From Norana najaformis (Eukaryota > Annelida > Clitellata > Crassiclitellata > Hormogastridae), in NCBI GenBank assembly GCA_964023275.1, contig OZ029919.1:32829561-32893560 (forward strand): a DNA stretch of 64,000 nt, given 5' to 3'. The position numbers and the translations under genes were made by a program. The notes under the pieces were generated by a model. That model made no database searches. It was not told the origin of the DNA and was given only the letters and a program-made list of their open reading frames with translations. Shown piece after piece: positions 1 to 64,000 of the stretch (positions are counted from its first letter, which is position 1; each line of letters starts with the position of its first letter).

Positions 1-61
1 AGCACGTTAACTACATGCAAGCTAAAATAACTTTCATCAAACAGGATCTGTAGCCTCTAAG

Positions 62-182
62 GGGGCTCTTGGTTGCTGACCTGGAACCGAACCCTTCTTG
101 CCTGTCGATTTTATTTTGACTGAGAGTCTGTGAATCAGCTGGTTCGCGCGACTTAGCTTTCGAGTTTACGATTACGATCGAT
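62..182 (-). repeat. SINE-A copy
   Basis: Reverse copy of the commonest interspersed repeat here. The family reads CTCGAGATTTCTACAGCGCC, then a stretch with AGCTTATTCACAGGCGCTCA and CAAAACAAAATCGATAGGCA, and carries a repeated ATCGTA motif at its start. Confidence 0.7.
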
Positions 183-567
183 AAGTAGATGAGAACTCAG
201 AAGCTTTGTCTTAAACAACCGTACATTAACTGATTACATATTCTTTTCACAAAACGATCATATTATAATTTATATATTAAACACTTTTATTTGCACAAAC
301 CCCATGAACTCACCAAGTCACCGCTCTACCAAATCTGAAAACAAATTCATCCAAGCGCGACGAACCAATGAAAATATAATTTTTAGAATAATAACATCGA
401 CCATAGATGTTTTGACAATAATATCCAGTACTTGGTATAATGACATTTTGTTTAGTTATAAAAATTTGTTTTACCAGTAAATAATTTGTTTTACCAGTAA
501 ATAATTTATTCTTATCGTTTTCAGTGACTCAGAAACGTTGAGTGATGCTGTGGTTTTAAATACTATA

Positions 568-640
568 CGCGCCTGTGGTTCCCGCGACTTAGCTTTCGTT
601 GGGCGCTGTAGAAATATCGAGATTACGATTACGATTATAT
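568..640 (-). repeat. SINE-A fragment
   Basis: Contains the reverse of the SINE-A start (GGGCGCTGTAGAAAT and gattacgattacgatt). Confidence 0.65.
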
Positions 641-699
641 TCTTTTAATGTGGAAAATCTATTTTAATGGTGCCAGAGAGATTTGATTATTATTAACGC

Positions 700-905
700 C
701 TCTTGACTGGCCTAGTTAGCTACATCGGTAAATGCTTACGCCAGGGAATCCTCTAAGCGTGAGGATCCCGGTTCGCGTCCCGATAGTGGCTTATTTCAAA
801 GATTTTAAAATGGCGTGGCGCCCATTCAAATGGGCAACGGTTGTGATGGATCTCACCCGATAAATTTATTGCAAAATGAGCAGGTTCTCACCATACAACC
901 GTTAT
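700..905 (+). repeat. SINE-B copy, tRNA-derived
   Basis: A tRNA-like head with a B-box-like GGTTCGCGTCC is followed by a body containing CCCATTCAAATGGGC and GATCTCACCCGATAAA. The same body recurs, inverted, at about 15463, 30605 and 45145. Confidence 0.65.
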
Positions 906-2448
906 ATGAAACCTATACATTTCCAGTTTTACATTTCTGGTGGGTATTTATAAGTTAGTTTAGAAGTTCATAATAAAATATTTGTGTAGCACCGTTTTTT
1001 GCAACAATGGTTTATTTAATGCTGACGTAACGTGCAGTGACGATTTTAATTACGAAGTTCCGTAAAAATGAGCAATTTTTTAGCTAGATGATATTATATG
1101 GTTTATTATTGTGGTAGTTTATTATACTGTAGACTACTGGTATGATAATTTCGGTATTTTATATTTTAATATAATTGGATTTTTAATGCTTAGAATTTTA
1201 TAGCACGTACATGGCTTAAGCGTAGCGAGGCTGTTTAGTTGTCAAACTGAAAATAAATTTAGTCGATTATTCAGTTATTTGTCAAGCAAAGAAGCCAGGT
1301 TTTTTTCCTGAAATGGACATAAGAAAGGTAAAACCTGTATTTTGATTATTCTTTTAAATAAAATTGCATTGTGTGAAGATGATCTGGTGACATGATCTCG
1401 ATGATGACTCCTTCCACGATTGCTATTTTATTACATAAATATCACAAAATCAGACAATCATAGGCTATTGTTCGGCATGGTATATTTGCAGTGGATTAAG
1501 TATCCCATAACCCACGCAGAATGTAGAATGTGCTCAAATTCTTGATCTTGAGGCCTTAGTACCGACAATCCCAAAGTCCGGCCTGGATTAGAAGTCAATT
1601 GACCACAGGACATTCGGTTGGCTCATTTACTTCTCTGCTGATATCAATGAATTTATTAAAAGCAACATTTCAGAGACAGTCAGAGAGGTGCATGTTATGT
1701 TCTTGTGTGATGTGTGGTATATTGACATAGGTTGCATCTGGACCACCAGAATATCTCAAGCCAAACCAAAATACCGAGCATCTTGCCTTTTCTCAGTCTT
1801 ATGGTAAGATTGCCAAATGTTGCTTGTGGTGACTGTAATTATAGTACAAGAGGTGAGATTATTTTTACACACGAAGCTACCAATTTATAGAGTGCCATAA
1901 CAGTCTGACAAGAACTGAATAGGTTCATGAGTTACGCAAAAGCACCAAAAGCTACAATATGGCCACAGATATAAAATATATATATAAATATTCAAAAGTG
2001 AAAAAACTGACAGAGTTTGCTATGAGTGATGCAAGACTAAAGATGGTGATAGTAATGCATGTTATGTTGCTTAAGGTTTTGCCTGCAAGAGCTTTAGATA
2101 ACTTGAAGATGTGAAATTTTTAAACTGGAAAAAGCATCAACTTGTTTGGACCCTAACACTCCATCCTACACAGAATTGCATTTTGTTTCTAGCTTCAACT
2201 TGAGGCTGGATTTTTATATTGCTTCTGAAGAATAGCTCTAAAATCAGGAAATAATACAGGTCTGATGAAATGTTAAAAGAACTTCTTTACTCTGCCAGCC
2301 AACACTAACACATCGGGATGATGTTGTCCCAACATTGCCCGACATTTTCCAACATACTGCTCAATGTGTGTGTGCTGGCTTGGTTATTGTTAACTTATAA
2401 GTTTTTTTATTATTGTTAACTTATAAGTTTTTTATGTGCATTTCACAG
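906..2448. other. A/T-rich stretch upstream of the coiled-coil gene, no gene seen
   Basis: No convincing exon. It presumably contains 5' UTR exons or intron of the coiled-coil gene. A 24-base direct duplication (ttattgttaacttataagtt) lies at about 2385-2430, just before the acceptor. Confidence 0.4.
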
Positions 2449-3050
2449 GTGGAAGAAACATGGGAGAGAATCTGAAACCTGACGGTCATTTTTATAAGAC
2501 CCTGAAGTCGGCTCCTGCCATCGCGAATACACAGTCTGCAAGGCAGAAAGAATCTATGCTTCACGAAGATAGTGCCAACAGGGCAAAAAGAACTTTAGGC
2601 AGCATAGATACCAGGCATCCAAGAAAATCTCCAGAAAGTGTTCGGTGGTCCAGTCAGTTAGGCCACTATCGTGGAGATGATCTAGATCAACTGTCTCGAT
2701 TCCAAGATGGACTGTCGCTGTGTCAGCTGTCTGGAGGCAAGGAAGGACTGTCACATGGTTCCATGTGTAGATGTGATCCAGTCAATAGATTCCAAGATTT
2801 CGCTGCAACAAATTGGTCTGCGGCAGACAAAAATTTGAGCTTGGCATATCACAATGAGGACTGCAGAGACATTCGTGAAGATTGGAATCCAGGCGTGTCA
2901 TTTCCACGTGTGCCGTTTGAATCCACCGGAGATCCATTCGGTGACAATGTTTCCATTCTCCATAAAACGGTTTTTGAAAATGACCGAATGCTCCAGTCCT
3001 ACGATGCTTCATCTTCTGTGATCTTGATGAAGCTTCAGACACAGAGTAAG
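2449..3050 (+). CDS. Coiled-coil gene, first recognised coding exon
   Basis: The exon follows a pyrimidine-rich acceptor and ends AAG|gtgagt, a near-perfect donor, in phase 0. ATG at 2460 is the first in-frame Met. An overlapping donor (gtaagg) after 3045 would end the exon in phase 1. The encoded segment is hydrophilic, with many Ser, Asp and Arg residues and no recognised domain. Confidence 0.7.
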
Positions 3051-6000
3051 GTGAGTGACTGAGGAAAGATGGGATTTTACTGGTTCTATCCTAAGGATCA
3101 TGATTTTTTTAATGAAGCAACGATCGATTGATGGCTTATGCATTGCAGTGGCAGAGCTATCAAAATTCATAGGTTTGGGAGAGAGAAAGAGAAAGTATTC
3201 CATATCCCACAAGTGAGATGTAGAGGAGGCAATCATTTCCTATTCTTGGCCCTTGAGCCGGCAGTGGATGAATCCCAAGGTACTGGACACGGGGCCAGTG
3301 CATAGCAGGACTTGCCGTTTACTTCCCTGCTTACTCTGGTACCAAATTATACTGCTTGGTGACAGAGGCACAGAGTGCACAAACAACTTGCCCAGGGTCG
3401 TTACCGGAGTCGAACCCGCAACCGCATGATCATTGACCAAACAGGTTACCGATAGATTAGATTCCGTCTAAAAAGGATTCTGTACCGTTTGCTCTAGTTT
3501 TTGTCGGTTTTCCTAGCAGTGAGCGGTCATTTGTATTCATAATCGTCCATATAATCGTAAGAGTAACTGCAATTTGTATAGCGCCTCTTCTGAAGAAACT
3601 CCTCTGAGGTGATATACAAAGTTGTCTTGGTGTCTCCTCATTGTTTCGTTGCTGCTTGATGAAGAAATTTTGTTGCATGAACAGATTATAGAGAAGTTGC
3701 ACAATGGACTGAAAAGACTGGAAGATGAAAGGGACGCCTACACCCAGCTTTTTCGGGAGCTTAGAGGTGCGTTTTTTGTGGTTATGGGTGCGTTTTTTGT
3801 GGTTATGGGTGCTTTTTTTGTGGAGGTGGTGCTATAACTTATGCTTGCCCAAAATGCACTTCTTTTGACCTGCTGTTCCATGGTGTTCATGTCTAACAAA
3901 TAAGTTCGTTTGTTAGCAGTCCAACTGTTTGTTGTTCCTGGAAAACAAGCGCTTGCAAAATACAGCATGACATTCCCTCGTGAATGAATGTCACGGGTTA
4001 GGAAATTGCTCGACTGAATGCCATAAGTAAACATCGTTAGTGAATGATTTGAGCAAAAATCATGAGTGCATATCACGAGTTAAGTCATGAGTGAAAGTCA
4101 CAAGTAAACTGATTTAGTTAATCTCATGAGCAAATGTCACAAGCGAGTGTCACGAGGGTATGACGAATGTCATGAGCAGATGCCCGCACTGCATGCTTTA
4201 CGTAAACATTAGTGAAAGTATTGAGGGAATGTCATTGTCACAACTGAATTTCTTAAGCAGACGACAACTGCTTTGAAACCCAGATAATGAATAAACCATT
4301 TACATGAAAAGAAAACCTTGTTTTGCTGTGTGACGAAAACTAGTGTCTCATGCTGACCTGTGTTCTGCATTTTTTGCTAGATGAGATCATCTCACTAAAT
4401 GGTCAGATGGCTGAGTCACAGACAAGCGCTGGTCTTCATCATGAACTCGGTGTTTGGAAACATCAGATTGCAACCGAGATGCGCCACCTAAAAGCCGACC
4501 TCAACAGATTTCACACCCAAGACAAAGATGTTGCTGCAGAAAATTCTAATCGAATGGCAGAATTTAGACACGAGTTATCAGAAACGTAAACATTATTTTT
4601 TTAAAAGGAATATTCCTGAAATAATAACAGAATCTGCCTGTTTTTATAACATATTGAGAGCCTTTGCAGAGCTTCATAAAAATATCCATTTGCAACAGAC
4701 CTAATGACACTAAAAATACAAAAATTATAGTAGCAATAATAATATTCTGCTTTGGGTAAAAACAAAAAGATTAAAAACACAGAATAACAGTCATAACACT
4801 TTCAGTTTCAATGGTACCTTTTCACTGCTTCCTATCGACGAGTTATAGCCATTATAGACACATTTTCTTCTGTCCAGATTGATTTTACATCACTCTTGGA
4901 TGCCTAGCACTTTAGCGTTTAAAAGAGTAATAATTCACTCCTGCTCTTGCTTAGTATCTTGAATATTCCCTGCAAATTTCTCTGTTTTTTCTCGAGGTCA
5001 GGTCTGCACAACTTTCAGACTTTAAAGAGTTCCTAATAAAAACTTTGCTAATGATATAAACACTGCTTTTCAACCATGCCATGCATCTGAACCATTTCTT
5101 GTTTTGACCAGATGTTGTTTTGACTTAGGAAGAAGTTTTTGTCCGACGAAGTTCAGGCTGTAAGACGAGAAATACGAAAACTGCTTTCCAGAACAGGTTT
5201 GTTTATACTACAGACTTTATTTTTAATGCTTGGAATTTCATGGCTTTTTAATCATTTCACTCATAATCACGTGTATTACACGTGTTGAAATAATCTGTAA
5301 TCATTGTAGAAGGATATTTCTATCACAAAAACCTGTGTGCAGGAGTGAATTGTACAGGAAAAAAATGTTCAGGGGAATGTTTCCCCTTGAAATCAGACCC
5401 TGATTTGAAATTCTTTTGAAATTGTTTCTTCTGTCAGGACAGCTGGAAGTAGATATGGTTGGTGTTCTGTCGGAGAGCAAGGGTCTTCACAGACGGCTTC
5501 AGAAGCTTGAAAAGGTAACCAAGCTCTTTTACGGCAGTTAAAACAGCGATCAGGGATATGAATACATATATTAAGATGTTTTCAAAGGTTGGTAATGTAA
5601 TATCTTACCTTACCGTAAAGAGAAAGTGTGTGTGTACCTTGACATTTATATAGCACCTCTGCAGAACCTCTTATAAGGCCCCAGGGAAAGTAAGAAAAAC
5701 TTGACATTAAACGTTTTGGACTAGAGGAAGCTTTGTCGAACTAGGACTTGGCATCTCGGAACTTCCTGATTCGTAGAAGGGCGGATGAGTGACTGATGAT
5801 TGGGGTTTGGTAGACTCTGTACTTGTGTGGGTATAGAGGGGCGTTTAATCTGGTGAACAGAAGGCTTGTACATCATGTGATGAAATAGGATTTCTTGCAG
5901 GGAAGACCTTTCGGTTAATTGACAGCAGACTGCTGAGGCTGAAGAGGAGGATGCAGCCTTCAATTAGTAATGATGCTGGTACAATTGTATTAGATGTAAT

Positions 6001-9000
6001 TGTGTTTAGGGTCTGTAATGCCAATTGAAATATGTGTATGATGGATTTCTGGAAAACTCATGAAGTTTAAGATGGTGAACATGAAAAGACACAGACACAT
6101 GGGTACATGCTCATGCACATCCACAAACACACACAAACACACACAAATACACACACACAAACACACCCGCATGTGCATTTCTGGGTGTTACATCTGTTTG
6201 GTTGCGAGTTGTACTTGATGTGTTTAATTTCAATGACCAGCATCTGTCAGCAAACAGTTGAAGTTTTCAAGGGAGTTTATGTTCAATTGCAATAATTGGT
6301 CTGATAATTTTGAAAGATTCTTAGAAAGCACTATCCTGTATATATTTATGTATATACATATACTTTAGTGACTTTAAAACTATATATATATGCAATTAAT
6401 GATTCTTGTGAATACGGTAATAACTGAAATTTTGAGGAATTGTGTTTTGTTGTGCAATAAAATTCTAAAGCTAAAAGCTTTGTATCTAAGATTTGTATCG
6501 AAGATTTGTATTGAAGATTTGTATCTGAGCTTTGTATCTAAGATTTGTATATCTGAGCTTTTACATGGCACCTTTTATAAGAATCTCTCAAAAGTTAATG
6601 TGTTAACAGTTGCAGTTAATGGTTATTGTTTCAGACCGTGGACGATGTTGTCCAGTCACAGGCTCTTCTTAGTCGAGATCTGTGCAAAATTCAAAACCAA
6701 CAGTCCAAGGACAGAACAGACTTGGATCAGATTCAGTAGGTGACAAGTATTAAGAACACGTGTTTACATCCGAAGTGGCTTTCCCATTGGATTGTAGATG
6801 TGTTGCGTCATTACAGAACGTTTCTTTAGCACCTGTTACGTCTCTCGAAGTCTACATGCTGTATATGGCTATTAGGTACACAGAAATGTGTGTCTTTGCA
6901 AGTTTAGAGGATTTCAGAAGGAGAGGGGAGGGTTTAGGAAGGACTGGGAGTCAAAAGGAGAACTAGAGAAGTACCTTAATCGAGAAATACCTTGACCCGT
7001 CCACCCAGGCTCCTGCATGATTGCATCTTGGTCTCTAGCGAACACATTCTCACCTCAGATTCAGGTGTACTGATGTTGCACGCGTTATAAGTGCTTTGAG
7101 AAATAAATAAATGAATAAATCTGCTGCCTTCCCATTTCTCTTAACCTAAACACAACCCACTGTAACATCTCCTCTGTGTCCTTCTTTCTATGGTCTCCTG
7201 GCAACAGGATGTTGTACATCCAGTAACATCTATGGACAAACCGTCTGACTTGACTAAGCACTCGTGAATAATCTGGTGCCACATGCTTGTCTTTCAAGTA
7301 GCGTTGTAGAAATTAGAGATGATGATTTGGACTTTGACCTTCAACTGTCAGCTCTGGATGAGACTCCATTGTTTGTTTTACGTGTGTGCAAGAGCCCACT
7401 AGTGATGAATCTTCATGTTATCCGAGCATTACTAGCTTACTTACTCTCTGACCTGTCAGAATTCAGCCCAGCTTCTCCAACGGATTATGATTTTGGATTG
7501 CAATATTGACTTGAAGCAACCATCGACTGATGCCTAGGGCATTATGATACTGGCGCTATAGAAGTCTTTAGATTAGATTACAGATTATCTTTTTGTTCTT
7601 AATGAACTTAACGCCATTTAGGCTAGCATTGGCTTTTATGAGTACTTAAGAGAAGCTTAGTTCACACCAATTTTATGTGCAGCTATAAACAACTTCTTTT
7701 GTTCTATCATGATATTTTAGGAGGAGTCATGGATGTGTTTCCCAGAAGTTGAATCTGCTGACCTTGAAGATTAATGATGGAAAGCATGGAATTCTGAAGG
7801 ATGTTCCAACCACGTCCTTGAGAACTGCTGATCTCCAGAAGAAGACCGGTAATTACAAGCGTAAACTCGAGACTTCTACAGCGCCCAACGAAAGCTAAGT
7901 TGCAAGAACCAGCTTATTCACAGGCGCTCAGTCAAAACAAAATCGATAGTCAGAAAGGGCTTGGTTAAAGGTTAAGTTCCAAGAGTCATATTCACTGTGT
8001 TATGCAGATTGGTTGGTTAATGCTTAATTATGTTAGATAGTCTTAAGTTTTCTAATTACTTTTATTAAAACACAATATCATATTACCATGGATGCACTTT
8101 ACCTTGTCTTTAACTCCCCAAGAGCATATAATGGGTAACTATTTGGCTTTTAATATTCAATATATGCAGCTAATTCGCCTCTGAGAGTTTATTTATGAGA
8201 TGCTGTAGAAATGTTCTGTTATGATGATATGCAAGTGCTATCTTGTCACAGGCAGCGCTTCTGCATGCTAGTTTGGTAAACTGTCCCTTCTGGGGTAAAT
8301 CCCTTGTTGCTACCTGTTAGCTACAGGGCATGAATGGAATTGCCAAAAACTGTGCCAATTTTGAGAACTTTACCCCAGTATACTGCCTTTTCTAAACAAC
8401 CTTTTTGTTCTCGTGATATTTGCCAATATAGCGCAATTGCCTTCACATACCTGGACCACGCCGCCTGTTTAAGGCTTTTATTATATAGCAGATGGTTAAA
8501 TTACCAGATATGCCTCTCCTCAATGTAGCAATACAGAGAGGATTTAAACACAGAAGGAAGTGAGCACGCAGTCAATCTGGATAGGGAAAACCCAGTGATG
8601 ATGGGATTTTTCTGGGCTATAGATAGGAAGAGTCGATTGATGAAGATCAAAGCGAAGCGTCATAGTCACGAGGACTTAAGTCTTGACGTGACGTCAGAAT
8701 CCAGCTCAGTGACGTCACTCATTGACACGGCATCAACAAACAACTACACCGTGGCCGAAAGCAGCCGTGGAAAAGAATCGGGTGTGAAGTTCACATCAAA
8801 GAAGACAAAAGGCAAAATAAAGACCAAGAGAATCCGTATGAAAGGTGAATTAATTATTAAAATTGCTGTTATATAAGCCTATTAAATTATCTGTTAATTG
8901 CTAAAGTTATTATCATTTTTAAAATTAAAATTATTATTGCAAAAATTTGTGAATTAATTACTGTTAATTTGTGTAAACCTATTAAAATATGTATTGCTAA

Positions 9001-10112
9001 TTGCATTTTTACGTTATGGAAACTGTTCATTTGTTTCGATCATGCAGACCTTTTTCCTTGATTAAAATGCACCATTTCTTACATCAAGTTACATTGTTAT
9101 GTTACTCTACATTTCCTTGGTGCTCTAAACGTAACGCATTATGTTACATGTCGTATGTGACGTTAGGTTAAATTGTGTACATATTTGAGTGATGTATTCT
9201 TAACAGGCCTAAATAATGATAATGATAATAGCAATAACAACAACAACAACAATAATAATAATAATAATAATAGTAATAGTAATAATAATAATAATAATAT
9301 TAATGATAGTAATAATAGACGAGTTAGCATCATAGAATGGCCAAGGCCGAAGAAAAAGGACACTGTACATGAGATTAGAAATGAAGTTGTATTTGGTCCA
9401 CCCCTAGATGGAAGCAGTGAAAAGTTCGCACAACTTCCGGATATGGACACTCCAGATTCGTTGGCCGAGACCGAGGAAAAGCCGACCAACTTGGAAACAG
9501 GCCAAGGGACGGGCGTGGAAAAGGATTCCGGTGGAGTGGACCAAAAACTGCTGTCAGGTTTGCTGAACGTTCTTCTTTTCATTCGTTCGTTAGATTTATA
9601 TAGCACCTCTTTAATGGGCATTATGTAAATTAAAGTTTTTATACACTTCACCTCTTAATTTGTAATTGAAAATTTATATAGTGCTACTTCAGAATGAACT
9701 CCTCAGATGTGCTCTGGGTCAGCTTCATAAGGGTGCTGTATAGTGGGATTGAGAAAGGTTGCAAGGGTGAGAAGGGTAAAGGTAACGGCTATATAGTGAC
9801 TCTGCACTTGTAATAAATGCTTCAAAATGAATAAATAAATAATCTTTTACGAAGCCAGTGATATTCAAGGATCGTGGTTAAGATATGTTTGGAGTAGGTA
9901 CTTCGTAACAACACACCGTAAACAGCAAAGCCTCGGTATGATTTTGCATTTTAGACAACAATGAAGAGTCTGCAACAACTACAGTAACTACTACTACTAG
10001 TACTACCACATCTTCCTCCTCCTCCTCGTCGTCGTCCTCTTCGTCCTCTACCAGCAGCACAGACCTAACTGCATCAAGCAGGAGTTCAGATCGTCATGCT
10101 GATAAAAACTGA
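2460..10112 (+). CDS. Coiled-coil protein of unknown function, ten coding exons
   Basis: I do not recognise this gene. The spliced model joins 2460-3050, 3622-3766, 4381-4585, 5129-5196, 5438-5514, 6635-6735, 7721-7848, 8554-8844, 9207-9557 and 9955-10112 and gives 704 codons plus TGA. Every junction is GT-AG and phase-matched. An alternative first junction (donor after 3045, acceptor before 3665) gives 688 codons. Residues 1-197 are polar and apparently disordered. Roughly residues 210-400 are heptad-rich and rich in Leu, Glu, Lys and Gln, the look of a coiled coil. The C-terminal third holds a Lys/Arg-rich stretch, a poly-Asn tract and a Thr/Ser tract. No signal peptide or membrane segment is visible, so a cytosolic scaffold or cytoskeletal role is possible but is inference. 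The first exon follows a good acceptor (AG at 2447-2448) with no stop before the ATG, so coding could extend into an unseen upstream exon. Confidence 0.7.
3236..3455 (-). repeat. SINE-C copy
   Basis: Shares GGACACGGGGCCAGT, ACTTGCCGTTTA and TTGGTGACAGAGGCA with copies at 40256 and 51990. The B box (reverse of TCGAACCCGCAA) marks a tRNA-like head at the right end. Confidence 0.7.
3622..3766 (+). CDS. Coiled-coil gene exon 2 (start uncertain)
   Basis: This exon encodes the first heptad-rich helix (LLHEQIIEKLHNGLKRLEDE). It ends with a phase 1 donor at 3766. Two acceptors are possible: AG before 3622 (phase 0, weak pyrimidine tract) and AG before 3665 (phase 1, better tract). Each pairs with one of the two donors of the previous exon. 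Confidence 0.65.
3767..3823 (+). repeat. 21-bp tandem repeat beginning at a splice donor
   Basis: Two and a half copies of GTGCGTTTTTTGTGGTTATGG start exactly at the donor of coiled-coil exon 2. Confidence 0.8.
4381..4585 (+). CDS. Coiled-coil gene exon 3
   Basis: The acceptor is a T-rich tract ending gctag; the exon enters in phase 1 and leaves in phase 2 (donor gtaaac). It encodes about 68 residues of amphipathic helix with regularly spaced Leu, Met and Ile. Confidence 0.75.
5129..5196 (+). CDS. Coiled-coil gene exon 4
   Basis: A short exon entering in phase 2 and leaving in phase 1. It encodes a helical segment (KKFLSDEVQAVRREIRKLL) that continues the coiled coil without a break. Confidence 0.75.
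5438..5514 (+). CDS. Coiled-coil gene exon 5
   Basis: Strong acceptor (ttcttctgtcag) and donor (AAG|gtaacc), entering in phase 1 and leaving in phase 0. It encodes 26 residues of coiled coil ending RRLQKLEK. Confidence 0.75.
6480..6556 (+). repeat. Short degenerate tandem repeat
   Basis: Five to six copies of a 13-14 bp unit (TTTGTATCTAAGA and variants) in an intron. Confidence 0.7.
6635..6735 (+). CDS. Coiled-coil gene exon 6
   Basis: Strong acceptor (ttgtttcag), entering in phase 0 and leaving in phase 2 before gtaggt. It encodes the last clear heptad segment (TVDDVVQSQALLSRDL and onward). Confidence 0.75.
7120..7258 (-). repeat. Repeat G copy
   Basis: Inverted relative of the segments at 18430-18545 and 19008-19105, sharing a GGTTGCCAGGAAAC-like core and GTGGGTTGTGTTTA. 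Confidence 0.55.
7721..7848 (+). CDS. Coiled-coil gene exon 7
   Basis: Acceptor tattttag, entering in phase 2 and leaving in phase 1. The 43 encoded residues are mixed and have lost the heptad pattern. A SINE-A copy starts only about ten bases after the donor. Confidence 0.7.
7857..7980 (+). repeat. SINE-A copy
   Basis: Near-complete plus-strand copy, just after the donor of coiled-coil exon 7. Confidence 0.75.
8554..8844 (+). CDS. Coiled-coil gene exon 8, Lys/Arg-rich
   Basis: Enters and leaves in phase 1. It encodes about 97 residues that end in a strongly basic stretch (KKTKGKIKTKRIRMK), which could be a nuclear-localisation or RNA/tubulin-binding patch; that is inference. Confidence 0.65.
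9207..9557 (+). CDS. Coiled-coil gene exon 9 with poly-Asn tract
   Basis: Enters in phase 1 (taacag acceptor) and leaves in phase 1 (gtttgc donor). The first 36 or so codons are almost all AAT/AAC with a few Asp and Ser codons, a trinucleotide microsatellite read in frame. The following 80 residues are ordinary acidic and polar sequence with non-repetitive codons. Confidence 0.65.
9218..9318 (+). repeat. AAT/AAC microsatellite inside a coding exon
   Basis: Imperfect trinucleotide run read as poly-Asn in coiled-coil exon 9. Confidence 0.85.
9955..10112 (+). CDS. Coiled-coil gene last exon, Thr/Ser-rich C-terminus
   Basis: The acceptor is gcattttag, in phase 1. It encodes a Thr run followed by about 13 consecutive Ser, then a polar tail ending at TGA (10110-10112). 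The tract mixes TCT, TCC and TCG codons, so it is an imperfect microsatellite. Confidence 0.65.
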
Positions 10113-10158
10113 TGCTGCATTGGTCATATATATGTATATATAATTTATGTACATAGAT

Positions 10159-10164
10159 AAATAA
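10159..10164 (+). terminator. Polyadenylation signal AATAAA of the coiled-coil gene
   Basis: AATAAA lies 47 bases after the stop codon and is followed by A/T-rich sequence, so the 3' UTR would be very short. Position and hexamer are seen; use of the site is inferred. Confidence 0.5.
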
Positions 10165-10179
10165 AATTTTTAAATATAT

Positions 10180-10620
10180 ATATATGTATGTATATTTGTC
10201 ACTGAAGTCGTCACTGTTGACAAGCTACTGGTATCTATGTGTTCTTGCCGTTTGTGCGTCCGTATGTATGTCGTACTGTTTTTATCTGTCTATCACTTTG
10301 ACTGTCTGTGTTTTTCTATGTCTGTCTGTCTGTCTATCTGCATCTGTCTGTCTTTACTACTTTTGTCTATGTGTCTTTCACAATCACTGCCTGTCTGTGT
10401 ACCTATGAACGTGTTTCTGTGTGCCAGCCTGCCTGTGTGCATGTCTGTCTGTCTGTCTGTGTGTGTCTGTCTGTCTGTGTCTGTCAGTCTGCCTGTCTCT
10501 CTGTAGAGTTCAGTCTGTACTGTAAAGTACATGCATGTGTATACTACACACACACACACACACGCACACCCACACACCTACACATACACACCTACACAAC
10601 TACACACACACAATCGACAT
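10180..10620. repeat. Microsatellite cluster (TGTC)n and (CA)n
   Basis: About 320 bases of TGTCTG/TGTC repeats run into a CA-rich tract. The long open frames here, on both strands, are products of the repeat. Confidence 0.9.
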
Positions 10621-11089
10621 ACAACGGATGGCTGTGAAATAATCCTAGTATGTAGAAAAAAGAAAATAATTGACTGGGAGATGGGAGAGGATGTTGGTTG
10701 GCATGGACATATCCTGATAAGAAAACGACTAATTAGTGCAAGAGAGGCCTTGGCCAATGAATAAACTGAGTTAAAACATGCATTGTTTTGACAGAAGGAA
10801 GAAGGGATGGGCAGGGAACATGCTGGGCGTGTCTTGTTGGATTTAACGAGGCATTCCTCTTCTGCGCTAACACTTCTCCGCCCGCCCGTCAACTCATCTT
10901 TAAAATTTGGTAATCGCTTCATAGCCATAGCTGCCCACCACTCAGAAATAACCCCCCCCCCCCGGAACTGCGACAGTTATCTGGCCCATCATACACTCAC
11001 CAGTGAGCTACCGCTTGCAATTTCTGCATTGGCCTTTCACTCAAAACTGAAGACATTTTCACAAATCACATCCTGACTCCCATTCTTCC

Positions 11090-11290
11090 TCTTATCTCTC
11101 TTTCCGCTTCAATCCCAAACATCACCCACCGTAGCCGCCACGCTGTCTCAGCCTGACTTTTGGATCTTGACCCGGAACTGAAACCCTTTTGCCCATCGAT
11201 TTGGTTTTGACTGAGCGCCTGTGAGTAAGCTTGTCCCCGTGACGTGTCTTGCGTTGGGCGCTGTAGAAATCTCGAGATTACAATTACTCC
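11090..11290 (-). repeat. SINE-A copy
   Basis: Inverted, near full length, ending in the GGGCGCTGTAGAAATCTCGA start motif. Confidence 0.7.
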
Positions 11291-11430
11291 TATCGAAAAC
11301 GTTGCAGGGCGTTCCAGATTTCAGACAATGCGGTTCATGTCAGCGTCATATCTGAAGGGCCCTGGATTCGAATCCGGGATCATAAAGGTCCAAAGCCGAC
11401 GCATTAGCCACTCGACAAGCTCCAGGCTAC
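11291..11430 (+). repeat. tRNA-like SINE fragment
   Basis: Contains GGATTCGAATCC, a perfect B box, but no foldable tRNA cloverleaf that I can see. Confidence 0.4.
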
Positions 11431-12389
11431 TAGCTCATCTTAGCAGATATTAAAGCAGAAGAGTGACACGCTAGGGCTTGTTTACCTCGGAGGTGTGCAG
11501 TGTTAGGCCTAATTAGATGTTATAATTATATATGATGTGAAATTCGCACACCAGTGTGAAAGTAGGCCTATTAAAAAATGAGGCGACAACGGAACCGAAT
11601 TTGATTTTGTAAGATTCTTCTCATAAAACGCATCAGGCAATAATCTTGGTGTACAGCCTGCTAGTACTGTGTTGTCTGTCTTCGCAATCAAAAATTTATG
11701 TCCACGTGCTATCAAAACTCATCAGTCTAGTGTGCCTATAGTAATTAGCTCGACGATAGTTTTAGTAAGTATACATTTTTAATTTATTCAAGAGTCTATA
11801 TATTGAAAAGATTCTTTAAAACGTTAATATTAATCAATTAGAATTAATACAGTGTAACATGTCGGATTTAATTTGTTGTTGCTGTTCGGTGGCAGTCTTC
11901 CATCTCTTGCCTCCGTGTCCCGAGACTATTCGCCTTCCATCCCTCCGTTCTTCTTCATCGAGTCTCCCCCAGGCACAGGATGACAAATTCACACAACACA
12001 AAACGTATGAATTGGGTTTATGGGATTTTACTCCGCGACAGGGACCCAATTGAACGAACACACGAGCTTACGGGTTTTACACCGCGCCAGAGGCTTCGTG
12101 AGTTCGTACAATTAGCTATAAATGCCGTTTCGCTTATATAGTATCCTGCAAAATAATATTTAAATAAAGGTGTCTAAATGGGACTGATTATGCGCCAAAA
12201 CAAACAACTGAGGACCTATAAAATTAAACAATTTTATTCATTATATTAATAAAATTAAACAAAAAAGCTTATGCGGCCTAATTACTAAAGTACTATCAGA
12301 TTAAACGTAAATTTAATAAAAATTAATTTCTAAAAATCCAAAACAGATAAAGCGGCCGAACCGTGCACATAAGCGCGAAACTTAATGGG

Positions 12390-12447
12390 CGTGTTAACAC
12401 GTCCCACAACTGGTGAGCTGGGACGCTACGGACGTGTATACACGTCC
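12390..12447. repeat. Pair of palindromes
   Basis: GTGTTAACAC with near-symmetric flanks, then the perfect 18-bp palindrome GGACGTGTATACACGTCC about 40 bases later. Confidence 0.7.
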
Positions 12448-13167
12448 CTCAGGTATCAACTGTTTCTAGTCAGTTCAGCGCCCAAATAATATTTCCTGCC
12501 GCTTAGTAGTAAGCGCGGACATATGCTGCCACCTACCGAATGCATGTAAACTTATTTTGGACACTCGGGCTCCGTATATCACATATATGCCGAAGACTGA
12601 ATGGACCAAATGGGCTAATTTTAGCCTTATTACGCAAGACTGTGAAAGTCATCGAATTGGTACAGAAAGGTGGTTCTACAGATGATTTATATGGCTGTAG
12701 CAGATGCATACCTTCTCTACAAGAAGCTTGATGGAACTAGGCACCAGAATATTATTCGGTCTCGGCTGTGAAGCCAAGATCGACCAGACAGCCGAACCAT
12801 CAATGGCCTTCAAGCATCACAAGGCTTCGTACCCATTCAGACTCAGTGGACAGCCCTATAAAAAATGGGCCAGTGATCAGTGTGTTAATGGCTATCTAAA
12901 TCGGGTCATAACTACTCCCGCCCGTTACCCAACAGCCTTGCCTTGTGGCCGATCCGCCACACTTCCTTATCGATCGATCTTCTTGTGATTGAATGCCTGT
13001 CAGCTAATGGCTTCTAGGATGATTAACCCTCTGGCCAAACACCCTGTGACAGTAGGCTTCTTATTGTGTGCTGCTACTTCATTGTACGATGCTACTACAA
13101 TGCTACAGAATCTACCAGTATACCGCTATCTGTCTATACCACAATGCCATCTGCTGATAGTCGCTGC

Positions 13168-13290
13168 CAGGCCCGGCCTTATGGCAAAGCGAACGAGGCA
13201 ACCGCCTTGGGCCCCGCGCTTTCAGGGCCCCGCGCTTTCAGGGCCCCGCGCTTTCAGGGCCCCGCGCTTTCAGGGCCCCGCGCTTCTGAC
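13168..13290 (+). repeat. hAT-like left end with 16-bp minisatellite
   Basis: CAGGCCCGGCC at 13168 resembles a hAT terminal repeat. About five tandem copies of GGGCCCCGCGCTTTCA follow at 13209-13285. Confidence 0.5.
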
Positions 13291-13409
13291 TAAACGTTTT
13301 TTACTACTTTTCACTGCTATTACGTAACGCTTGTTTTTTAAGCCAACAGTATTAAGAAAACTTTATAATAAATTATTTATTTTCTTTGAGAATTTGTTTA
13401 TATTGCAAG

Positions 13410-13716
13410 GGGCCAAAAGAAATTGAAGAAGACTTTCCAGCAGATGCCAATAGACGGAAATTTTCTACAGCCTACTGCAAACGACATATGTTAATAAATG
13501 GATGAAATGGCTTGCATATTCAGCAGCGAAGAACACAACATTTTGTTTCTGTTGCAAACGTTTTGGCAACACTTTGTCTGATCTGTGATCCGGGGCAATT
13601 GTGACTGGAAAAATGCCAGTGTGCGACTGTCTGAACATGAGAAATCAAAGGGACATATGGCGTCTACTTTGGAATGGTATGAGCTGGAAAACCGGCTAAC
13701 AAAACAATTCAATATA
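13410..13716 (+). pseudogene. Degenerate hAT-type transposase fragment (TTF/ZMYM-like zinc finger)
   Basis: Three segments in different frames read in order as a known hAT N-terminal domain: GPKEIEEDFPADANRRKFS, then LAYSAAKNTTFCFCCKRFG with the zinc-finger cysteines, then DWKNASVRLSEHEKSKGHMA. At least two frameshifts and a stop break it, so it is not functional. Confidence 0.75.
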
Positions 13717-13723
13717 ATGAAGC

Positions 13724-13862
13724 AGGGGGGACAGTGCTTGGTTTAGCGCTGTCCCCCCTACTGTCCACCCTATTAGAAGTTTTAACTTTGGGGGGATAAT
13801 TTCCCCAGCCAAAACTTTGGAGAGGACAGTCCCCTCTACCTCCCCCGTGATTTACGCCACTG
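13724..13862. mobile_element. Right end of a DNA transposon: G/C hairpin and terminal repeat
   Basis: An inverted repeat (AGGGGGGACAG.GC facing GC.CTGTCCCCCCT) is followed by a segment ending GTGATTTACGCCACTG, whose reverse complement begins CAGTGGCGTAAAT, a hAT-style end. It does not match the left end at 13168, so two elements may be nested. Confidence 0.5.
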
Positions 13863-14432
13863 GGTTGTGGCATTTTGGGGGATGGAGGGGCGTATATAGA
13901 GAACAGTGCAGTTGTCTAAATCGATTCTGGCATTTCTGTCGACTGTTGACGAAGACCGATTGGATGGGGGTGGAGTTATTCTGAACGAAATAGAGAAGAA
14001 TTTACTCTCTGTTCTCATGTATTGACATTGATTGGTGGCTGACTGCTATAACCGCGTAGAATGCTGTTCGTGGTCGGAGGCAGCGGGGAGTGTTAGAATT
14101 GTGTATAGCATACACCATAGACCAGTTATTGCACGCTCCGATATGACGCGAATTCGGTTATAACACGGCTCCGAATTTTTTTCTTGTAGAAACGTTTATG
14201 TCTACTGCAGTACGTGCTAGCGTTCAATTGTTCTCGCTATCATAATGCTATTGGAGAAAGACTTTGTTGACACTCAGAAGCTGTTACCAAGTATTTTCGT
14301 GTTCTCTTTGCCTTAAATTTGTGAACGATGTCGCAGGCAAGATCGTACGGGCTTAAGACACTAACGCGATAATAAGATCTCAGATAGGCCTAATATGATC
14401 TCAGATAATAGGCCTACTCGTAAACGTAAGGC

Positions 14433-14640
14433 TTGTTCTGCCAAGACAAAATCAAACGCTATTTTGAAGTCCCTCGTATGCCCACTGCTGCAGCTCAGTC
14501 TAAAAGCTTTGTCTATGTTGGATATAATAGCTGGAATCGCCTTTTCCGAGAGCTGCGGCTTGAATTCCTCAGTCTGTCCCGTCCGCAGTTTCGCAAGTGC
14601 CTAAAATCTGTATTATTTGACTGGTTCGGGTCGGGAGCCA
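14433..14640 (+). pseudogene. Non-LTR retrotransposon C-terminal fragment
   Basis: Translates to SKSFVYVGYNSWNRLFREL, then QFRKCLKSVLF, the C-terminal tail found after reverse transcriptase in CR1/RTE-type LINEs. No reverse transcriptase core precedes it. Confidence 0.65.
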
Positions 14641-15462
14641 CCCTGATTAGTTTATTCTTGAAGTCGCTCTTTTTAATATCAGATTAAAATTACAAATTTT
14701 GTGCCAAATCATTTTAACGGCCGCAGGTGAAAATATTACCTTAGAGGATGCCACGCATGCGTAGAAACTAATGAAAGCAATATTTGGCCAAATGATTCGA
14801 CACTAGTTCGACGTTTCACTGCACAAATGATGACCATGCGCGTTTTACGTCCTCAAACCTGCAAGTATACACTAAACACAACTATAACTCATTTTGCATG
14901 CGAAATTTTTATAACGCCGTATTCGATAACACGCGGTAATGGATATGGATCTCAAGGTTCCGCGTTTTAACGGGTTCGTGGCGTATAATTATCCAGAATT
15001 CAGACAAGATGTGGCGCTAAGGAAGTTCTGATCTCTCCAGTGAACCGTATATGCACTTCCGCCATGTTAACTAATTAGATGAATAGTTGCTTGATGATTC
15101 TGAACACAAGGATTGCCTGGATTGGTCGTTTGCCTTTCAGTTTAAGGTTACGATTAAGCCCAACTATACAGCAACTTGGTTCATGCGTGCATGCCTATGG
15201 ACCAGTAATAATATTATCTCTGCAAGCAATCTTACCGGATGCGACCGCCTACACAGGATATGACGTCAGTTCTTCTGCAGATTACCTGTCTGCTGCCCAC
15301 CCTGAAGTATTTACTCTGCACCGAGTGACTCTTCGATTATTATTTGTTCTTGTCTGTAGTGAGCGGCACACACATACACTCGTAGAACTTAAGGTAAATT
15401 GTAAGCACCGGAGTTCGCATCAATAGACAATTAGGTAAACTTCCGTAAGGCAGCTGTAATAT

Positions 15463-15600
15463 GTAAATGTAGACGTTTTTCTATAGCGATCGTATGGCCT
15501 CGACCCTACGCATTTTTCAATGAATTAATTGGGCGAGATCCTTCACCACCGCTGCCCGTTTGCCATTTAAGGTCCCTGTGTATGGAAAGTGCTAGCCGGG
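15463..15600 (-). repeat. SINE-B copy, partial
   Basis: Inverted body with CTATAGCGATCGTATGGCCT and GAGATCCTTCACCACCGCTG. Confidence 0.7.
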
Positions 15601-15784
15601 ATTCTGTAGGACAGATCATGGAGCACCCTTTCAATAGTTTAGGCGCTTGGTTTGCTGTGGTGAGCTTCCCAACATTATTCTCATTAATTAACTCCATGTG
15701 GATGTGTGACTTTTGAGCACCTTTGACCATCCAGTCAAACCCATGCGTTACCGTTTCTAACTATTTTATTTCTTGCACTTACTA

Positions 15785-15895
15785 TCTTGTCCAGGGTCGG
15801 TCAACGGAGTTCGCTCAGTGGGTTCGAACCCGCAATCGTTACAGATCCGGCCCCTATCGAACAGACCACTGAGTCGCTCGAAGCAGTTGCATCTA
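15785..15895 (-). repeat. SINE-C head fragment
   Basis: tRNA-like head with the reverse B box (GGTTCGAACCCGCAATCGTT), no body. Confidence 0.5.
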
Positions 15896-15899
15896 AGAC

Positions 15900-17079
15900 G
15901 GCGAGGTGTTTACTGTTTAAATCGTTTGTTTAAACCATTTGCACTTGACACTGGCCAATTATTATTAGCACGTTTACACGAATTAACAGTTTGCTAATGA
16001 TTGTCGTTTGTGTAAATTGCGATTAAAGTATAGATTGTCCGCTCACGTATTAATGTTATCCTCTTTGGATATGTAGCTGTCCCTCGCTCCGTATCTGTCC
16101 GTATTCCTCTCTGTCTCTGTCTCTGCCCTCGTTTCTCTCGCTGTTTCGTGTACTCTTCTATCGCTTATTTTAATAACTGCGCGGATGAAACTGCCGATAG
16201 ACGCAATGATGTTTGGTTCCCACGAACCATGACTGAGGTCGCCATCTTGTCTATTTGGACTTGGTCTGTGAAAGCATTCGTCCGCCAGAGTAATAACATC
16301 AGCGTAGATCACGCATAACATCGCAATTCAGTAGTTTTTTTCGTCATAAATGACGTATATTGTTTTTGGGTTTCAAGGGTAATGTCGGTCAGACGGCAAA
16401 CATAGGCCTACATGTTGCACTGAAGACAGTGCAAACTCGGTTCAAAAATAATTAACGCACGGCTCTGTTTACCAGTTGCTTATTAGGCGCCATGTTAATA
16501 TCATAGGATGTAGTAGTAGTTCCAGTGTTTCGCGACATCATATGGCCAGGGCGGAGATGTTTCAAGATTTCCGATACACTAGCGCCCCTAGCGAATCTAG
16601 CTCTAGAATGAGTACAGCCTACGCTGTCGGTGGGAAGATCAGGCGGCGAGGGAGAATACTAGCTACCCCCCCCCCCCCTCCTAAAATGCGAGGTTAAGAA
16701 ACTTTGGCTGCCTCTCGGGAATAGATTAAGGGGATGCTCTTCCTCCCCATTCATTTAGACTATCGTCCGCCAAAATACACCGATTATCATCCAGACCTCC
16801 TTTACATATACAAGATACATACTTGCCTACTTACTGACTTGCATGTACGCACTCACTCATTTGCATGTGATCACGTGTGCGGCGGTAATATTAGAGCGGA
16901 TAACTTTACGGCAGATACGCATAGTCACGCGTCTGCTGATCGTATGATACCCGCTCGCAATTATACATTGTATGGCCAACTAGGATTGTATTTACCATAA
17001 TAAGGGGTCATTTTACGATTACTATGTTCCCTCCCTGGCGTGCTTTCTCCCTCCTTCTATCTATTGCTGCATTACGCAA
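15900..17079. other. Upstream flank of the LDLR-like gene, no gene seen
   Basis: Becomes progressively richer in CG from about 16.5 kb. Contains a 14-base poly-C run near 16665. Short open frames lack family motifs. Confidence 0.35.
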
Positions 17080-17215
17080 TATGGTTCGATCGCCATCGTG
17101 GGCGACTAGTAACTCCATACGCCGGCTTTTTATAGCTCGCTTCTTGGAGAGCTGTCATTGGCCGAACGGCGGACCACGTGACGTGGCGCCATTGGCGATG
17201 GACACGCGAGGTATT
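17080..17215 (+). promoter_or_regulatory. Candidate promoter/CpG-rich region of the LDLR-like gene
   Basis: This stretch is visibly richer in CG dinucleotides than the surroundings. It carries two ATTGG boxes (inverted CCAAT) about 40 bases apart, between which sits CACGTGACGTGG, an E-box overlapping a TGACGT core. It lies about 0.85 kb before the signal-peptide exon. The transcription start cannot be placed by eye. Confidence 0.4.
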
Positions 17216-18037
17216 AGGGCTTGGCCGAAGCTTGACAAAGAAACTGCACTTGGTACAATAAGAATTATTTGTGTCATAAAACATTATGTATTTGCAATGC
17301 ATTGTTTTGTCGTGTTAATGGGAAAATCAAAACCGTTAATGTAAGTTAAGGCCAAGGTAAGGTTGGGTGTCAGTCAGGCTATGAAGACAGCTGCTGCCTT
17401 TGCAATCGCAAGATCGTTAAACGCACGATCAGTTTCTGTGTCGGCTCATTATGACCTCTGTTGCGTTTGAAAACCTTAGCGAATGTTGACCCTGAAAATA
17501 AACAAAGTTGTGGTCTAACTCAAAGGTAAATCGGAAAGGTAAATCGGAAACCTAATCTATCGTGCCAAATTTTGTTTGCCAATTTTGCATCTGTCTCAGG
17601 CTGTATTTAATTTTCTTCTGTATTTTCTACCTTTGTGGTGAATATAGCAATGTCAAGGTCATACGGTCGCTATAGAAAAACATGTACATTTACATGTGTG
17701 TACATTGTCAACAACCTGGCAAATTGTTTGGACATTACTCCACCCAGTGCGATTAACCCCTTTTCGATGGCTTACATTAACGGTGGAGGGGGTGCAAAAG
17801 CATTGACTTTCCATTTTATTCTCTGTGCTCCCCAATCTCCTCGCCCTCTCGATGTTAAGCCGCCCGGCCGCGTCAACGCCTACCCATGCTTCTCCCTAAC
17901 GGGCGGGCGCTTTGGTTTTAGTGTTAGGCTGATGACGAGTGGATTCTTCCACCGGTGGACGTAGAGTAGACCGCGTGCCGGTGTGTGTACGAATCGATCG
18001 ATACTGAAAGTCTGTGGTAATCATTGCTTCGAACAAG

Positions 18038-18110
18038 ATGTCACGAATCACCACTCGGGTTGATTTTGTATCGGTGACAATTTCCTTGATTCCGACAGTC
18101 GTCCTACTGG
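18038..18110 (+). CDS. LDLR: LDLR-like exon 1, signal peptide
   Basis: ATG at 18038 opens a basic N-terminus (MSRITTR) followed by a hydrophobic run ending TVVLLG. The exon closes with CTGG|gtaaga in phase 1, the phase required by the next exon. The signal sequence continues across the intron to a likely cleavage after VSA (residues 33-35). The link over 15.3 kb rests on phase, signal character and the absence of a competing candidate. Confidence 0.65.
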
Positions 18111-21100
18111 GTAAGAAACAGCTCGAGGAATTTCCTAACTGGTATACCGCCCACGTTAAGGTTTACCTGAACATGCCGATGATATTGGTTTCCTGGCATG
18201 GCGTTTTATGATGATTCGCGGGGTTGCGATAACGTACACTGTGCGCCCGCGGGGGTTATTGGGTTTTTGTTGCGCAATTTCAGTCTAAAAGTGTTTATGA
18301 GGACGAAGCACCGTTTTTAATATACCTTTTTTTGGGTTAAGAAAATTTTTTGAATGTTGCGGGCGTTTTTTCGGTTTGCTTAGTTTCTGTCCCTTTGTTA
18401 TGCAGTCCGTAATCGTCTATTCCTGGGGTTGCCCACAGCTGCCATGTCAAGAACCAAGTCCGGTTGCCAGGAAACAAGAGAGAGGAGGGGAGAGGAGGCT
18501 AGGGTGGGTTGTGTTTAAGCTGAGAGGAATGGGAAGACCTGCTAATAGTCATGAATTAAAACTTGAAAGGTTTACAATCATTATTTTAAAACTGATTACC
18601 AAGATGGATAAATCTACCAATGCATGCATGCAAGTCATGAAAAACACCAGTGACTTCCTATTCTGTCCCCTGACAAATTTCTAATTCTGTTATTGAAAAG
18701 TTGTTCTGTTACGTTTTTACATGTTAAGCAGTGTTTCATTTCCCGGATTCTCTGTTTAGATAAACTCTGACGGTTTTATAACTTTGTTAACCTTCATTGC
18801 TGATAAATTTCAACAGACGAGTACTTGCATGTATGCTTTTTATCACTCTTATGACTGAAAATTTCTTTTTATGTAGAGCTGTTGTTCATCTGTTCAAATC
18901 TATCTTGAGACATCTGTAATCTTAATCGTAAACCAAAAATTTCGAAAGTGCTACTTAAAAGCCAAGCTCAGGACACCAGCTTATTCACAAGTGCCCTGTC
19001 AAGTCAGTGGGGTTGTCCAACGATGCCATGTCAAGAACCTTGTCCGGTTGCCAGCAGACCAGAGAGAGAATGGGGAGAGTAGCTGTTAGGGTGGGTTGTT
19101 GGTGCAGTAATTCGCAAGAGATCCATCATAGGTGCACCAGTACAGATTGTGGCATGCCATGGTTACAACTAAGACAAAGATGAGAAATTTAAATTTGTAT
19201 TTTGTGTGTGCCAGCAACATTACAAAATCCTGTTAATTTGTGAGATGTGTGAGGATGTGTGAGGATGTCTTGTGACAAGAGGTGGGTAGGTTTGAGGCTT
19301 ACGGAGGTGGTCATTGTGTAGGTAGGGTCAAAGGAATGGCGGGTCCCGGGTTGCTTTCGTGGGGGGAGGGCATTTCCAGAGGGGCGCTACTTTCTGGCCG
19401 TCCACCGTGTGGGGTTTGGTTGGTCTGTGGGCACCAGCATAAAGCCAAGAGGGGCAGAGTATGACCCCCCGCGCCTATAGTTAACTCCAACACTGGTCAA
19501 GGGTGAATCCGTCATTCAGGCTCAAATGCTTTGCATCATCATCTGATGTTGTATTGTCAGAAGTAATGTAACTGACTCTATAATCGCTATTCGCATGTTC
19601 CAATGCATTAGTAACGGTATATAGCACCAGCTTTGAGGAACCCTTCCATTTCTCTTGTTCCGTTTAGCAAACGATTGAAAACTTATCTTTTTCCAGCTAC
19701 CCGCGCTTTTGAGTGAATTCATAAGTTAGCGCGATATAAATATCTGATTAATAATTATAATAATAAATAATAATAATAATAATAATAGTACATACTGAGT
19801 ACACATATATTTATACATAAAATGGTTGGTCATTTGGATATTTACTTAGTTACTTTATGTCTCTACGTATAATTTAACTAAAAGGAGCTATATAAATGTT
19901 CAGTTGCATGCATGCATACATACAAACTTACATACATACAGTGGTTGGGCGTATGGGTATTTGCATATTTGTTTCATGTATTTATGCACAGACACACCCA
20001 TAATTATGCTGAAATAATCTTGTGTGCAGTGTATTGGATATGTTCTGCTGTTCACAATGCTGTTAATTTAATATGTTGTGATCATGGAAAGAAGCGGATC
20101 ATCTGGATCATCTCGATCATTGGTATTTACGAAAAACTGAAAGGCAAAGTAGTCCAAATTATTCAACGAAGCTGTATTTTGATACTATGGATTTTGCAAT
20201 GGAAAGTTCCTAATTATTTGGGCCAGGGTGTAATCCGATAGAAGAAGAGGGTTGTGTACAGAAACTCTCCTGGTCCCCTAAGAATTTGTTTGTGTACCTG
20301 GCTCTGTTCATTTGCTAGATGTTGTTTGCTCCATGTCTAGAGCAATGGGCTTGAAGCAAAGATGAACTAATCCAGAAATACTGATTGTCAACTGAAAGTG
20401 TATTATCGAAAGGTTTAAAGAAGCTCTGCTGATTCCATGAGAGTTGTGATCTTAGTTCTGTTCATTTGGGAACCTCTGGTAATTGTTTACTTGATATCTA
20501 GAACATTGTAATCGTAATCGTAATCCCGAGATTTCTACAGCACCCAGTGAAAGCCACGTCATGTGGACCAGCTTATTCAGCTTGAAGCAAAAAGTTTTAC
20601 TGTTTCGTTAGTACTGAGTTACGAACTGGCATCAACTGAAAAAATAGTATTAATAGTACAAAATGTTTGCTGTGATAGCAGCATGAATACTTTGATAATA
20701 CCTGATAACATATTGGCAATGATAGCAACATCTGCTGATTATGTTGACAGTGATGATATCATTTTGAAGATAACGTTATGTGAATGTGAACTATGGTAGT
20801 GATATATTACTGGTGACCGGCTTTGGAGGAATTTGTGCCATATCTACTTTGGCATCAGGAAGAGACTGTTTGATGATAATGAGTTGCTAGGCAGATGCTT
20901 CCACACCAGTTACACCTGCAACTGATTTTTTTTGGTATGCGTGTATGCATGCATGCTTACTTGCCTGTACTGTATGTGTTACTTATGTATGTGTGTATGT
21001 ATATGAACGTTATTGATGTGGTGTCTTTTTGGGGACCTCTCAAAGTTGCCAAAACTTGGCTAGCTAACTGATATAGAAAGGTTCGACTTAGATGAGCTGA

Positions 21101-24100
21101 AATCATTTTGTGAGCTGTTTCTCGAAGAAGAGTTCAAATTTTCAGCGACATATTATTGCTTCAGAAAGAGAGCAGATCTGTTTTAAAGATCCTGAGTTAC
21201 ACGTGGACGGTTCTGCTTGGAACAGTCTTCCTGGCCATGTGAAGAATGCACCATCTTTGGTCTCATTCAAGTCACGGCTCAAGATGCACCATTTTCTGGC
21301 CTCTGCTGTGCTACGGCGCTATATTAATATCATTATTAGTCATTTTAGTAATAATAAAAATGATATTATTATTGTTATTATTATGAAATATAAAACAAGT
21401 GAATAATTCATTATCAGTCCTTGGCTCCCGTGAGGTCTGCAAATGTGCTCCTGAAAACAACTGCATTACAATGCTGTGTGCAAATTGAAAGGCGATGAAA
21501 AGGAGGGATTATTATCTCACGTGTATCACCAGAAATTGTTGTTGTTGCAGCTGCTGCTGCTGCTGCTGTTGATGCTGTTTTTGTTGTTGCTGGTGCTGAT
21601 CCTGCTGTTGCTGTTGTTGCTGTTGTTGTTGCTGTTGTTGTTGCTGCCATTGTTGTTGTTGTTGTTGTTGTTGTTGCTGTTGTGCCTTCAGTCCATGTTG
21701 AATACATGGTATGTCAGAGAACTTTAACTGGTATGTGCAGAATATGCAGTTTTATGCACGGAAATTTTATTACCTTAGGCTGTGGTAGTGGTATGAGTAA
21801 ATGAAGAATCCGTGTTGCATAATTGATGTCCAGCGCCAGTCCACTGGTTAGAGGCCTCACCAGGGGACCGCTTAGGCCTTGGGTCGAAAATGAAGGATTG
21901 GGTAGGCCTGATCATTACATGGTGGGGAGGATTAAGGGGAGGAACCAATTCCTTAAACCTTCTCTCACCCCAAGTTGATTTATTGGACAAAATTATCAGG
22001 TTGTAACAGCCCTCCGGACAGGCATTTGGATGGAAGCCGCCGTTAATGTCGGCTCAGCATTGCAACGATTTAAAATTACAACCCTTTGGTTTGAGGTCAA
22101 AAACGTGCCATGCATTTACTTTTACTGCTGCGATTCGGAGCAAAAATCCTTAATGGAGTTGTCGTTTTTTGTGTTTGAATATAAATTATAAATGCTTGTC
22201 ATTGTACGTTCTGCACTTAAGTGCATTCAGCTGAGTGGTTTTGGCTCACCTGAGCATTTGTGAGGTTAGAGGCTCTCAGCTGGGTCTGCGTTGCTCTCCT
22301 GAAATGAAATTGGATTTCATTTTTAAAGAGTCTCCTATTGATGTGGCTCTATTGATTTTCTAGGGGATTTAGAATGTGCAGATTCTTTTGATGTCAGTTA
22401 TTATGTGCTTAGGGAACTACATATTCTGCAGATCTGTTATTAATGATGATGATAATGATATAATAATAATTATAATTATAATAATCATAGTAATCATATA
22501 CATAATAATAATAATAATCTGTTGAACACTGGTGATGGTGATGATGCTGATAATAATAATAATAATAATAATAATAAAATCAACAACAACAAGACAATTT
22601 ATAGAGTACAGTTATTATTTTTCTGACTGCATCCACATGTGGTGCAAGTGTCTGCTTCTGTATGGACATGGTTAGCGGGAGTTTGGAAGAAAGTTTATCA
22701 GCTTTGCATACTGCTGTTTCATTTTAACGTAATCTGAAACATTTGGACTTTAACTTTTGTTTTATGTCTGGAACGAATTTGCTGAAACCTAAATGAAATC
22801 GATACAGACAACATCTGATTGTGGTGAAAGCTTAAATAGTTGTGCAATATTCTGTTGAACTGGAATGTGGACTTTTTATTGTTTTGTTAATTAAGCATTC
22901 CTAAATATTGGGTCAGCCCCGTAATTTGATAGATAACGAGGTGTTCTGTGTATGTCTCATGAGAAAGCTGATATGCCCTCTACGAAACTGTTAAGGTTCT
23001 AAATATTAGGTAGCGGTGGCGGATATAGCTGTGGGCGTGCCCCTCTTGGTTATATGCCGGCCCCCTCAGACCGGATCCATGGACTGTCAGAATGCCCCCA
23101 CGCAAGAAATCCTGGAGCTGCCACTGTTTTGTGGCCTTTGGAAATTGCTAATTAGAAAGTTTGGTATTAGAAAAAGAACAATGGGCTTGAAGCAGTGTTG
23201 AACTAATCGATTAATACTTGGTGTTTTAGCATTGAGTTCCTCTTGATTATTCTCTGCTGTTCTGGCAATGGGTTTCGAGAAAGAACTCAATGTTTTGCCA
23301 CCAGCTGAACCAACTAACACAACCTGAGATATTCTTTGAAATGCCAAATGATTTTTTCTCTAAAAATGCCAAATGAATTAATTTTGCAAGTTAGTGTAAA
23401 GTACCTTCAAAGTATCTTGCTACTTACGGTACTGTTCTAATTATGGTCAGTATGTTAGATTTTTGTTGCATCTACTGGTTATGCAGAGTACTCAACGTGT
23501 TCATTTTTTAAGTTACGATCCATCAGTTCCGTTAGAAAATCTTGTGCTTATACCCGTTTTCAGACATGTACAGTTCATTGCATGGGGATTGTTGGATTAG
23601 TTTTTTTTGCAGCTTGGTTTATTTAAAGCCACGTCTTTTGTATGGGAGCGGATGGCCGTCTTGAGTGTTCAGCCTAATGGGGGGTCGATATGACATCTGT
23701 TTCATTCACATTTCCAACGGAGCCGAACTACTGTATTTGCTTTTGTGAACGTGAGCATGAATATGGTGTCTGTTAATGGACTCCGTTTCCGTAAGTGATG
23801 CGACGAACTCGGACGGATTCATTTCTCAAGAAGAAAGCCGCTCTGTGTAAGAATACCGACAGGTGTTCTCTGACACTAATTACTTTATTCCTGGCGTCTG
23901 TCTGTCGGATTTGCTGAGCGGTTTTGGTCAGGTGATAAGCATAAAGATATCCCAAGGATTAGCCAACATACAACTGCCTATCGTGAGTAACATTGCCATA
24001 TTTATTGGCATAGTGATTGTAAACTCGAGATTTCTACAGCGCCCTATGAAAGCTAAGTCGCAGGAAGCAGCTTATTCACAGATGCTCAGTCAAAACGAAA

Positions 24101-27100
24101 GTGATAGGCAGGAAGGGTTCAGTTTGGCATTGTGCTTTGCCACACTAGTGATGTTACAGTCGTGTGAATAAGTGGATGGTTTAGCAGTAAGTAAAATAGG
24201 TAGCCAGAATTTGCAACTGACAGATGTAAAGGCATTAGTTTGCAGTGGATTTAAGGAGGCACACGTATTGGCCTTTGAATTTGCATACAGTTTGACAGTG
24301 CCATCAATGCAAATTGAACGTGATGAGTGGGGATTCAAACCCAAGTTGAGTGAATTATGGAAAGAAGTGGTTGACAGAAAACGCTTCTAGCTCTCGTGGA
24401 CACATCTGATTCCTTGCTGTGCTCACAGTTTGTTTGGGCGAAAAACTAGTTGCATAGGTAACTATTTTGGAAGATGTCTATCTGGCAACGCATCATCATC
24501 AACCACTCTCTTCCTGGTGCCAAATTAGATGTATCACAAATGCCTTTGTAATGCTGGCATGGTTTATTTTTGTCAAATAAAGGAAACTAGCCTACCAGCA
24601 GACATTTGTGATGAGTTGTTCTCATCCTGTTGCTGATGTATGTATGCATCTGGGTTTGCTCACTGCTTCTCTGATCTGAGTCGTCGTAAAAATGAGTTGG
24701 GTGGACTGGAATGGAGAGAGCTGCGGGGTTGAACAGTGGGGGTTTTCTGGCCGGCTGTTAAGCTGAGAAAATGAGTTGCCTGTAGACAAGAGAGTGGGTG
24801 GAGAAGGTCATAAATGTTAGACATCCTGGCACAGAAAATGGGCGTGGAAGAGCTCAAATGACCTGGCATTAGAAACTGATTTGTCTCCCAGATGATAGAG
24901 ATGTTGGGGTTGGCAGCTTTCTTAAAGTCTGACTAATTTGGAAGTTTGGAAGAGAACTTGGCAGGAAAATTCTGTTGAATGGCTCATACTTTATAAGGGA
25001 TTTGGATTTTGTCCATCATAACCTGTGCATGGGTGGTTGAGCAGTAGGGGGTTTTCCACCTTGACCTGTTCGTGGGTGGTGTGCTGATCATGCATTTATG
25101 CATGTGTGTATAAGAGTGAATAAGTAAGTAGACTTTATTTGCTTCTGACAGGCTCACATGGATAACAGATGTATTTTCAGATACTAATCCAGTTGGTCCA
25201 GTTTTGCAAACAATAAGAGCTCAAAAAAGACAAGCTGAAGAGGACTGAAAACATTTGAACAAAGGCAATGAATTTCATTTGTCCCAGGATACATTAACAT
25301 ATGTATGTACACATGTAAGGTATTCATTTATACATACCTTATGTATGTATGTAATGCATACTTATGTGTTGTGTGTGTGATACTATGTTTGTAAGTATCT
25401 GAACTTTTATGAAGGGCTGTTCAGTGCGGGCAGTTAATATATGGACAGAGCACGTATATATACATATATATGTATATATATGTATATATATATATATATA
25501 TTGCTAAATACAGGGGGATGGGCGGTAACTTGTGATTTCGGTATTTCAGAGAACTGGCAGGATGTTCCTGTTCCGTGTAAATTCAATCTGTGTTGTGTAT
25601 GACTTGCTGTATGCCGTATGGCAGACATTAAAGAATAGTGCAGACACTAAACCTTAGAGGAAGAACAATAGTTACATTAGAGAGAACATTAAACCACAGA
25701 GGGAGCATTAAACCGAAGAGGCCATTAAAGAGAGCATTAAACTGTAAAAGGAGCATTAAACCTTGTAAAGATCATGTTCAAAATTGAAAAGGATATTGCG
25801 CGTGATGGCAGTTGGGCTTTTGGAAAATTACATTTGCATGGCCTTTATAGTGCCGCTATATAAATTTATGTAAAAATGATTCTTATTGTTTTTATTCAAG
25901 GTAGTAATGGCCCTTCTGGACTAGAAAACTTCTAATATTATTGAGAGTATTAATCCGGGTGTAAAGGTTGGGTTCTCGTGAAGCTGATAGCATTTCGTTG
26001 ATGGGCTGTATCTTATTCATTCATACATACATAGATACATATATGTAAGTACAGACATGCACTGCCACCCCGCAGCGTCCATTTACCCAATAGGACAACG
26101 TACTTAATTTCTATAGAGTGGGAAGGGTTACTTCCTTATCCCCGCCCCTTCGCCTGCGGAAAACCCCGTGAAGGGCGATTGTTCCGAGCTGTTAGCCGAC
26201 CGTGACATCTGCAAGGCGCAGTTTATGAAGTTGTCCTTAAGCTGATGAAGTCTTGAATGAGGGCGTGAAGTAGTCCGCCAGTCTACAAGCAGAGGGCGCC
26301 ATAATACGTGTGATGCATATAATACATGATAACAGAATTTAAGGGTGTGAAGCAGTTACTCCCGATGAGCTTTTCATACACTTTCATGCTCCAGTATCAT
26401 TAATCACCCTTCAGCTGACAACCACTCCCACTAAAGACATTCTTCCGGTGCCGAATCCAGGCGACTTTGGCTTACCCTTAGAAGTATGCCTACTCGCTTG
26501 ATGCAGTATTTGACTGAACTTTGTTATTATTTACTAGCCTGTGGATTTAACTGTTCAAGTGAAAAGAGCTGAAGCGTCATCGAACGTGCATATTGCAGTT
26601 TTACTTTTTGTTAATGCTTCCATTAAAGCATGCATTTCAGCGGCAGTGAGCAATTCTACCAGGAACAGTAACATGACACGATAATAACAATAAGCAATCT
26701 CGGCTCTTTTGTATTGGTGTCCTTGTGTTAGTGGTTTGTTGGAGGGCACGAAGCGTTTCAGTGTTCCTGGCCTGTGCGTTCATTTAGGCGAAATAGATGA
26801 TAATGATTGATTACTGATGATTGATGGTGATAATGACGACGACGATGATAATGACGACGACGATGATGACGAGTTCTCTGCTCGAAGGCAGGTCCTATGG
26901 CTTTATGCCACCCCGGATGAGTGAGGTGGTTTCCCGTTGCCTTCCTCGCAGACAGTTGTGTGTGAGCAACTTGGCCAAGGTCGCTATGCAGTGGCTTGAG
27001 GCAGATTCGAACCCGCGACCCTCTGGTTACGAGGCACCGACCATACCACTACGCCATCCGCGTCCCTTACCGCGAATTAGCGTGACTGCATATTTACCAA

Positions 27101-30100
27101 TCAAACAAATGCCTCATCTGAAGACAAAGCCTTCTGTTGTCCACTGTCGTTCTCTTCCGTCGAAGAGCCGCAGCGGGAGACGAATGCGGATGGAATGGAC
27201 GCACGCAGCGAACTCCGCCCCTGCCTTTAGTCCGGTAGTGCCAGTCCCAAGCCTGGATAAAGGAGGAGGGCGACGTCAACGGCCTTTGATGCCGTAAGAT
27301 GTCGTTAAGCACTGGAACCACTACTACGCGTGCAGCTCCACGCAAATGCAGACTTGACCGACACAAACGATCTCGGGGAGGAAAATTTTAAGCGGGGTAC
27401 CAGCCGGTCATCTGTGAGGTCTTGAAATCTATCTCTTGTCCTGGCTAATTAGGTTAGAGGATAGAGAAGACGAGACTGAAGAGAAGTAGAAGGAAGAGAG
27501 TATTCTATTCCATTTATTATGGAACTGCTCCTCGGCCGAGTTTCCATGGCAGTTGGACGCAGCTCACGTCGATAATAATTGCGACCGAATTTGTGCTCAG
27601 TCGACTGGGCCTCGATGGAAGAAATTAGTTTTTCCATTAACGGTAAATTGTCTGAAAGAGGCGAATGTAGGCGCATTGATGGTTAGGAAGCAGAGATTTT
27701 GTTCTGGAGGTATTTTGCTAATTCATAGCACTTGAGATATTTGGATTATATAATCTCTTTACAGTTTTGACTCATTGCATGTTTGCTTATCTGTGAGCTG
27801 TATTTTAGCTCTTGATATCTCGTCAGATTTACTGGGGATCCAGAATTGTATGTAACCAATGGCCCTGGTATGCCTGTATGAATTTATGTAAGTTATGCAT
27901 TTGTAACATGCCATATGTATGTATGTATGTATGTGTGCCTGTGTGTTTGTATGAATGAATTTATGTACGTATTTATGTGTGTTTGTGTGTATGTGCCGAA
28001 ATATGGTATTGTGCCTTTTTTAGAACCCCCAAAGGCGCTATACAAAATGGATATTTGCTTGGACATTTTCTGGTCCACTAACGTGTGTCATGTATGAAAA
28101 CAGTGGTGGAACATTGTGTTGAGTTTTGTATTTGCTTGGTGGTCATGGGACTTTGTTTGCTGATAGCGACATATTGGGCACTGAATAAAGGAATCCAGTA
28201 TTGGGCTTTGGAGAAAGGAAATATTATTGGGCTTAGGATAAAGGATTTCCAAACATAGGGCTTGCAGAAGGGAATTGTTGACTGAGCTTTGAATGGAAAT
28301 TATTCAAGTGCTTTTGCATCCGGAATCATCTAGATTAGAAATAGTTCCATATTAAGCATTTAATGTGTTTCCTGTGTATGTATGTACATGGGCATATGTA
28401 TGTATGAATGTATGTATGAATATATGTATGAATGTATGTGTGAATATATGTATCTGTGAAGGTATGTATGGATGTATGTGTGTGTTACATGCATGTATGT
28501 ATGAATGTATGTATGTGTATGTGTACGTGCGTGTGCTTGTACAGCAGTATGTATGTATGTGTGTACATGTGTGTACATTTTTGTGGTGTGGCTATTTTGA
28601 GCCTTAGTCATAGTCACCTCATTGATAAGCTAAATTCTTCAACGGTGTAGTAGGTGGCGCCACCCCGCAGAGTCCATTCACAGAACAGGACAACCTATTT
28701 AATCTCTACAGGGTGGGAGGAGGCACTTCCTTATCCGCCCCGCCCCTTCGCCTGCGGGAAAACCCCGTGAAGGGTGATTGTTCCGAGCTGTTAGCCGACC
28801 GTGACATCTGCAAAGCCCAGTTTATGAAGTTGTCCTTAAGCTGATGAAGTCTTGAATGAGGGCGTGAAGTAGTCGGCCAGTCTACAAGCAGAGGGCGCCA
28901 TAATACGTGTGATACATAATACATAATAAAAGAATTTAAGGGTGAGAAGCAGTTACTCTCAATGAGCTGTTCATACACTTTCATGCTCCAATATCATTAA
29001 TCACCCTTCAGCTGACACTCTTACCCTTAGTAGTATGCCTACTCGCTTGATGCAGTATCTGACTGAACTTTGAACTTTTGCAGGCGTGATTCTAAAGCTG
29101 GGATGCGGATAGGGTGAATAAACCACCTTTATGGACACAGTTACAGTTTAGTTCAGAAGTTAACTGTTTTTATTTTTTTTAGTTTTAGTTTTTATTCAGA
29201 TTTTATTGTTTTGCTTTACGTTGTATCAAGTACACTAACCTGTTGTTGCCGCTGAAGTTCCTCAGACTGAAGAAGGAAGATACTGGAGATAGAAACAAAT
29301 GGAAGAGAAGTATCCGTACGGCTGACCACTCCCAGAGAATGGAGTAATTCCAAAGAGAGAGAGAGAGAGGGAGAGAGAGAGACTATGTTTACTGTTCAAC
29401 GTTTGACTGATTTTGTTGAGACAGGATAAAGGTTTTATTGTCATCACGTGACAGTGATTTATTTAGTGATTATATTTTTATTATTACGTTCTTTGTAGCC
29501 GAGATTTAATTACTATGCTGCTAAGTTATGTCATTCATTTTATTCCAAACTGATGACGCATTTACAGTCTGGTATGTTCACTTTCTTGTGTAGAAGTTGT
29601 TTGGCCATTTTTCCAATATTACTCCATTGTTTTAGAAATGTTGTTTTAAATATAAATACAGAGTTTGCTGGTTTTTCTATCAGTATTGTTCCAGTTTTCA
29701 GCACTGTTTTTTCAGTGCTGCTCCACTGTTTTTGGAACACATTGAATAACTGTCCTCACCAATTTTTTCTTTTTTTTACAATTACCTGATCACTAAAGAT
29801 AAACAAAATGGCCGTTGATCAAACAGACGCCTGTTGTGCTTCTTGCTTCCTTTTGTTTACAACGGCTACATGTGACAAATGAGAAAACTGATTAAATGGA
29901 TTATGCCAATAAATTACAGAATACTGATGTGTGGCCAATGAGAAACAAATAATGATGAAGTGGAAACGGGTTAATGAAAATACGAGGCTACGGTTTTTTA
30001 AATCTACCATTTTAAGAGGAGTCCTCTTCTAGAACAGTTGAGTCTTCTGACTGTTTTATTGGGCTCTTCCGAAAGAAGAGGGTGTGAACCCTTCTGAAAT

Positions 30101-32269
30101 CAAGTCAGAATAGGATTTCAGAAGAGAAAGCATCTTAAATTTATTTACATTTTATACAAAACAAAATTAGAAGTAACCTTCATAAATCTCATCAGAAAAT
30201 TGGTTAAAATTATTACACGGCAGCTATTGTTGCAAGTAGCAGTGATTGACAGAATGATAACCAATAATAAATAAATAATCCACAAATGTAGTTCTCCATG
30301 CTGAATGTCAGGTGACCCAGTTTCATACTCTCGAACCAAAGTTTCTATTGGCTGGAGTTGTCTTGACTAAGCTCTTCTAAATCTGGAAGATATTTGCTTG
30401 GATTCAGAAGAGGCCCAGAAATGTAGCCAAATGATGGTCGCTTTCTATGGTGGTTTGAGAATTTTTAAATTCTTTAACTTTGTCTGCAAAATGCTGATGA
30501 ATTCTAAGCCAAGAATGCTGCTGATGATAGTAATCTTCTGTTTGTCTGGATAGAAATTACTGAATATTTTAGACTTCTGTGTATTGAACACTTACTAATA
30601 GTAAATGTAAATGTTTTCCTATAACGACCGCTTGATCTCGACCCTGCTCATTTTTCAATGAATTAATCCGGTGAGATCCTTCACCACCGCTGCCCGTTTG
30701 AATGGGCACCGCGTCATTCAAGGTCCCCGTGTACGGACCATGCTAGCCCGAGATTTAAATCGGTGATAGTGTCCGAGTTAGACACATTGAAAGTCACCAG
30801 ATTAAGTGAGATTAGATTAGGTACGCCGTCCAGTTGATGGTATAATACAGGGCTTCATGTTTGGCTTTGCGAGGGCTGTTTGGCCAGCGTTGACGGCTAA
30901 GAATGCCCACCAGTCTGGCACCTTTGTTTAAGGACATTTTATATAGCAGTGGAGGCATTGATCCCTGGAGAGTGATTTATACAGATGAAGTCTTTTCCAG
31001 GGGAAGGAGGTAGCGGCTGACTTCAGTTGTTTTCCTCATATTTCAAGATTTCTATATGAGCAGCTCCCCCAGCTGAGGGGAGTACATATACTGTATTCTG
31101 TTGATGATATGATGAAGGATGATGAAGGGGTAAGAGAGAGTGCTGACCACATATTTTTATCTGCTGAGGCTAAGAAAATGAGGTCGTTAACTTGTCATAC
31201 ATGAGGCTGCCTCTTTCAGTTAGCTCAAGCGACTGATCTTTTTATCTTCATTAATCACTGAAGATCATAAATCGTGATCGTAAACTCTACACTCCTCTTC
31301 TGCAGATCCTATCCTGCTTCCTCTTCTGTCCCTTATATATCCTGAAGATCCAGTTCCAAACACCATCCACCATAGCCGTATGACTGCCTGCCTGACTCTT
31401 GGATCTTGACCTGGAACCGAACCCTACTTGCCTATCGGTTTTGTTTTGACTGAGCGCCAGCGAATAAGCTGTTTCTCGCAATTTACTTTCCCTTGGGCAC
31501 TGTAGAAATCTTATGATTAGGATTACTTACAGCTAAGTTATGGAAAAGAGCTTATTTCAAAACAAACCTGAAGGGTCAGATTCGGTTTCAGAACAAGATC
31601 GAAGGATCAGGCTGGCAGGCAGTATGAGTACCTTAGCCTCACTATTGAAGCTTGTTGTTCTAGGCTTTGGTTCTTTTTCAAAAGAGAGTAATTACTGTGA
31701 ACAGGGGTTATTTATTGAAGTTTTGAGCAAGGACTTTCAGTTTTGGATCTGAGATGTGGTGTAGTCAGATATGGAAATGAATATCTCCGGTTAATTACAG
31801 TTGTTGAAAGGAATCAAATGTTTCTGTTTTCTCTTCTACTCGTTCAGACAGCAGACGGCCAACAAAAACAGTTCTTGTTTTGTTTTCCCAATGTGTTGCA
31901 TTGAGCTTAGATTCTCAGGTAAAAGGCTGCATTTTTGGGGCCTCTTCTGAATTCCAAAGAGGTGTGCAAATCATTGTCTTAAATTTTTGGTTATTTTGAG
32001 CATCAACCCCAAAAACTGTAAGTCTAGGGGCCATTTCTTTGGCATGACCACTTCTAGTATTTGGTAAATTTTTAGCATTAAACCCAAAAACTACCCGTAA
32101 AAGTATGAGTCTTCCAGCCATTCCTTTGGCATTATCTTGCATTATCAGGTGTGTTGGCTTTGCGGTCTGTGGCCCTGACCGTGTTATATCAGAATTCAGG
32201 TTATTACAAAGCATGTTTTCACGGGTCTCTGGTGTATATTTGTATGGATGTACAACTGTTGTGTGTACG

Positions 32270-32342
<73 letters not shown>

Positions 32343-35300
32343 GTAATTATGAGTGTATGTGTTGATTTATCAAGGCAGTTAATATAGCCCCTTTAAACAA
32401 CATGTTTTTCACAGACTGTTTATCACAGAACTGTTTCTGTAAACCGGCTCAACTGGCTCTTCAAACCAACTTCAAACTCCTTACCTGATCATTTATTAAG
32501 AGAAGCCTTAATTACGACTGGTCACTGGTCGCTTGTTCCAATGACAACTTCATGGAGTGGTCCCAGTGGCTCAAACACCCTTAATAAAACCTGAAAAGAG
32601 ACGGTGTAGTTGCCTAATAAAAGTAGCCATTGGTCAGACGAGGAGCTGTTTACTGAAACCAATCTCTTTCTAAGACAAGCCAGCAGACCAGAGTCAAACA
32701 TGATGGTACTTGTGTGATGCAACCTGTAGTATTTATAAATGTATCATCATAAGAAATCAGTGTTTTCAAGTTTTTTTGTTGTGCTGTTTTTAGGGGTATT
32801 GTGGCTATTTCAATGCGCTTACCTTCAGCATTACTTTTGCTTAAGAAGAATTTGAGGAGAATTTGCCATTTGAAAATTGTTTAGTTATGCTGAAGTTGGT
32901 TCTGTGTTTGCCAACAGACCTCGTAAACCCAAGGGAAAATGGTGGATGCCAGCAGAGATGGTCCATTTCAGAACAATGTTTTTTGGCTTTTTTCCCAATC
33001 ATGACGAGTCTTTTCTATTCAGGGATTTAAAAAACTAATAATATAATTATTAACAAAACTTAGCCACACACACATCTGGAAAGATTAATCGTTCTGGAGC
33101 TGCACTCTTCTGCAATGGGGTAATTTTCCCACCCACTGCATCTGGATTTTATTTTTGAGCTTTAAATATAAAATAATAATAACCTATTAACAGCTTATAC
33201 AATATTTTGTGTTACTAAGGATGACATATACTTCAAACAAAAAAATAATTTTATTAAGAACTACTTTATCTAATAAATAATAATGATAATAACTAATTAA
33301 CAGCTAGTAACATAATTTTGTGTTACTAAGGATTACATATACTTCAAAGAAAAAACAATTATAATTAAGAACTGCTTTATCTAATAAATAATAAAATAAT
33401 AATAACGATAAAAATAATAATACTGGAATGATTATATTTGTAGGCAGCCTGGTGGGGTATGTTCCAGTATCGGCTTCACTTTCCTGTGTTGATGGAACAG
33501 TTGCATGTCTGGATGATTCCGTGTGCTACAGCGATGCAGACCGATGCGATAACATTCCCGACTGCGATGACGGAAGCGACGAAAGAAACTGCACCAAGTC
33601 TTGTGGGGACGATGAGTTTTACTGCGCAGTGGATGACGAATGTTTTTCCCTTATGTACAAATGCGATGGGGATTCCGACTGCTCCGACGGTTCCGATGAA
33701 CTGGACTGTATGCAGTCTAATCTTATCTAATCTAATAAGATTTATCGGCAATGGTATTCTTATTTCTTTGAAAATTGTGAAGAGAATACAGACCACTCGG
33801 CCTCGTAGGCCGAGGCTAAGAAAAAGAAGTTGCTAACAGTTCGTCGTTCATACTAGTGGATGGCTTCCTCGCGGGATTAGTTCAGTTGTGGTCGTAAACT
33901 CGAGATTTCTACAACGCCCAATGAAAGCTAAGTCACAGGACGCAGCTTATTCACAGGTGCTCAGTCAAAACAAAATCGATAGGCAGAGAGGGTTTAGTTC
34001 CAAGTCGAGATCCAAGAGTCAGACGGGCAGTCAGACGGTTATGGTGAGTGGTGTTTGGAATTGGAATTGCTCAAGGGCGTCTTCTTTTCTTTGTAAAACA
34101 CAATTGAGACATCAAGGGCCAAGTAAGCATTCTGTTTAGCTGTATGGTATTTTCACTGATGTTTCTGGGAGGCTCTTAGACAGTAGTTTGTAAATGCACG
34201 GCGATTTGTAAGCAGTGTAACTGTAATTGTATTCAGAAATTTGTTCACCTGTTCAAGAGAGACTAATCGGAGGCACTGTCTGCACTAGGTTTAACGACAT
34301 TAAATGCGATTGAGAACAGAACATTGTGGACTGACCTTCTGGATGTTGACCTCTATGCATCTTTGCTTTGATACCTTGTGCATTAGACACCGGCACATTA
34401 GAAGTTACTAATTATTATAATATTTTATTATTACCTTACAGACTCTGATCGTGTGGATGTTTTCAGGTGACAACGTGACGTGTAGTCTTGAAGGCGAGTT
34501 CATGTGCGTCTCGGACAAGAAATGCATCGTGGGATCGCTGAGATGCGACGGAGTCGCTCACTGTCACGACAGCTCCGACGAAAATGACTGCGTGGAAGCT
34601 ACTGAAAGCGATCCAGGTAGGCATAAACAAAGGTAAAGGTAATAGAGGTAACACTCCGATATGCAGCCCTATCCTACAGAAAGGTAATAGAGGTAGCACA
34701 GTGATATGCAGCCCTACCCTGTAGAAAGGTAATAGCGGTAACACACCAGTGTGCAGCCCTACCCTGTAGGAAGGTAACAGAGGTAACACACCGATGTGCA
34801 GCCATACCCTATGGAAAGGTAATAGAGGTAATACACCGATATGCAGCAGTACCCTATTGAAAGGTAGTAAAGGTAACGCAACGATATGCATCCCTGCCCT
34901 ATAGAAAGGTAATAGAGGTAACACACTGATGTGCAGCCCTACCCTATAGCAAGGTAATAGAGGTAATGCAGTGATATGCAGCCCTACTCTATGGCAAGGT
35001 AATAGAGGTAACACACTGATGTGCAGCCCTACTCCATAGAGAGGTAATAGAGGTAACACACCAATGTGTAGCCCTACCCTATAGAAAGGTAATAGAGTTA
35101 ACACAGCGATATGCAGCCCCTACCGTATAGAAACTTCCCTAAGTGTGATCCACATCACATTGCCCAGATTACCAATCAATGTCTTGTATATTGTGATAGC
35201 AGAAGTCATTTGATTAGATTAGATTAGAATTGTCACAAAATTCGCACATGTTTCGAGCTCTGTGTGACATGCACCACACACTGGCTTCCACTCAAGAAGA

Positions 35301-38300
35301 CGATTACATGCAAAGATCCTCCTCGTGGGGTCGGCCTTGATAGTTGGTGCGGCATCTTCTGGATACTACATCAGAGAGCTGTGCACTCCTATGTCGAGCC
35401 AGGCAGTTCGATTGATTTCTGCAACACCTGTGGACCTTCTGGTCCCGCCACACAAACACATCTTGCTTTTTGGTACACTGTACCCCTCTCTGAACAATCG
35501 CCCTCTCTGAACAATCGCCCTCTCTGAACAATTGTCCACTGACTGACTGGCTATATGCTGTTGTGATTGCAGGGCCGAATCCATGCGATCCTGAACTGAC
35601 TCTTGATTGCAAGGGAGATCGAACAAACTGCATACCTTTGCGCAAGAGATGTGATGGTCACGAGGACTGTGCGAATGGCGAGGACGAGCTTGAATCCCTC
35701 TGCAGTTCAAATTCTTCAGGTATGCCGTTTAACCCCTTTACCGTGGAATAAATCTTTTCAAAGTCTTTCCACACGTGTATTTATTTTTAGGTATTCTTCA
35801 AAAATAATGCATGTGATTAAGGAAGACTGGTTTTTGTAATTATAATATTCCACAAGTCTTTCTTTGCTCTGAGAAACATAAAAGTCGACATATTATAATA
35901 TTTTTTTAAAGTAGGCCCATTAGTGCTCCTTATGAACACGCCTTACAGGTGTTCCTATAAATGCTAAGCATTGATTTCATCTCTTGACCACGCCAAAGGC
36001 GAACTGCTGTCGAACTGAACGGCTATCATCACTGTCATAATTTTCTAACACAGCAATGTTACTAGAACTAGAACTTAGTTTGCTATCATCATTATCATTG
36101 GACAAACTATCATAACTTTCAAACAGTAAATAACGTAGGCCCTATTTCTTTTATAGAAACCATGTTTCCGACCAGCCATTTTTAGTGTGAACTATATAAT
36201 TTTATTTAGTTGGTCCGCCCAGCATATGACCTAATTTATAATAATGTTATGGAAAACCGTTATTATAATCGTAAAACTCTATTATATTTTGCTATTAGGA
36301 CAAGTTTATTCGGGATACACGGTGAGTGAATAGATGCATATCATGCGGACGAGTTAACTCAGGGTTCACGGTAAAGGGGTTAAAGGAATGAAGTAAATAT
36401 GTGGTCAACTTGAAAATTACTAATTACAATTGTTACGCCTGTGAATAAGCTGGCTCCTGTGACTTAGCTTTCTTTGGGTGCTGTAAAAATCTTGAGTTTT
36501 ACGATTACGATTTACAGTTACAACATGGCATGTTATAAGGCTGTTCCAGCACTCCACTTTTATAATGAGAATAATCGTAGTAATCGTAATCTCAAGAACT
36601 TCTAAAGCGCTACTTAAAAGCTAAGCGCAGGGCACCAGCTTATTCATGAACGCAGTAGAATGGGTAACTAAATTTTTGCCACGTTTGGAGTTTGTTCTGT
36701 CATTTTGTTTGCAGAATCTCGATGTGCTGTTGATAATGGCGGCTGTTCCCACCATTGTGTTGAGAATATACATGGACATCACTGCATCTGTCCAGAGGGA
36801 TATGACCTTGGCTTTGACCACAAAACCTGCGAAGGTCAGATCCAATTTCAGACGCGATTCTTCTGGTTTTCTTACTTTGTACAATGTGTTTAGCTTTGTG
36901 TTGCATCGATGCTGGTTGTTCTGCTTTTCTAAAACGATGGCTTCTGAATGCGAGTAACTTGTTCTCTCAAGGGCTGTAAGTTAAGTTGACGGATATGCTA
37001 AGTTATGGACTGATCTTTTTTTGTAGTTGTAAAATGCCGCTGAAGGTTTCCTGATTTATTTTCGTAGGATCTAGACCTCCACTTGGCATTTTCTCTTATA
37101 CTCTTTCTCATCTTTTGTCTGTCTGTCTGTCTGTATGTCTCTATCTGTCCGTCTAACTGTTTCTTTGTCATGTCTTTTGTGTGTCTCTCTTGTCTGTCTT
37201 ATGTCTGTCTGTCTCTTTGTCTTGTCTGTGTATGTCATGTCCGTCTGTCTGTCTGTCTGTTGTCCAGTGTCGTATTTTCTGATTCCCATCTCTCTCTCTT
37301 CGGAGCTGCATGAGGTAAATCTGTTCACGTGGAACCAGTGGATGGGTTTGTTTACTAAATCTGTTCACGTGGAATCAGTGGATGGGTTTGTTTACTAATT
37401 CACCTTTGAGGAGTTTCTCTTGAAAAGGTGCTATATAAATGTGCAATTTTCGAACTACAAATTTCCAAGGAAAACTTTGAGAATGCTGTTTTTGGTAACG
37501 ATATTCTAACAAACTAACACTAAGTTTTGTTAATTAAGATGGCATGGCTGATACTAACCGAATGTATGAGTTTTACTAACAAACCAAGTTTACTGTGGAT
37601 AAGCATAGAATGATAAAATACATTTCGAGCTACTGTCAAAGCAGTTGAATGCAGTGTTTGCTGTTAATATGAAGTCTCCGGCAGCATCATTTTCGTTTGC
37701 TGCCAGCTGCAGAAATTGCCGCATAATATTAATTTTTACCAGTATTTGCAATTATCTGCTGAGATTTATGACGTCAGTTGTTCAGAATGTTATTTGTTTA
37801 TAACATGCAAACACATTTGAGCCTTGCCGTCATCTGAAATTGCTTCTGCCTTGATTTTAGCAGAGTTTGTGTCCTCTTCTGAAAGGGGAAGAGACCAGTA
37901 AAATGGTCAGAGGAGTCTACTGTTTTTAGAAGATGAAGCTTCTAAAACGGTAGATGCCTACACAAACGCAGCTTATACGCTGTGATGATGATGATGAGTT
38001 CTCTGCCCGAAGGCAGGTCCCTTGACTTTATGCCACCTGGGATGAGATTACTGAGGTGTTTTCCTGTTGCCTTGCTCACAGACAATTGTGGTTGAGCAAC
38101 TGGTCCAAGGTCGCTACGCAGTGGCTTCAGGCACATTCGAACCCATGACCCTCCATTTGCGAGGCACAGACCATACCACTACACCACCCACGTTCCACAT
38201 TATATATGTATGAAAATAAAAGAGGTTGCTGGTGTGGGTAGTGTTGTTGTTCAATCTGCATGCATTGGACAATGTTGCATTTTCAGACATTGATGAATGT

Positions 38301-40585
38301 ATTAGCCATGCATGTTCCCATGACTGTAAAAACCTGGATGGCAGCTTCGAATGTGCTTGTTATGATGGTTACCGATTGGCCGAAGACTCGTATACTTGTT
38401 TGGCAGACGGTTAGTAACACAGTTGGATGTTCCACTTTTCCGCTTGTTATTTATCTGCTTAAATGCTCTGGAATGCTCTGCGTGATTGACTTCATGTTTA
38501 TTTAACGGCTGTTAGTTCTGCTACTGCAGTTAATAATGCTTTTTGAAACTGCTATTACTGAAGTTAAACTATGAATAAACCAAACTCTTGTTAACTCATC
38601 TACTACGGATGTTTGAAATATAGGAACAGTTTTTAAATTATGCATCGGTTATTATAAATTATCGTTGCGTTTCTTTTTCTGGACTGCATGTAAATACATA
38701 CACACATACAACTGTGGGGCTCAGTAGCAGATTGGTTAGAGCGATTGGCCTGTAATGCAGAAAGTGTGGGTTCAAGTCTTCCCTTGAACCGTTACTTTGT
38801 AGGGACCTTGAGCAAGCCTTTCTCTCACAGTTGCTCAACACTATTGACTCATGCTTAGTCATTAGATAGTGGTGCTTAATAAATGCATAAATAATAACTT
38901 ATGCTAACTGAACATAAATAATAACGTATACTAACTTAACATAAATAATAACTTATGCTAACTGAACTTAAATAATAACTTACTCTAACTGAACACAAAT
39001 AATAACTTATGCTAACTGAACATAAATAATTACTTATGCTAACTGAACATACATAATAACTTATGTTAACTGAACATAAGTAGTAGCTTATGCTAACTGA
39101 GCAAATAATAACTTATGCTAACTGAACATAGATAATAACTTATGCTGACTGAACATAAATAATAACTTATGCTAACTGAACATAATAATAACTTATGCTA
39201 ACTGAACATAATAACTTATGCTAACTGAACATAATAACTTACGCTAACTGAACACAAATAATAACTTATGCTAACTGAACACAAATAATAACTTATGCTG
39301 ACTGAACTAAATAATAACTTATGCTAACTGAACGCAAATAAATAGCTTATGCTAACTGAACATAAATAATAACATATGCTAAATGAACAACCTGACGTTG
39401 CAGTCGGTCATTTTGATTGAGCAGGTGATGAACCAGAATTGTGGGCGACCAATGGGAGTATTCTGGTTCAGTATCACCTTCACTCAAGCGATCGACAGAT
39501 AACAAACCTTGGTGGAACACCGCACAGCATTGCATACGATCGCAAAAACGAGAAAATATTCTGGATTGATTCGCAGAGGAAAGTGATTTACTGGTGGGTG
39601 TTGTTGCCCTGATTGTCTATGAACATTAACATTGATTTATTAATTAACGTTAATTAATTAGCTCATTAATTATTATTAATTTTTATGTTTATTTTTCATT
39701 ATTGTAAATATAAATTTATGATAATTTGTTATTTTATATTATTTCATCAATATCTTTATTTTTTAGGTCCAAAATTTGTTAATTATAAATATTAATGTCT
39801 ATTGTATTTTTTATTGTTAAAGGCTTTTATCGTACACCTTGTCGTTATTCTTCAGGTCAAACAAAGACTCGGCTGGGCTGCCAGAGGTCCTCATCAACAC
39901 TCTGATCGACGTTCCAGCTGCTCTGGCCTTTGACTGGGTCCATGACAACCTCTACTGGGCCGACGCGGGCCAACACACCCGACACACCAAGATCGAAGTT
40001 GTGACCCTTGGGGGCGAGGAAAAGTGGCGGTCGGTCGTTTTGAGTCCCCCGGAAGTGGAGCACCCCAAGTATATGGTCGTTGACCCACGAGAAAATGAAG
40101 GGTCAGTGCTCTTACCTTGTTTTTTTATTGTTTTATTTGGTTTTTTCTTTTGTTTACTCTGGTGTGTTCATGGTACCTGGCATTATGATTGGATCGCGTG
40201 AATGTAGAAGAATTGAAGCGCATTTCTGGTAAGCTAACCCCCCAAAGATGTGTGGCACGGTGGTCTGTCAGTAACGCAGTTGGTCAGTGATCATGTGGTT
40301 GAGGGTTCAACTCCGTGTAACGACCCTGGGCAAGTTGTTTGCGCACACCGTACCTCTGTCACCAAGCAGTAGAATTTGATACTGGCATAATCTGGGAAGG
40401 AAACGGCAAGTCCTGCGATGCACTGGTATGTATGTATGTATGTATTAAGATGCTTAAAATTGCACCTTCTGAGTACCTTGCAAAAGTGCTGCACATATAC
40501 TTACTTACTTATATAGCTATCTACCAGATCTAACCAACCTGTATGTGTTTATGTATGTTTAATATATTTATGTATGTATGTCTGT

Positions 40586-40616
<31 letters not shown>

Positions 40617-43600
40617 ATCTAAACATTTAAATATGTACATGTATATAAGATTGATGGATTGTGTTTTTGTTTAGCTACTTGTACTGGGCTCAGGGAGGGC
40701 TGAACCCCGTCATACGCAGAGCAGGTCTTGACGGATCAGAACCTCAGACGATCGTCAGTAGCGACCTAGGCAACGTGCATGGATTAGCATTGGGTGCGTT
40801 TCCGTGGTAACGTTTGTAGCGTTTAAGCATTTATATAGCACCTTTTGGGAACATTTCAAAAGTGCTACATATGTGACTTTGTGACTAATCTAAACTTTCT
40901 GCTCAGGCGGGGACATGAACTCGTGATATTTCAAATGACAATCCAGCACCCTAACCACTAACCAATCTAACCATCCAATCACAGTGACCAATCAGTGAAG
41001 GTAGTGTAAGATAATGCTTATCTTACATTACCTGAGATAATGCTTATCTTACATTACCTTGTTTTACTATCGCTTACCTTAATTGACCATTTTTCTGTTT
41101 ATTTTGGCACGAATTGTTGAATTTTGTCATTGAAGTGGTGCTACATAAATTGCATTGTATTACATTTACATTACTTATTGCAGATTTGGCGGATGATCGG
41201 TTGTTCTGGGTCGATAGTAAACTGAACATCATCGTGAGTCTTGGTCTCCATGGCCGCGACCGTGAAGTCCTTGTTACGTTTGTCGAATACCCAAAACACC
41301 CGATCGGCATCGGAGTTTTTGAGGTATGGTGTATTCTGAATCGGTGGTATGTTATGGTCTTTCTTTAGTGTGTAAGATCGTCAGTTCAAGGGTGGTTGTA
41401 TGTGTAACAGGGTGGTTGAATGTGTAACAAGGTGGTTGAATGTGTAACAGGGTGGTTGAATGTGTAACAGGGTGGTTGAATGTGTAACAAGGTGGTTGAA
41501 TGTGTTATAGGGTGGAGGAATGTGTTACAGTGCAACTGTTACACATTAAGCCACCCTGTTACACATTCAGCCACCCTGTTACACAGTTGGTCATTGTGTT
41601 ACACTAATGTATAACAGGGTGGCCTGCTGTGAAACACGGTGGCTGATTGTGTACAGTGTGGATGAATGTGTTACAGCACACATGTGTTACACACATGTGT
41701 TACTCAGTCATCCGCCCTGTTACACAGTCATCCACTGTGTTACACAGTTGGTTATCTTGTTACACTAAATCTGTACTTTGTTTCTGTTAAGGACTGGGTC
41801 TACTGGGCTGACATTGAGGCCAAATCCGTTCACAAGATGGAGAAATTCCTGCGCCAGGACGAAGACAGACCGACGATTACGACCGTCCTCGATCAACTGA
41901 CGAATCCACATTCGATCGTAATCTACCACAAATTGAAACAACCGGAAGGTAAGTCTTTGCGCTTTTTCTGAGAGATGGTGCAATATAAATGCCTAATTGC
42001 TTTACATTACAGTAAAGTATAAGTTAAAATGCAGACCAAAGAAGCTGGACTATTGGCCCAGAGGTTTGGGGTTGAAATCTTCACCAGGACCAAAACATTA
42101 GATAGTTGCTCCTAATAAATGCAGAAATAATAATATTTGCATTAGATATTTCTACACGTTGCCCAAGTTCTGGCCTGCATTTCACAAACACTGCTTGCTA
42201 ATGGTTTGAGTGCTTCGCAGACGATTGTCTTGGTGGAAATAAAAAATAATTAGTATTTCAGTTGCTGATTTAATTCAATTGCAGGCGAGAGTTACTGTGG
42301 AAATAACAGTGGTGGTTGTTCGCACGTATGTCTCCCGTCGCCTCATTTTACCCACTTCCATTGTCGCTGTCCGCTGTCGACGGACAAAACGAAACATTAC
42401 GTTGTTGATGCCGAAAACTCTTCATCCTGTCTGTTAGTTGGTAAGCGGATATGTTTGTTTTTTATATTTATGAAGTGCCTGTAACAAAGAGTTGTAATCG
42501 TAATCGTAAATTTGTAAAGCGCCGCTTAAAGGTAGCCTCATCAGGGGCACTCCCGACCCATCGTCCCAAAACTGGGGAATAATACGGTCTTCAAGCGCTT
42601 ACAGACGAGGGAGGGGAGAGGGAGAGAAGCTTCCGTCGAAGGATGGGTTAGACTGTTGGGAGACTAGATTAGGACTTATTAGAATTAGAATAACTGAGAT
42701 TAGACTGGACTTGATTTGATTCGGTTACTGGTAGATTTGAGTACACTGTGCTAGTTTTGTACACCTCTTGTTTCTTTTGAAATGAAGCTATACAAATTTC
42801 TGTTTATGATTACAGTTACTGACTTGGAATTTATTAGATTAGATTAGATTTGACTAGGCAGACTGGGATTGGATTTGATGGTACTGGACATGACTTTATT
42901 TAGACAATGAAATAAGGGCTTTTGATTTTTAGTATGTGTCAGCACAGGAGTTTTTAGATCTAACTAAATTAGGTCAGATCAAACTAAACCAGGTCAGATC
43001 AGACTTGATTAGGTCAGATCACAGGGTCAAGCAAGCTTAAAATTTACCAGATACACTCTGGAACAGTCTGCCATGCAACATGCAACACAAGCTTTTTGTG
43101 CTTTCTCTGCCCCTGTTTCGCTAGCAATTGAAGATCGTTCTGTTTGATCATGCTTGATCTTTTGTTACACGGTCAGTAGTTGTCTTAAAGAGGTGCTATA
43201 TAAATGGGAAATTATGATTACGATACGTTGTCTGTACCTTCTCTTCCCTACAGATGGCGCTTCTGCGTCGCTGACGGTGACTTCGTTGCCGGGGTCCATG
43301 ACATCAGCCACGTCGGCAGGTTCCCAGACAAACTTCATCAATTCCAAGTCACTTTTCTTCACAGCATATACCGCAGGTGGAGGGTTGAGCACTCCTTGGG
43401 GAGGTGACCGCTCCACCTCGGGGCAGTCGGGAAGCCATGGCGACAACATGTGGGTGTACATTGGTGTTGCAGGCGCCGCTGGATTGCTCATCATACTTGT
43501 ATTATCAATCGTAAGTGTACTTTTAGTTATTATTATTATTATTAGACAAAGTTCAATACTTAAAAAAAACTTGTCAGTCTAATGTGGAAAGGTTCTGGAA

Positions 43601-44047
43601 AAGCAGATGGCATTCCCACGCTGAATAGACACCGAGAGTCTTTGGAGCAGGTAGCTGGTCTCCAGTGGATCGTGGGATGCATCAGTCAACCTTTGTCCTA
43701 ACTCAGACACAAAATCCATCCCTTCCTTACTCCGTTTGCCGCTGGTCTCCAGTGCGACCACCACAAAAGCATGGGTTTTGGCTATATTGGCGTATTCTAG
43801 CCCATTTGGCCGAGACTGCCCGGTTTGCAGCTTCACTTGGTCCGGTTTATTTATTATTATTATTATCATTATTATGATCATCATCATCATCATTATTATT
43901 ATTATGATCATCATCATCATTATTATTATTATGATCATCATTATTATTATGATCATCATCATCATCATTATTATTATTATGATCATCATTATCATCATTA
44001 TTATTATTATGATCATCATCATCATTATTATTATTATGATCATCATC

Positions 44048-44098
<51 letters not shown>

Positions 44099-45003
44099 TT
44101 TTAAACCAAGGGCTGCATTTGTTAGCGCTGGCTTTTTCTGATGTTCCTCTGCTTCTGTTCCAGCTAGGGTAGGTTTTATTTATATCTTTTGTTCTGAGTG
44201 GGACGTGGTGGTGTATTGGTATGGTAACTGCCTCGTAACCGGAGGGTTACGGTTTCGAATCTGCCTCAAGCCACTGCGTAGTGACTTTGGACAAGTTCCG
44301 TTCCGTTCTCAGCCTTCCTCGTTCCGAGATTCGGCCGCATCATGCACAATGTTCCTCCAGTGTCCTCTGTCCTCCACCAGCCTGAGCATCTCCTCCATTG
44401 TTAGCCCAGTCCATGCCCTGATGTTGCCCAACCAGTTTATTCTCGGTCTTCCTCTTTTCCGTCCTCCCGGTATTGTGCCTTGTATTATTGAACAAGTTGC
44501 TCACCCACAATTGTCTGTGAGGAAGGCAACGGAAAACCACCTCACTCATCTCATCCCTGGGTGGCATAAAGCCAGTGGACCTGCCTTCGGGCAGAGAACT
44601 TGTTATTATATCTATGTTCTGAGTAGGAAGGTTTTCCCATGTTTCTGTTCTGCTTAGCTTAGGTTCCCCTTTTTTGTGTCTGGGTTAAAATAGATGTTCC
44701 GTGTTGCATTATCTGGTTAGGGAAGGCTTTCCCCGTTTTCCTCCTCTGGTGTCCGGGTAGACTTTCCTTTTTTATTCTGCTCTCGTTAGGGTGGGTTGTC
44801 CCATTTTTTTAAATTCTGGTTTTGGACAGCTTTTTATATTTTCTGTTATGCTGTAATTTATTTTATGACATATGATGCTGTTCCTTTAGGTGGGGTACAA
44901 GCTGTACGCACGACACGTCTCGAAAAACCTGCACTTTGACAATCCGGTGTTTGAGCAGAAGCCTCTTCGGAACTCCGAACGGCAGGCAGACTCGAGAGCA
45001 TGA
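18038..45003 (+). CDS. LDLR: LDL-receptor family protein (LDLR/VLDLR type), complete, 14 coding exons
   Basis: The model joins 18038-18110, 33444-33707, 34467-34616, 35573-35719, 36715-36834, 38287-38409, 39425-39593, 39856-40101, 40675-40793, 41184-41323, 41792-41948, 42285-42440, 43254-43510 and 44890-45003: 744 residues, phase-consistent throughout. Domain order is signal peptide (about 1-35), LDLa modules (39-74, 78-113, about 118-154, about 167-206), EGF-A (215-250), Ca-binding EGF-B (252-290), six-bladed YWTD propeller (about 293-569), EGF-C (about 570-621), Ser/Thr stalk, transmembrane helix (about 687-710) and a 35-residue tail with FDNPVF (723-728). This is the architecture of LDLR, VLDLR and LRP8, which take up lipoproteins, and of invertebrate lipophorin and vitellogenin receptors. 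It is shorter than the roughly 860 residues of LDLR because it has four rather than seven or eight LDLa modules. Which vertebrate paralogue is closest cannot be decided by eye. Confidence 0.9.
18430..18545 (+). repeat. Repeat G copy
   Basis: Shares GCCATGTCAAGAACC, GTCCGGTTGCCAG and AGGGTGGGTTGT with 19008-19105, in the same orientation, within LDLR-like intron 1. Confidence 0.65.
18925..19005 (+). repeat. SINE-A fragment
   Basis: Worn copy running directly into a Repeat G copy. Confidence 0.55.
19008..19105 (+). repeat. Repeat G copy
   Basis: Second plus-strand copy, directly after a SINE-A fragment. Confidence 0.6.
19663..19775 (+). pseudogene. LINE C-terminal tail and 3' end
   Basis: Reads [17 protein letters not shown] then a stop, the end of a non-LTR retrotransposon ORF. 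An A/T-rich tail with an AAT microsatellite follows, as at many LINE 3' ends. Confidence 0.6.
20505..20585 (+). repeat. SINE-A fragment
   Basis: Contains the ATCGTA repeats and GAGATTTCTACAGCACCC. Confidence 0.65.
21190..21400 (+). pseudogene. LINE C-terminal tail
   Basis: Reads [20 protein letters not shown] then RLKMHHFL, a non-LTR retrotransposon C-terminus, followed by an ATT-rich 3' tail. Confidence 0.65.
21535..21690 (+). repeat. GTT/GCT trinucleotide microsatellite
   Basis: About 50 imperfect units. The poly-Leu and poly-Thr open frames across it are artefacts. Confidence 0.9.
22600..24010. other. Intron 1 stretch of the LDLR-like gene, no gene seen
   Basis: Unique-looking A/T-rich sequence without repeats or exons that I recognise. 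Confidence 0.35.
24015..24135 (+). repeat. SINE-A copy with open frame
   Basis: Near-consensus copy reading [19 protein letters not shown], the same frame as the copy at 33890. Confidence 0.7.
26060..26521. repeat. Element F copy 1
   Basis: About 450 bases, nearly identical to 28657-29071 in the same orientation. Starts GCCACCCCGCAG and carries AAAACCCCGTGAAGGG and GCAGAGGGCGCCATAATACG. Unlike the SINEs it is G/C-rich and shows no tRNA head. Confidence 0.75.
26870..27066 (-). repeat. SINE-D copy
   Basis: Contains TTCTCTGCTCGAAGGCAGGT, TATGCCACCCCGGATGAGTG and a reverse B box (TTCGAACCCGCGACC). Related copies lie at 37985 and 44198. Confidence 0.7.
27910..28000 (+). repeat. GTAT microsatellite
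   Basis: Imperfect TATG tract. Confidence 0.85.
28370..28580 (+). repeat. GTAT/GAAT microsatellite
   Basis: Long imperfect TATG tract; Met/Cys/Val and His/Thr open frames across it are artefacts. Confidence 0.88.
28657..29071. repeat. Element F copy 2
   Basis: Direct repeat of 26060-26521 with small gaps and scattered substitutions, 2.6 kb downstream. Confidence 0.75.
29072..30600. other. Intron 1 stretch, no gene seen
   Basis: Contains a GA run near 29355-29380 and otherwise unremarkable A/T-rich sequence. Confidence 0.35.
30605..30790 (-). repeat. SINE-B copy
   Basis: Inverted copy with CTATAACGACCGCTTGATCT and GTTTGAATGGGCACC. Confidence 0.7.
31268..31525 (-). repeat. SINE-A copy, longest
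   Basis: The most complete copy, about 250 bases. On the minus strand it reads [20 protein letters not shown] in the same frame as the copy at 33890. Confidence 0.7.
32268..32342. repeat. TA microsatellite
   Basis: Near-perfect (TA)n, about 70 bases. Confidence 0.9.
33165..33410. repeat. Tandem duplication of about 120 bp before LDLR-like exon 2
   Basis: Two adjacent A/T-rich copies sharing TTTTGTGTTACTAAGGAT and GCTTTATCTAATAAATAAT, ending about 35 bases before the exon. Confidence 0.75.
33444..33707 (+). CDS. LDLR: LDLR-like exon 2, LDLa modules 1 and 2
   Basis: Two six-cysteine LDLa modules lie in one exon. Both carry the calcium-binding pattern (CDDGSDE in the first, CSDGSDE in the second). 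The exon enters in phase 1 after ttatatttgtag and ends GACT|gtatgc. The split codon T|GT restores the last Cys of module 2, which confirms the junction. Confidence 0.9.
33885..34060 (+). repeat. SINE-A copy with open frame
   Basis: Near-consensus plus-strand copy in LDLR-like intron 2, open for more than 50 codons. Confidence 0.75.
34467..34616 (+). CDS. LDLR: LDLR-like exon 3, LDLa module 3
   Basis: One LDLa module with CDGVAHC and DSSDENDC, in a symmetric phase 1-1 exon of 150 bp. A 45-bp minisatellite begins within about 20 bases of its donor. Confidence 0.9.
34625..35125 (+). repeat. 45-bp minisatellite, about 11 copies
   Basis: Units of the form AAAGGTAATAGAGGTAACAC then GATGTGCAGCCCTACCCTA. 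The array begins within about 20 bases of the donor of LDLR-like exon 3. Confidence 0.9.
35573..35719 (+). CDS. LDLR: LDLR-like exon 4, LDLa module 4
   Basis: One LDLa module in a phase 1-1 exon. The acidic calcium motif is degenerate (CANGEDE in place of the usual CxDGSDE) and the C-terminal loop is one residue longer, so calcium or ligand binding may be weaker. Confidence 0.9.
36436..36512 (-). repeat. SINE-A fragment, inverted
   Basis: Faces the copy at 36572 across about 60 bases. Confidence 0.6.
36572..36652 (+). repeat. SINE-A fragment
   Basis: Worn copy ending about 60 bases before LDLR-like exon 5. Confidence 0.6.
36715..36834 (+). CDS. LDLR: LDLR-like exon 5, EGF-A
   Basis: A 120-bp phase 1-1 exon encoding one EGF module with the LDLR-type start [12 protein letters not shown] and a CICPEGYDL core. 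Confidence 0.9.
37115..37265 (+). repeat. TGTC microsatellite
   Basis: Imperfect TGTC tract in LDLR-like intron 5. Confidence 0.88.
37985..38195 (-). repeat. SINE-D copy
   Basis: Contains TTCTCTGCCCGAAGGCAGGT and the reverse B box (TTCGAACCCATGACC), ending about 90 bases before LDLR-like exon 6. Confidence 0.72.
38287..38409 (+). CDS. LDLR: LDLR-like exon 6, calcium-binding EGF-B
   Basis: A phase 1-1 exon of 123 bp starting DIDEC, the calcium-binding EGF signature, with the hydroxylatable-Asn region C.NLDGSFEC and six cysteines. Confidence 0.92.
38714..38890 (+). repeat. SINE-E, tRNA-derived
   Basis: An A-box-like AGATTGGTTAGAGCG and a B-box GGGTTCAAGTC stand at tRNA spacing. The body ends GTGCTTAATAAATGC and runs straight into a tandem array. 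Confidence 0.7.
38890..39390 (+). repeat. Minisatellite of about 27 bp growing from a SINE tail
   Basis: About 18 copies of AATAATAACTTATGCTAACT then GAACATA, with length variation in the AAT part. It ends about 35 bases before LDLR-like exon 7. Confidence 0.9.
39425..39593 (+). CDS. LDLR: LDLR-like exon 7, YWTD propeller part 1
   Basis: Encodes the first propeller strands and the first YWTD-type motif (FWID). Enters in phase 1 and leaves in phase 2 within a Trp codon completed by the next exon. Confidence 0.9.
39856..40101 (+). CDS. LDLR: LDLR-like exon 8, YWTD propeller part 2
   Basis: Contains NLYWADAG, a clear YWTD blade, and ends PRENEG in phase 2. At 246 bp it is slightly longer than the matching vertebrate exon; the extra residues fall in the [10 protein letters not shown] loop. 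Confidence 0.9.
40256..40430 (+). repeat. SINE-C copy
   Basis: Plus-strand copy with tRNA-like head (GGTTGAGGGTTCAACTCCGT), in the intron after LDLR-like exon 8. Confidence 0.65.
40585..40618. repeat. TA microsatellite
   Basis: Short (TA)n in the same intron. Confidence 0.85.
40675..40793 (+). CDS. LDLR: LDLR-like exon 9, YWTD propeller part 3
   Basis: Begins by completing GYLYWAQ, a YWTD variant with Gln in place of Asp. Exactly 119 bp, phase 2 to 1, ending in the NVHGLAL strand. Confidence 0.9.
41184..41323 (+). CDS. LDLR: LDLR-like exon 10, YWTD propeller part 4
   Basis: Exactly 140 bp, phase 1 to 0. Contains RLFWVDSKL, near-identical in spacing to the LDLR blade, and [10 protein letters not shown], the counterpart of the LDLR AHPF.LAVFE segment. 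Confidence 0.92.
41391..41765. repeat. 20-bp minisatellite in both orientations
   Basis: About seven units of GGGTGGTTGAATGTGTAACA are followed by inverted and mixed units (GTTACACATTCAGCCACCCT), forming a large potential hairpin between LDLR-like exons 10 and 11. Confidence 0.85.
41792..41948 (+). CDS. LDLR: LDLR-like exon 11, YWTD propeller part 5
   Basis: Starts [12 protein letters not shown] (YWTD motif) and ends [15 protein letters not shown], which corresponds to the LDLR strand that closes the propeller. Phase 0 to 1. Confidence 0.92.
42285..42440 (+). CDS. LDLR: LDLR-like exon 12, EGF-C
   Basis: Encodes [16 protein letters not shown] followed by a CRCP core and a final Cys, the third EGF module that packs on the propeller in LDLR. 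Phase 1-1, 156 bp. Confidence 0.9.
42490..42545 (+). repeat. SINE-A fragment
   Basis: Short copy of the left end only. Confidence 0.45.
42940..43025 (+). repeat. Degenerate 20-23 bp tandem repeat
   Basis: About four copies of a unit with AACTAAATTAGGTCAGATC. Confidence 0.7.
43254..43510 (+). CDS. LDLR: LDLR-like exon 13, Ser/Thr stalk and transmembrane helix
   Basis: The first 60 or so residues are rich in Ser, Thr and Gly, like the O-glycosylated stalk of LDLR. They are followed by a hydrophobic helix ([20 protein letters not shown]) that continues into the next exon. Phase 1 to 0. Confidence 0.88.
43850..44098. repeat. ATT/ATC microsatellite
   Basis: About 250 bases of ATTATT and ATCATC blocks in a higher-order pattern. 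Met/Ile and Tyr/His open frames here are artefacts. Confidence 0.92.
44198..44600 (+). repeat. SINE-D copy split by a LINE fragment
   Basis: The head (44198-44300, B box GGTTTCGAATCTGCC) and the body (44490-44600, with GGCATAAAGCCAGTGGACCT) are separated by about 190 bases of other sequence. Confidence 0.65.
44309..44480 (-). pseudogene. LINE reverse-transcriptase C-terminal fragment inside SINE-D
   Basis: The minus strand reads [20 protein letters not shown] then [20 protein letters not shown], the classic C-terminal block of non-LTR retrotransposon ORF2, ending at a stop. It is open throughout, so it may be young. Confidence 0.8.
44890..45003 (+). CDS. LDLR: LDLR-like last coding exon, cytoplasmic tail
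   Basis: Encodes [20 protein letters not shown] and then FEQKPLR and a polar end, stop TGA at 45001-45003. FDNPVF aligns with the LDLR internalisation signal FDNPVY with Phe in the last place. The tail is only about 35 residues. Confidence 0.9.
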   Translation: MGYKLYARHVSKNLHFDNPVFEQKPLRNSERQADSRA

Positions 45004-45650
45004 GATCACAACTGGTCCCGATGTGAGTAGTTTCTGCAGACTTTATTCTTAGCGTCTTAGTGTTTGTTTTCATTCTGTAAGATTATGTCGCGTCTCTTTA
45101 CGATAACCTGGAACTTCTTATGATGCTGACTTTGTGAGACATGTAAATGTACACGATTTTCTATAGCGACCATATGACCTCGACCCTGCTCATTTTTTAA
45201 TGAATAAATCGGGTGAGATCCTTCACCGCTGCTGCCAGTTTGAATGGGTGCCATGACATTTAAGGTTCCCGTATACGGACCGTGCTAGCCCAAGATTCAA
45301 ATCTCTGAAATAAGCCACGACTGGGAATCCTCGCGCACAGAGGCTCCTTGGCTACGCATTTATCGAAGTAGCTAACTAGCCCAGCGTGTGTCAGGAACTG
45401 CCCTGAGGCAAGGTTGTGTTATGATGATGTCTTTTTCGTTCGAGAGCATGAGATCACAACTGGTGCCGATGTGAGTAGCTTCTGCAGACTTTATTCTGAG
45501 GGACATAGTGTTTGTTTTTGTTCAATAATATTATGTGGCATGTCTTTATGATATGTTGGAACTTTTTATGATGTTGACTTTGTGAGACATGTGTCAAGAA
45601 TCAACGTCTTGAGGTGAGGTTGAGTTATGATGACATCTTTTTCTGAGCTG
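44996..45650 (+). repeat. Tandem duplication of about 200 bp at the LDLR-like 3' end
   Basis: The segment starting GAGAGCATGAGATCACAACT occurs at 44996 and again at 45443. Both copies continue through TTTGTGAGACATGT to a CTTTTTC end. The first copy is interrupted by a SINE-B. Confidence 0.8.
45145..45386 (-). repeat. SINE-B copy
   Basis: Full-length inverted copy with a complete tRNA-like head at its right end (reverse of GGCTAGTTAGCTAC). Confidence 0.75.
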
Positions 45651-46371
45651 AATTTGGGATCTAAGTTAATTTTTTTTGTATGAAAATTTGTGTTAAGATG
45701 GGGTTTGTTATAAGTTGGCTTAGGCCTATATAATATAATTATATATATTAATACATAACATATATTAATATGTATATTATTAGAAATATTTGTATATATA
45801 TTCTGATATGTTCTTGTTTGTTTTTGTGATTTAAAAGTCTCTTTATCTAAATTCTGATGGAAAATTAGATCCAACAAAGTGGAATTAGCGAGTATCAAAA
45901 AGTTGAATGCTTTATGCAAAATGATATCTGAAACAAGCCTCGGTTTTAGTTTTATGTGGTGTTACTTTTTTTAGAATTTAGAGCCGTATTATTCATCAAT
46001 TACTTTAGTTTGATATGTTTTTCAGATGTTGGGAGAACAACGTCTTTGGTTTCATTTTTCCGGAAGAACACTACATCTTGATACTCCTCAAGTCACTACT
46101 TCTAAAAATGCATGATGATCCTTTCGGGATCTTCTTGATAGTCTCAGTTGAACTAATGGTTCTGGTTGAGCGACTCCTGAAACCAGACACCCATCTGTTT
46201 CAAAGTTCTGTAATCTTCATGTCCACTGTTTATTGTATCGTTTGATGCAGTTTCCTCTCTATACACTGCAACTCTTGATTGGACGAGCTATTTAAGTGTT
46301 TAATGGTTGACAAGCCAGCCTGCTGTGCTGAGCTTCCACGTGTTCACAGGGTCCGAAAATCGCATACTGAG

Positions 46372-46560
46372 CTGGTGACTCATGGTTGGTACAGAGGCTG
46401 ATTTTTTAGCATGTTGGATTTTCAACATGGTGTCTTGGGTTTGATTCCAAATGTGCCATACCAAAACGGCAATCTGTTGTAGAACCTGTTTGTGCAGAGG
46501 TTTCGTGTTGGTGGCATTTTTTTAAAAGGCGCTAAATAAATTTCTGTATTATGTTACATT
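46372..46560 (+). repeat. tRNA-derived SINE, worn
   Basis: Weak A and B boxes (GGGTTTGATTCC) and an AAAGGCGCTAAATAAATTT tail, the same tail type as at 9590 and 43190. Confidence 0.5.
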
Positions 46561-46729
46561 GTGTGTAAGTGAAAGGGCAGTTGTGTACATTACTGAATGT
46601 TTGTTTTGGCCATGGCTGAAATTTGCCGTTGGATTTTGTGAACTTTTTATCTTGGCTTGGATATATCTAAACTGATGCACGTAAATAGAAAAATGATTGA
46701 TAAATAAATTATAGTAATTGAGTAGATTA

Positions 46730-49298
46730 GTGGTTTAAATTTGTGTGTATGGTCCGAAAAGGCGTGGCTGTATTTATATCATAAAACAGCTTTATTTAAA
46801 GTTTTTCTTAGTATTAATATTATTATGTTTATTTTTTATTATTATAATAATAATAATAACAGATAAATATATTAACTGAGACCTAAATGTCATTATGTAC
46901 TATAAAAATGATAGTAAACATAACATTAAATTACAGAAACTCAATTATTATTATTGTTATTGTTATTGTTATTACTATTATTATTATCATTATTTTTATT
47001 GTTATTATTATTAAGCAGTTACTAGTGTTTTGTGCATTTTGATGCGGTTCAGCTACGCAGTATTGCGTACGAGAACTAGTCGGTGATCATTCTGTTTTCG
47101 TACAAGTCTAGTTGTCTATATGTCAGTGCTTTAATCGTGGCACGTTTTTCATTGCAACATCAGTCAGCTTGTAACTTTGCTTCAAATGTTGTTGCTGCTG
47201 TTTTACATGAGCAAGGCCGAGTTGTTGCTTCCAGGCTTGTTGGACTTCAGATTTGAATTTGGAAAGAAGTCTGAGACTTGATATATGACCAGGACTTGGA
47301 AACAAGTCTGCTGACTGCCTGGACTGAAAGAGACTGAGACCGATGTGTATATTTGACTTGCGTAGAAAGTCACTTAATGACAGTGAAACGCTTGGAGTTT
47401 GGATTTATCATTGTTAGTATGGTTCACACTTCATTCCAAAGGATTGTACGTCAAGGTTGAGGAGAAAGCTATGTTAAAGAGACTTGTTTGATCCGGAACA
47501 ACTTGACTGTTACTGGGTGCGATGAAAGTGCCGTGGACAAGCACCGGAGCGCCGTGTGGCCGAGTATTATTATTGCTACTTTTAGTTAACGTCAATTCAA
47601 AATTAGTTACCCTGTTTTGCATTTTGCGGATCGCATTATAATATAATGTGGATATTGTATGTTCCTATCTAAAATATTTGGTTGGATTTCTCACTCATTC
47701 GAAGGATGTATGACGTGTTAACAAATGCTTTACTTACTTACTTAAAATTAAGTCGGACTGCTTTACTTTTGAGCATAAACCAAATGTGTAGTTCTGGTGG
47801 TGTGTTGTGTGTTGGTCCATGTTAGACATTACGACCTAGTGGTAAATAGTAATTCTCAGTTGTTGTGTGATTTGATTCCCAGTGGGTCATATGATGAACC
47901 TGGTAGAACCTTTTGCAAGTTCTGCAAACTGCAAGAAGGGATTGTGCAATCATTTGCATGCCATGGTCTGGACTGTGATTCGGCTACCTTCACGTACTGT
48001 ACTGTGATTTCTGGTTTTCAACCGGACTTCTCCAGAGGATTACGATTTTTGATTACAGTATCACTTGAAGCGATCATCAATAGCTACCTTATGCATTTTG
48101 ATAACGGCGCTATAGAAGTCATAAAATTAGTATTGATTGGATTCAGTCAAATTACTGTTTGTTCTTTGGTGTGAGTCTTGGTGGTTGATGAAATTACGGT
48201 GTATCTAAAGCTTACTTGACCTGACCTTTAATTTCCGGGAAAAAATAGGGCTGAACGCAAAACATCTGGATTCAAGAGAATGTTGTCCAATGATTCTCTA
48301 ATTTGTCGACCTTTGACCTCTGTCCTGCTTGCTGATTCGTTGGGAATTGACCTATATTGTCAGGCGATTCGGAAAGTTTGTCCAATTGTCCTTAAAAGAG
48401 TCCTTAAAATTTCGACTTGCATGTCAAAGGAGAATGTTCTGTTTATCATTTGTATTTCATTTTCCTTATATGCTGCTGTGTTTCATTGTATATATCTCCT
48501 AATTTTAGTAGATGAATGGTCAACAGAGTAAAAGGTATTCACTGTAGTTTGCAGCCGGACACTTGTGTGATCTGTTGAAGCGACCAAAGAATGTCTGATT
48601 GTACGCTACACTTTTTGTGCTCCACCATCGTGCTTTTGATATCTGTTGCTAAATTACTTATTAGAGTGTGGCTGGGCTTTTTGTCCTCTGTAAATATTGC
48701 TTAGTTGACGTCGTCGCCAGCAAGATCTGCCCAAAAGTTCAATGTGTTGGTTGCACTTTCTTAAGCATCTGTTGTTTTTGTAGATTTTTTAAGTGTTCCG
48801 CTTGGACGAGGTCTGTCTTTGTGGAACAAAATCTGGCTTGGCTTGGGTGGATTTGGCAAACTAAAGATATCTCTTTGCTGTTTTGCTTCGTGCTACGCTT
48901 TGTAGATGGCTTTTGCATTTGATAGAATTGAGCCAATGTTTATTCGAGTTTGCTGAACATTGTTTTTCTTTATGTTGAAGATGTCTCTATTTCTTCTGTC
49001 AAGGGGAAATTTGGAGTTCATACAATACTGTTGGACAGTTTTCCTTAGGATTTTATTATCCGATTTTCAAAATGCGAACGTTTTCTTTAGCGTCTTTCTG
49101 CGGCACGAGTATTTCCTGAAGTTCTGCCTTGGCACTGAAGCCATCTTGTTAGAAATATTTTCTCTCGGTTTTTGTTAGCGACAAGTTCAATTTAAATGTT
49201 TGTCCGATTAAAGTTCGATAGCGAGCTTAACCGGAAGAGAAGGCTGTGGGAAGGAAGTACATAGTGACAATATGCATGTGTTTTGTGATTTGAGTTTG
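46730..49298. other. Intergenic or 3' UTR stretch, no gene seen
   Basis: Contains a TTA/TTG microsatellite at about 46815-47010 and a repeat tail at about 48010-48140 shared with 7490-7570 (GGCGCTATAGAAGTC). No supported exon. Confidence 0.35.
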
Positions 49299-49522
49299 CA
49301 TATTTGGTTCTCTCCTAAGTTTAGGAATCTCATATTTGGTTCTCTCCTAAGTTTAGGAATCTCATATTTGGTTCTCTCCTAAGTTTAGGAATCTCGTATT
49401 TGGTTCTCTCCTAAGTTTAGGAATCTCATATTTGGTTCTCTCCTAAGTTTAGGAATCTCGTATTTGGTTCTCTCCTAAGTTTAGGAATCTCATATTTGGT
49501 TCTCTCCTAAGTTTAGGAATCT
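49299..49522 (+). repeat. 32-bp minisatellite, seven near-identical copies
   Basis: Units begin CATATTTGGTTCTCTCCTAA and repeat every 32 bases; the only variation seen is CATATTT versus CGTATTT. Confidence 0.93.
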
Positions 49523-51984
49523 CTTGGGCTTTGCTGTTACAACTCTAGAAGATTTGACTGGGTGAGTTTGTTCTGTCGGAATCCTCTTGACTGAATTGGA
49601 CTTTGTGAAGACGACAGTGGAGTTGCAACAACTACATATACATTACATTACATATGTAGTTATTGGAAGTGTAGAAACACTACTACCTCTGTGGAGTGTA
49701 AAGTATGGGAGTGTACAATTGTATGTTTAGGCTAACAAAGTGTTTAGAGCTTTTGCCTTGGATTTAGTTCTGTTGTGAAGGCAAGATAAGAAAAGAGCAT
49801 TAAAGACGAAAGGTTTATTCCATGTACGAAGAGTGTATTAATTACTTCTAATTATTCTAGGTAATTTTATGTTTTCTTTGTTTGGTGGCAAATTCAATAG
49901 AAGAACTTGCAAAGTCAACCGGTCTATAGGAATATCTTTGTATTTATGATATGATTACACGCTTGTCGGTGATACTGCCTGGAAACATTCCTTTTCAAAA
50001 GCCCCTTCTTGTTTTCGTTGATAGTCACTTTGCAACTTCCTCCATGTGTAGGTATACTTTCTGTTTGTTGTACAGCGAGAAAGCGATTGTTTTAGTTAGT
50101 AGTGTGTATGTTTCTTCATTGCATTGTGATTTTTGTATTAGTTTGGCCAGAGCGTCTGTTGATGTTTGTTGGTATTAAAATCGAATGAAATGTTACACTG
50201 ATTTATCCGTTTCATACGTTTCAGTATACGTGGCTTAGCCTGTCAGAGTTTTGTCTGCCGTATGAGCGAATGTGGAAAACGCAGTTTTGAATACTACCTG
50301 CTTTGTAGAAATTTGTAGTTTTGCTTGTGTTTGGACTTGCATTTCAAATGTATGTGTGTGTGTCAGGCACATATATAGGGCATGTATAGGGCACATTTTG
50401 AGCACCTCCTCCAGGTACAACATGCATGGGTATCTGATCTAAGCAGGTGCAGTGGAGAGTACACAGAGATTGTAAGCTGAACTGAACTGGATTAAATGGT
50501 AGCGTTTACTTAATGGGAGATTTTTCCAGGTGGAAGATCCGATGCTTGAGAGAACCTAAATGCCATTAGTAAGTAATTCACGAAAGATGAGCTTTTAGTC
50601 CAGACTCTAACGACATCAGAGAACAAGTGGAAATAAATAAAAGCTACATGTTTAGGAGTTTCTAAATTCAGCTCTTATTTGACCCTGGCAGCCATGTTCC
50701 CTGTGCCTCCGGTGGCTCGCTATGTATGGGCCCATGTGGGTCCAACAGCCCGGGCTATCAAAGGAATTTTTTCAATAGTTCAAACAAAAAACTCAGTCAA
50801 ATGCAGATTTTAATTCATCGGCTCGACTTCATACGCTGAAACTGAAACGTCGTTAAATATCCATTCAAGAAATAGAATAACAGACAAGTAAACTTTTTTG
50901 TAGTATTCTCTTTACACAGAACAGATTAGAAATTCTAAGTAGACGGCCAAAAACATCAACTAAAATTACTACCGCTTTTACAGGAATCATCAGCCCCGAT
51001 AAATTTATCCCTCACAAATCAATCGACAACACAAAATGCACCATTTTTTAACACATGGATAAATTATAAAATTTTTGAAAATAGTTTTGCTGACTTTAGA
51101 TGAAATGACTGACTAGTATTAGTTTGATCACAAAGATTACAAGTGCTACCCATGGTTTAATTCTCAACCACAAAAACAATACAATAATAAGTAATAATAT
51201 TAATAATAATAACAAAAATACTAATGCTCAGTTAATTTGTGTATTCCTCAGGAAGCATATATACCTCTCGTAGAAAATATTTTAATAATAAGTCATCAAA
51301 GGCATCTTTCTGGATGGTTTCGATGAAGATAGGCTTAGAATTTTTAAAGATTTTCTCTACGTCAGATTTTTAAAGAATCTTCTAATTCAGATAAAAACAA
51401 CCAATATAACTTATATCAGTAATAATAATATAGAAAACAAATATTAAAAGTATAAATAATAATAGTAATTGGTAGATATACATTACCTGACAAAAACAGT
51501 CAGTAATTCGTTGATAATAAACCGATGTAAACCTTTCACGATTTTCAGTATTCTTGTTAAACCCAAATAAATGATAGATAAAATCGTAATCGAACACTTA
51601 ACACGGCGTCATCATTTCGAGAAAACTCCGAGGCATTCGCGATCCAAGAACACAGCGACTGAACAAACGCTTTCAGGTGTAGACAGCAAACACTGCATAA
51701 TTCAAATGCACCCTCGTCCTAACTTAATGCATCGTTCAGCCATTTAGACAGAAGTACCATCATTCTTTGTCTCCATCTATCTTTCAGCTGACTCCAGTCG
51801 TAAGTAAATGCAAACTTTATAATGTACACAGATTCTAACGTAACGTGGTCCGGCTCATGGATCCACAAATTTAATACATCTCTAGAACATGCCATTCTTA
51901 CAACAACGCTAGAATGTGCTGCTTAAAATTGCTGCTAAGTATTAAGGTTCTGTCGTAAATCTCCCATGTTCCATAATGAAACGA

Positions 51985-52235
51985 AGGGGAAGCATCCATT
52001 TCCTTCTCTTTGGCCCTGAAGCCAGCAAAAACGAATTCGAAGGTCCTGGACACGGGGCCAGTCCATCGCAGAACTTGCCGTTTAGTTCCCAGTTCGCAAC
52101 AGTATCAAATTCAATCTCTTGGTGACGGAGACAAGAATGCACAAACAGCTTTCCAAGGGTCGTTACAGGAATTGGCTCAGCAGGATAGAACCCGCAATTG
52201 TTACATTACAGACCCACCACACTGTGTGAATAGAC
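51985..52235 (-). repeat. SINE-C copy
   Basis: Inverted copy with GGACACGGGGCCAGTCCATC and GAACCCGCAATTGTTAC. Confidence 0.7.
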
Positions 52236-54534
52236 CACCATTTCACACTTGGTTACTCTGTGACTGATTTGCTTACAGAAGAAAAACAAGCTTCATTTCG
52301 AAGGCTGAAGCCAATACGTACTAACATCAAAACTAATAAAGCAATTCTTAACAACATACAGTGTACAGTAAAAAGTTAACGGTCAGAATCAGTCAATTTG
52401 AGTCCGATTTAAAAATGGATCAACCAACAAGGATTATTCGGATCTGACCAGCGCAGTACACAAAGATACATACCAAATTTTTTACACGCTTCTAGAGGTC
52501 AAAGGATCCTTTGACCAAGGCGCACACAAGACCTCAGTAATGCAATGACACCATGTCACTTTCAACACGTGTTGGGAAGTCACAAAGTAACCTCTTCAAT
52601 GATAAAAGCTTCATCACTAATACAAAATAATAATTGAAACATTCAAGATGGAAAGGATCTAACAAAGCAGTCTGCGGAAAATTCAACAAAGCCGCATCGT
52701 AACTCGCGACTCGAGTCGCTCAAGAATACGAAATAAGTTAAGTAGTCTGAAAGCCGAACACTAAACGTCGCAGAAAGACACGTAAATAAGTATGTAGGCA
52801 GCTAGTCGTAGCAACTAATAGTCTGCACTGTTTCTGCACCCACATCAAACAGCATGAGCTAAGTTACTATGTACACGTCTAAGTACCCTGTACAAGAAAT
52901 TACGATTCGCTCAAATCAAGCCACAAATGGACCGATGTGAGTTGATGCAAACTTGTTTTCGAGTCATAAAGGACTGTCTTCTACAACGTTATCATGTTAA
53001 CAGTATTATTTGCTATCACATTCACTTTTTCGTAACATTAGTTAGTAATAACACATCTCTTTGCACGGTTATTTACTATTATCATATGCATTTTTTAAAA
53101 CTTTTTGTACCCTACTATATAGGATCATAGGGTGGATTTAAGTTTTTTTACTCAAGTCAGTTTGACACCTGGGATTTTAAAAACTGGTGATAATAATTTT
53201 ATTATTATCGCTACTACATTCTTTCAATCTACTTTTAATATTGATATTATTTACTCTTATGTTCAACTATCATATGATTTATTTTAGTTGTTTTTAGTTT
53301 ATTAAGGTGTGACGGTTGCTTCCTTCTATTTTCTCAGAACAAAAAGCACAACAACAAACAGCGTGAATCAGATACTCAAACGTATCTGTAGAAAACTCTC
53401 AACGGTTTCTGGATTTCATTTCAGAAGGAAGGGAAACTTGCGTAAATTGAGCGAGTCTTGGCCTTGACGACTGCTGTAGCAGGAAATTTTGCACAAATCA
53501 AGAAATGTTTACAAATGAATATTACGCTACAGGTAAAAGTGAATATTCTGACGACTAGAATAAACAACTGACTAATCTTCTTCAGTTACCCATTGCTAGA
53601 TGACGAACGTCCTTCACTTCTACCATCAGAAGACAAATAACCAAAAGCATCATGTTTAACAGACATAAGGGACAAAACAGTAGCTCCTATCTCTTTGGCC
53701 TTGGCATTTACCAAGGCCAACCCTGGCCAAGATCACCATAGTTGTCCTTGTCTATCCTGCACCCAGCTGTGATTGCCACTGCTTCAAGCACAGCATAGCT
53801 ACAGACATATTTCAATTTTTCCATCAACACTAAAATTCAAATCATATCTCCATATCTTCAACCTCATCAAAATATCTCACAGTCTTAAAAACCGCACAGT
53901 ATTCTTCTTAAACCTTGATAAATGATAGATAAAATCGTAACTGAACACTTAATACGGCGTCATCATTTTCAGAAAACCTGGAATTCCTCAAAATGTAACT
54001 GATTTCAAACTGCAAATGAATAACGGATGATAAAGAAATTCTAGATCAACTCGCACCCAGGCGACCATCCAACACAGACTTTCGTTCACAATTCACAACA
54101 CAGTCTTATTTTCCGAGATTCGCTTTAACAGACTGCTTACTAACTGTCCTGCTAAGTCATACTGACCTGTACGACACCTTGACCTTACAAGCTCAAGTCT
54201 TTCGTGATGTATCAATCGAGCACTGTAGGACATTTTCAGAATTTGCACAAGACTCAAACACCTAAGACTTCGTTAGCCCAGAAATCAGTTCATATCAGAC
54301 CATTTTGCCACTGATGCTGTCACCAACACCCACTTGTTTGTAGCTTGCTCAAGGCTCCTCTACCAATGAGATTCAAATCCTTGACTTTTGGTCTACAAAG
54401 AACCATTTACCACTGCACCATAAAGAGGGAAGGCATGCCCTCTGACACAAAAAAGAAGACAGTGTTACCCACCTTCATCACCTTTACCAGTCCTCAAAAC
54501 TGAACTTGTATGATTGCCAGATGCTTCAGTTGAA

Positions 54535-54612
54535 GCAAAGCCAACAAAATGGCCGACGTTTCCTTACAGGTTGACAGAAAGCCAACAAAATGGCCGACGT
54601 TTCTTTATATGT
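54535..54612. repeat. 44-bp tandem duplication
   Basis: AAGCCAACAAAATGGCCGAC occurs twice about 44 bases apart, each followed by GTTTC, near the RUSC last exon. Confidence 0.8.
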
Positions 54613-54761
54613 TGCGTGGCTCAACTACAAATTTCCGATTTCATGCAGATTCAAGCCCCACATTCAAAGGCTAAGTTCCAACACAATAACCCTACTGCAA
54701 AATCCTTGCGCATTCGACCTATTGACCAGTTTCGAGGAGGCAAGCGTCTATGAAAAAGTCT

Positions 54762-54954
54762 CTACTGTGAGGCGATTTTCTGTGGAATGTCGTCCATCCT
54801 AAGACATGCGCTGTGCACAAGGCCTTCGCTCTCTCCAAGGCGACACAGCTTCCAATCTGGATCGCGGTCCTGCAGTATGAACAGCAAACTGCCCTTCTCA
54901 AAACTCAGCTGCTGGCTGTCTGCGGCAACGTAGTGACACAGCGTTCGAGCAGAC
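54762..54954 (-). CDS. RUSC2: RUSC homologue last exon, SH3 domain
   Basis: Minus-strand exon after acceptor tttcag. It encodes SH3 landmarks in order: ALYDY-equivalent TLCHYVA, LSFEKGSLLFIL, a Trp after the n-Src loop (PDWKLC) and GLVHSACL in place of the usual G.xPSNYV. Stop TAG is at 54764-54762. The usual Tyr and Pro ligand-groove residues are partly replaced, as in vertebrate RUSC. Confidence 0.9.
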
Positions 54955-57900
54955 CTGAAAAGAACGATAACTTTATTTTAATTTTATTTATTTTATTCAT
55001 TTCTATAAATTGTAATTGTAAGTTCTTCAGCATCCAAAAAAGCTAAGTTGCAGGAACCAGCTTGTTCACAAGTGCTCGGTCAAAACAAATTCGGTGAGGC
55101 AGGTAAAGTCAGGTTCAGTTCTAAGTTTGATTCCAAACGTTAATTTCAAGCAGTTGTTAAGCATGCAAAGTCTGCAAATCTTAATGTGAGGTGAGGATGG
55201 CCAAGAATGATGGACTTATGAAACAAGAATCAAGCACAGTGAAACTAACAGAACTAAGACATTTCAGGCAGGACAAGGGAATTATCCATTTCGAAAACGA
55301 TGACTACAAATGATGGACAATTCAGATGACAAAGAAAACAACTCAAGCATTGTGAGATAACATGAAAGAACTAGCATACCCCATGCAAGGTTACTGTGCT
55401 CTAGTTTGGGAAAATGTCCCTTTCAGGGGGGGGGGTAATTCCTGTTGCTCCCCATTTCTCCCTCTCCCGCCAATTCCACCATTTTTCTCTCCCCTCCCCG
55501 CCCCTTCCCGTCCTTCCTCCTACCTTTCCCTCTCCCTCGCACTTTCCAGATAGGCTGCCCAACCCTCCCTTGTCCTTCCTCCTACCTTTCCCGCTCCCTC
55601 ATATTCTTCCAATAGCCTGCAGAAGGCTCTGTGTGTGCCTGCTTCCGGTCCTCTGCCTCTCCTGGCTCATACTATTCCCCAGATCACCAGAGCTTTCCCA
55701 AATATTCAGCGATCCAGTCACCTAACTAGTATCATATTATTCACAAGATAGCACCAATGCTGGACCATGTACATACGCGTCTAAACAAATTATTAGATAG
55801 AAGAGAGCTCAAACGCATCAAAAGAAAGTTTAAGAAAGAATGATGTGCTCTAACAGAACAGAATATTAACAACCAACCTTAGATTTTGAGACACTGGTGC
55901 CAAGTTCACCATCTTTGTTTGGTTCCCCGCCGATGAATCCAAGCTGTGTGCTTTGAAGAACTGCGTACTCGTTGAAAGCTGTCGCCCTTTTATTCCGCTT
56001 CTCTCATCGACTGCGCCATTGTTTATCTGACCCATTGACTGGCATTTTACCACCGATGATGATTTTGCAGATGTCGTTGCCATGGTGTCGCTTAGCAACA
56101 GCCGATCGAATATGTTGACGAGTCGTGTTCCAAAGTCGCTCCATCGCTTCTTAGTGACGCTCTCATCAAGCGAGTCTGTTCTTCCGGTTGACGGCAAAGG
56201 CAATGGGTTACGAGAAGACTGGCCGTTTGCGAGACTGACCGCTCGTGCTCCCAATGTGCTGGTGGCATCGGACGAACCATGTCGACTGGCAGAAGCTGTT
56301 GTGAGCTTTGAAGATGTGAGCGCCTGAGATGGTCTGGAAATTCGTAACTGCGTCTTCACGGCGTCCACTGAATCAGGATCTATGTGCTTGACGTCAGAAA
56401 GCACGTTGCACTGAGCCCCGGAAATCATGGTTTCGCACGAATCACCAGATTTAGCAACTTTGGCGAGTTGATGAATAGAAACGTCTGGTTTACTCGTTTC
56501 TTTTGCATCTTTCTCCACGAGTTTTTCGTGCTCGACAGAATCGCTTTTTGCAGCAACAGTCTTCTGATGCAAGTCCTCGAAGCTGTAGTTTGTCACGCCA
56601 CGTCTGTAGACCCGATCTCTTAGATTCATGTCCTTCAGTTGTTTTGTGAGGCGCAGAAAGAATCCACCATCACTTTCTGATCCAGAAGATGATTCAACCA
56701 AACAGCTGGCGTCGCTGCCTCCCAACAATTCCATGCTCTCCAGCGGCGCCAGACTCCGGACTGAACTGACGCACGCCGGCGGATTCACATACTTTAAGTT
56801 GTCGACTTGGAAAGTCCCAGGAAGCGACATCGGTCGAGGTTTTCTGCTCACTGCTGCTCGCGTAACGCTCCTGATCAGCGTCGTGCTCTCGCTCGCGAGT
56901 CGTTCCTTGCTCGCGCTGAGTTTCTCGACCAGGTGGCGCTGCGTCTTCTGCCACAGCTGTCTCGTGCGCTGCTTCAGTTTCGATTCGGAGGCTGCTGCCG
57001 ACAGCATCTCGTCCTGCTGAAGAGCCTGTTGGCTGGACGACAGATTCTCCAGCTGGGTGAGGAACTGCTGGCCCTCGATGTATGTCTCGACGGATCGCGA
57101 TACGTGGCGATCGAGCAGGTACTCGGCGAGCTGCTCCTGCTGTCGTCGTTCGAGCATGCGCGTCTCGAAGCTGTACTCGAGGCGAAATGGCATTTGAGCG
57201 AGAGGTTGGAGCGACGTGATCATGTCGAGGAAAAGGCGGTGAGCGGCGGAGTTGCTCATGTGAATGAAACTGGACGAAGTGTAGTGTCTGGCCAACAGAG
57301 ATTTGTGATTGTGAATGTAGGTCAGCCAAAAGTCCAGCGCCTTGTAGCTGCAAACAACACGTGCCATCATTACAGTTCTCATCACTTCTTCTACTGATGA
57401 TTTGTGATATGTCAGCACCTTTTTTGAGACGCTGTATAAATGTTCTGATACACACATACATACAAATATACATACATTCATACAAACATACATACATATA
57501 TACATTCTTACACACATATATGTATACAGACATACATACATATAAAAACTATCACTGTCACCAACAGCAAACAAAACAACACTAGATAACAACAACAACA
57601 CAAAACTGACAACAAAATCACATCAACACAAACAAAACAACATTAACAACAAAGTAAATCAACAACAAGAATCCTGCTGCCAAAATCTTAATCTTTTGTA
57701 ACAGACCTTTCTTTAGACGAGGGTGTTGCTAACAGAGTAAACTCACTTGAGAAGTCCAAATATGAAAGCATTGAAGAGAAGCCAAGGTGTGTTCAGGAAC
57801 TTGAGACTTTTCAAAGACTTGACGAGACCCTGAATCAGCTCAATTGGTTGGCCTAAAAATGTAAATGCAATGTAACGTAACCAACAATAATACGATGTAA

Positions 57901-60900
57901 CCTCTGACTAAGTTCTTTTTATAATATCTTTATTCAATACAATACAACTGTCATCGTTCCAAATCGTAATCGTAAACGCAAAATTTCTAAAGATAAATTT
58001 AGTAACAATTCTGCCTTCTTACCTGAAAGCCATACTACGGGTTAGAGTTAGTGAAAATAACTACGTAATGATCTGATGTCATTTCAAAGGGATCATTTAT
58101 AAACTAATAATAGTAAATAAGTAGGGAAAGAAACTTTTTAGTTCAATTAAATTTCATATGTTATTTCTCGAGGTATTCGAGTTTGCAAATGGGTTCTTAT
58201 ATTCCTGGACATAGAGCATATTAGATCTGATTATACCATGATTAGAAATGGCTATCCATCGTTTGGTGTTCACTCTTCTTCCTTTTGTTAGGCGTAGCAT
58301 TTAGATTTGGCCGACTTACCGAGTTCGGCTGAATCTTCCATGACCTTGCAGGCGGAGTTTTTGACCTTGCCGAAGAGGCTGTTGACGTGAGGTTTGAGGC
58401 CATCCAAGACAACGGCATGGATGGCGGGACACAGGTGCTCCAAAACCAGGTGCCCTATCTCACCGTTCTCCATTGTGCTTCCTAGCTGCACCTGTCACAG
58501 ACATCAGGCTCTTAGTTACAGCAGCCAACACTAAACACATTACAACAGAATGCAGTGAACAGCCAAGGATACAACTTATTTTCCTATTACAATTATTATT
58601 ATTTTTATTATTATTACAACTTAAAACAGGATGGTAGCTGACCTTCTTCGTTGGATCTCGGGTCTGACTGAAGTATTTGACAAGAACCTCCACGGCACGC
58701 ATCACATCAAACACCAGTTCTACAAGAAATCCATATCACATTTCTTAAACCACCAAACGCCTCTTCAATACTTTAAAGCATTACTTACGGCACAGTCTTA
58801 CTGTAGCCTAGACAGCCTAAACCCTTAACAACATTACACTGTTACTTATGCTACAGTCTTACCCACCGTAGTCTAGAAAGTCGTAACACCATTACACCGT
58901 TACCTATGCTACAGTCTTACCCACCGTAGCCTAGAAATCCTAAAGCCGTAACACCATCACACCATTACTTATACAACAGTCTTACCCAGCATAGCCTAGA
59001 AAGCCTAAACCCGTAACACCATTACACTGTTACCTATGCTACAGTCTTACCCACCGTAGCCTAGAAATCCTAAAGCCCTAACACGCAAAGCATCAATCGA
59101 TAGTTGCTTCAGGTGAAATTTGTAATAAAATATAATAATCCATAAAAGCCATGTCGAATTTCAGAACCGATCGCTATAATCCTCAACCCTAGACCACGTA
59201 CAGCAGCCAGACTTCTGATGTACTAGAAGCTAATCATTGTTATCGTGCTGACCTCTTTTGTGCAAGATGTCCGTTGACAGTGTGACGTCACTGTTTGAAA
59301 GCGATGACGATGGTGACATGTTCGGCGACACCATGAAATCCGTCGGAGGCATTTCGGCATCATCCGGATCGGTTTTGAATTTACTTTCGTCAACTATCAA
59401 AAACGAAAACCGCAATAAAGAAATGACTCGATGAGATGTAGCCATTGCAGATGCTTTTAAATCCTGAGGAATTGTTTCTACTTTGGACACAAAAGTACAT
59501 ACAATCAAAAAGAAATGAATCAACAAAAACAATAGTAACTGGCTATAGTCACCATTTATGACGTTTGATGTTTTTAATTTTAGATGTTTTTTGCACTGTA
59601 TTGGAAAAATCATACAATCCAGTCATCTCAAAGTCCATCATCTCTTCAACATCTTTGAGAGACTTCTGTATATAAACACCCAGACACATACACACATGTC
59701 AAACAAGAAACAGCTTTGCACGAGTGCTTATGAAAGCTTTTCCAAATGCCTTGCCAATTTTCTGTAGAAGCAGAACTGCCCAGAAACTGCACTTTCTCAG
59801 AAATTTAGCTTACCGTGTTGCACTCACTTGGCCATTTCACTCGTTAGACTTAGAGCAAAAGCTGAAGTGTTCAGAGGATTCAAGTAGAAATTTTAGTCCA
59901 GATTTTATTTTCACTCAAAGATTTTCCTAATACATTTATGTGACTTCCTCAAGAATTTCACTAACTTTTAGATTTTACTGGTGCTTTGATTTTACTAACT
60001 TACAGATTTTGCTAATTTCGAGAATTTACGAACCTGAGGATTTTACCAGTTCAGATTTTGTCAACTCTAAAACACGACTTACTCAGAGTTTTGCAATCCA
60101 CCGATTTCTTTATCGCTGCTGAAGAGTTTTCGGGAGTCGTTTCCAAAAGCGCCACCTGTGGGCATTTTGGTGAATCGAGTGGACTGGTGGTAGCCGAGGT
60201 TGAGTGGTAGAAGATCTTCTCTGAGAAGCTCACGCTCTTCTTCGCTTTGAATCGTTCGTAGTCGCAATCCTCCTCGTTCTCCTGCGTCGCTTCGATGCCT
60301 TCGACAGCGTCTTCCGGAGCAGTCGTCGCGGTTCCTTCAGTAACTTCATGATTTAAGCAGTTCTGACTTTTCCAGCGCTGCGGCTGATGGAGCTGTGTCA
60401 GGCTGCCGCTGTGCTCCTCCGTGATGCTAGACTGGGTCTGGTGAAGCAGGTTTTCGTCGGGCAGCGAAACGGGGCGACGGTTCCCGACCAGGTAGCTTGG
60501 AAGGTATCCGTGCCGCGGACCAAGGTCGTCCATCTCGCAGGCCGGATTGGACCAGGATCGATGTTTTGCCTGGTTGCGCTGTCGACGTCGGACCAGGATA
60601 GACTTGGCAGGTTTTGTGACCTGCTGCTGGCTTGATCGCAGAGTAACGTGCTCCTTTGAGCGTTGGAGACGTGGTGAACTGTGTCGAAGGCCTGGCTGGT
60701 TTGAGTCTTGGCTCAGCTTTTTCGGAACAGTTGCCGGTTTCTCTGGTGGGCAGCATGCTCGGGTGTGAGTCGGAGAAATTTGAAGATACTCGATAGGTTT
60801 AAAGTTGTTCATCTCGCTGGACGTCTCACGGAAATAGATCGGATGAGACGACGCCAGGGCTTTCGCACCGGAGGAAATCCGAGAGTTGCAGGCTATGCAC

Positions 60901-63122
60901 AAGCTGCCAACAACCATCTCATTGCAGCCGCCAAGTTTCATCGCTTCCCTCTGCGCTGAAATGTTGTTGTCTAAGCCAAACTGACTTGGAAGGTGACTTT
61001 CGCTCGCAGCTGCATACAGCCTCGGCGGCTTTGGAGGAGTCTTTTGCGATTCCGCTGCTGGAACTGGAGTTTTGCCTCCGTCGTCGAAGATCCTTGACAA
61101 CCGCGGCGTTCTTGTGCCGCTTCCTGACGAATCGTAGAATCCAGGATCGATGCCAGATGAACTTGTGCTACAGACGCTGTATGTTGACGTCGAATCAGAG
61201 CTTCTTGATCGGTTGCGGTAGACGACGGGGCGCGGAGAAGAGTCGCGCGAGTCGCTCGAACTCGACGCTTTGACGTCAGCCGAGCGACGACACTGGAACA
61301 ACGGTTTTCCATATTCGTTCAACACCTCTTCGTCAGTTGCCGATTGTTTTGTAGCAGGGTTGCAAGGCTCCGAGTGGGCTCTCGACGAAAGACTTTTAGG
61401 AACAGTGTCGCTATCGTCGGATTTTCTTGTGCCGGGATTTGCGGTCTTCTTCAGGAAGCTCAGGTCGGGGAGTGGCCGGCTTAGGGCATGGGCGCTGAGT
61501 GCCATTTTGTTGTCCATAACGGAGGAATATCCAGCAGCGTTCTCCAGCGGAGCTTTCGAATTCGTCACAGCGACTGCGATCACTGACGTCTGCTGGGCTT
61601 TGCTTTCCATCAGCGATAACTGACTCTCAGAAAACGTAAACGATGTCTGGACAGCACAGTCCATGGAAGTGGGTGGAAACTGGCTGGAACAGTCCACTGT
61701 GTCGTGACCTCGAAGCAAGGAAGAGGTCAGAACGGCAGATCCTGCCTGTTGGGCAGCGGTAGTCGAATATAAAGGATTTGCATTGTTGGAAACAAAGGCC
61801 CCATCAGTGTCGGTATCGTCAGTGTATCTCGGACTAAACCCAGTCAAAACCGGACTATCTGTTCCACGCTTGTTTTTGTAAGCGCCAGACATGTTATGGC
61901 CATTTCCGGGACCTCTTGAAGAACGAGTTTCTATGGGTATAAGATCAGTACGACTGCTGTTATACACCACGTCTACCATTCTGTCCGCACTGGCAAGGAC
62001 CAAAGACTCCGTCCACGTTTCCAGCAGTTTCTCCAAAGACAATGGCGACGCCATAGCTTCGTTATTCTGAAACTCGTTCATCTCTTCCTGCGTCTTCATC
62101 TTACAGTAGATATTCACAAGCGTACCGGTTCCCGTTTCGTCGACTGGCGATAGCTTTACGCCAGAAAATCCTTCAGTCGCAAAGGAAACAGTTCTGTCTG
62201 GAGGAGACGACAGTTCCTCAAGCACCGTTTCCATCTGTCGATCTTCACTCCCCAAAACGTTCCTCCCCATCGTCTTGAAGCTGTTCGCATGAGACTGCTT
62301 CACCTGTTGCCAAGTGGTCAGTCCTCCAGCTGGACATGGACTGCTCTTTTGCTGGTTCTTCAACTGTCCCCACGTGGTAAGGCAAGCAGTCGGTTTCTTC
62401 TCCCTCTCGGTCTTTCTCACTGGACTTCCGTTGGAGTTCTGCTCTTCGACCTTGCGCTTCTGCCTTCCGGACTTAGCCCGTGACCAGCTCGTGATTCGAG
62501 TCTTGCTATCGGCCATCTGGTGACAGGAGTCTTCTTCGCTCGAGCACGTTTTTGTTGGACTGCGATCGAACATCAGAACGTACTGTTGCTTGTTCAACGC
62601 CCAGTCGTAATTGTACTTCGCGGTGTCTCGCGTAAGGCTACCAGACAACACACTGTCGGTGACACCATCTCCATTACTCGTCAGAGCCTCAACACCAGCT
62701 GGTTCGCCAGAGGATGAGAACAGCGACTGGTTCTGCAATGGGGAGTTATTGGACGAGCTCGAGTACTCGCGATCGCTCATCGACATCTCTCGTTCGCTGT
62801 CCGAGAGTTCTTGATCTGCCTGGTAGAGGCAAGAATCCGACTTGGACTGCGCCATTCTTGAACGTCGCCATTCCTCGTTGTCGTCGTCAACGGCGCCACC
62901 GGCTCCTGGCAACAGTCGCCGAAGCAACGAGTCCACCTCCGCTGGTAACGACTGGCAGTCTTCGGTGAGGTTTGCGTCAAACGGAACGGTAAATTCGTCG
63001 TCATAGAAGAAGTCATTGTTCAGGGTGTCGTCGAGGCCGGAGATGAGCGGTGGAAGATCTGGTTGAGCCTGCTTGTCGGAAATGTTGGAGCTGTGGCCGG
63101 ATAGAGGCATCGCCAGATCCAT
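54762..63122 (-). CDS. RUSC2: RUSC1/RUSC2 homologue, RUN and SH3 domain protein, seven coding exons
   Basis: In transcript order the exons are 63122-60083, 59393-59253, 58719-58643, 58491-58320, 57852-57747, 57347-55878 and 54954-54762. All junctions are GT-AG and phase-matched, giving 1732 residues. Residues 1 to about 1045 are disordered and Ser/Pro-rich. About 1055-1225 form a RUN domain with GHLVLEHLCPA, DGLKPHV and LLFNAFIFGLLN, closely matching vertebrate RUSC2. A linker of about 450 residues precedes the SH3 domain (about 1670-1718: LCHYVAADSQQLSFEKG). RUSC proteins are adaptors that bind small GTPases and kinesin and act in vesicle transport and signalling. Invertebrates usually have one gene equivalent to both vertebrate paralogues, so the symbol marks the family. 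The protein is longer than human RUSC2 (about 1500 residues), mainly in the N-terminus. Confidence 0.92.
55010..55112 (+). repeat. SINE-A copy
   Basis: In the last intron of the RUSC homologue, about 60 bases upstream (transcript sense) of its last exon. Confidence 0.65.
55878..57347 (-). CDS. RUSC2: RUSC homologue exon 6, RUN end and long linker
   Basis: Begins YKALDFWLTYIHNH, the last RUN helices. It continues with a Gln/Arg-rich helical stretch and then a disordered Ser-rich linker, ending NL with a split Arg codon in phase 2. The exon starts at the acceptor tgtttgcag, so about 80 residues of upstream open frame are intronic. Confidence 0.9.
57747..57852 (-). CDS. RUSC2: RUSC homologue exon 5, RUN core
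   Basis: A 106-bp exon, too short to stand out as an open frame. It encodes LIQGLVKSL and LLFNAFIFGLL; the split codon AA|C gives the Asn of the conserved GLLN motif. Confidence 0.9.
58320..58491 (-). CDS. RUSC2: RUSC homologue exon 4, RUN core
   Basis: Encodes the RUN block with GHLVLEHLCPAIHAVVLDGL and ends AELG in phase 1. The acceptor is ctgtgacag. Confidence 0.92.
58643..58719 (-). CDS. RUSC2: RUSC homologue exon 3, RUN domain start
   Basis: Encodes AVEVLVKYFSQTRDPTKK, matching the first RUN helix and the conserved RDP of RUSC proteins. Phase 1 to 0. Confidence 0.9.
58795..59090. repeat. Tandem repeat of about 60-65 bp, four copies
   Basis: Units contain ATGCTACAGTCTTACCCACC and GTAGCCTAGAAATCCTAAA. 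It lies in the RUSC intron between exons 2 and 3. Confidence 0.85.
59253..59393 (-). CDS. RUSC2: RUSC homologue exon 2, linker before RUN
   Basis: A 141-bp phase 1-1 exon. It encodes an acidic, Ser-rich segment ending DILHKR; the DLLQKK-type motif at this place is the start of the RUN region in vertebrate RUSC2. Confidence 0.85.
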
Positions 63123-63167
63123 GGCAAATGCAGAAATGGCAGACAGCTCCTCGGTTTTACCATGAAT
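60083..63167 (-). CDS. RUSC2: RUSC homologue exon with start codon and disordered N-terminal region
   Basis: The exon follows a strong acceptor (cttctgtttgtctag on the minus strand, exon from 63167), so at least one 5' exon lies beyond the window. ATG at 63122 is the first in-frame Met, with no in-frame stop in the 45 exon bases before it, so extension upstream is possible. The encoded 1013 residues are rich in Ser, Thr, Pro and Gln, with scattered basic and phosphorylation-like motifs, and end TLS/I in phase 1. Confidence 0.85.
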
Positions 63168-63172
63168 CTAGA

Positions 63173-64000
63173 CAAACAGAAGTTTCGTGATATCTTAAAT
63201 TGTTTCATATGTTACAGGCGCTGACTGGATATGATTGGAACTTTAAAATCAACTTTAAAAACTTTAAAATGTTTTTATATGTGTATAAAACATATGTATA
63301 TGTGTTGTTCTTGTTTTAGTTAAGAACTGATTAGTTGCTCGTATATAAGATATTAACTATCCATATAATGTACAATTTATTTGAATTTTGGTTATGCCAA
63401 GGTATGAGGCTATTTCTTTCTTTATTGACAGTTGTTGTTCTCGTCTTAGTTAAGAATTGATTAGCTGCTGGATCGTTGGACAATAGCCATTGTTATATTA
63501 TTGCGTAATAGGCTGCACTAAATTAGCGGGACCTTGGTCCCTTTTGGGTAGACATTTTGCATCCTAACAAGTATATTCTTTTTGTTATTTGCAATGTTTT
63601 ATTGTGTTCTTTTTTGGAGCAGTAAACTACTTACTTACTTACTTATATTGGCATGTATGTAGGTATGCATGTATATGAAATCAAAGCTGAATTATAATAA
63701 TAGTGAAGTCACACTGTACAGAGCCCAAGAATAAATTTGAAGACTCACATCCCCAAACGGCACTACTTCAAAGTCGATGGCATGTTACGTAAGTATGTAC
63801 GTATGTATTTGTGTATCTGTGTATGTATTTACGTATGTACGTGTGTATGTAGGTATGTATGTACGAATGCAAGTGTGTGTGTATCTGTGTATGTATGTAT
63901 GTATGTATGTATGTATGTATGTATGATTGAACGAAAGAGGGAGAGTACATTTTCGCAATGAGACGAGCCAAAACACGCAGGCCATATTATTCGTATTTCG
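63173..64000. other. 5' flank or first intron of the RUSC homologue
   Basis: No exon seen. Holds a GTAT microsatellite at about 63785-63930. The RUSC promoter is probably beyond the window. Confidence 0.4.

Follow-up and report, generated by a model that had tools for sequence, protein, structure and literature searches.

Shared EGF-A to EGF-C introns between human LDLR and a predicted single-propeller LDLR/VLDLR/ApoER2-type receptor gene

How much of the exon structure of the human LDL receptor gene is shared by the receptor gene predicted in the window (the whole 64,000-nucleotide stretch of DNA analysed here), and are the introns in common homologous? The first-pass annotation of the locus had described a vertebrate-like LDLR exon architecture. 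Here we report that the locus very probably carries an intact-looking gene, judging from its sequence, for an endocytic receptor of the single-propeller LDLR/VLDLR/ApoER2 type that keeps the ancestral EGF-A to EGF-C introns found in human LDLR. The description of the architecture holds for the EGF-A to EGF-C segment; it fails for the LDLa part, where one exon encodes two of four repeats, and for the O-linked, membrane and tail part, which is formed by one exon and a tail exon with introns elsewhere.

Gene model and domain organization

The predicted gene comprises 14 coding exons (Table 1) that encode 744 residues in a frame that stays open throughout when joined across exons, with GT-AG borders at all 13 introns. 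The splice borders were first picked by eye and then rescored with splice-site weights, leaving human LDLR out of the procedure; among the 3-16 in-frame, stop-free GT/AG pairs found within 45 nt of each junction, the chosen pair included, the chosen pair took the top rank at 13/13 junctions. Exon 1, the putative first coding exon, is the least secure exon of the model and lies 15.3 kb upstream of exon 2. LDLa exons hidden in this 15-kb first intron were considered and rejected, the best match there having an E-value of 0.83 (20803-20922), and when the six-frame stop-to-stop pieces of at least 25 residues were searched across the window, no additional LDLa-like sequence scored below E 0.31. A duplicated stretch spans the stop codon and its flank. 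Searches with Rfam (gathering threshold) and ARAGORN gave no matches within the window.

Table 1. Coding exons of the predicted receptor gene, with positions given in the window
Exon	Coordinates	Strand	Content and phase	Evidence
1	18038..18110	+	Start codon and most of putative signal peptide (25 residues); phase-1 donor	Open frame, GT donor, frame joins exon 2, splice rank 1/3
2	33444..33707	+	End of putative signal peptide, LDLa repeats 1 and 2 together; phase 1-1	Pfam Ldl_recept_a, profile, splice rank
3	34467..34616	+	LDLa repeat 3; phase 1-1	Pfam Ldl_recept_a, profile, splice rank
4	35573..35719	+	LDLa repeat 4; phase 1-1	Pfam Ldl_recept_a, profile, splice rank
5	36715..36834	+	EGF-A, 120 nt; phase 1-1	Frame, alignment to human LDLR, Pfam, splice rank
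6	38287..38409	+	EGF-B, 123 nt; phase 1-1	Frame, alignment to human LDLR, Pfam, splice rank
7	39425..39593	+	Propeller part 1, 169 nt; phase 1-2	Frame, alignment, splice rank
8	39856..40101	+	Propeller part 2, 246 nt; phase 2-2	Frame, alignment, splice rank
9	40675..40793	+	Propeller part 3, 119 nt, equal to human LDLR exon 11; phase 2-1	Frame, alignment, splice rank
10	41184..41323	+	Propeller part 4, 140 nt, equal to human LDLR exon 12; phase 1-0	Frame, alignment, splice rank
11	41792..41948	+	Propeller part 5, 157 nt; phase 0-1	Frame, alignment, splice rank
12	42285..42440	+	EGF-C, 156 nt; phase 1-1	Frame, alignment, splice rank
13	43254..43510	+	Ser/Thr-rich stretch and transmembrane helix together; phase 1-0	Frame, composition/hydrophobicity, splice rank
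14	44890..45003	+	Cytoplasmic tail with FDNPVF, stop codon	Frame, alignment, splice rank

The encoded protein runs from a putative signal peptide through four LDLa repeats, EGF-A, EGF-B, a YWTD-type propeller, EGF-C, a Ser/Thr-rich stretch and one membrane helix to a short tail with the FDNPVF motif. Pfam identified four Ldl_recept_a stretches, EGF-type families and one Ldl_recept_b stretch. The N-terminal LDLa cluster is smaller than in vertebrates (four repeats versus 7-8), each repeat having six Cys; the succession of EGF-A, EGF-B, a single YWTD propeller and EGF-C is present, the propeller being assigned by sequence similarity. The Ser/Thr-rich stretch (23 Ser or Thr among 65 residues) is by its composition a candidate glycosylation region, and the six most hydrophobic 19-residue windows, at residues 687-710, point to one membrane helix. 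The tail carries FDNPVF, a candidate endocytosis motif that resembles FDNPVY with Phe for Tyr, a residue that can substitute for Tyr in LDLR uptake; a literature search for FDNPVF gave no match. Two further substitutions were read from the sequence: in the alignment, Asn occupies the position of LDLR His583 (mature 562), one of the pH-switch residues, while His607 is retained, and the third LDLa repeat carries His in place of the Asp expected at the calcium site.

Matches of the protein in PDB included VLDLR (1.1e-111), LDLR (6.2e-94) and LRP8 (1.2e-88). Over EGF-A to EGF-C its identity is 33.6% to LDLR, 36.3% to VLDLR and 37.9% to LRP8, the mutual identity of these three being 53-62%. The LRP2 and LRP4 chains score above all three in whole-chain bits because they contain several units. 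Counted against the LDLR-type reading were the position of the gene in the tree described below, the 34-38% identity, the LRP2 and LRP4 bits, the distance of exon 1, the Asn for His583 and the His at the calcium-site Asp of the third LDLa repeat.

Intron positions compared with human LDLR

All eight exons that the first-pass annotation had listed at 36715-42440 were recovered at exactly the lengths it gave (120, 123, 169, 246, 119, 140, 157 and 156 nt). When the protein was aligned to human LDLR with introns marked, 7/7 introns inside the EGF-A to EGF-C segment fell at the identical column and in the identical phase, so that no internal intron was found at a different place, and the two introns bordering the segment had the human phase with the column off by one codon. 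Five of the seven matched introns lie at documented human junctions, and the other two at c.1186 and c.1987, taken here as human LDLR exon borders. Exon lengths differ from the human ones by 0, -3, -3, +18, 0, 0, +15 and +3, every difference being a multiple of three and four of the human lengths depending on these two borders. The equal lengths claimed for two internal propeller exons were likewise borne out (119 for human exon 11, 140 for human exon 12), and the human lengths given in that annotation fit the published splice-site names, which cover all borders but c.1186 and c.1987. These names place junctions at c.940, 1060, 1359-1, 1586, 1705, 1845 and 2140 and give 120 for human exon 7, 298 for exons 8 and 9 together, 228 for exon 10, 119 for exon 11, 140 for exon 12 and 295 for exons 13 and 14 together (PMC3152176, PMC9291778, PMC11719334).

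Random placement would match all seven internal introns in column and phase with a chance of about 2e-18. Because the same columns and phases recur far beyond chance, the introns are homologous with those of human LDLR, as had been proposed; being ancestral and common to human LDLR, they are therefore older than the split from the vertebrate lineage. Outside the segment the intron pattern departs from human LDLR: LDLa repeats 1 and 2 share an exon, and the last intron is displaced by 11 columns relative to LDLR intron 16, from which it also differs in phase, and by 42 relative to intron 17. The vertebrate intron positions in the LDLa and O-linked/TM/tail regions, absent here, are a feature of vertebrate genes and no requirement of the protein family.

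Alternative readings of the shared introns

Parts of the agreement could arise in other ways. Since EGF and LDLa modules tend to have borders of phase 1-1, parallel insertion or a module-border bias would by itself produce some of the agreement without common ancestry of the introns; the nine introns in question, seven internal and two flanking, have phases 1, 1, 1, 2, 2, 1, 0, 1 and 1, with phase 1 in six of them and five bounding an EGF module in that phase. The four propeller introns, however, are in phases 2, 2, 1 and 0 and coincide exactly with documented human junctions, for which random placement gives a chance of about 6e-11, and when four introns were placed at random 200,000 times, no draw matched all four in phase even with 3-codon slack. 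A match from phase-1 module borders alone was therefore rejected, and we regard this explanation in its wider form as highly improbable. That the exon model is partly wrong, through missed or alternative exons, or that the locus is a pseudogene, also appears improbable, if less so: the model was predicted from DNA sequence, its first exon lies 15 kb upstream and the stop codon falls in duplicated DNA, yet the long open frame, the uniform GT-AG borders, the top-ranked splice pairs and the lack of better LDLa-like matches in the six-frame search all argue for its being sound.

A possible, though still unlikely, alternative is that the shared introns predate the LDLR subfamily, being common to the LRPs and the EGF precursor, and therefore do not demonstrate LDLR/VLDLR orthology, in which case the gene could be a shortened LRP-like receptor. 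Introns common to the LDLR and EGF precursor genes were reportedly described by Suedhof in 1985; a literature search for work treating the introns and exon shuffling of the LDL receptor together with the EGF precursor found none, and for LDLR intron positions the matches listed held nothing relevant beyond the papers cited. A seven-sequence tree puts the gene on a long branch outside LDLR/VLDLR/LRP8 and LRP4 (support 56, which is weak), and with 273.9 bits the highest-scoring LRP4 unit comes close to whole-chain LRP8 (301.5) and LDLR (318.9). Against this, one propeller, a Ser/Thr-rich stretch and a short tail with FDNPV form the LDLR/VLDLR/ApoER2 order, unlike that of multi-propeller LRPs (LRP1, LRP2, LRP4, LRP5/6), and the 744-residue model has a single propeller region, which EGF-B precedes and EGF-C follows. 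We favour the single-propeller LDLR/VLDLR/ApoER2-type receptor with ancestral introns.

Related receptors and proposed role

Human LDLR shares with this receptor the domain order, the seven internal introns and the two propeller exons of equal documented length, but it has seven LDLa repeats instead of four and FDNPVY instead of FDNPVF, and its Ser/Thr-rich stretch does not share an exon with the membrane helix. Human VLDLR has eight LA repeats, and its introns are described as almost identical to those of LDLR (PMC10339998). The pattern itself is not new: according to the same paper, the VLDLR of amphioxus (Branchiostoma belcheri), likewise an invertebrate LDLR-family gene and compared here by description, agrees with vertebrates in its introns in the EGF-precursor region only, and it has 858 residues, 13 exons and FDNPVY (PMC10339998), versus 744 residues and 14 coding exons here. 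The lipophorin receptors of the arthropods Bombyx mori and Lepeophtheirus salmonis, compared by counts, are LDLR-type invertebrate receptors with 16-exon genes (PMC5897026), and the cockroach LpR has FDNPVY as its tail motif (PMC1933434). A pattern search for relatives gave no match in viral_contigs and matched nine stretches in genome_contigs, 0/9 of which were confirmed.

By analogy with its family, the protein is likely a calcium-dependent endocytic lipoprotein receptor. With calcium, its LDLa repeats would bind lipoprotein or some other ligand, the FDNPVF tail would recruit an endocytic adaptor leading to clathrin uptake, and the propeller may aid cargo release at low pH and receptor recycling. 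The introns would need no function of their own and may simply never have been lost, remodelling having affected the LDLa and tail ends of the gene instead. A tentative reading, more doubtful than likely, takes the animal to be a protostome or some other distant bilaterian; every intron from EGF-A to EGF-C would then have persisted from the bilaterian ancestor, the date suggested in the first-pass annotation, with none gained, lost or moved, the receptor would be reduced to four LDLa repeats, and its FDNPVF would retain uptake but offer no tyrosine phosphorylation there for signalling. If the animal is a deuterostome, the match dates to the deuterostome ancestor only. Intron gain within vertebrates, a speculation in PMC10339998, would fall outside the EGF-A to EGF-C segment. 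The understanding of what LDL-type receptors do is unchanged by this gene. With columns and phases known exactly, it is a clean example of an EGF-precursor segment that holds its introns while both gene ends are remodelled, and it is of help in dating when introns were gained and lost in the LDL-receptor family.

Gene model and domain order of the receptor

The eight exons assigned to EGF-A through EGF-C by the first-pass annotation (120, 123, 169, 246, 119, 140, 157 and 156 bp) were all present at the claimed coordinates and lengths, and belong to an LDLR-type gene model of 14 coding exons and 744 residues whose frame lacks internal stops and whose 13 introns all have GT-AG borders. Exon borders were set by eye and then rescored using splice-site weights blind to human LDLR. 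Candidates were all GT/AG pairs up to 45 nt away that kept the frame and introduced no stop; the chosen pair ranked first at 13 of 13 junctions. The protein begins with a putative signal peptide and carries four LDLa repeats (four Pfam Ldl_recept_a stretches, each with six cysteines), followed by EGF-A, EGF-B, a YWTD-type region, EGF-C, a Ser/Thr-rich stretch (23 of 65 residues), one membrane helix, and a tail, the C-terminal end of which is 22 letters (not shown). Among six-frame pieces of at least 25 residues in the window, no additional LDLa-like match was better than E 0.31.

Tandem arrays occupy four receptor introns. A 153-nt stretch starting with the last receptor codons extends into the 3' flank and has a second copy 448 nt downstream (87% identity); a donor-like GTGAGT about 20 nt past the stop codon recurs at the same place in that copy. 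The repeat could be a sign of local duplication or of an intron in the 3' UTR. The domain order of the adjoining gene, on the opposite strand, is one that we take to resemble RUSC1/RUSC2.

Coordinates of features in the window
Feature	Position	Strand	Remark
Receptor gene	18038-45003	+	coding exons
Receptor exons 5-12	36715-42440	+	EGF-A to EGF-C
Receptor exon 14, with tail motif	44890-45003	+	FDNPVF
Intron array	34635-35133		45-nt unit
Intron array	38886-39389		27-nt unit
Intron array	41389-41530		20-nt unit
Intron array	43868-44091		27-nt unit
153-nt stretch, first copy	44992-45144
153-nt stretch, second copy	45440-45592
3' flank repeat	49299-49523		32-nt unit, seven near-identical copies
Adjoining gene	54765-63167	-
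SH3 domain match	54765-54977	-	E 1e-7, above curated cut-off
RUN domain match	55853-57622	-	E 5e-4, below curated cut-off
RUN domain match	58291-58494	-	E 0.024, below curated cut-off
Open stretch, 1038 residues	60054-63167	-	no Pfam match at E 0.01

Intron positions relative to human LDLR

Residues 315-860 of the human LDLR reference were confirmed letter for letter, and the full length only through a 2069-bit match spanning 1-860. The human exon lengths used sum to 2583 nt, precisely what 860 codons and a stop require. We take human borders to lie at c.1987 and at 1186, the latter consistent with c.1187 being in exon 9. Published reports place c.1187 in that exon and give junctions at c.67, 313, 1060, 1586, 1705, 1845, 2140, 2311, 2389 and 2547 (PMC9291778), c.940 (PMC3152176) and c.1359-1 (PMC11719334, PMC3722838).

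In the MAFFT alignment, all seven introns inside the EGF-A to EGF-C region (after EGF-A, after EGF-B, four within the propeller, and one before EGF-C) share column and phase with human LDLR, and every exon length difference is a multiple of three. Documented human junctions cover five of the seven, including all four propeller-internal ones. The introns before EGF-A and after EGF-C have the LDLR phase and lie one codon off, counting from the neighbouring cysteine.

EGF borders are commonly of phase 1-1, and the propeller introns were therefore used as the main evidence. Across the propeller, which aligns over 789 nucleotide positions, four randomly placed introns would all coincide with p = 6.2e-11, and seven over 1152 positions with p = 1.9e-18; in 200,000 random draws, none matched all four (within three codons, in phase) and seven matched three. 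Intron homology with human LDLR, in an ordinary LDLR-type receptor, is thus well supported. Retention of these positions since the bilaterian ancestor, which the first-pass annotation suggested, is a more tentative reading.

The likeness does not extend to either end of the gene. Upstream, the first two LDLa repeats are encoded together in one exon, whereas human LDLR splits them between exons 2 and 3, and the repeats number four versus seven. Downstream, a single exon encodes both the Ser/Thr-rich stretch and the transmembrane segment. The final intron is 11 columns away from human intron 16 and differs from it in phase; its distance to intron 17 is 42 columns. The vertebrate-like LDLR exon architecture proposed earlier is therefore confined to the middle of the gene, and fails for the LDLa and the Ser/Thr-rich, membrane and tail parts.

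Introns common to LDLR and the EGF precursor gene were reportedly described by Suedhof and colleagues in 1985. PMC10339998 describes the introns of vertebrate VLDLR as nearly the same as those of LDLR, and the intron positions and phases of amphioxus VLDLR as greatly altered except in the EGF-precursor region. The receptor gene studied here has the same pattern of conservation. The lipophorin receptor genes of Bombyx and salmon louse are given 16 exons in PMC5897026.

Relatives and predicted function

A PDB chain search with the receptor protein matched 94 distinct sequences; among the best 60, the top whole-chain scores belonged to LRP2 and LRP4, chains with many units, followed by VLDLR (1.1e-111), LDLR (6.2e-94) and LRP8 (1.2e-88). 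From EGF-A to EGF-C, identity was 129/384 (33.6%) with LDLR, 139/383 (36.3%) with VLDLR and 145/383 (37.9%) with LRP8, which share 53-62% among themselves. A tree was built from seven sequences (the receptor itself, LDLR, VLDLR, LRP8, two LRP4 units and one LRP2 unit). In it the gene's branch is long and falls outside a group of LDLR/VLDLR/LRP8 plus LRP4, but support is only 56, so domain order rather than the tree is the basis for orthology with LDLR/VLDLR/LRP8.

Of two presumed pH-switch histidines of LDLR, 607 is retained and 583 is replaced by Asn. The tail motif has Phe in place of the Tyr of FDNPVY, and none of the papers searched contained FDNPVF. FDNPVY itself is reported for the cockroach lipophorin receptor (PMC1933434) and amphioxus VLDLR (PMC10339998). 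By family, the receptor would be a calcium-dependent endocytic receptor for lipoprotein or a similar ligand; with Phe in the motif, uptake via clathrin adaptors is likely, and tyrosine phosphorylation at this motif would be impossible.
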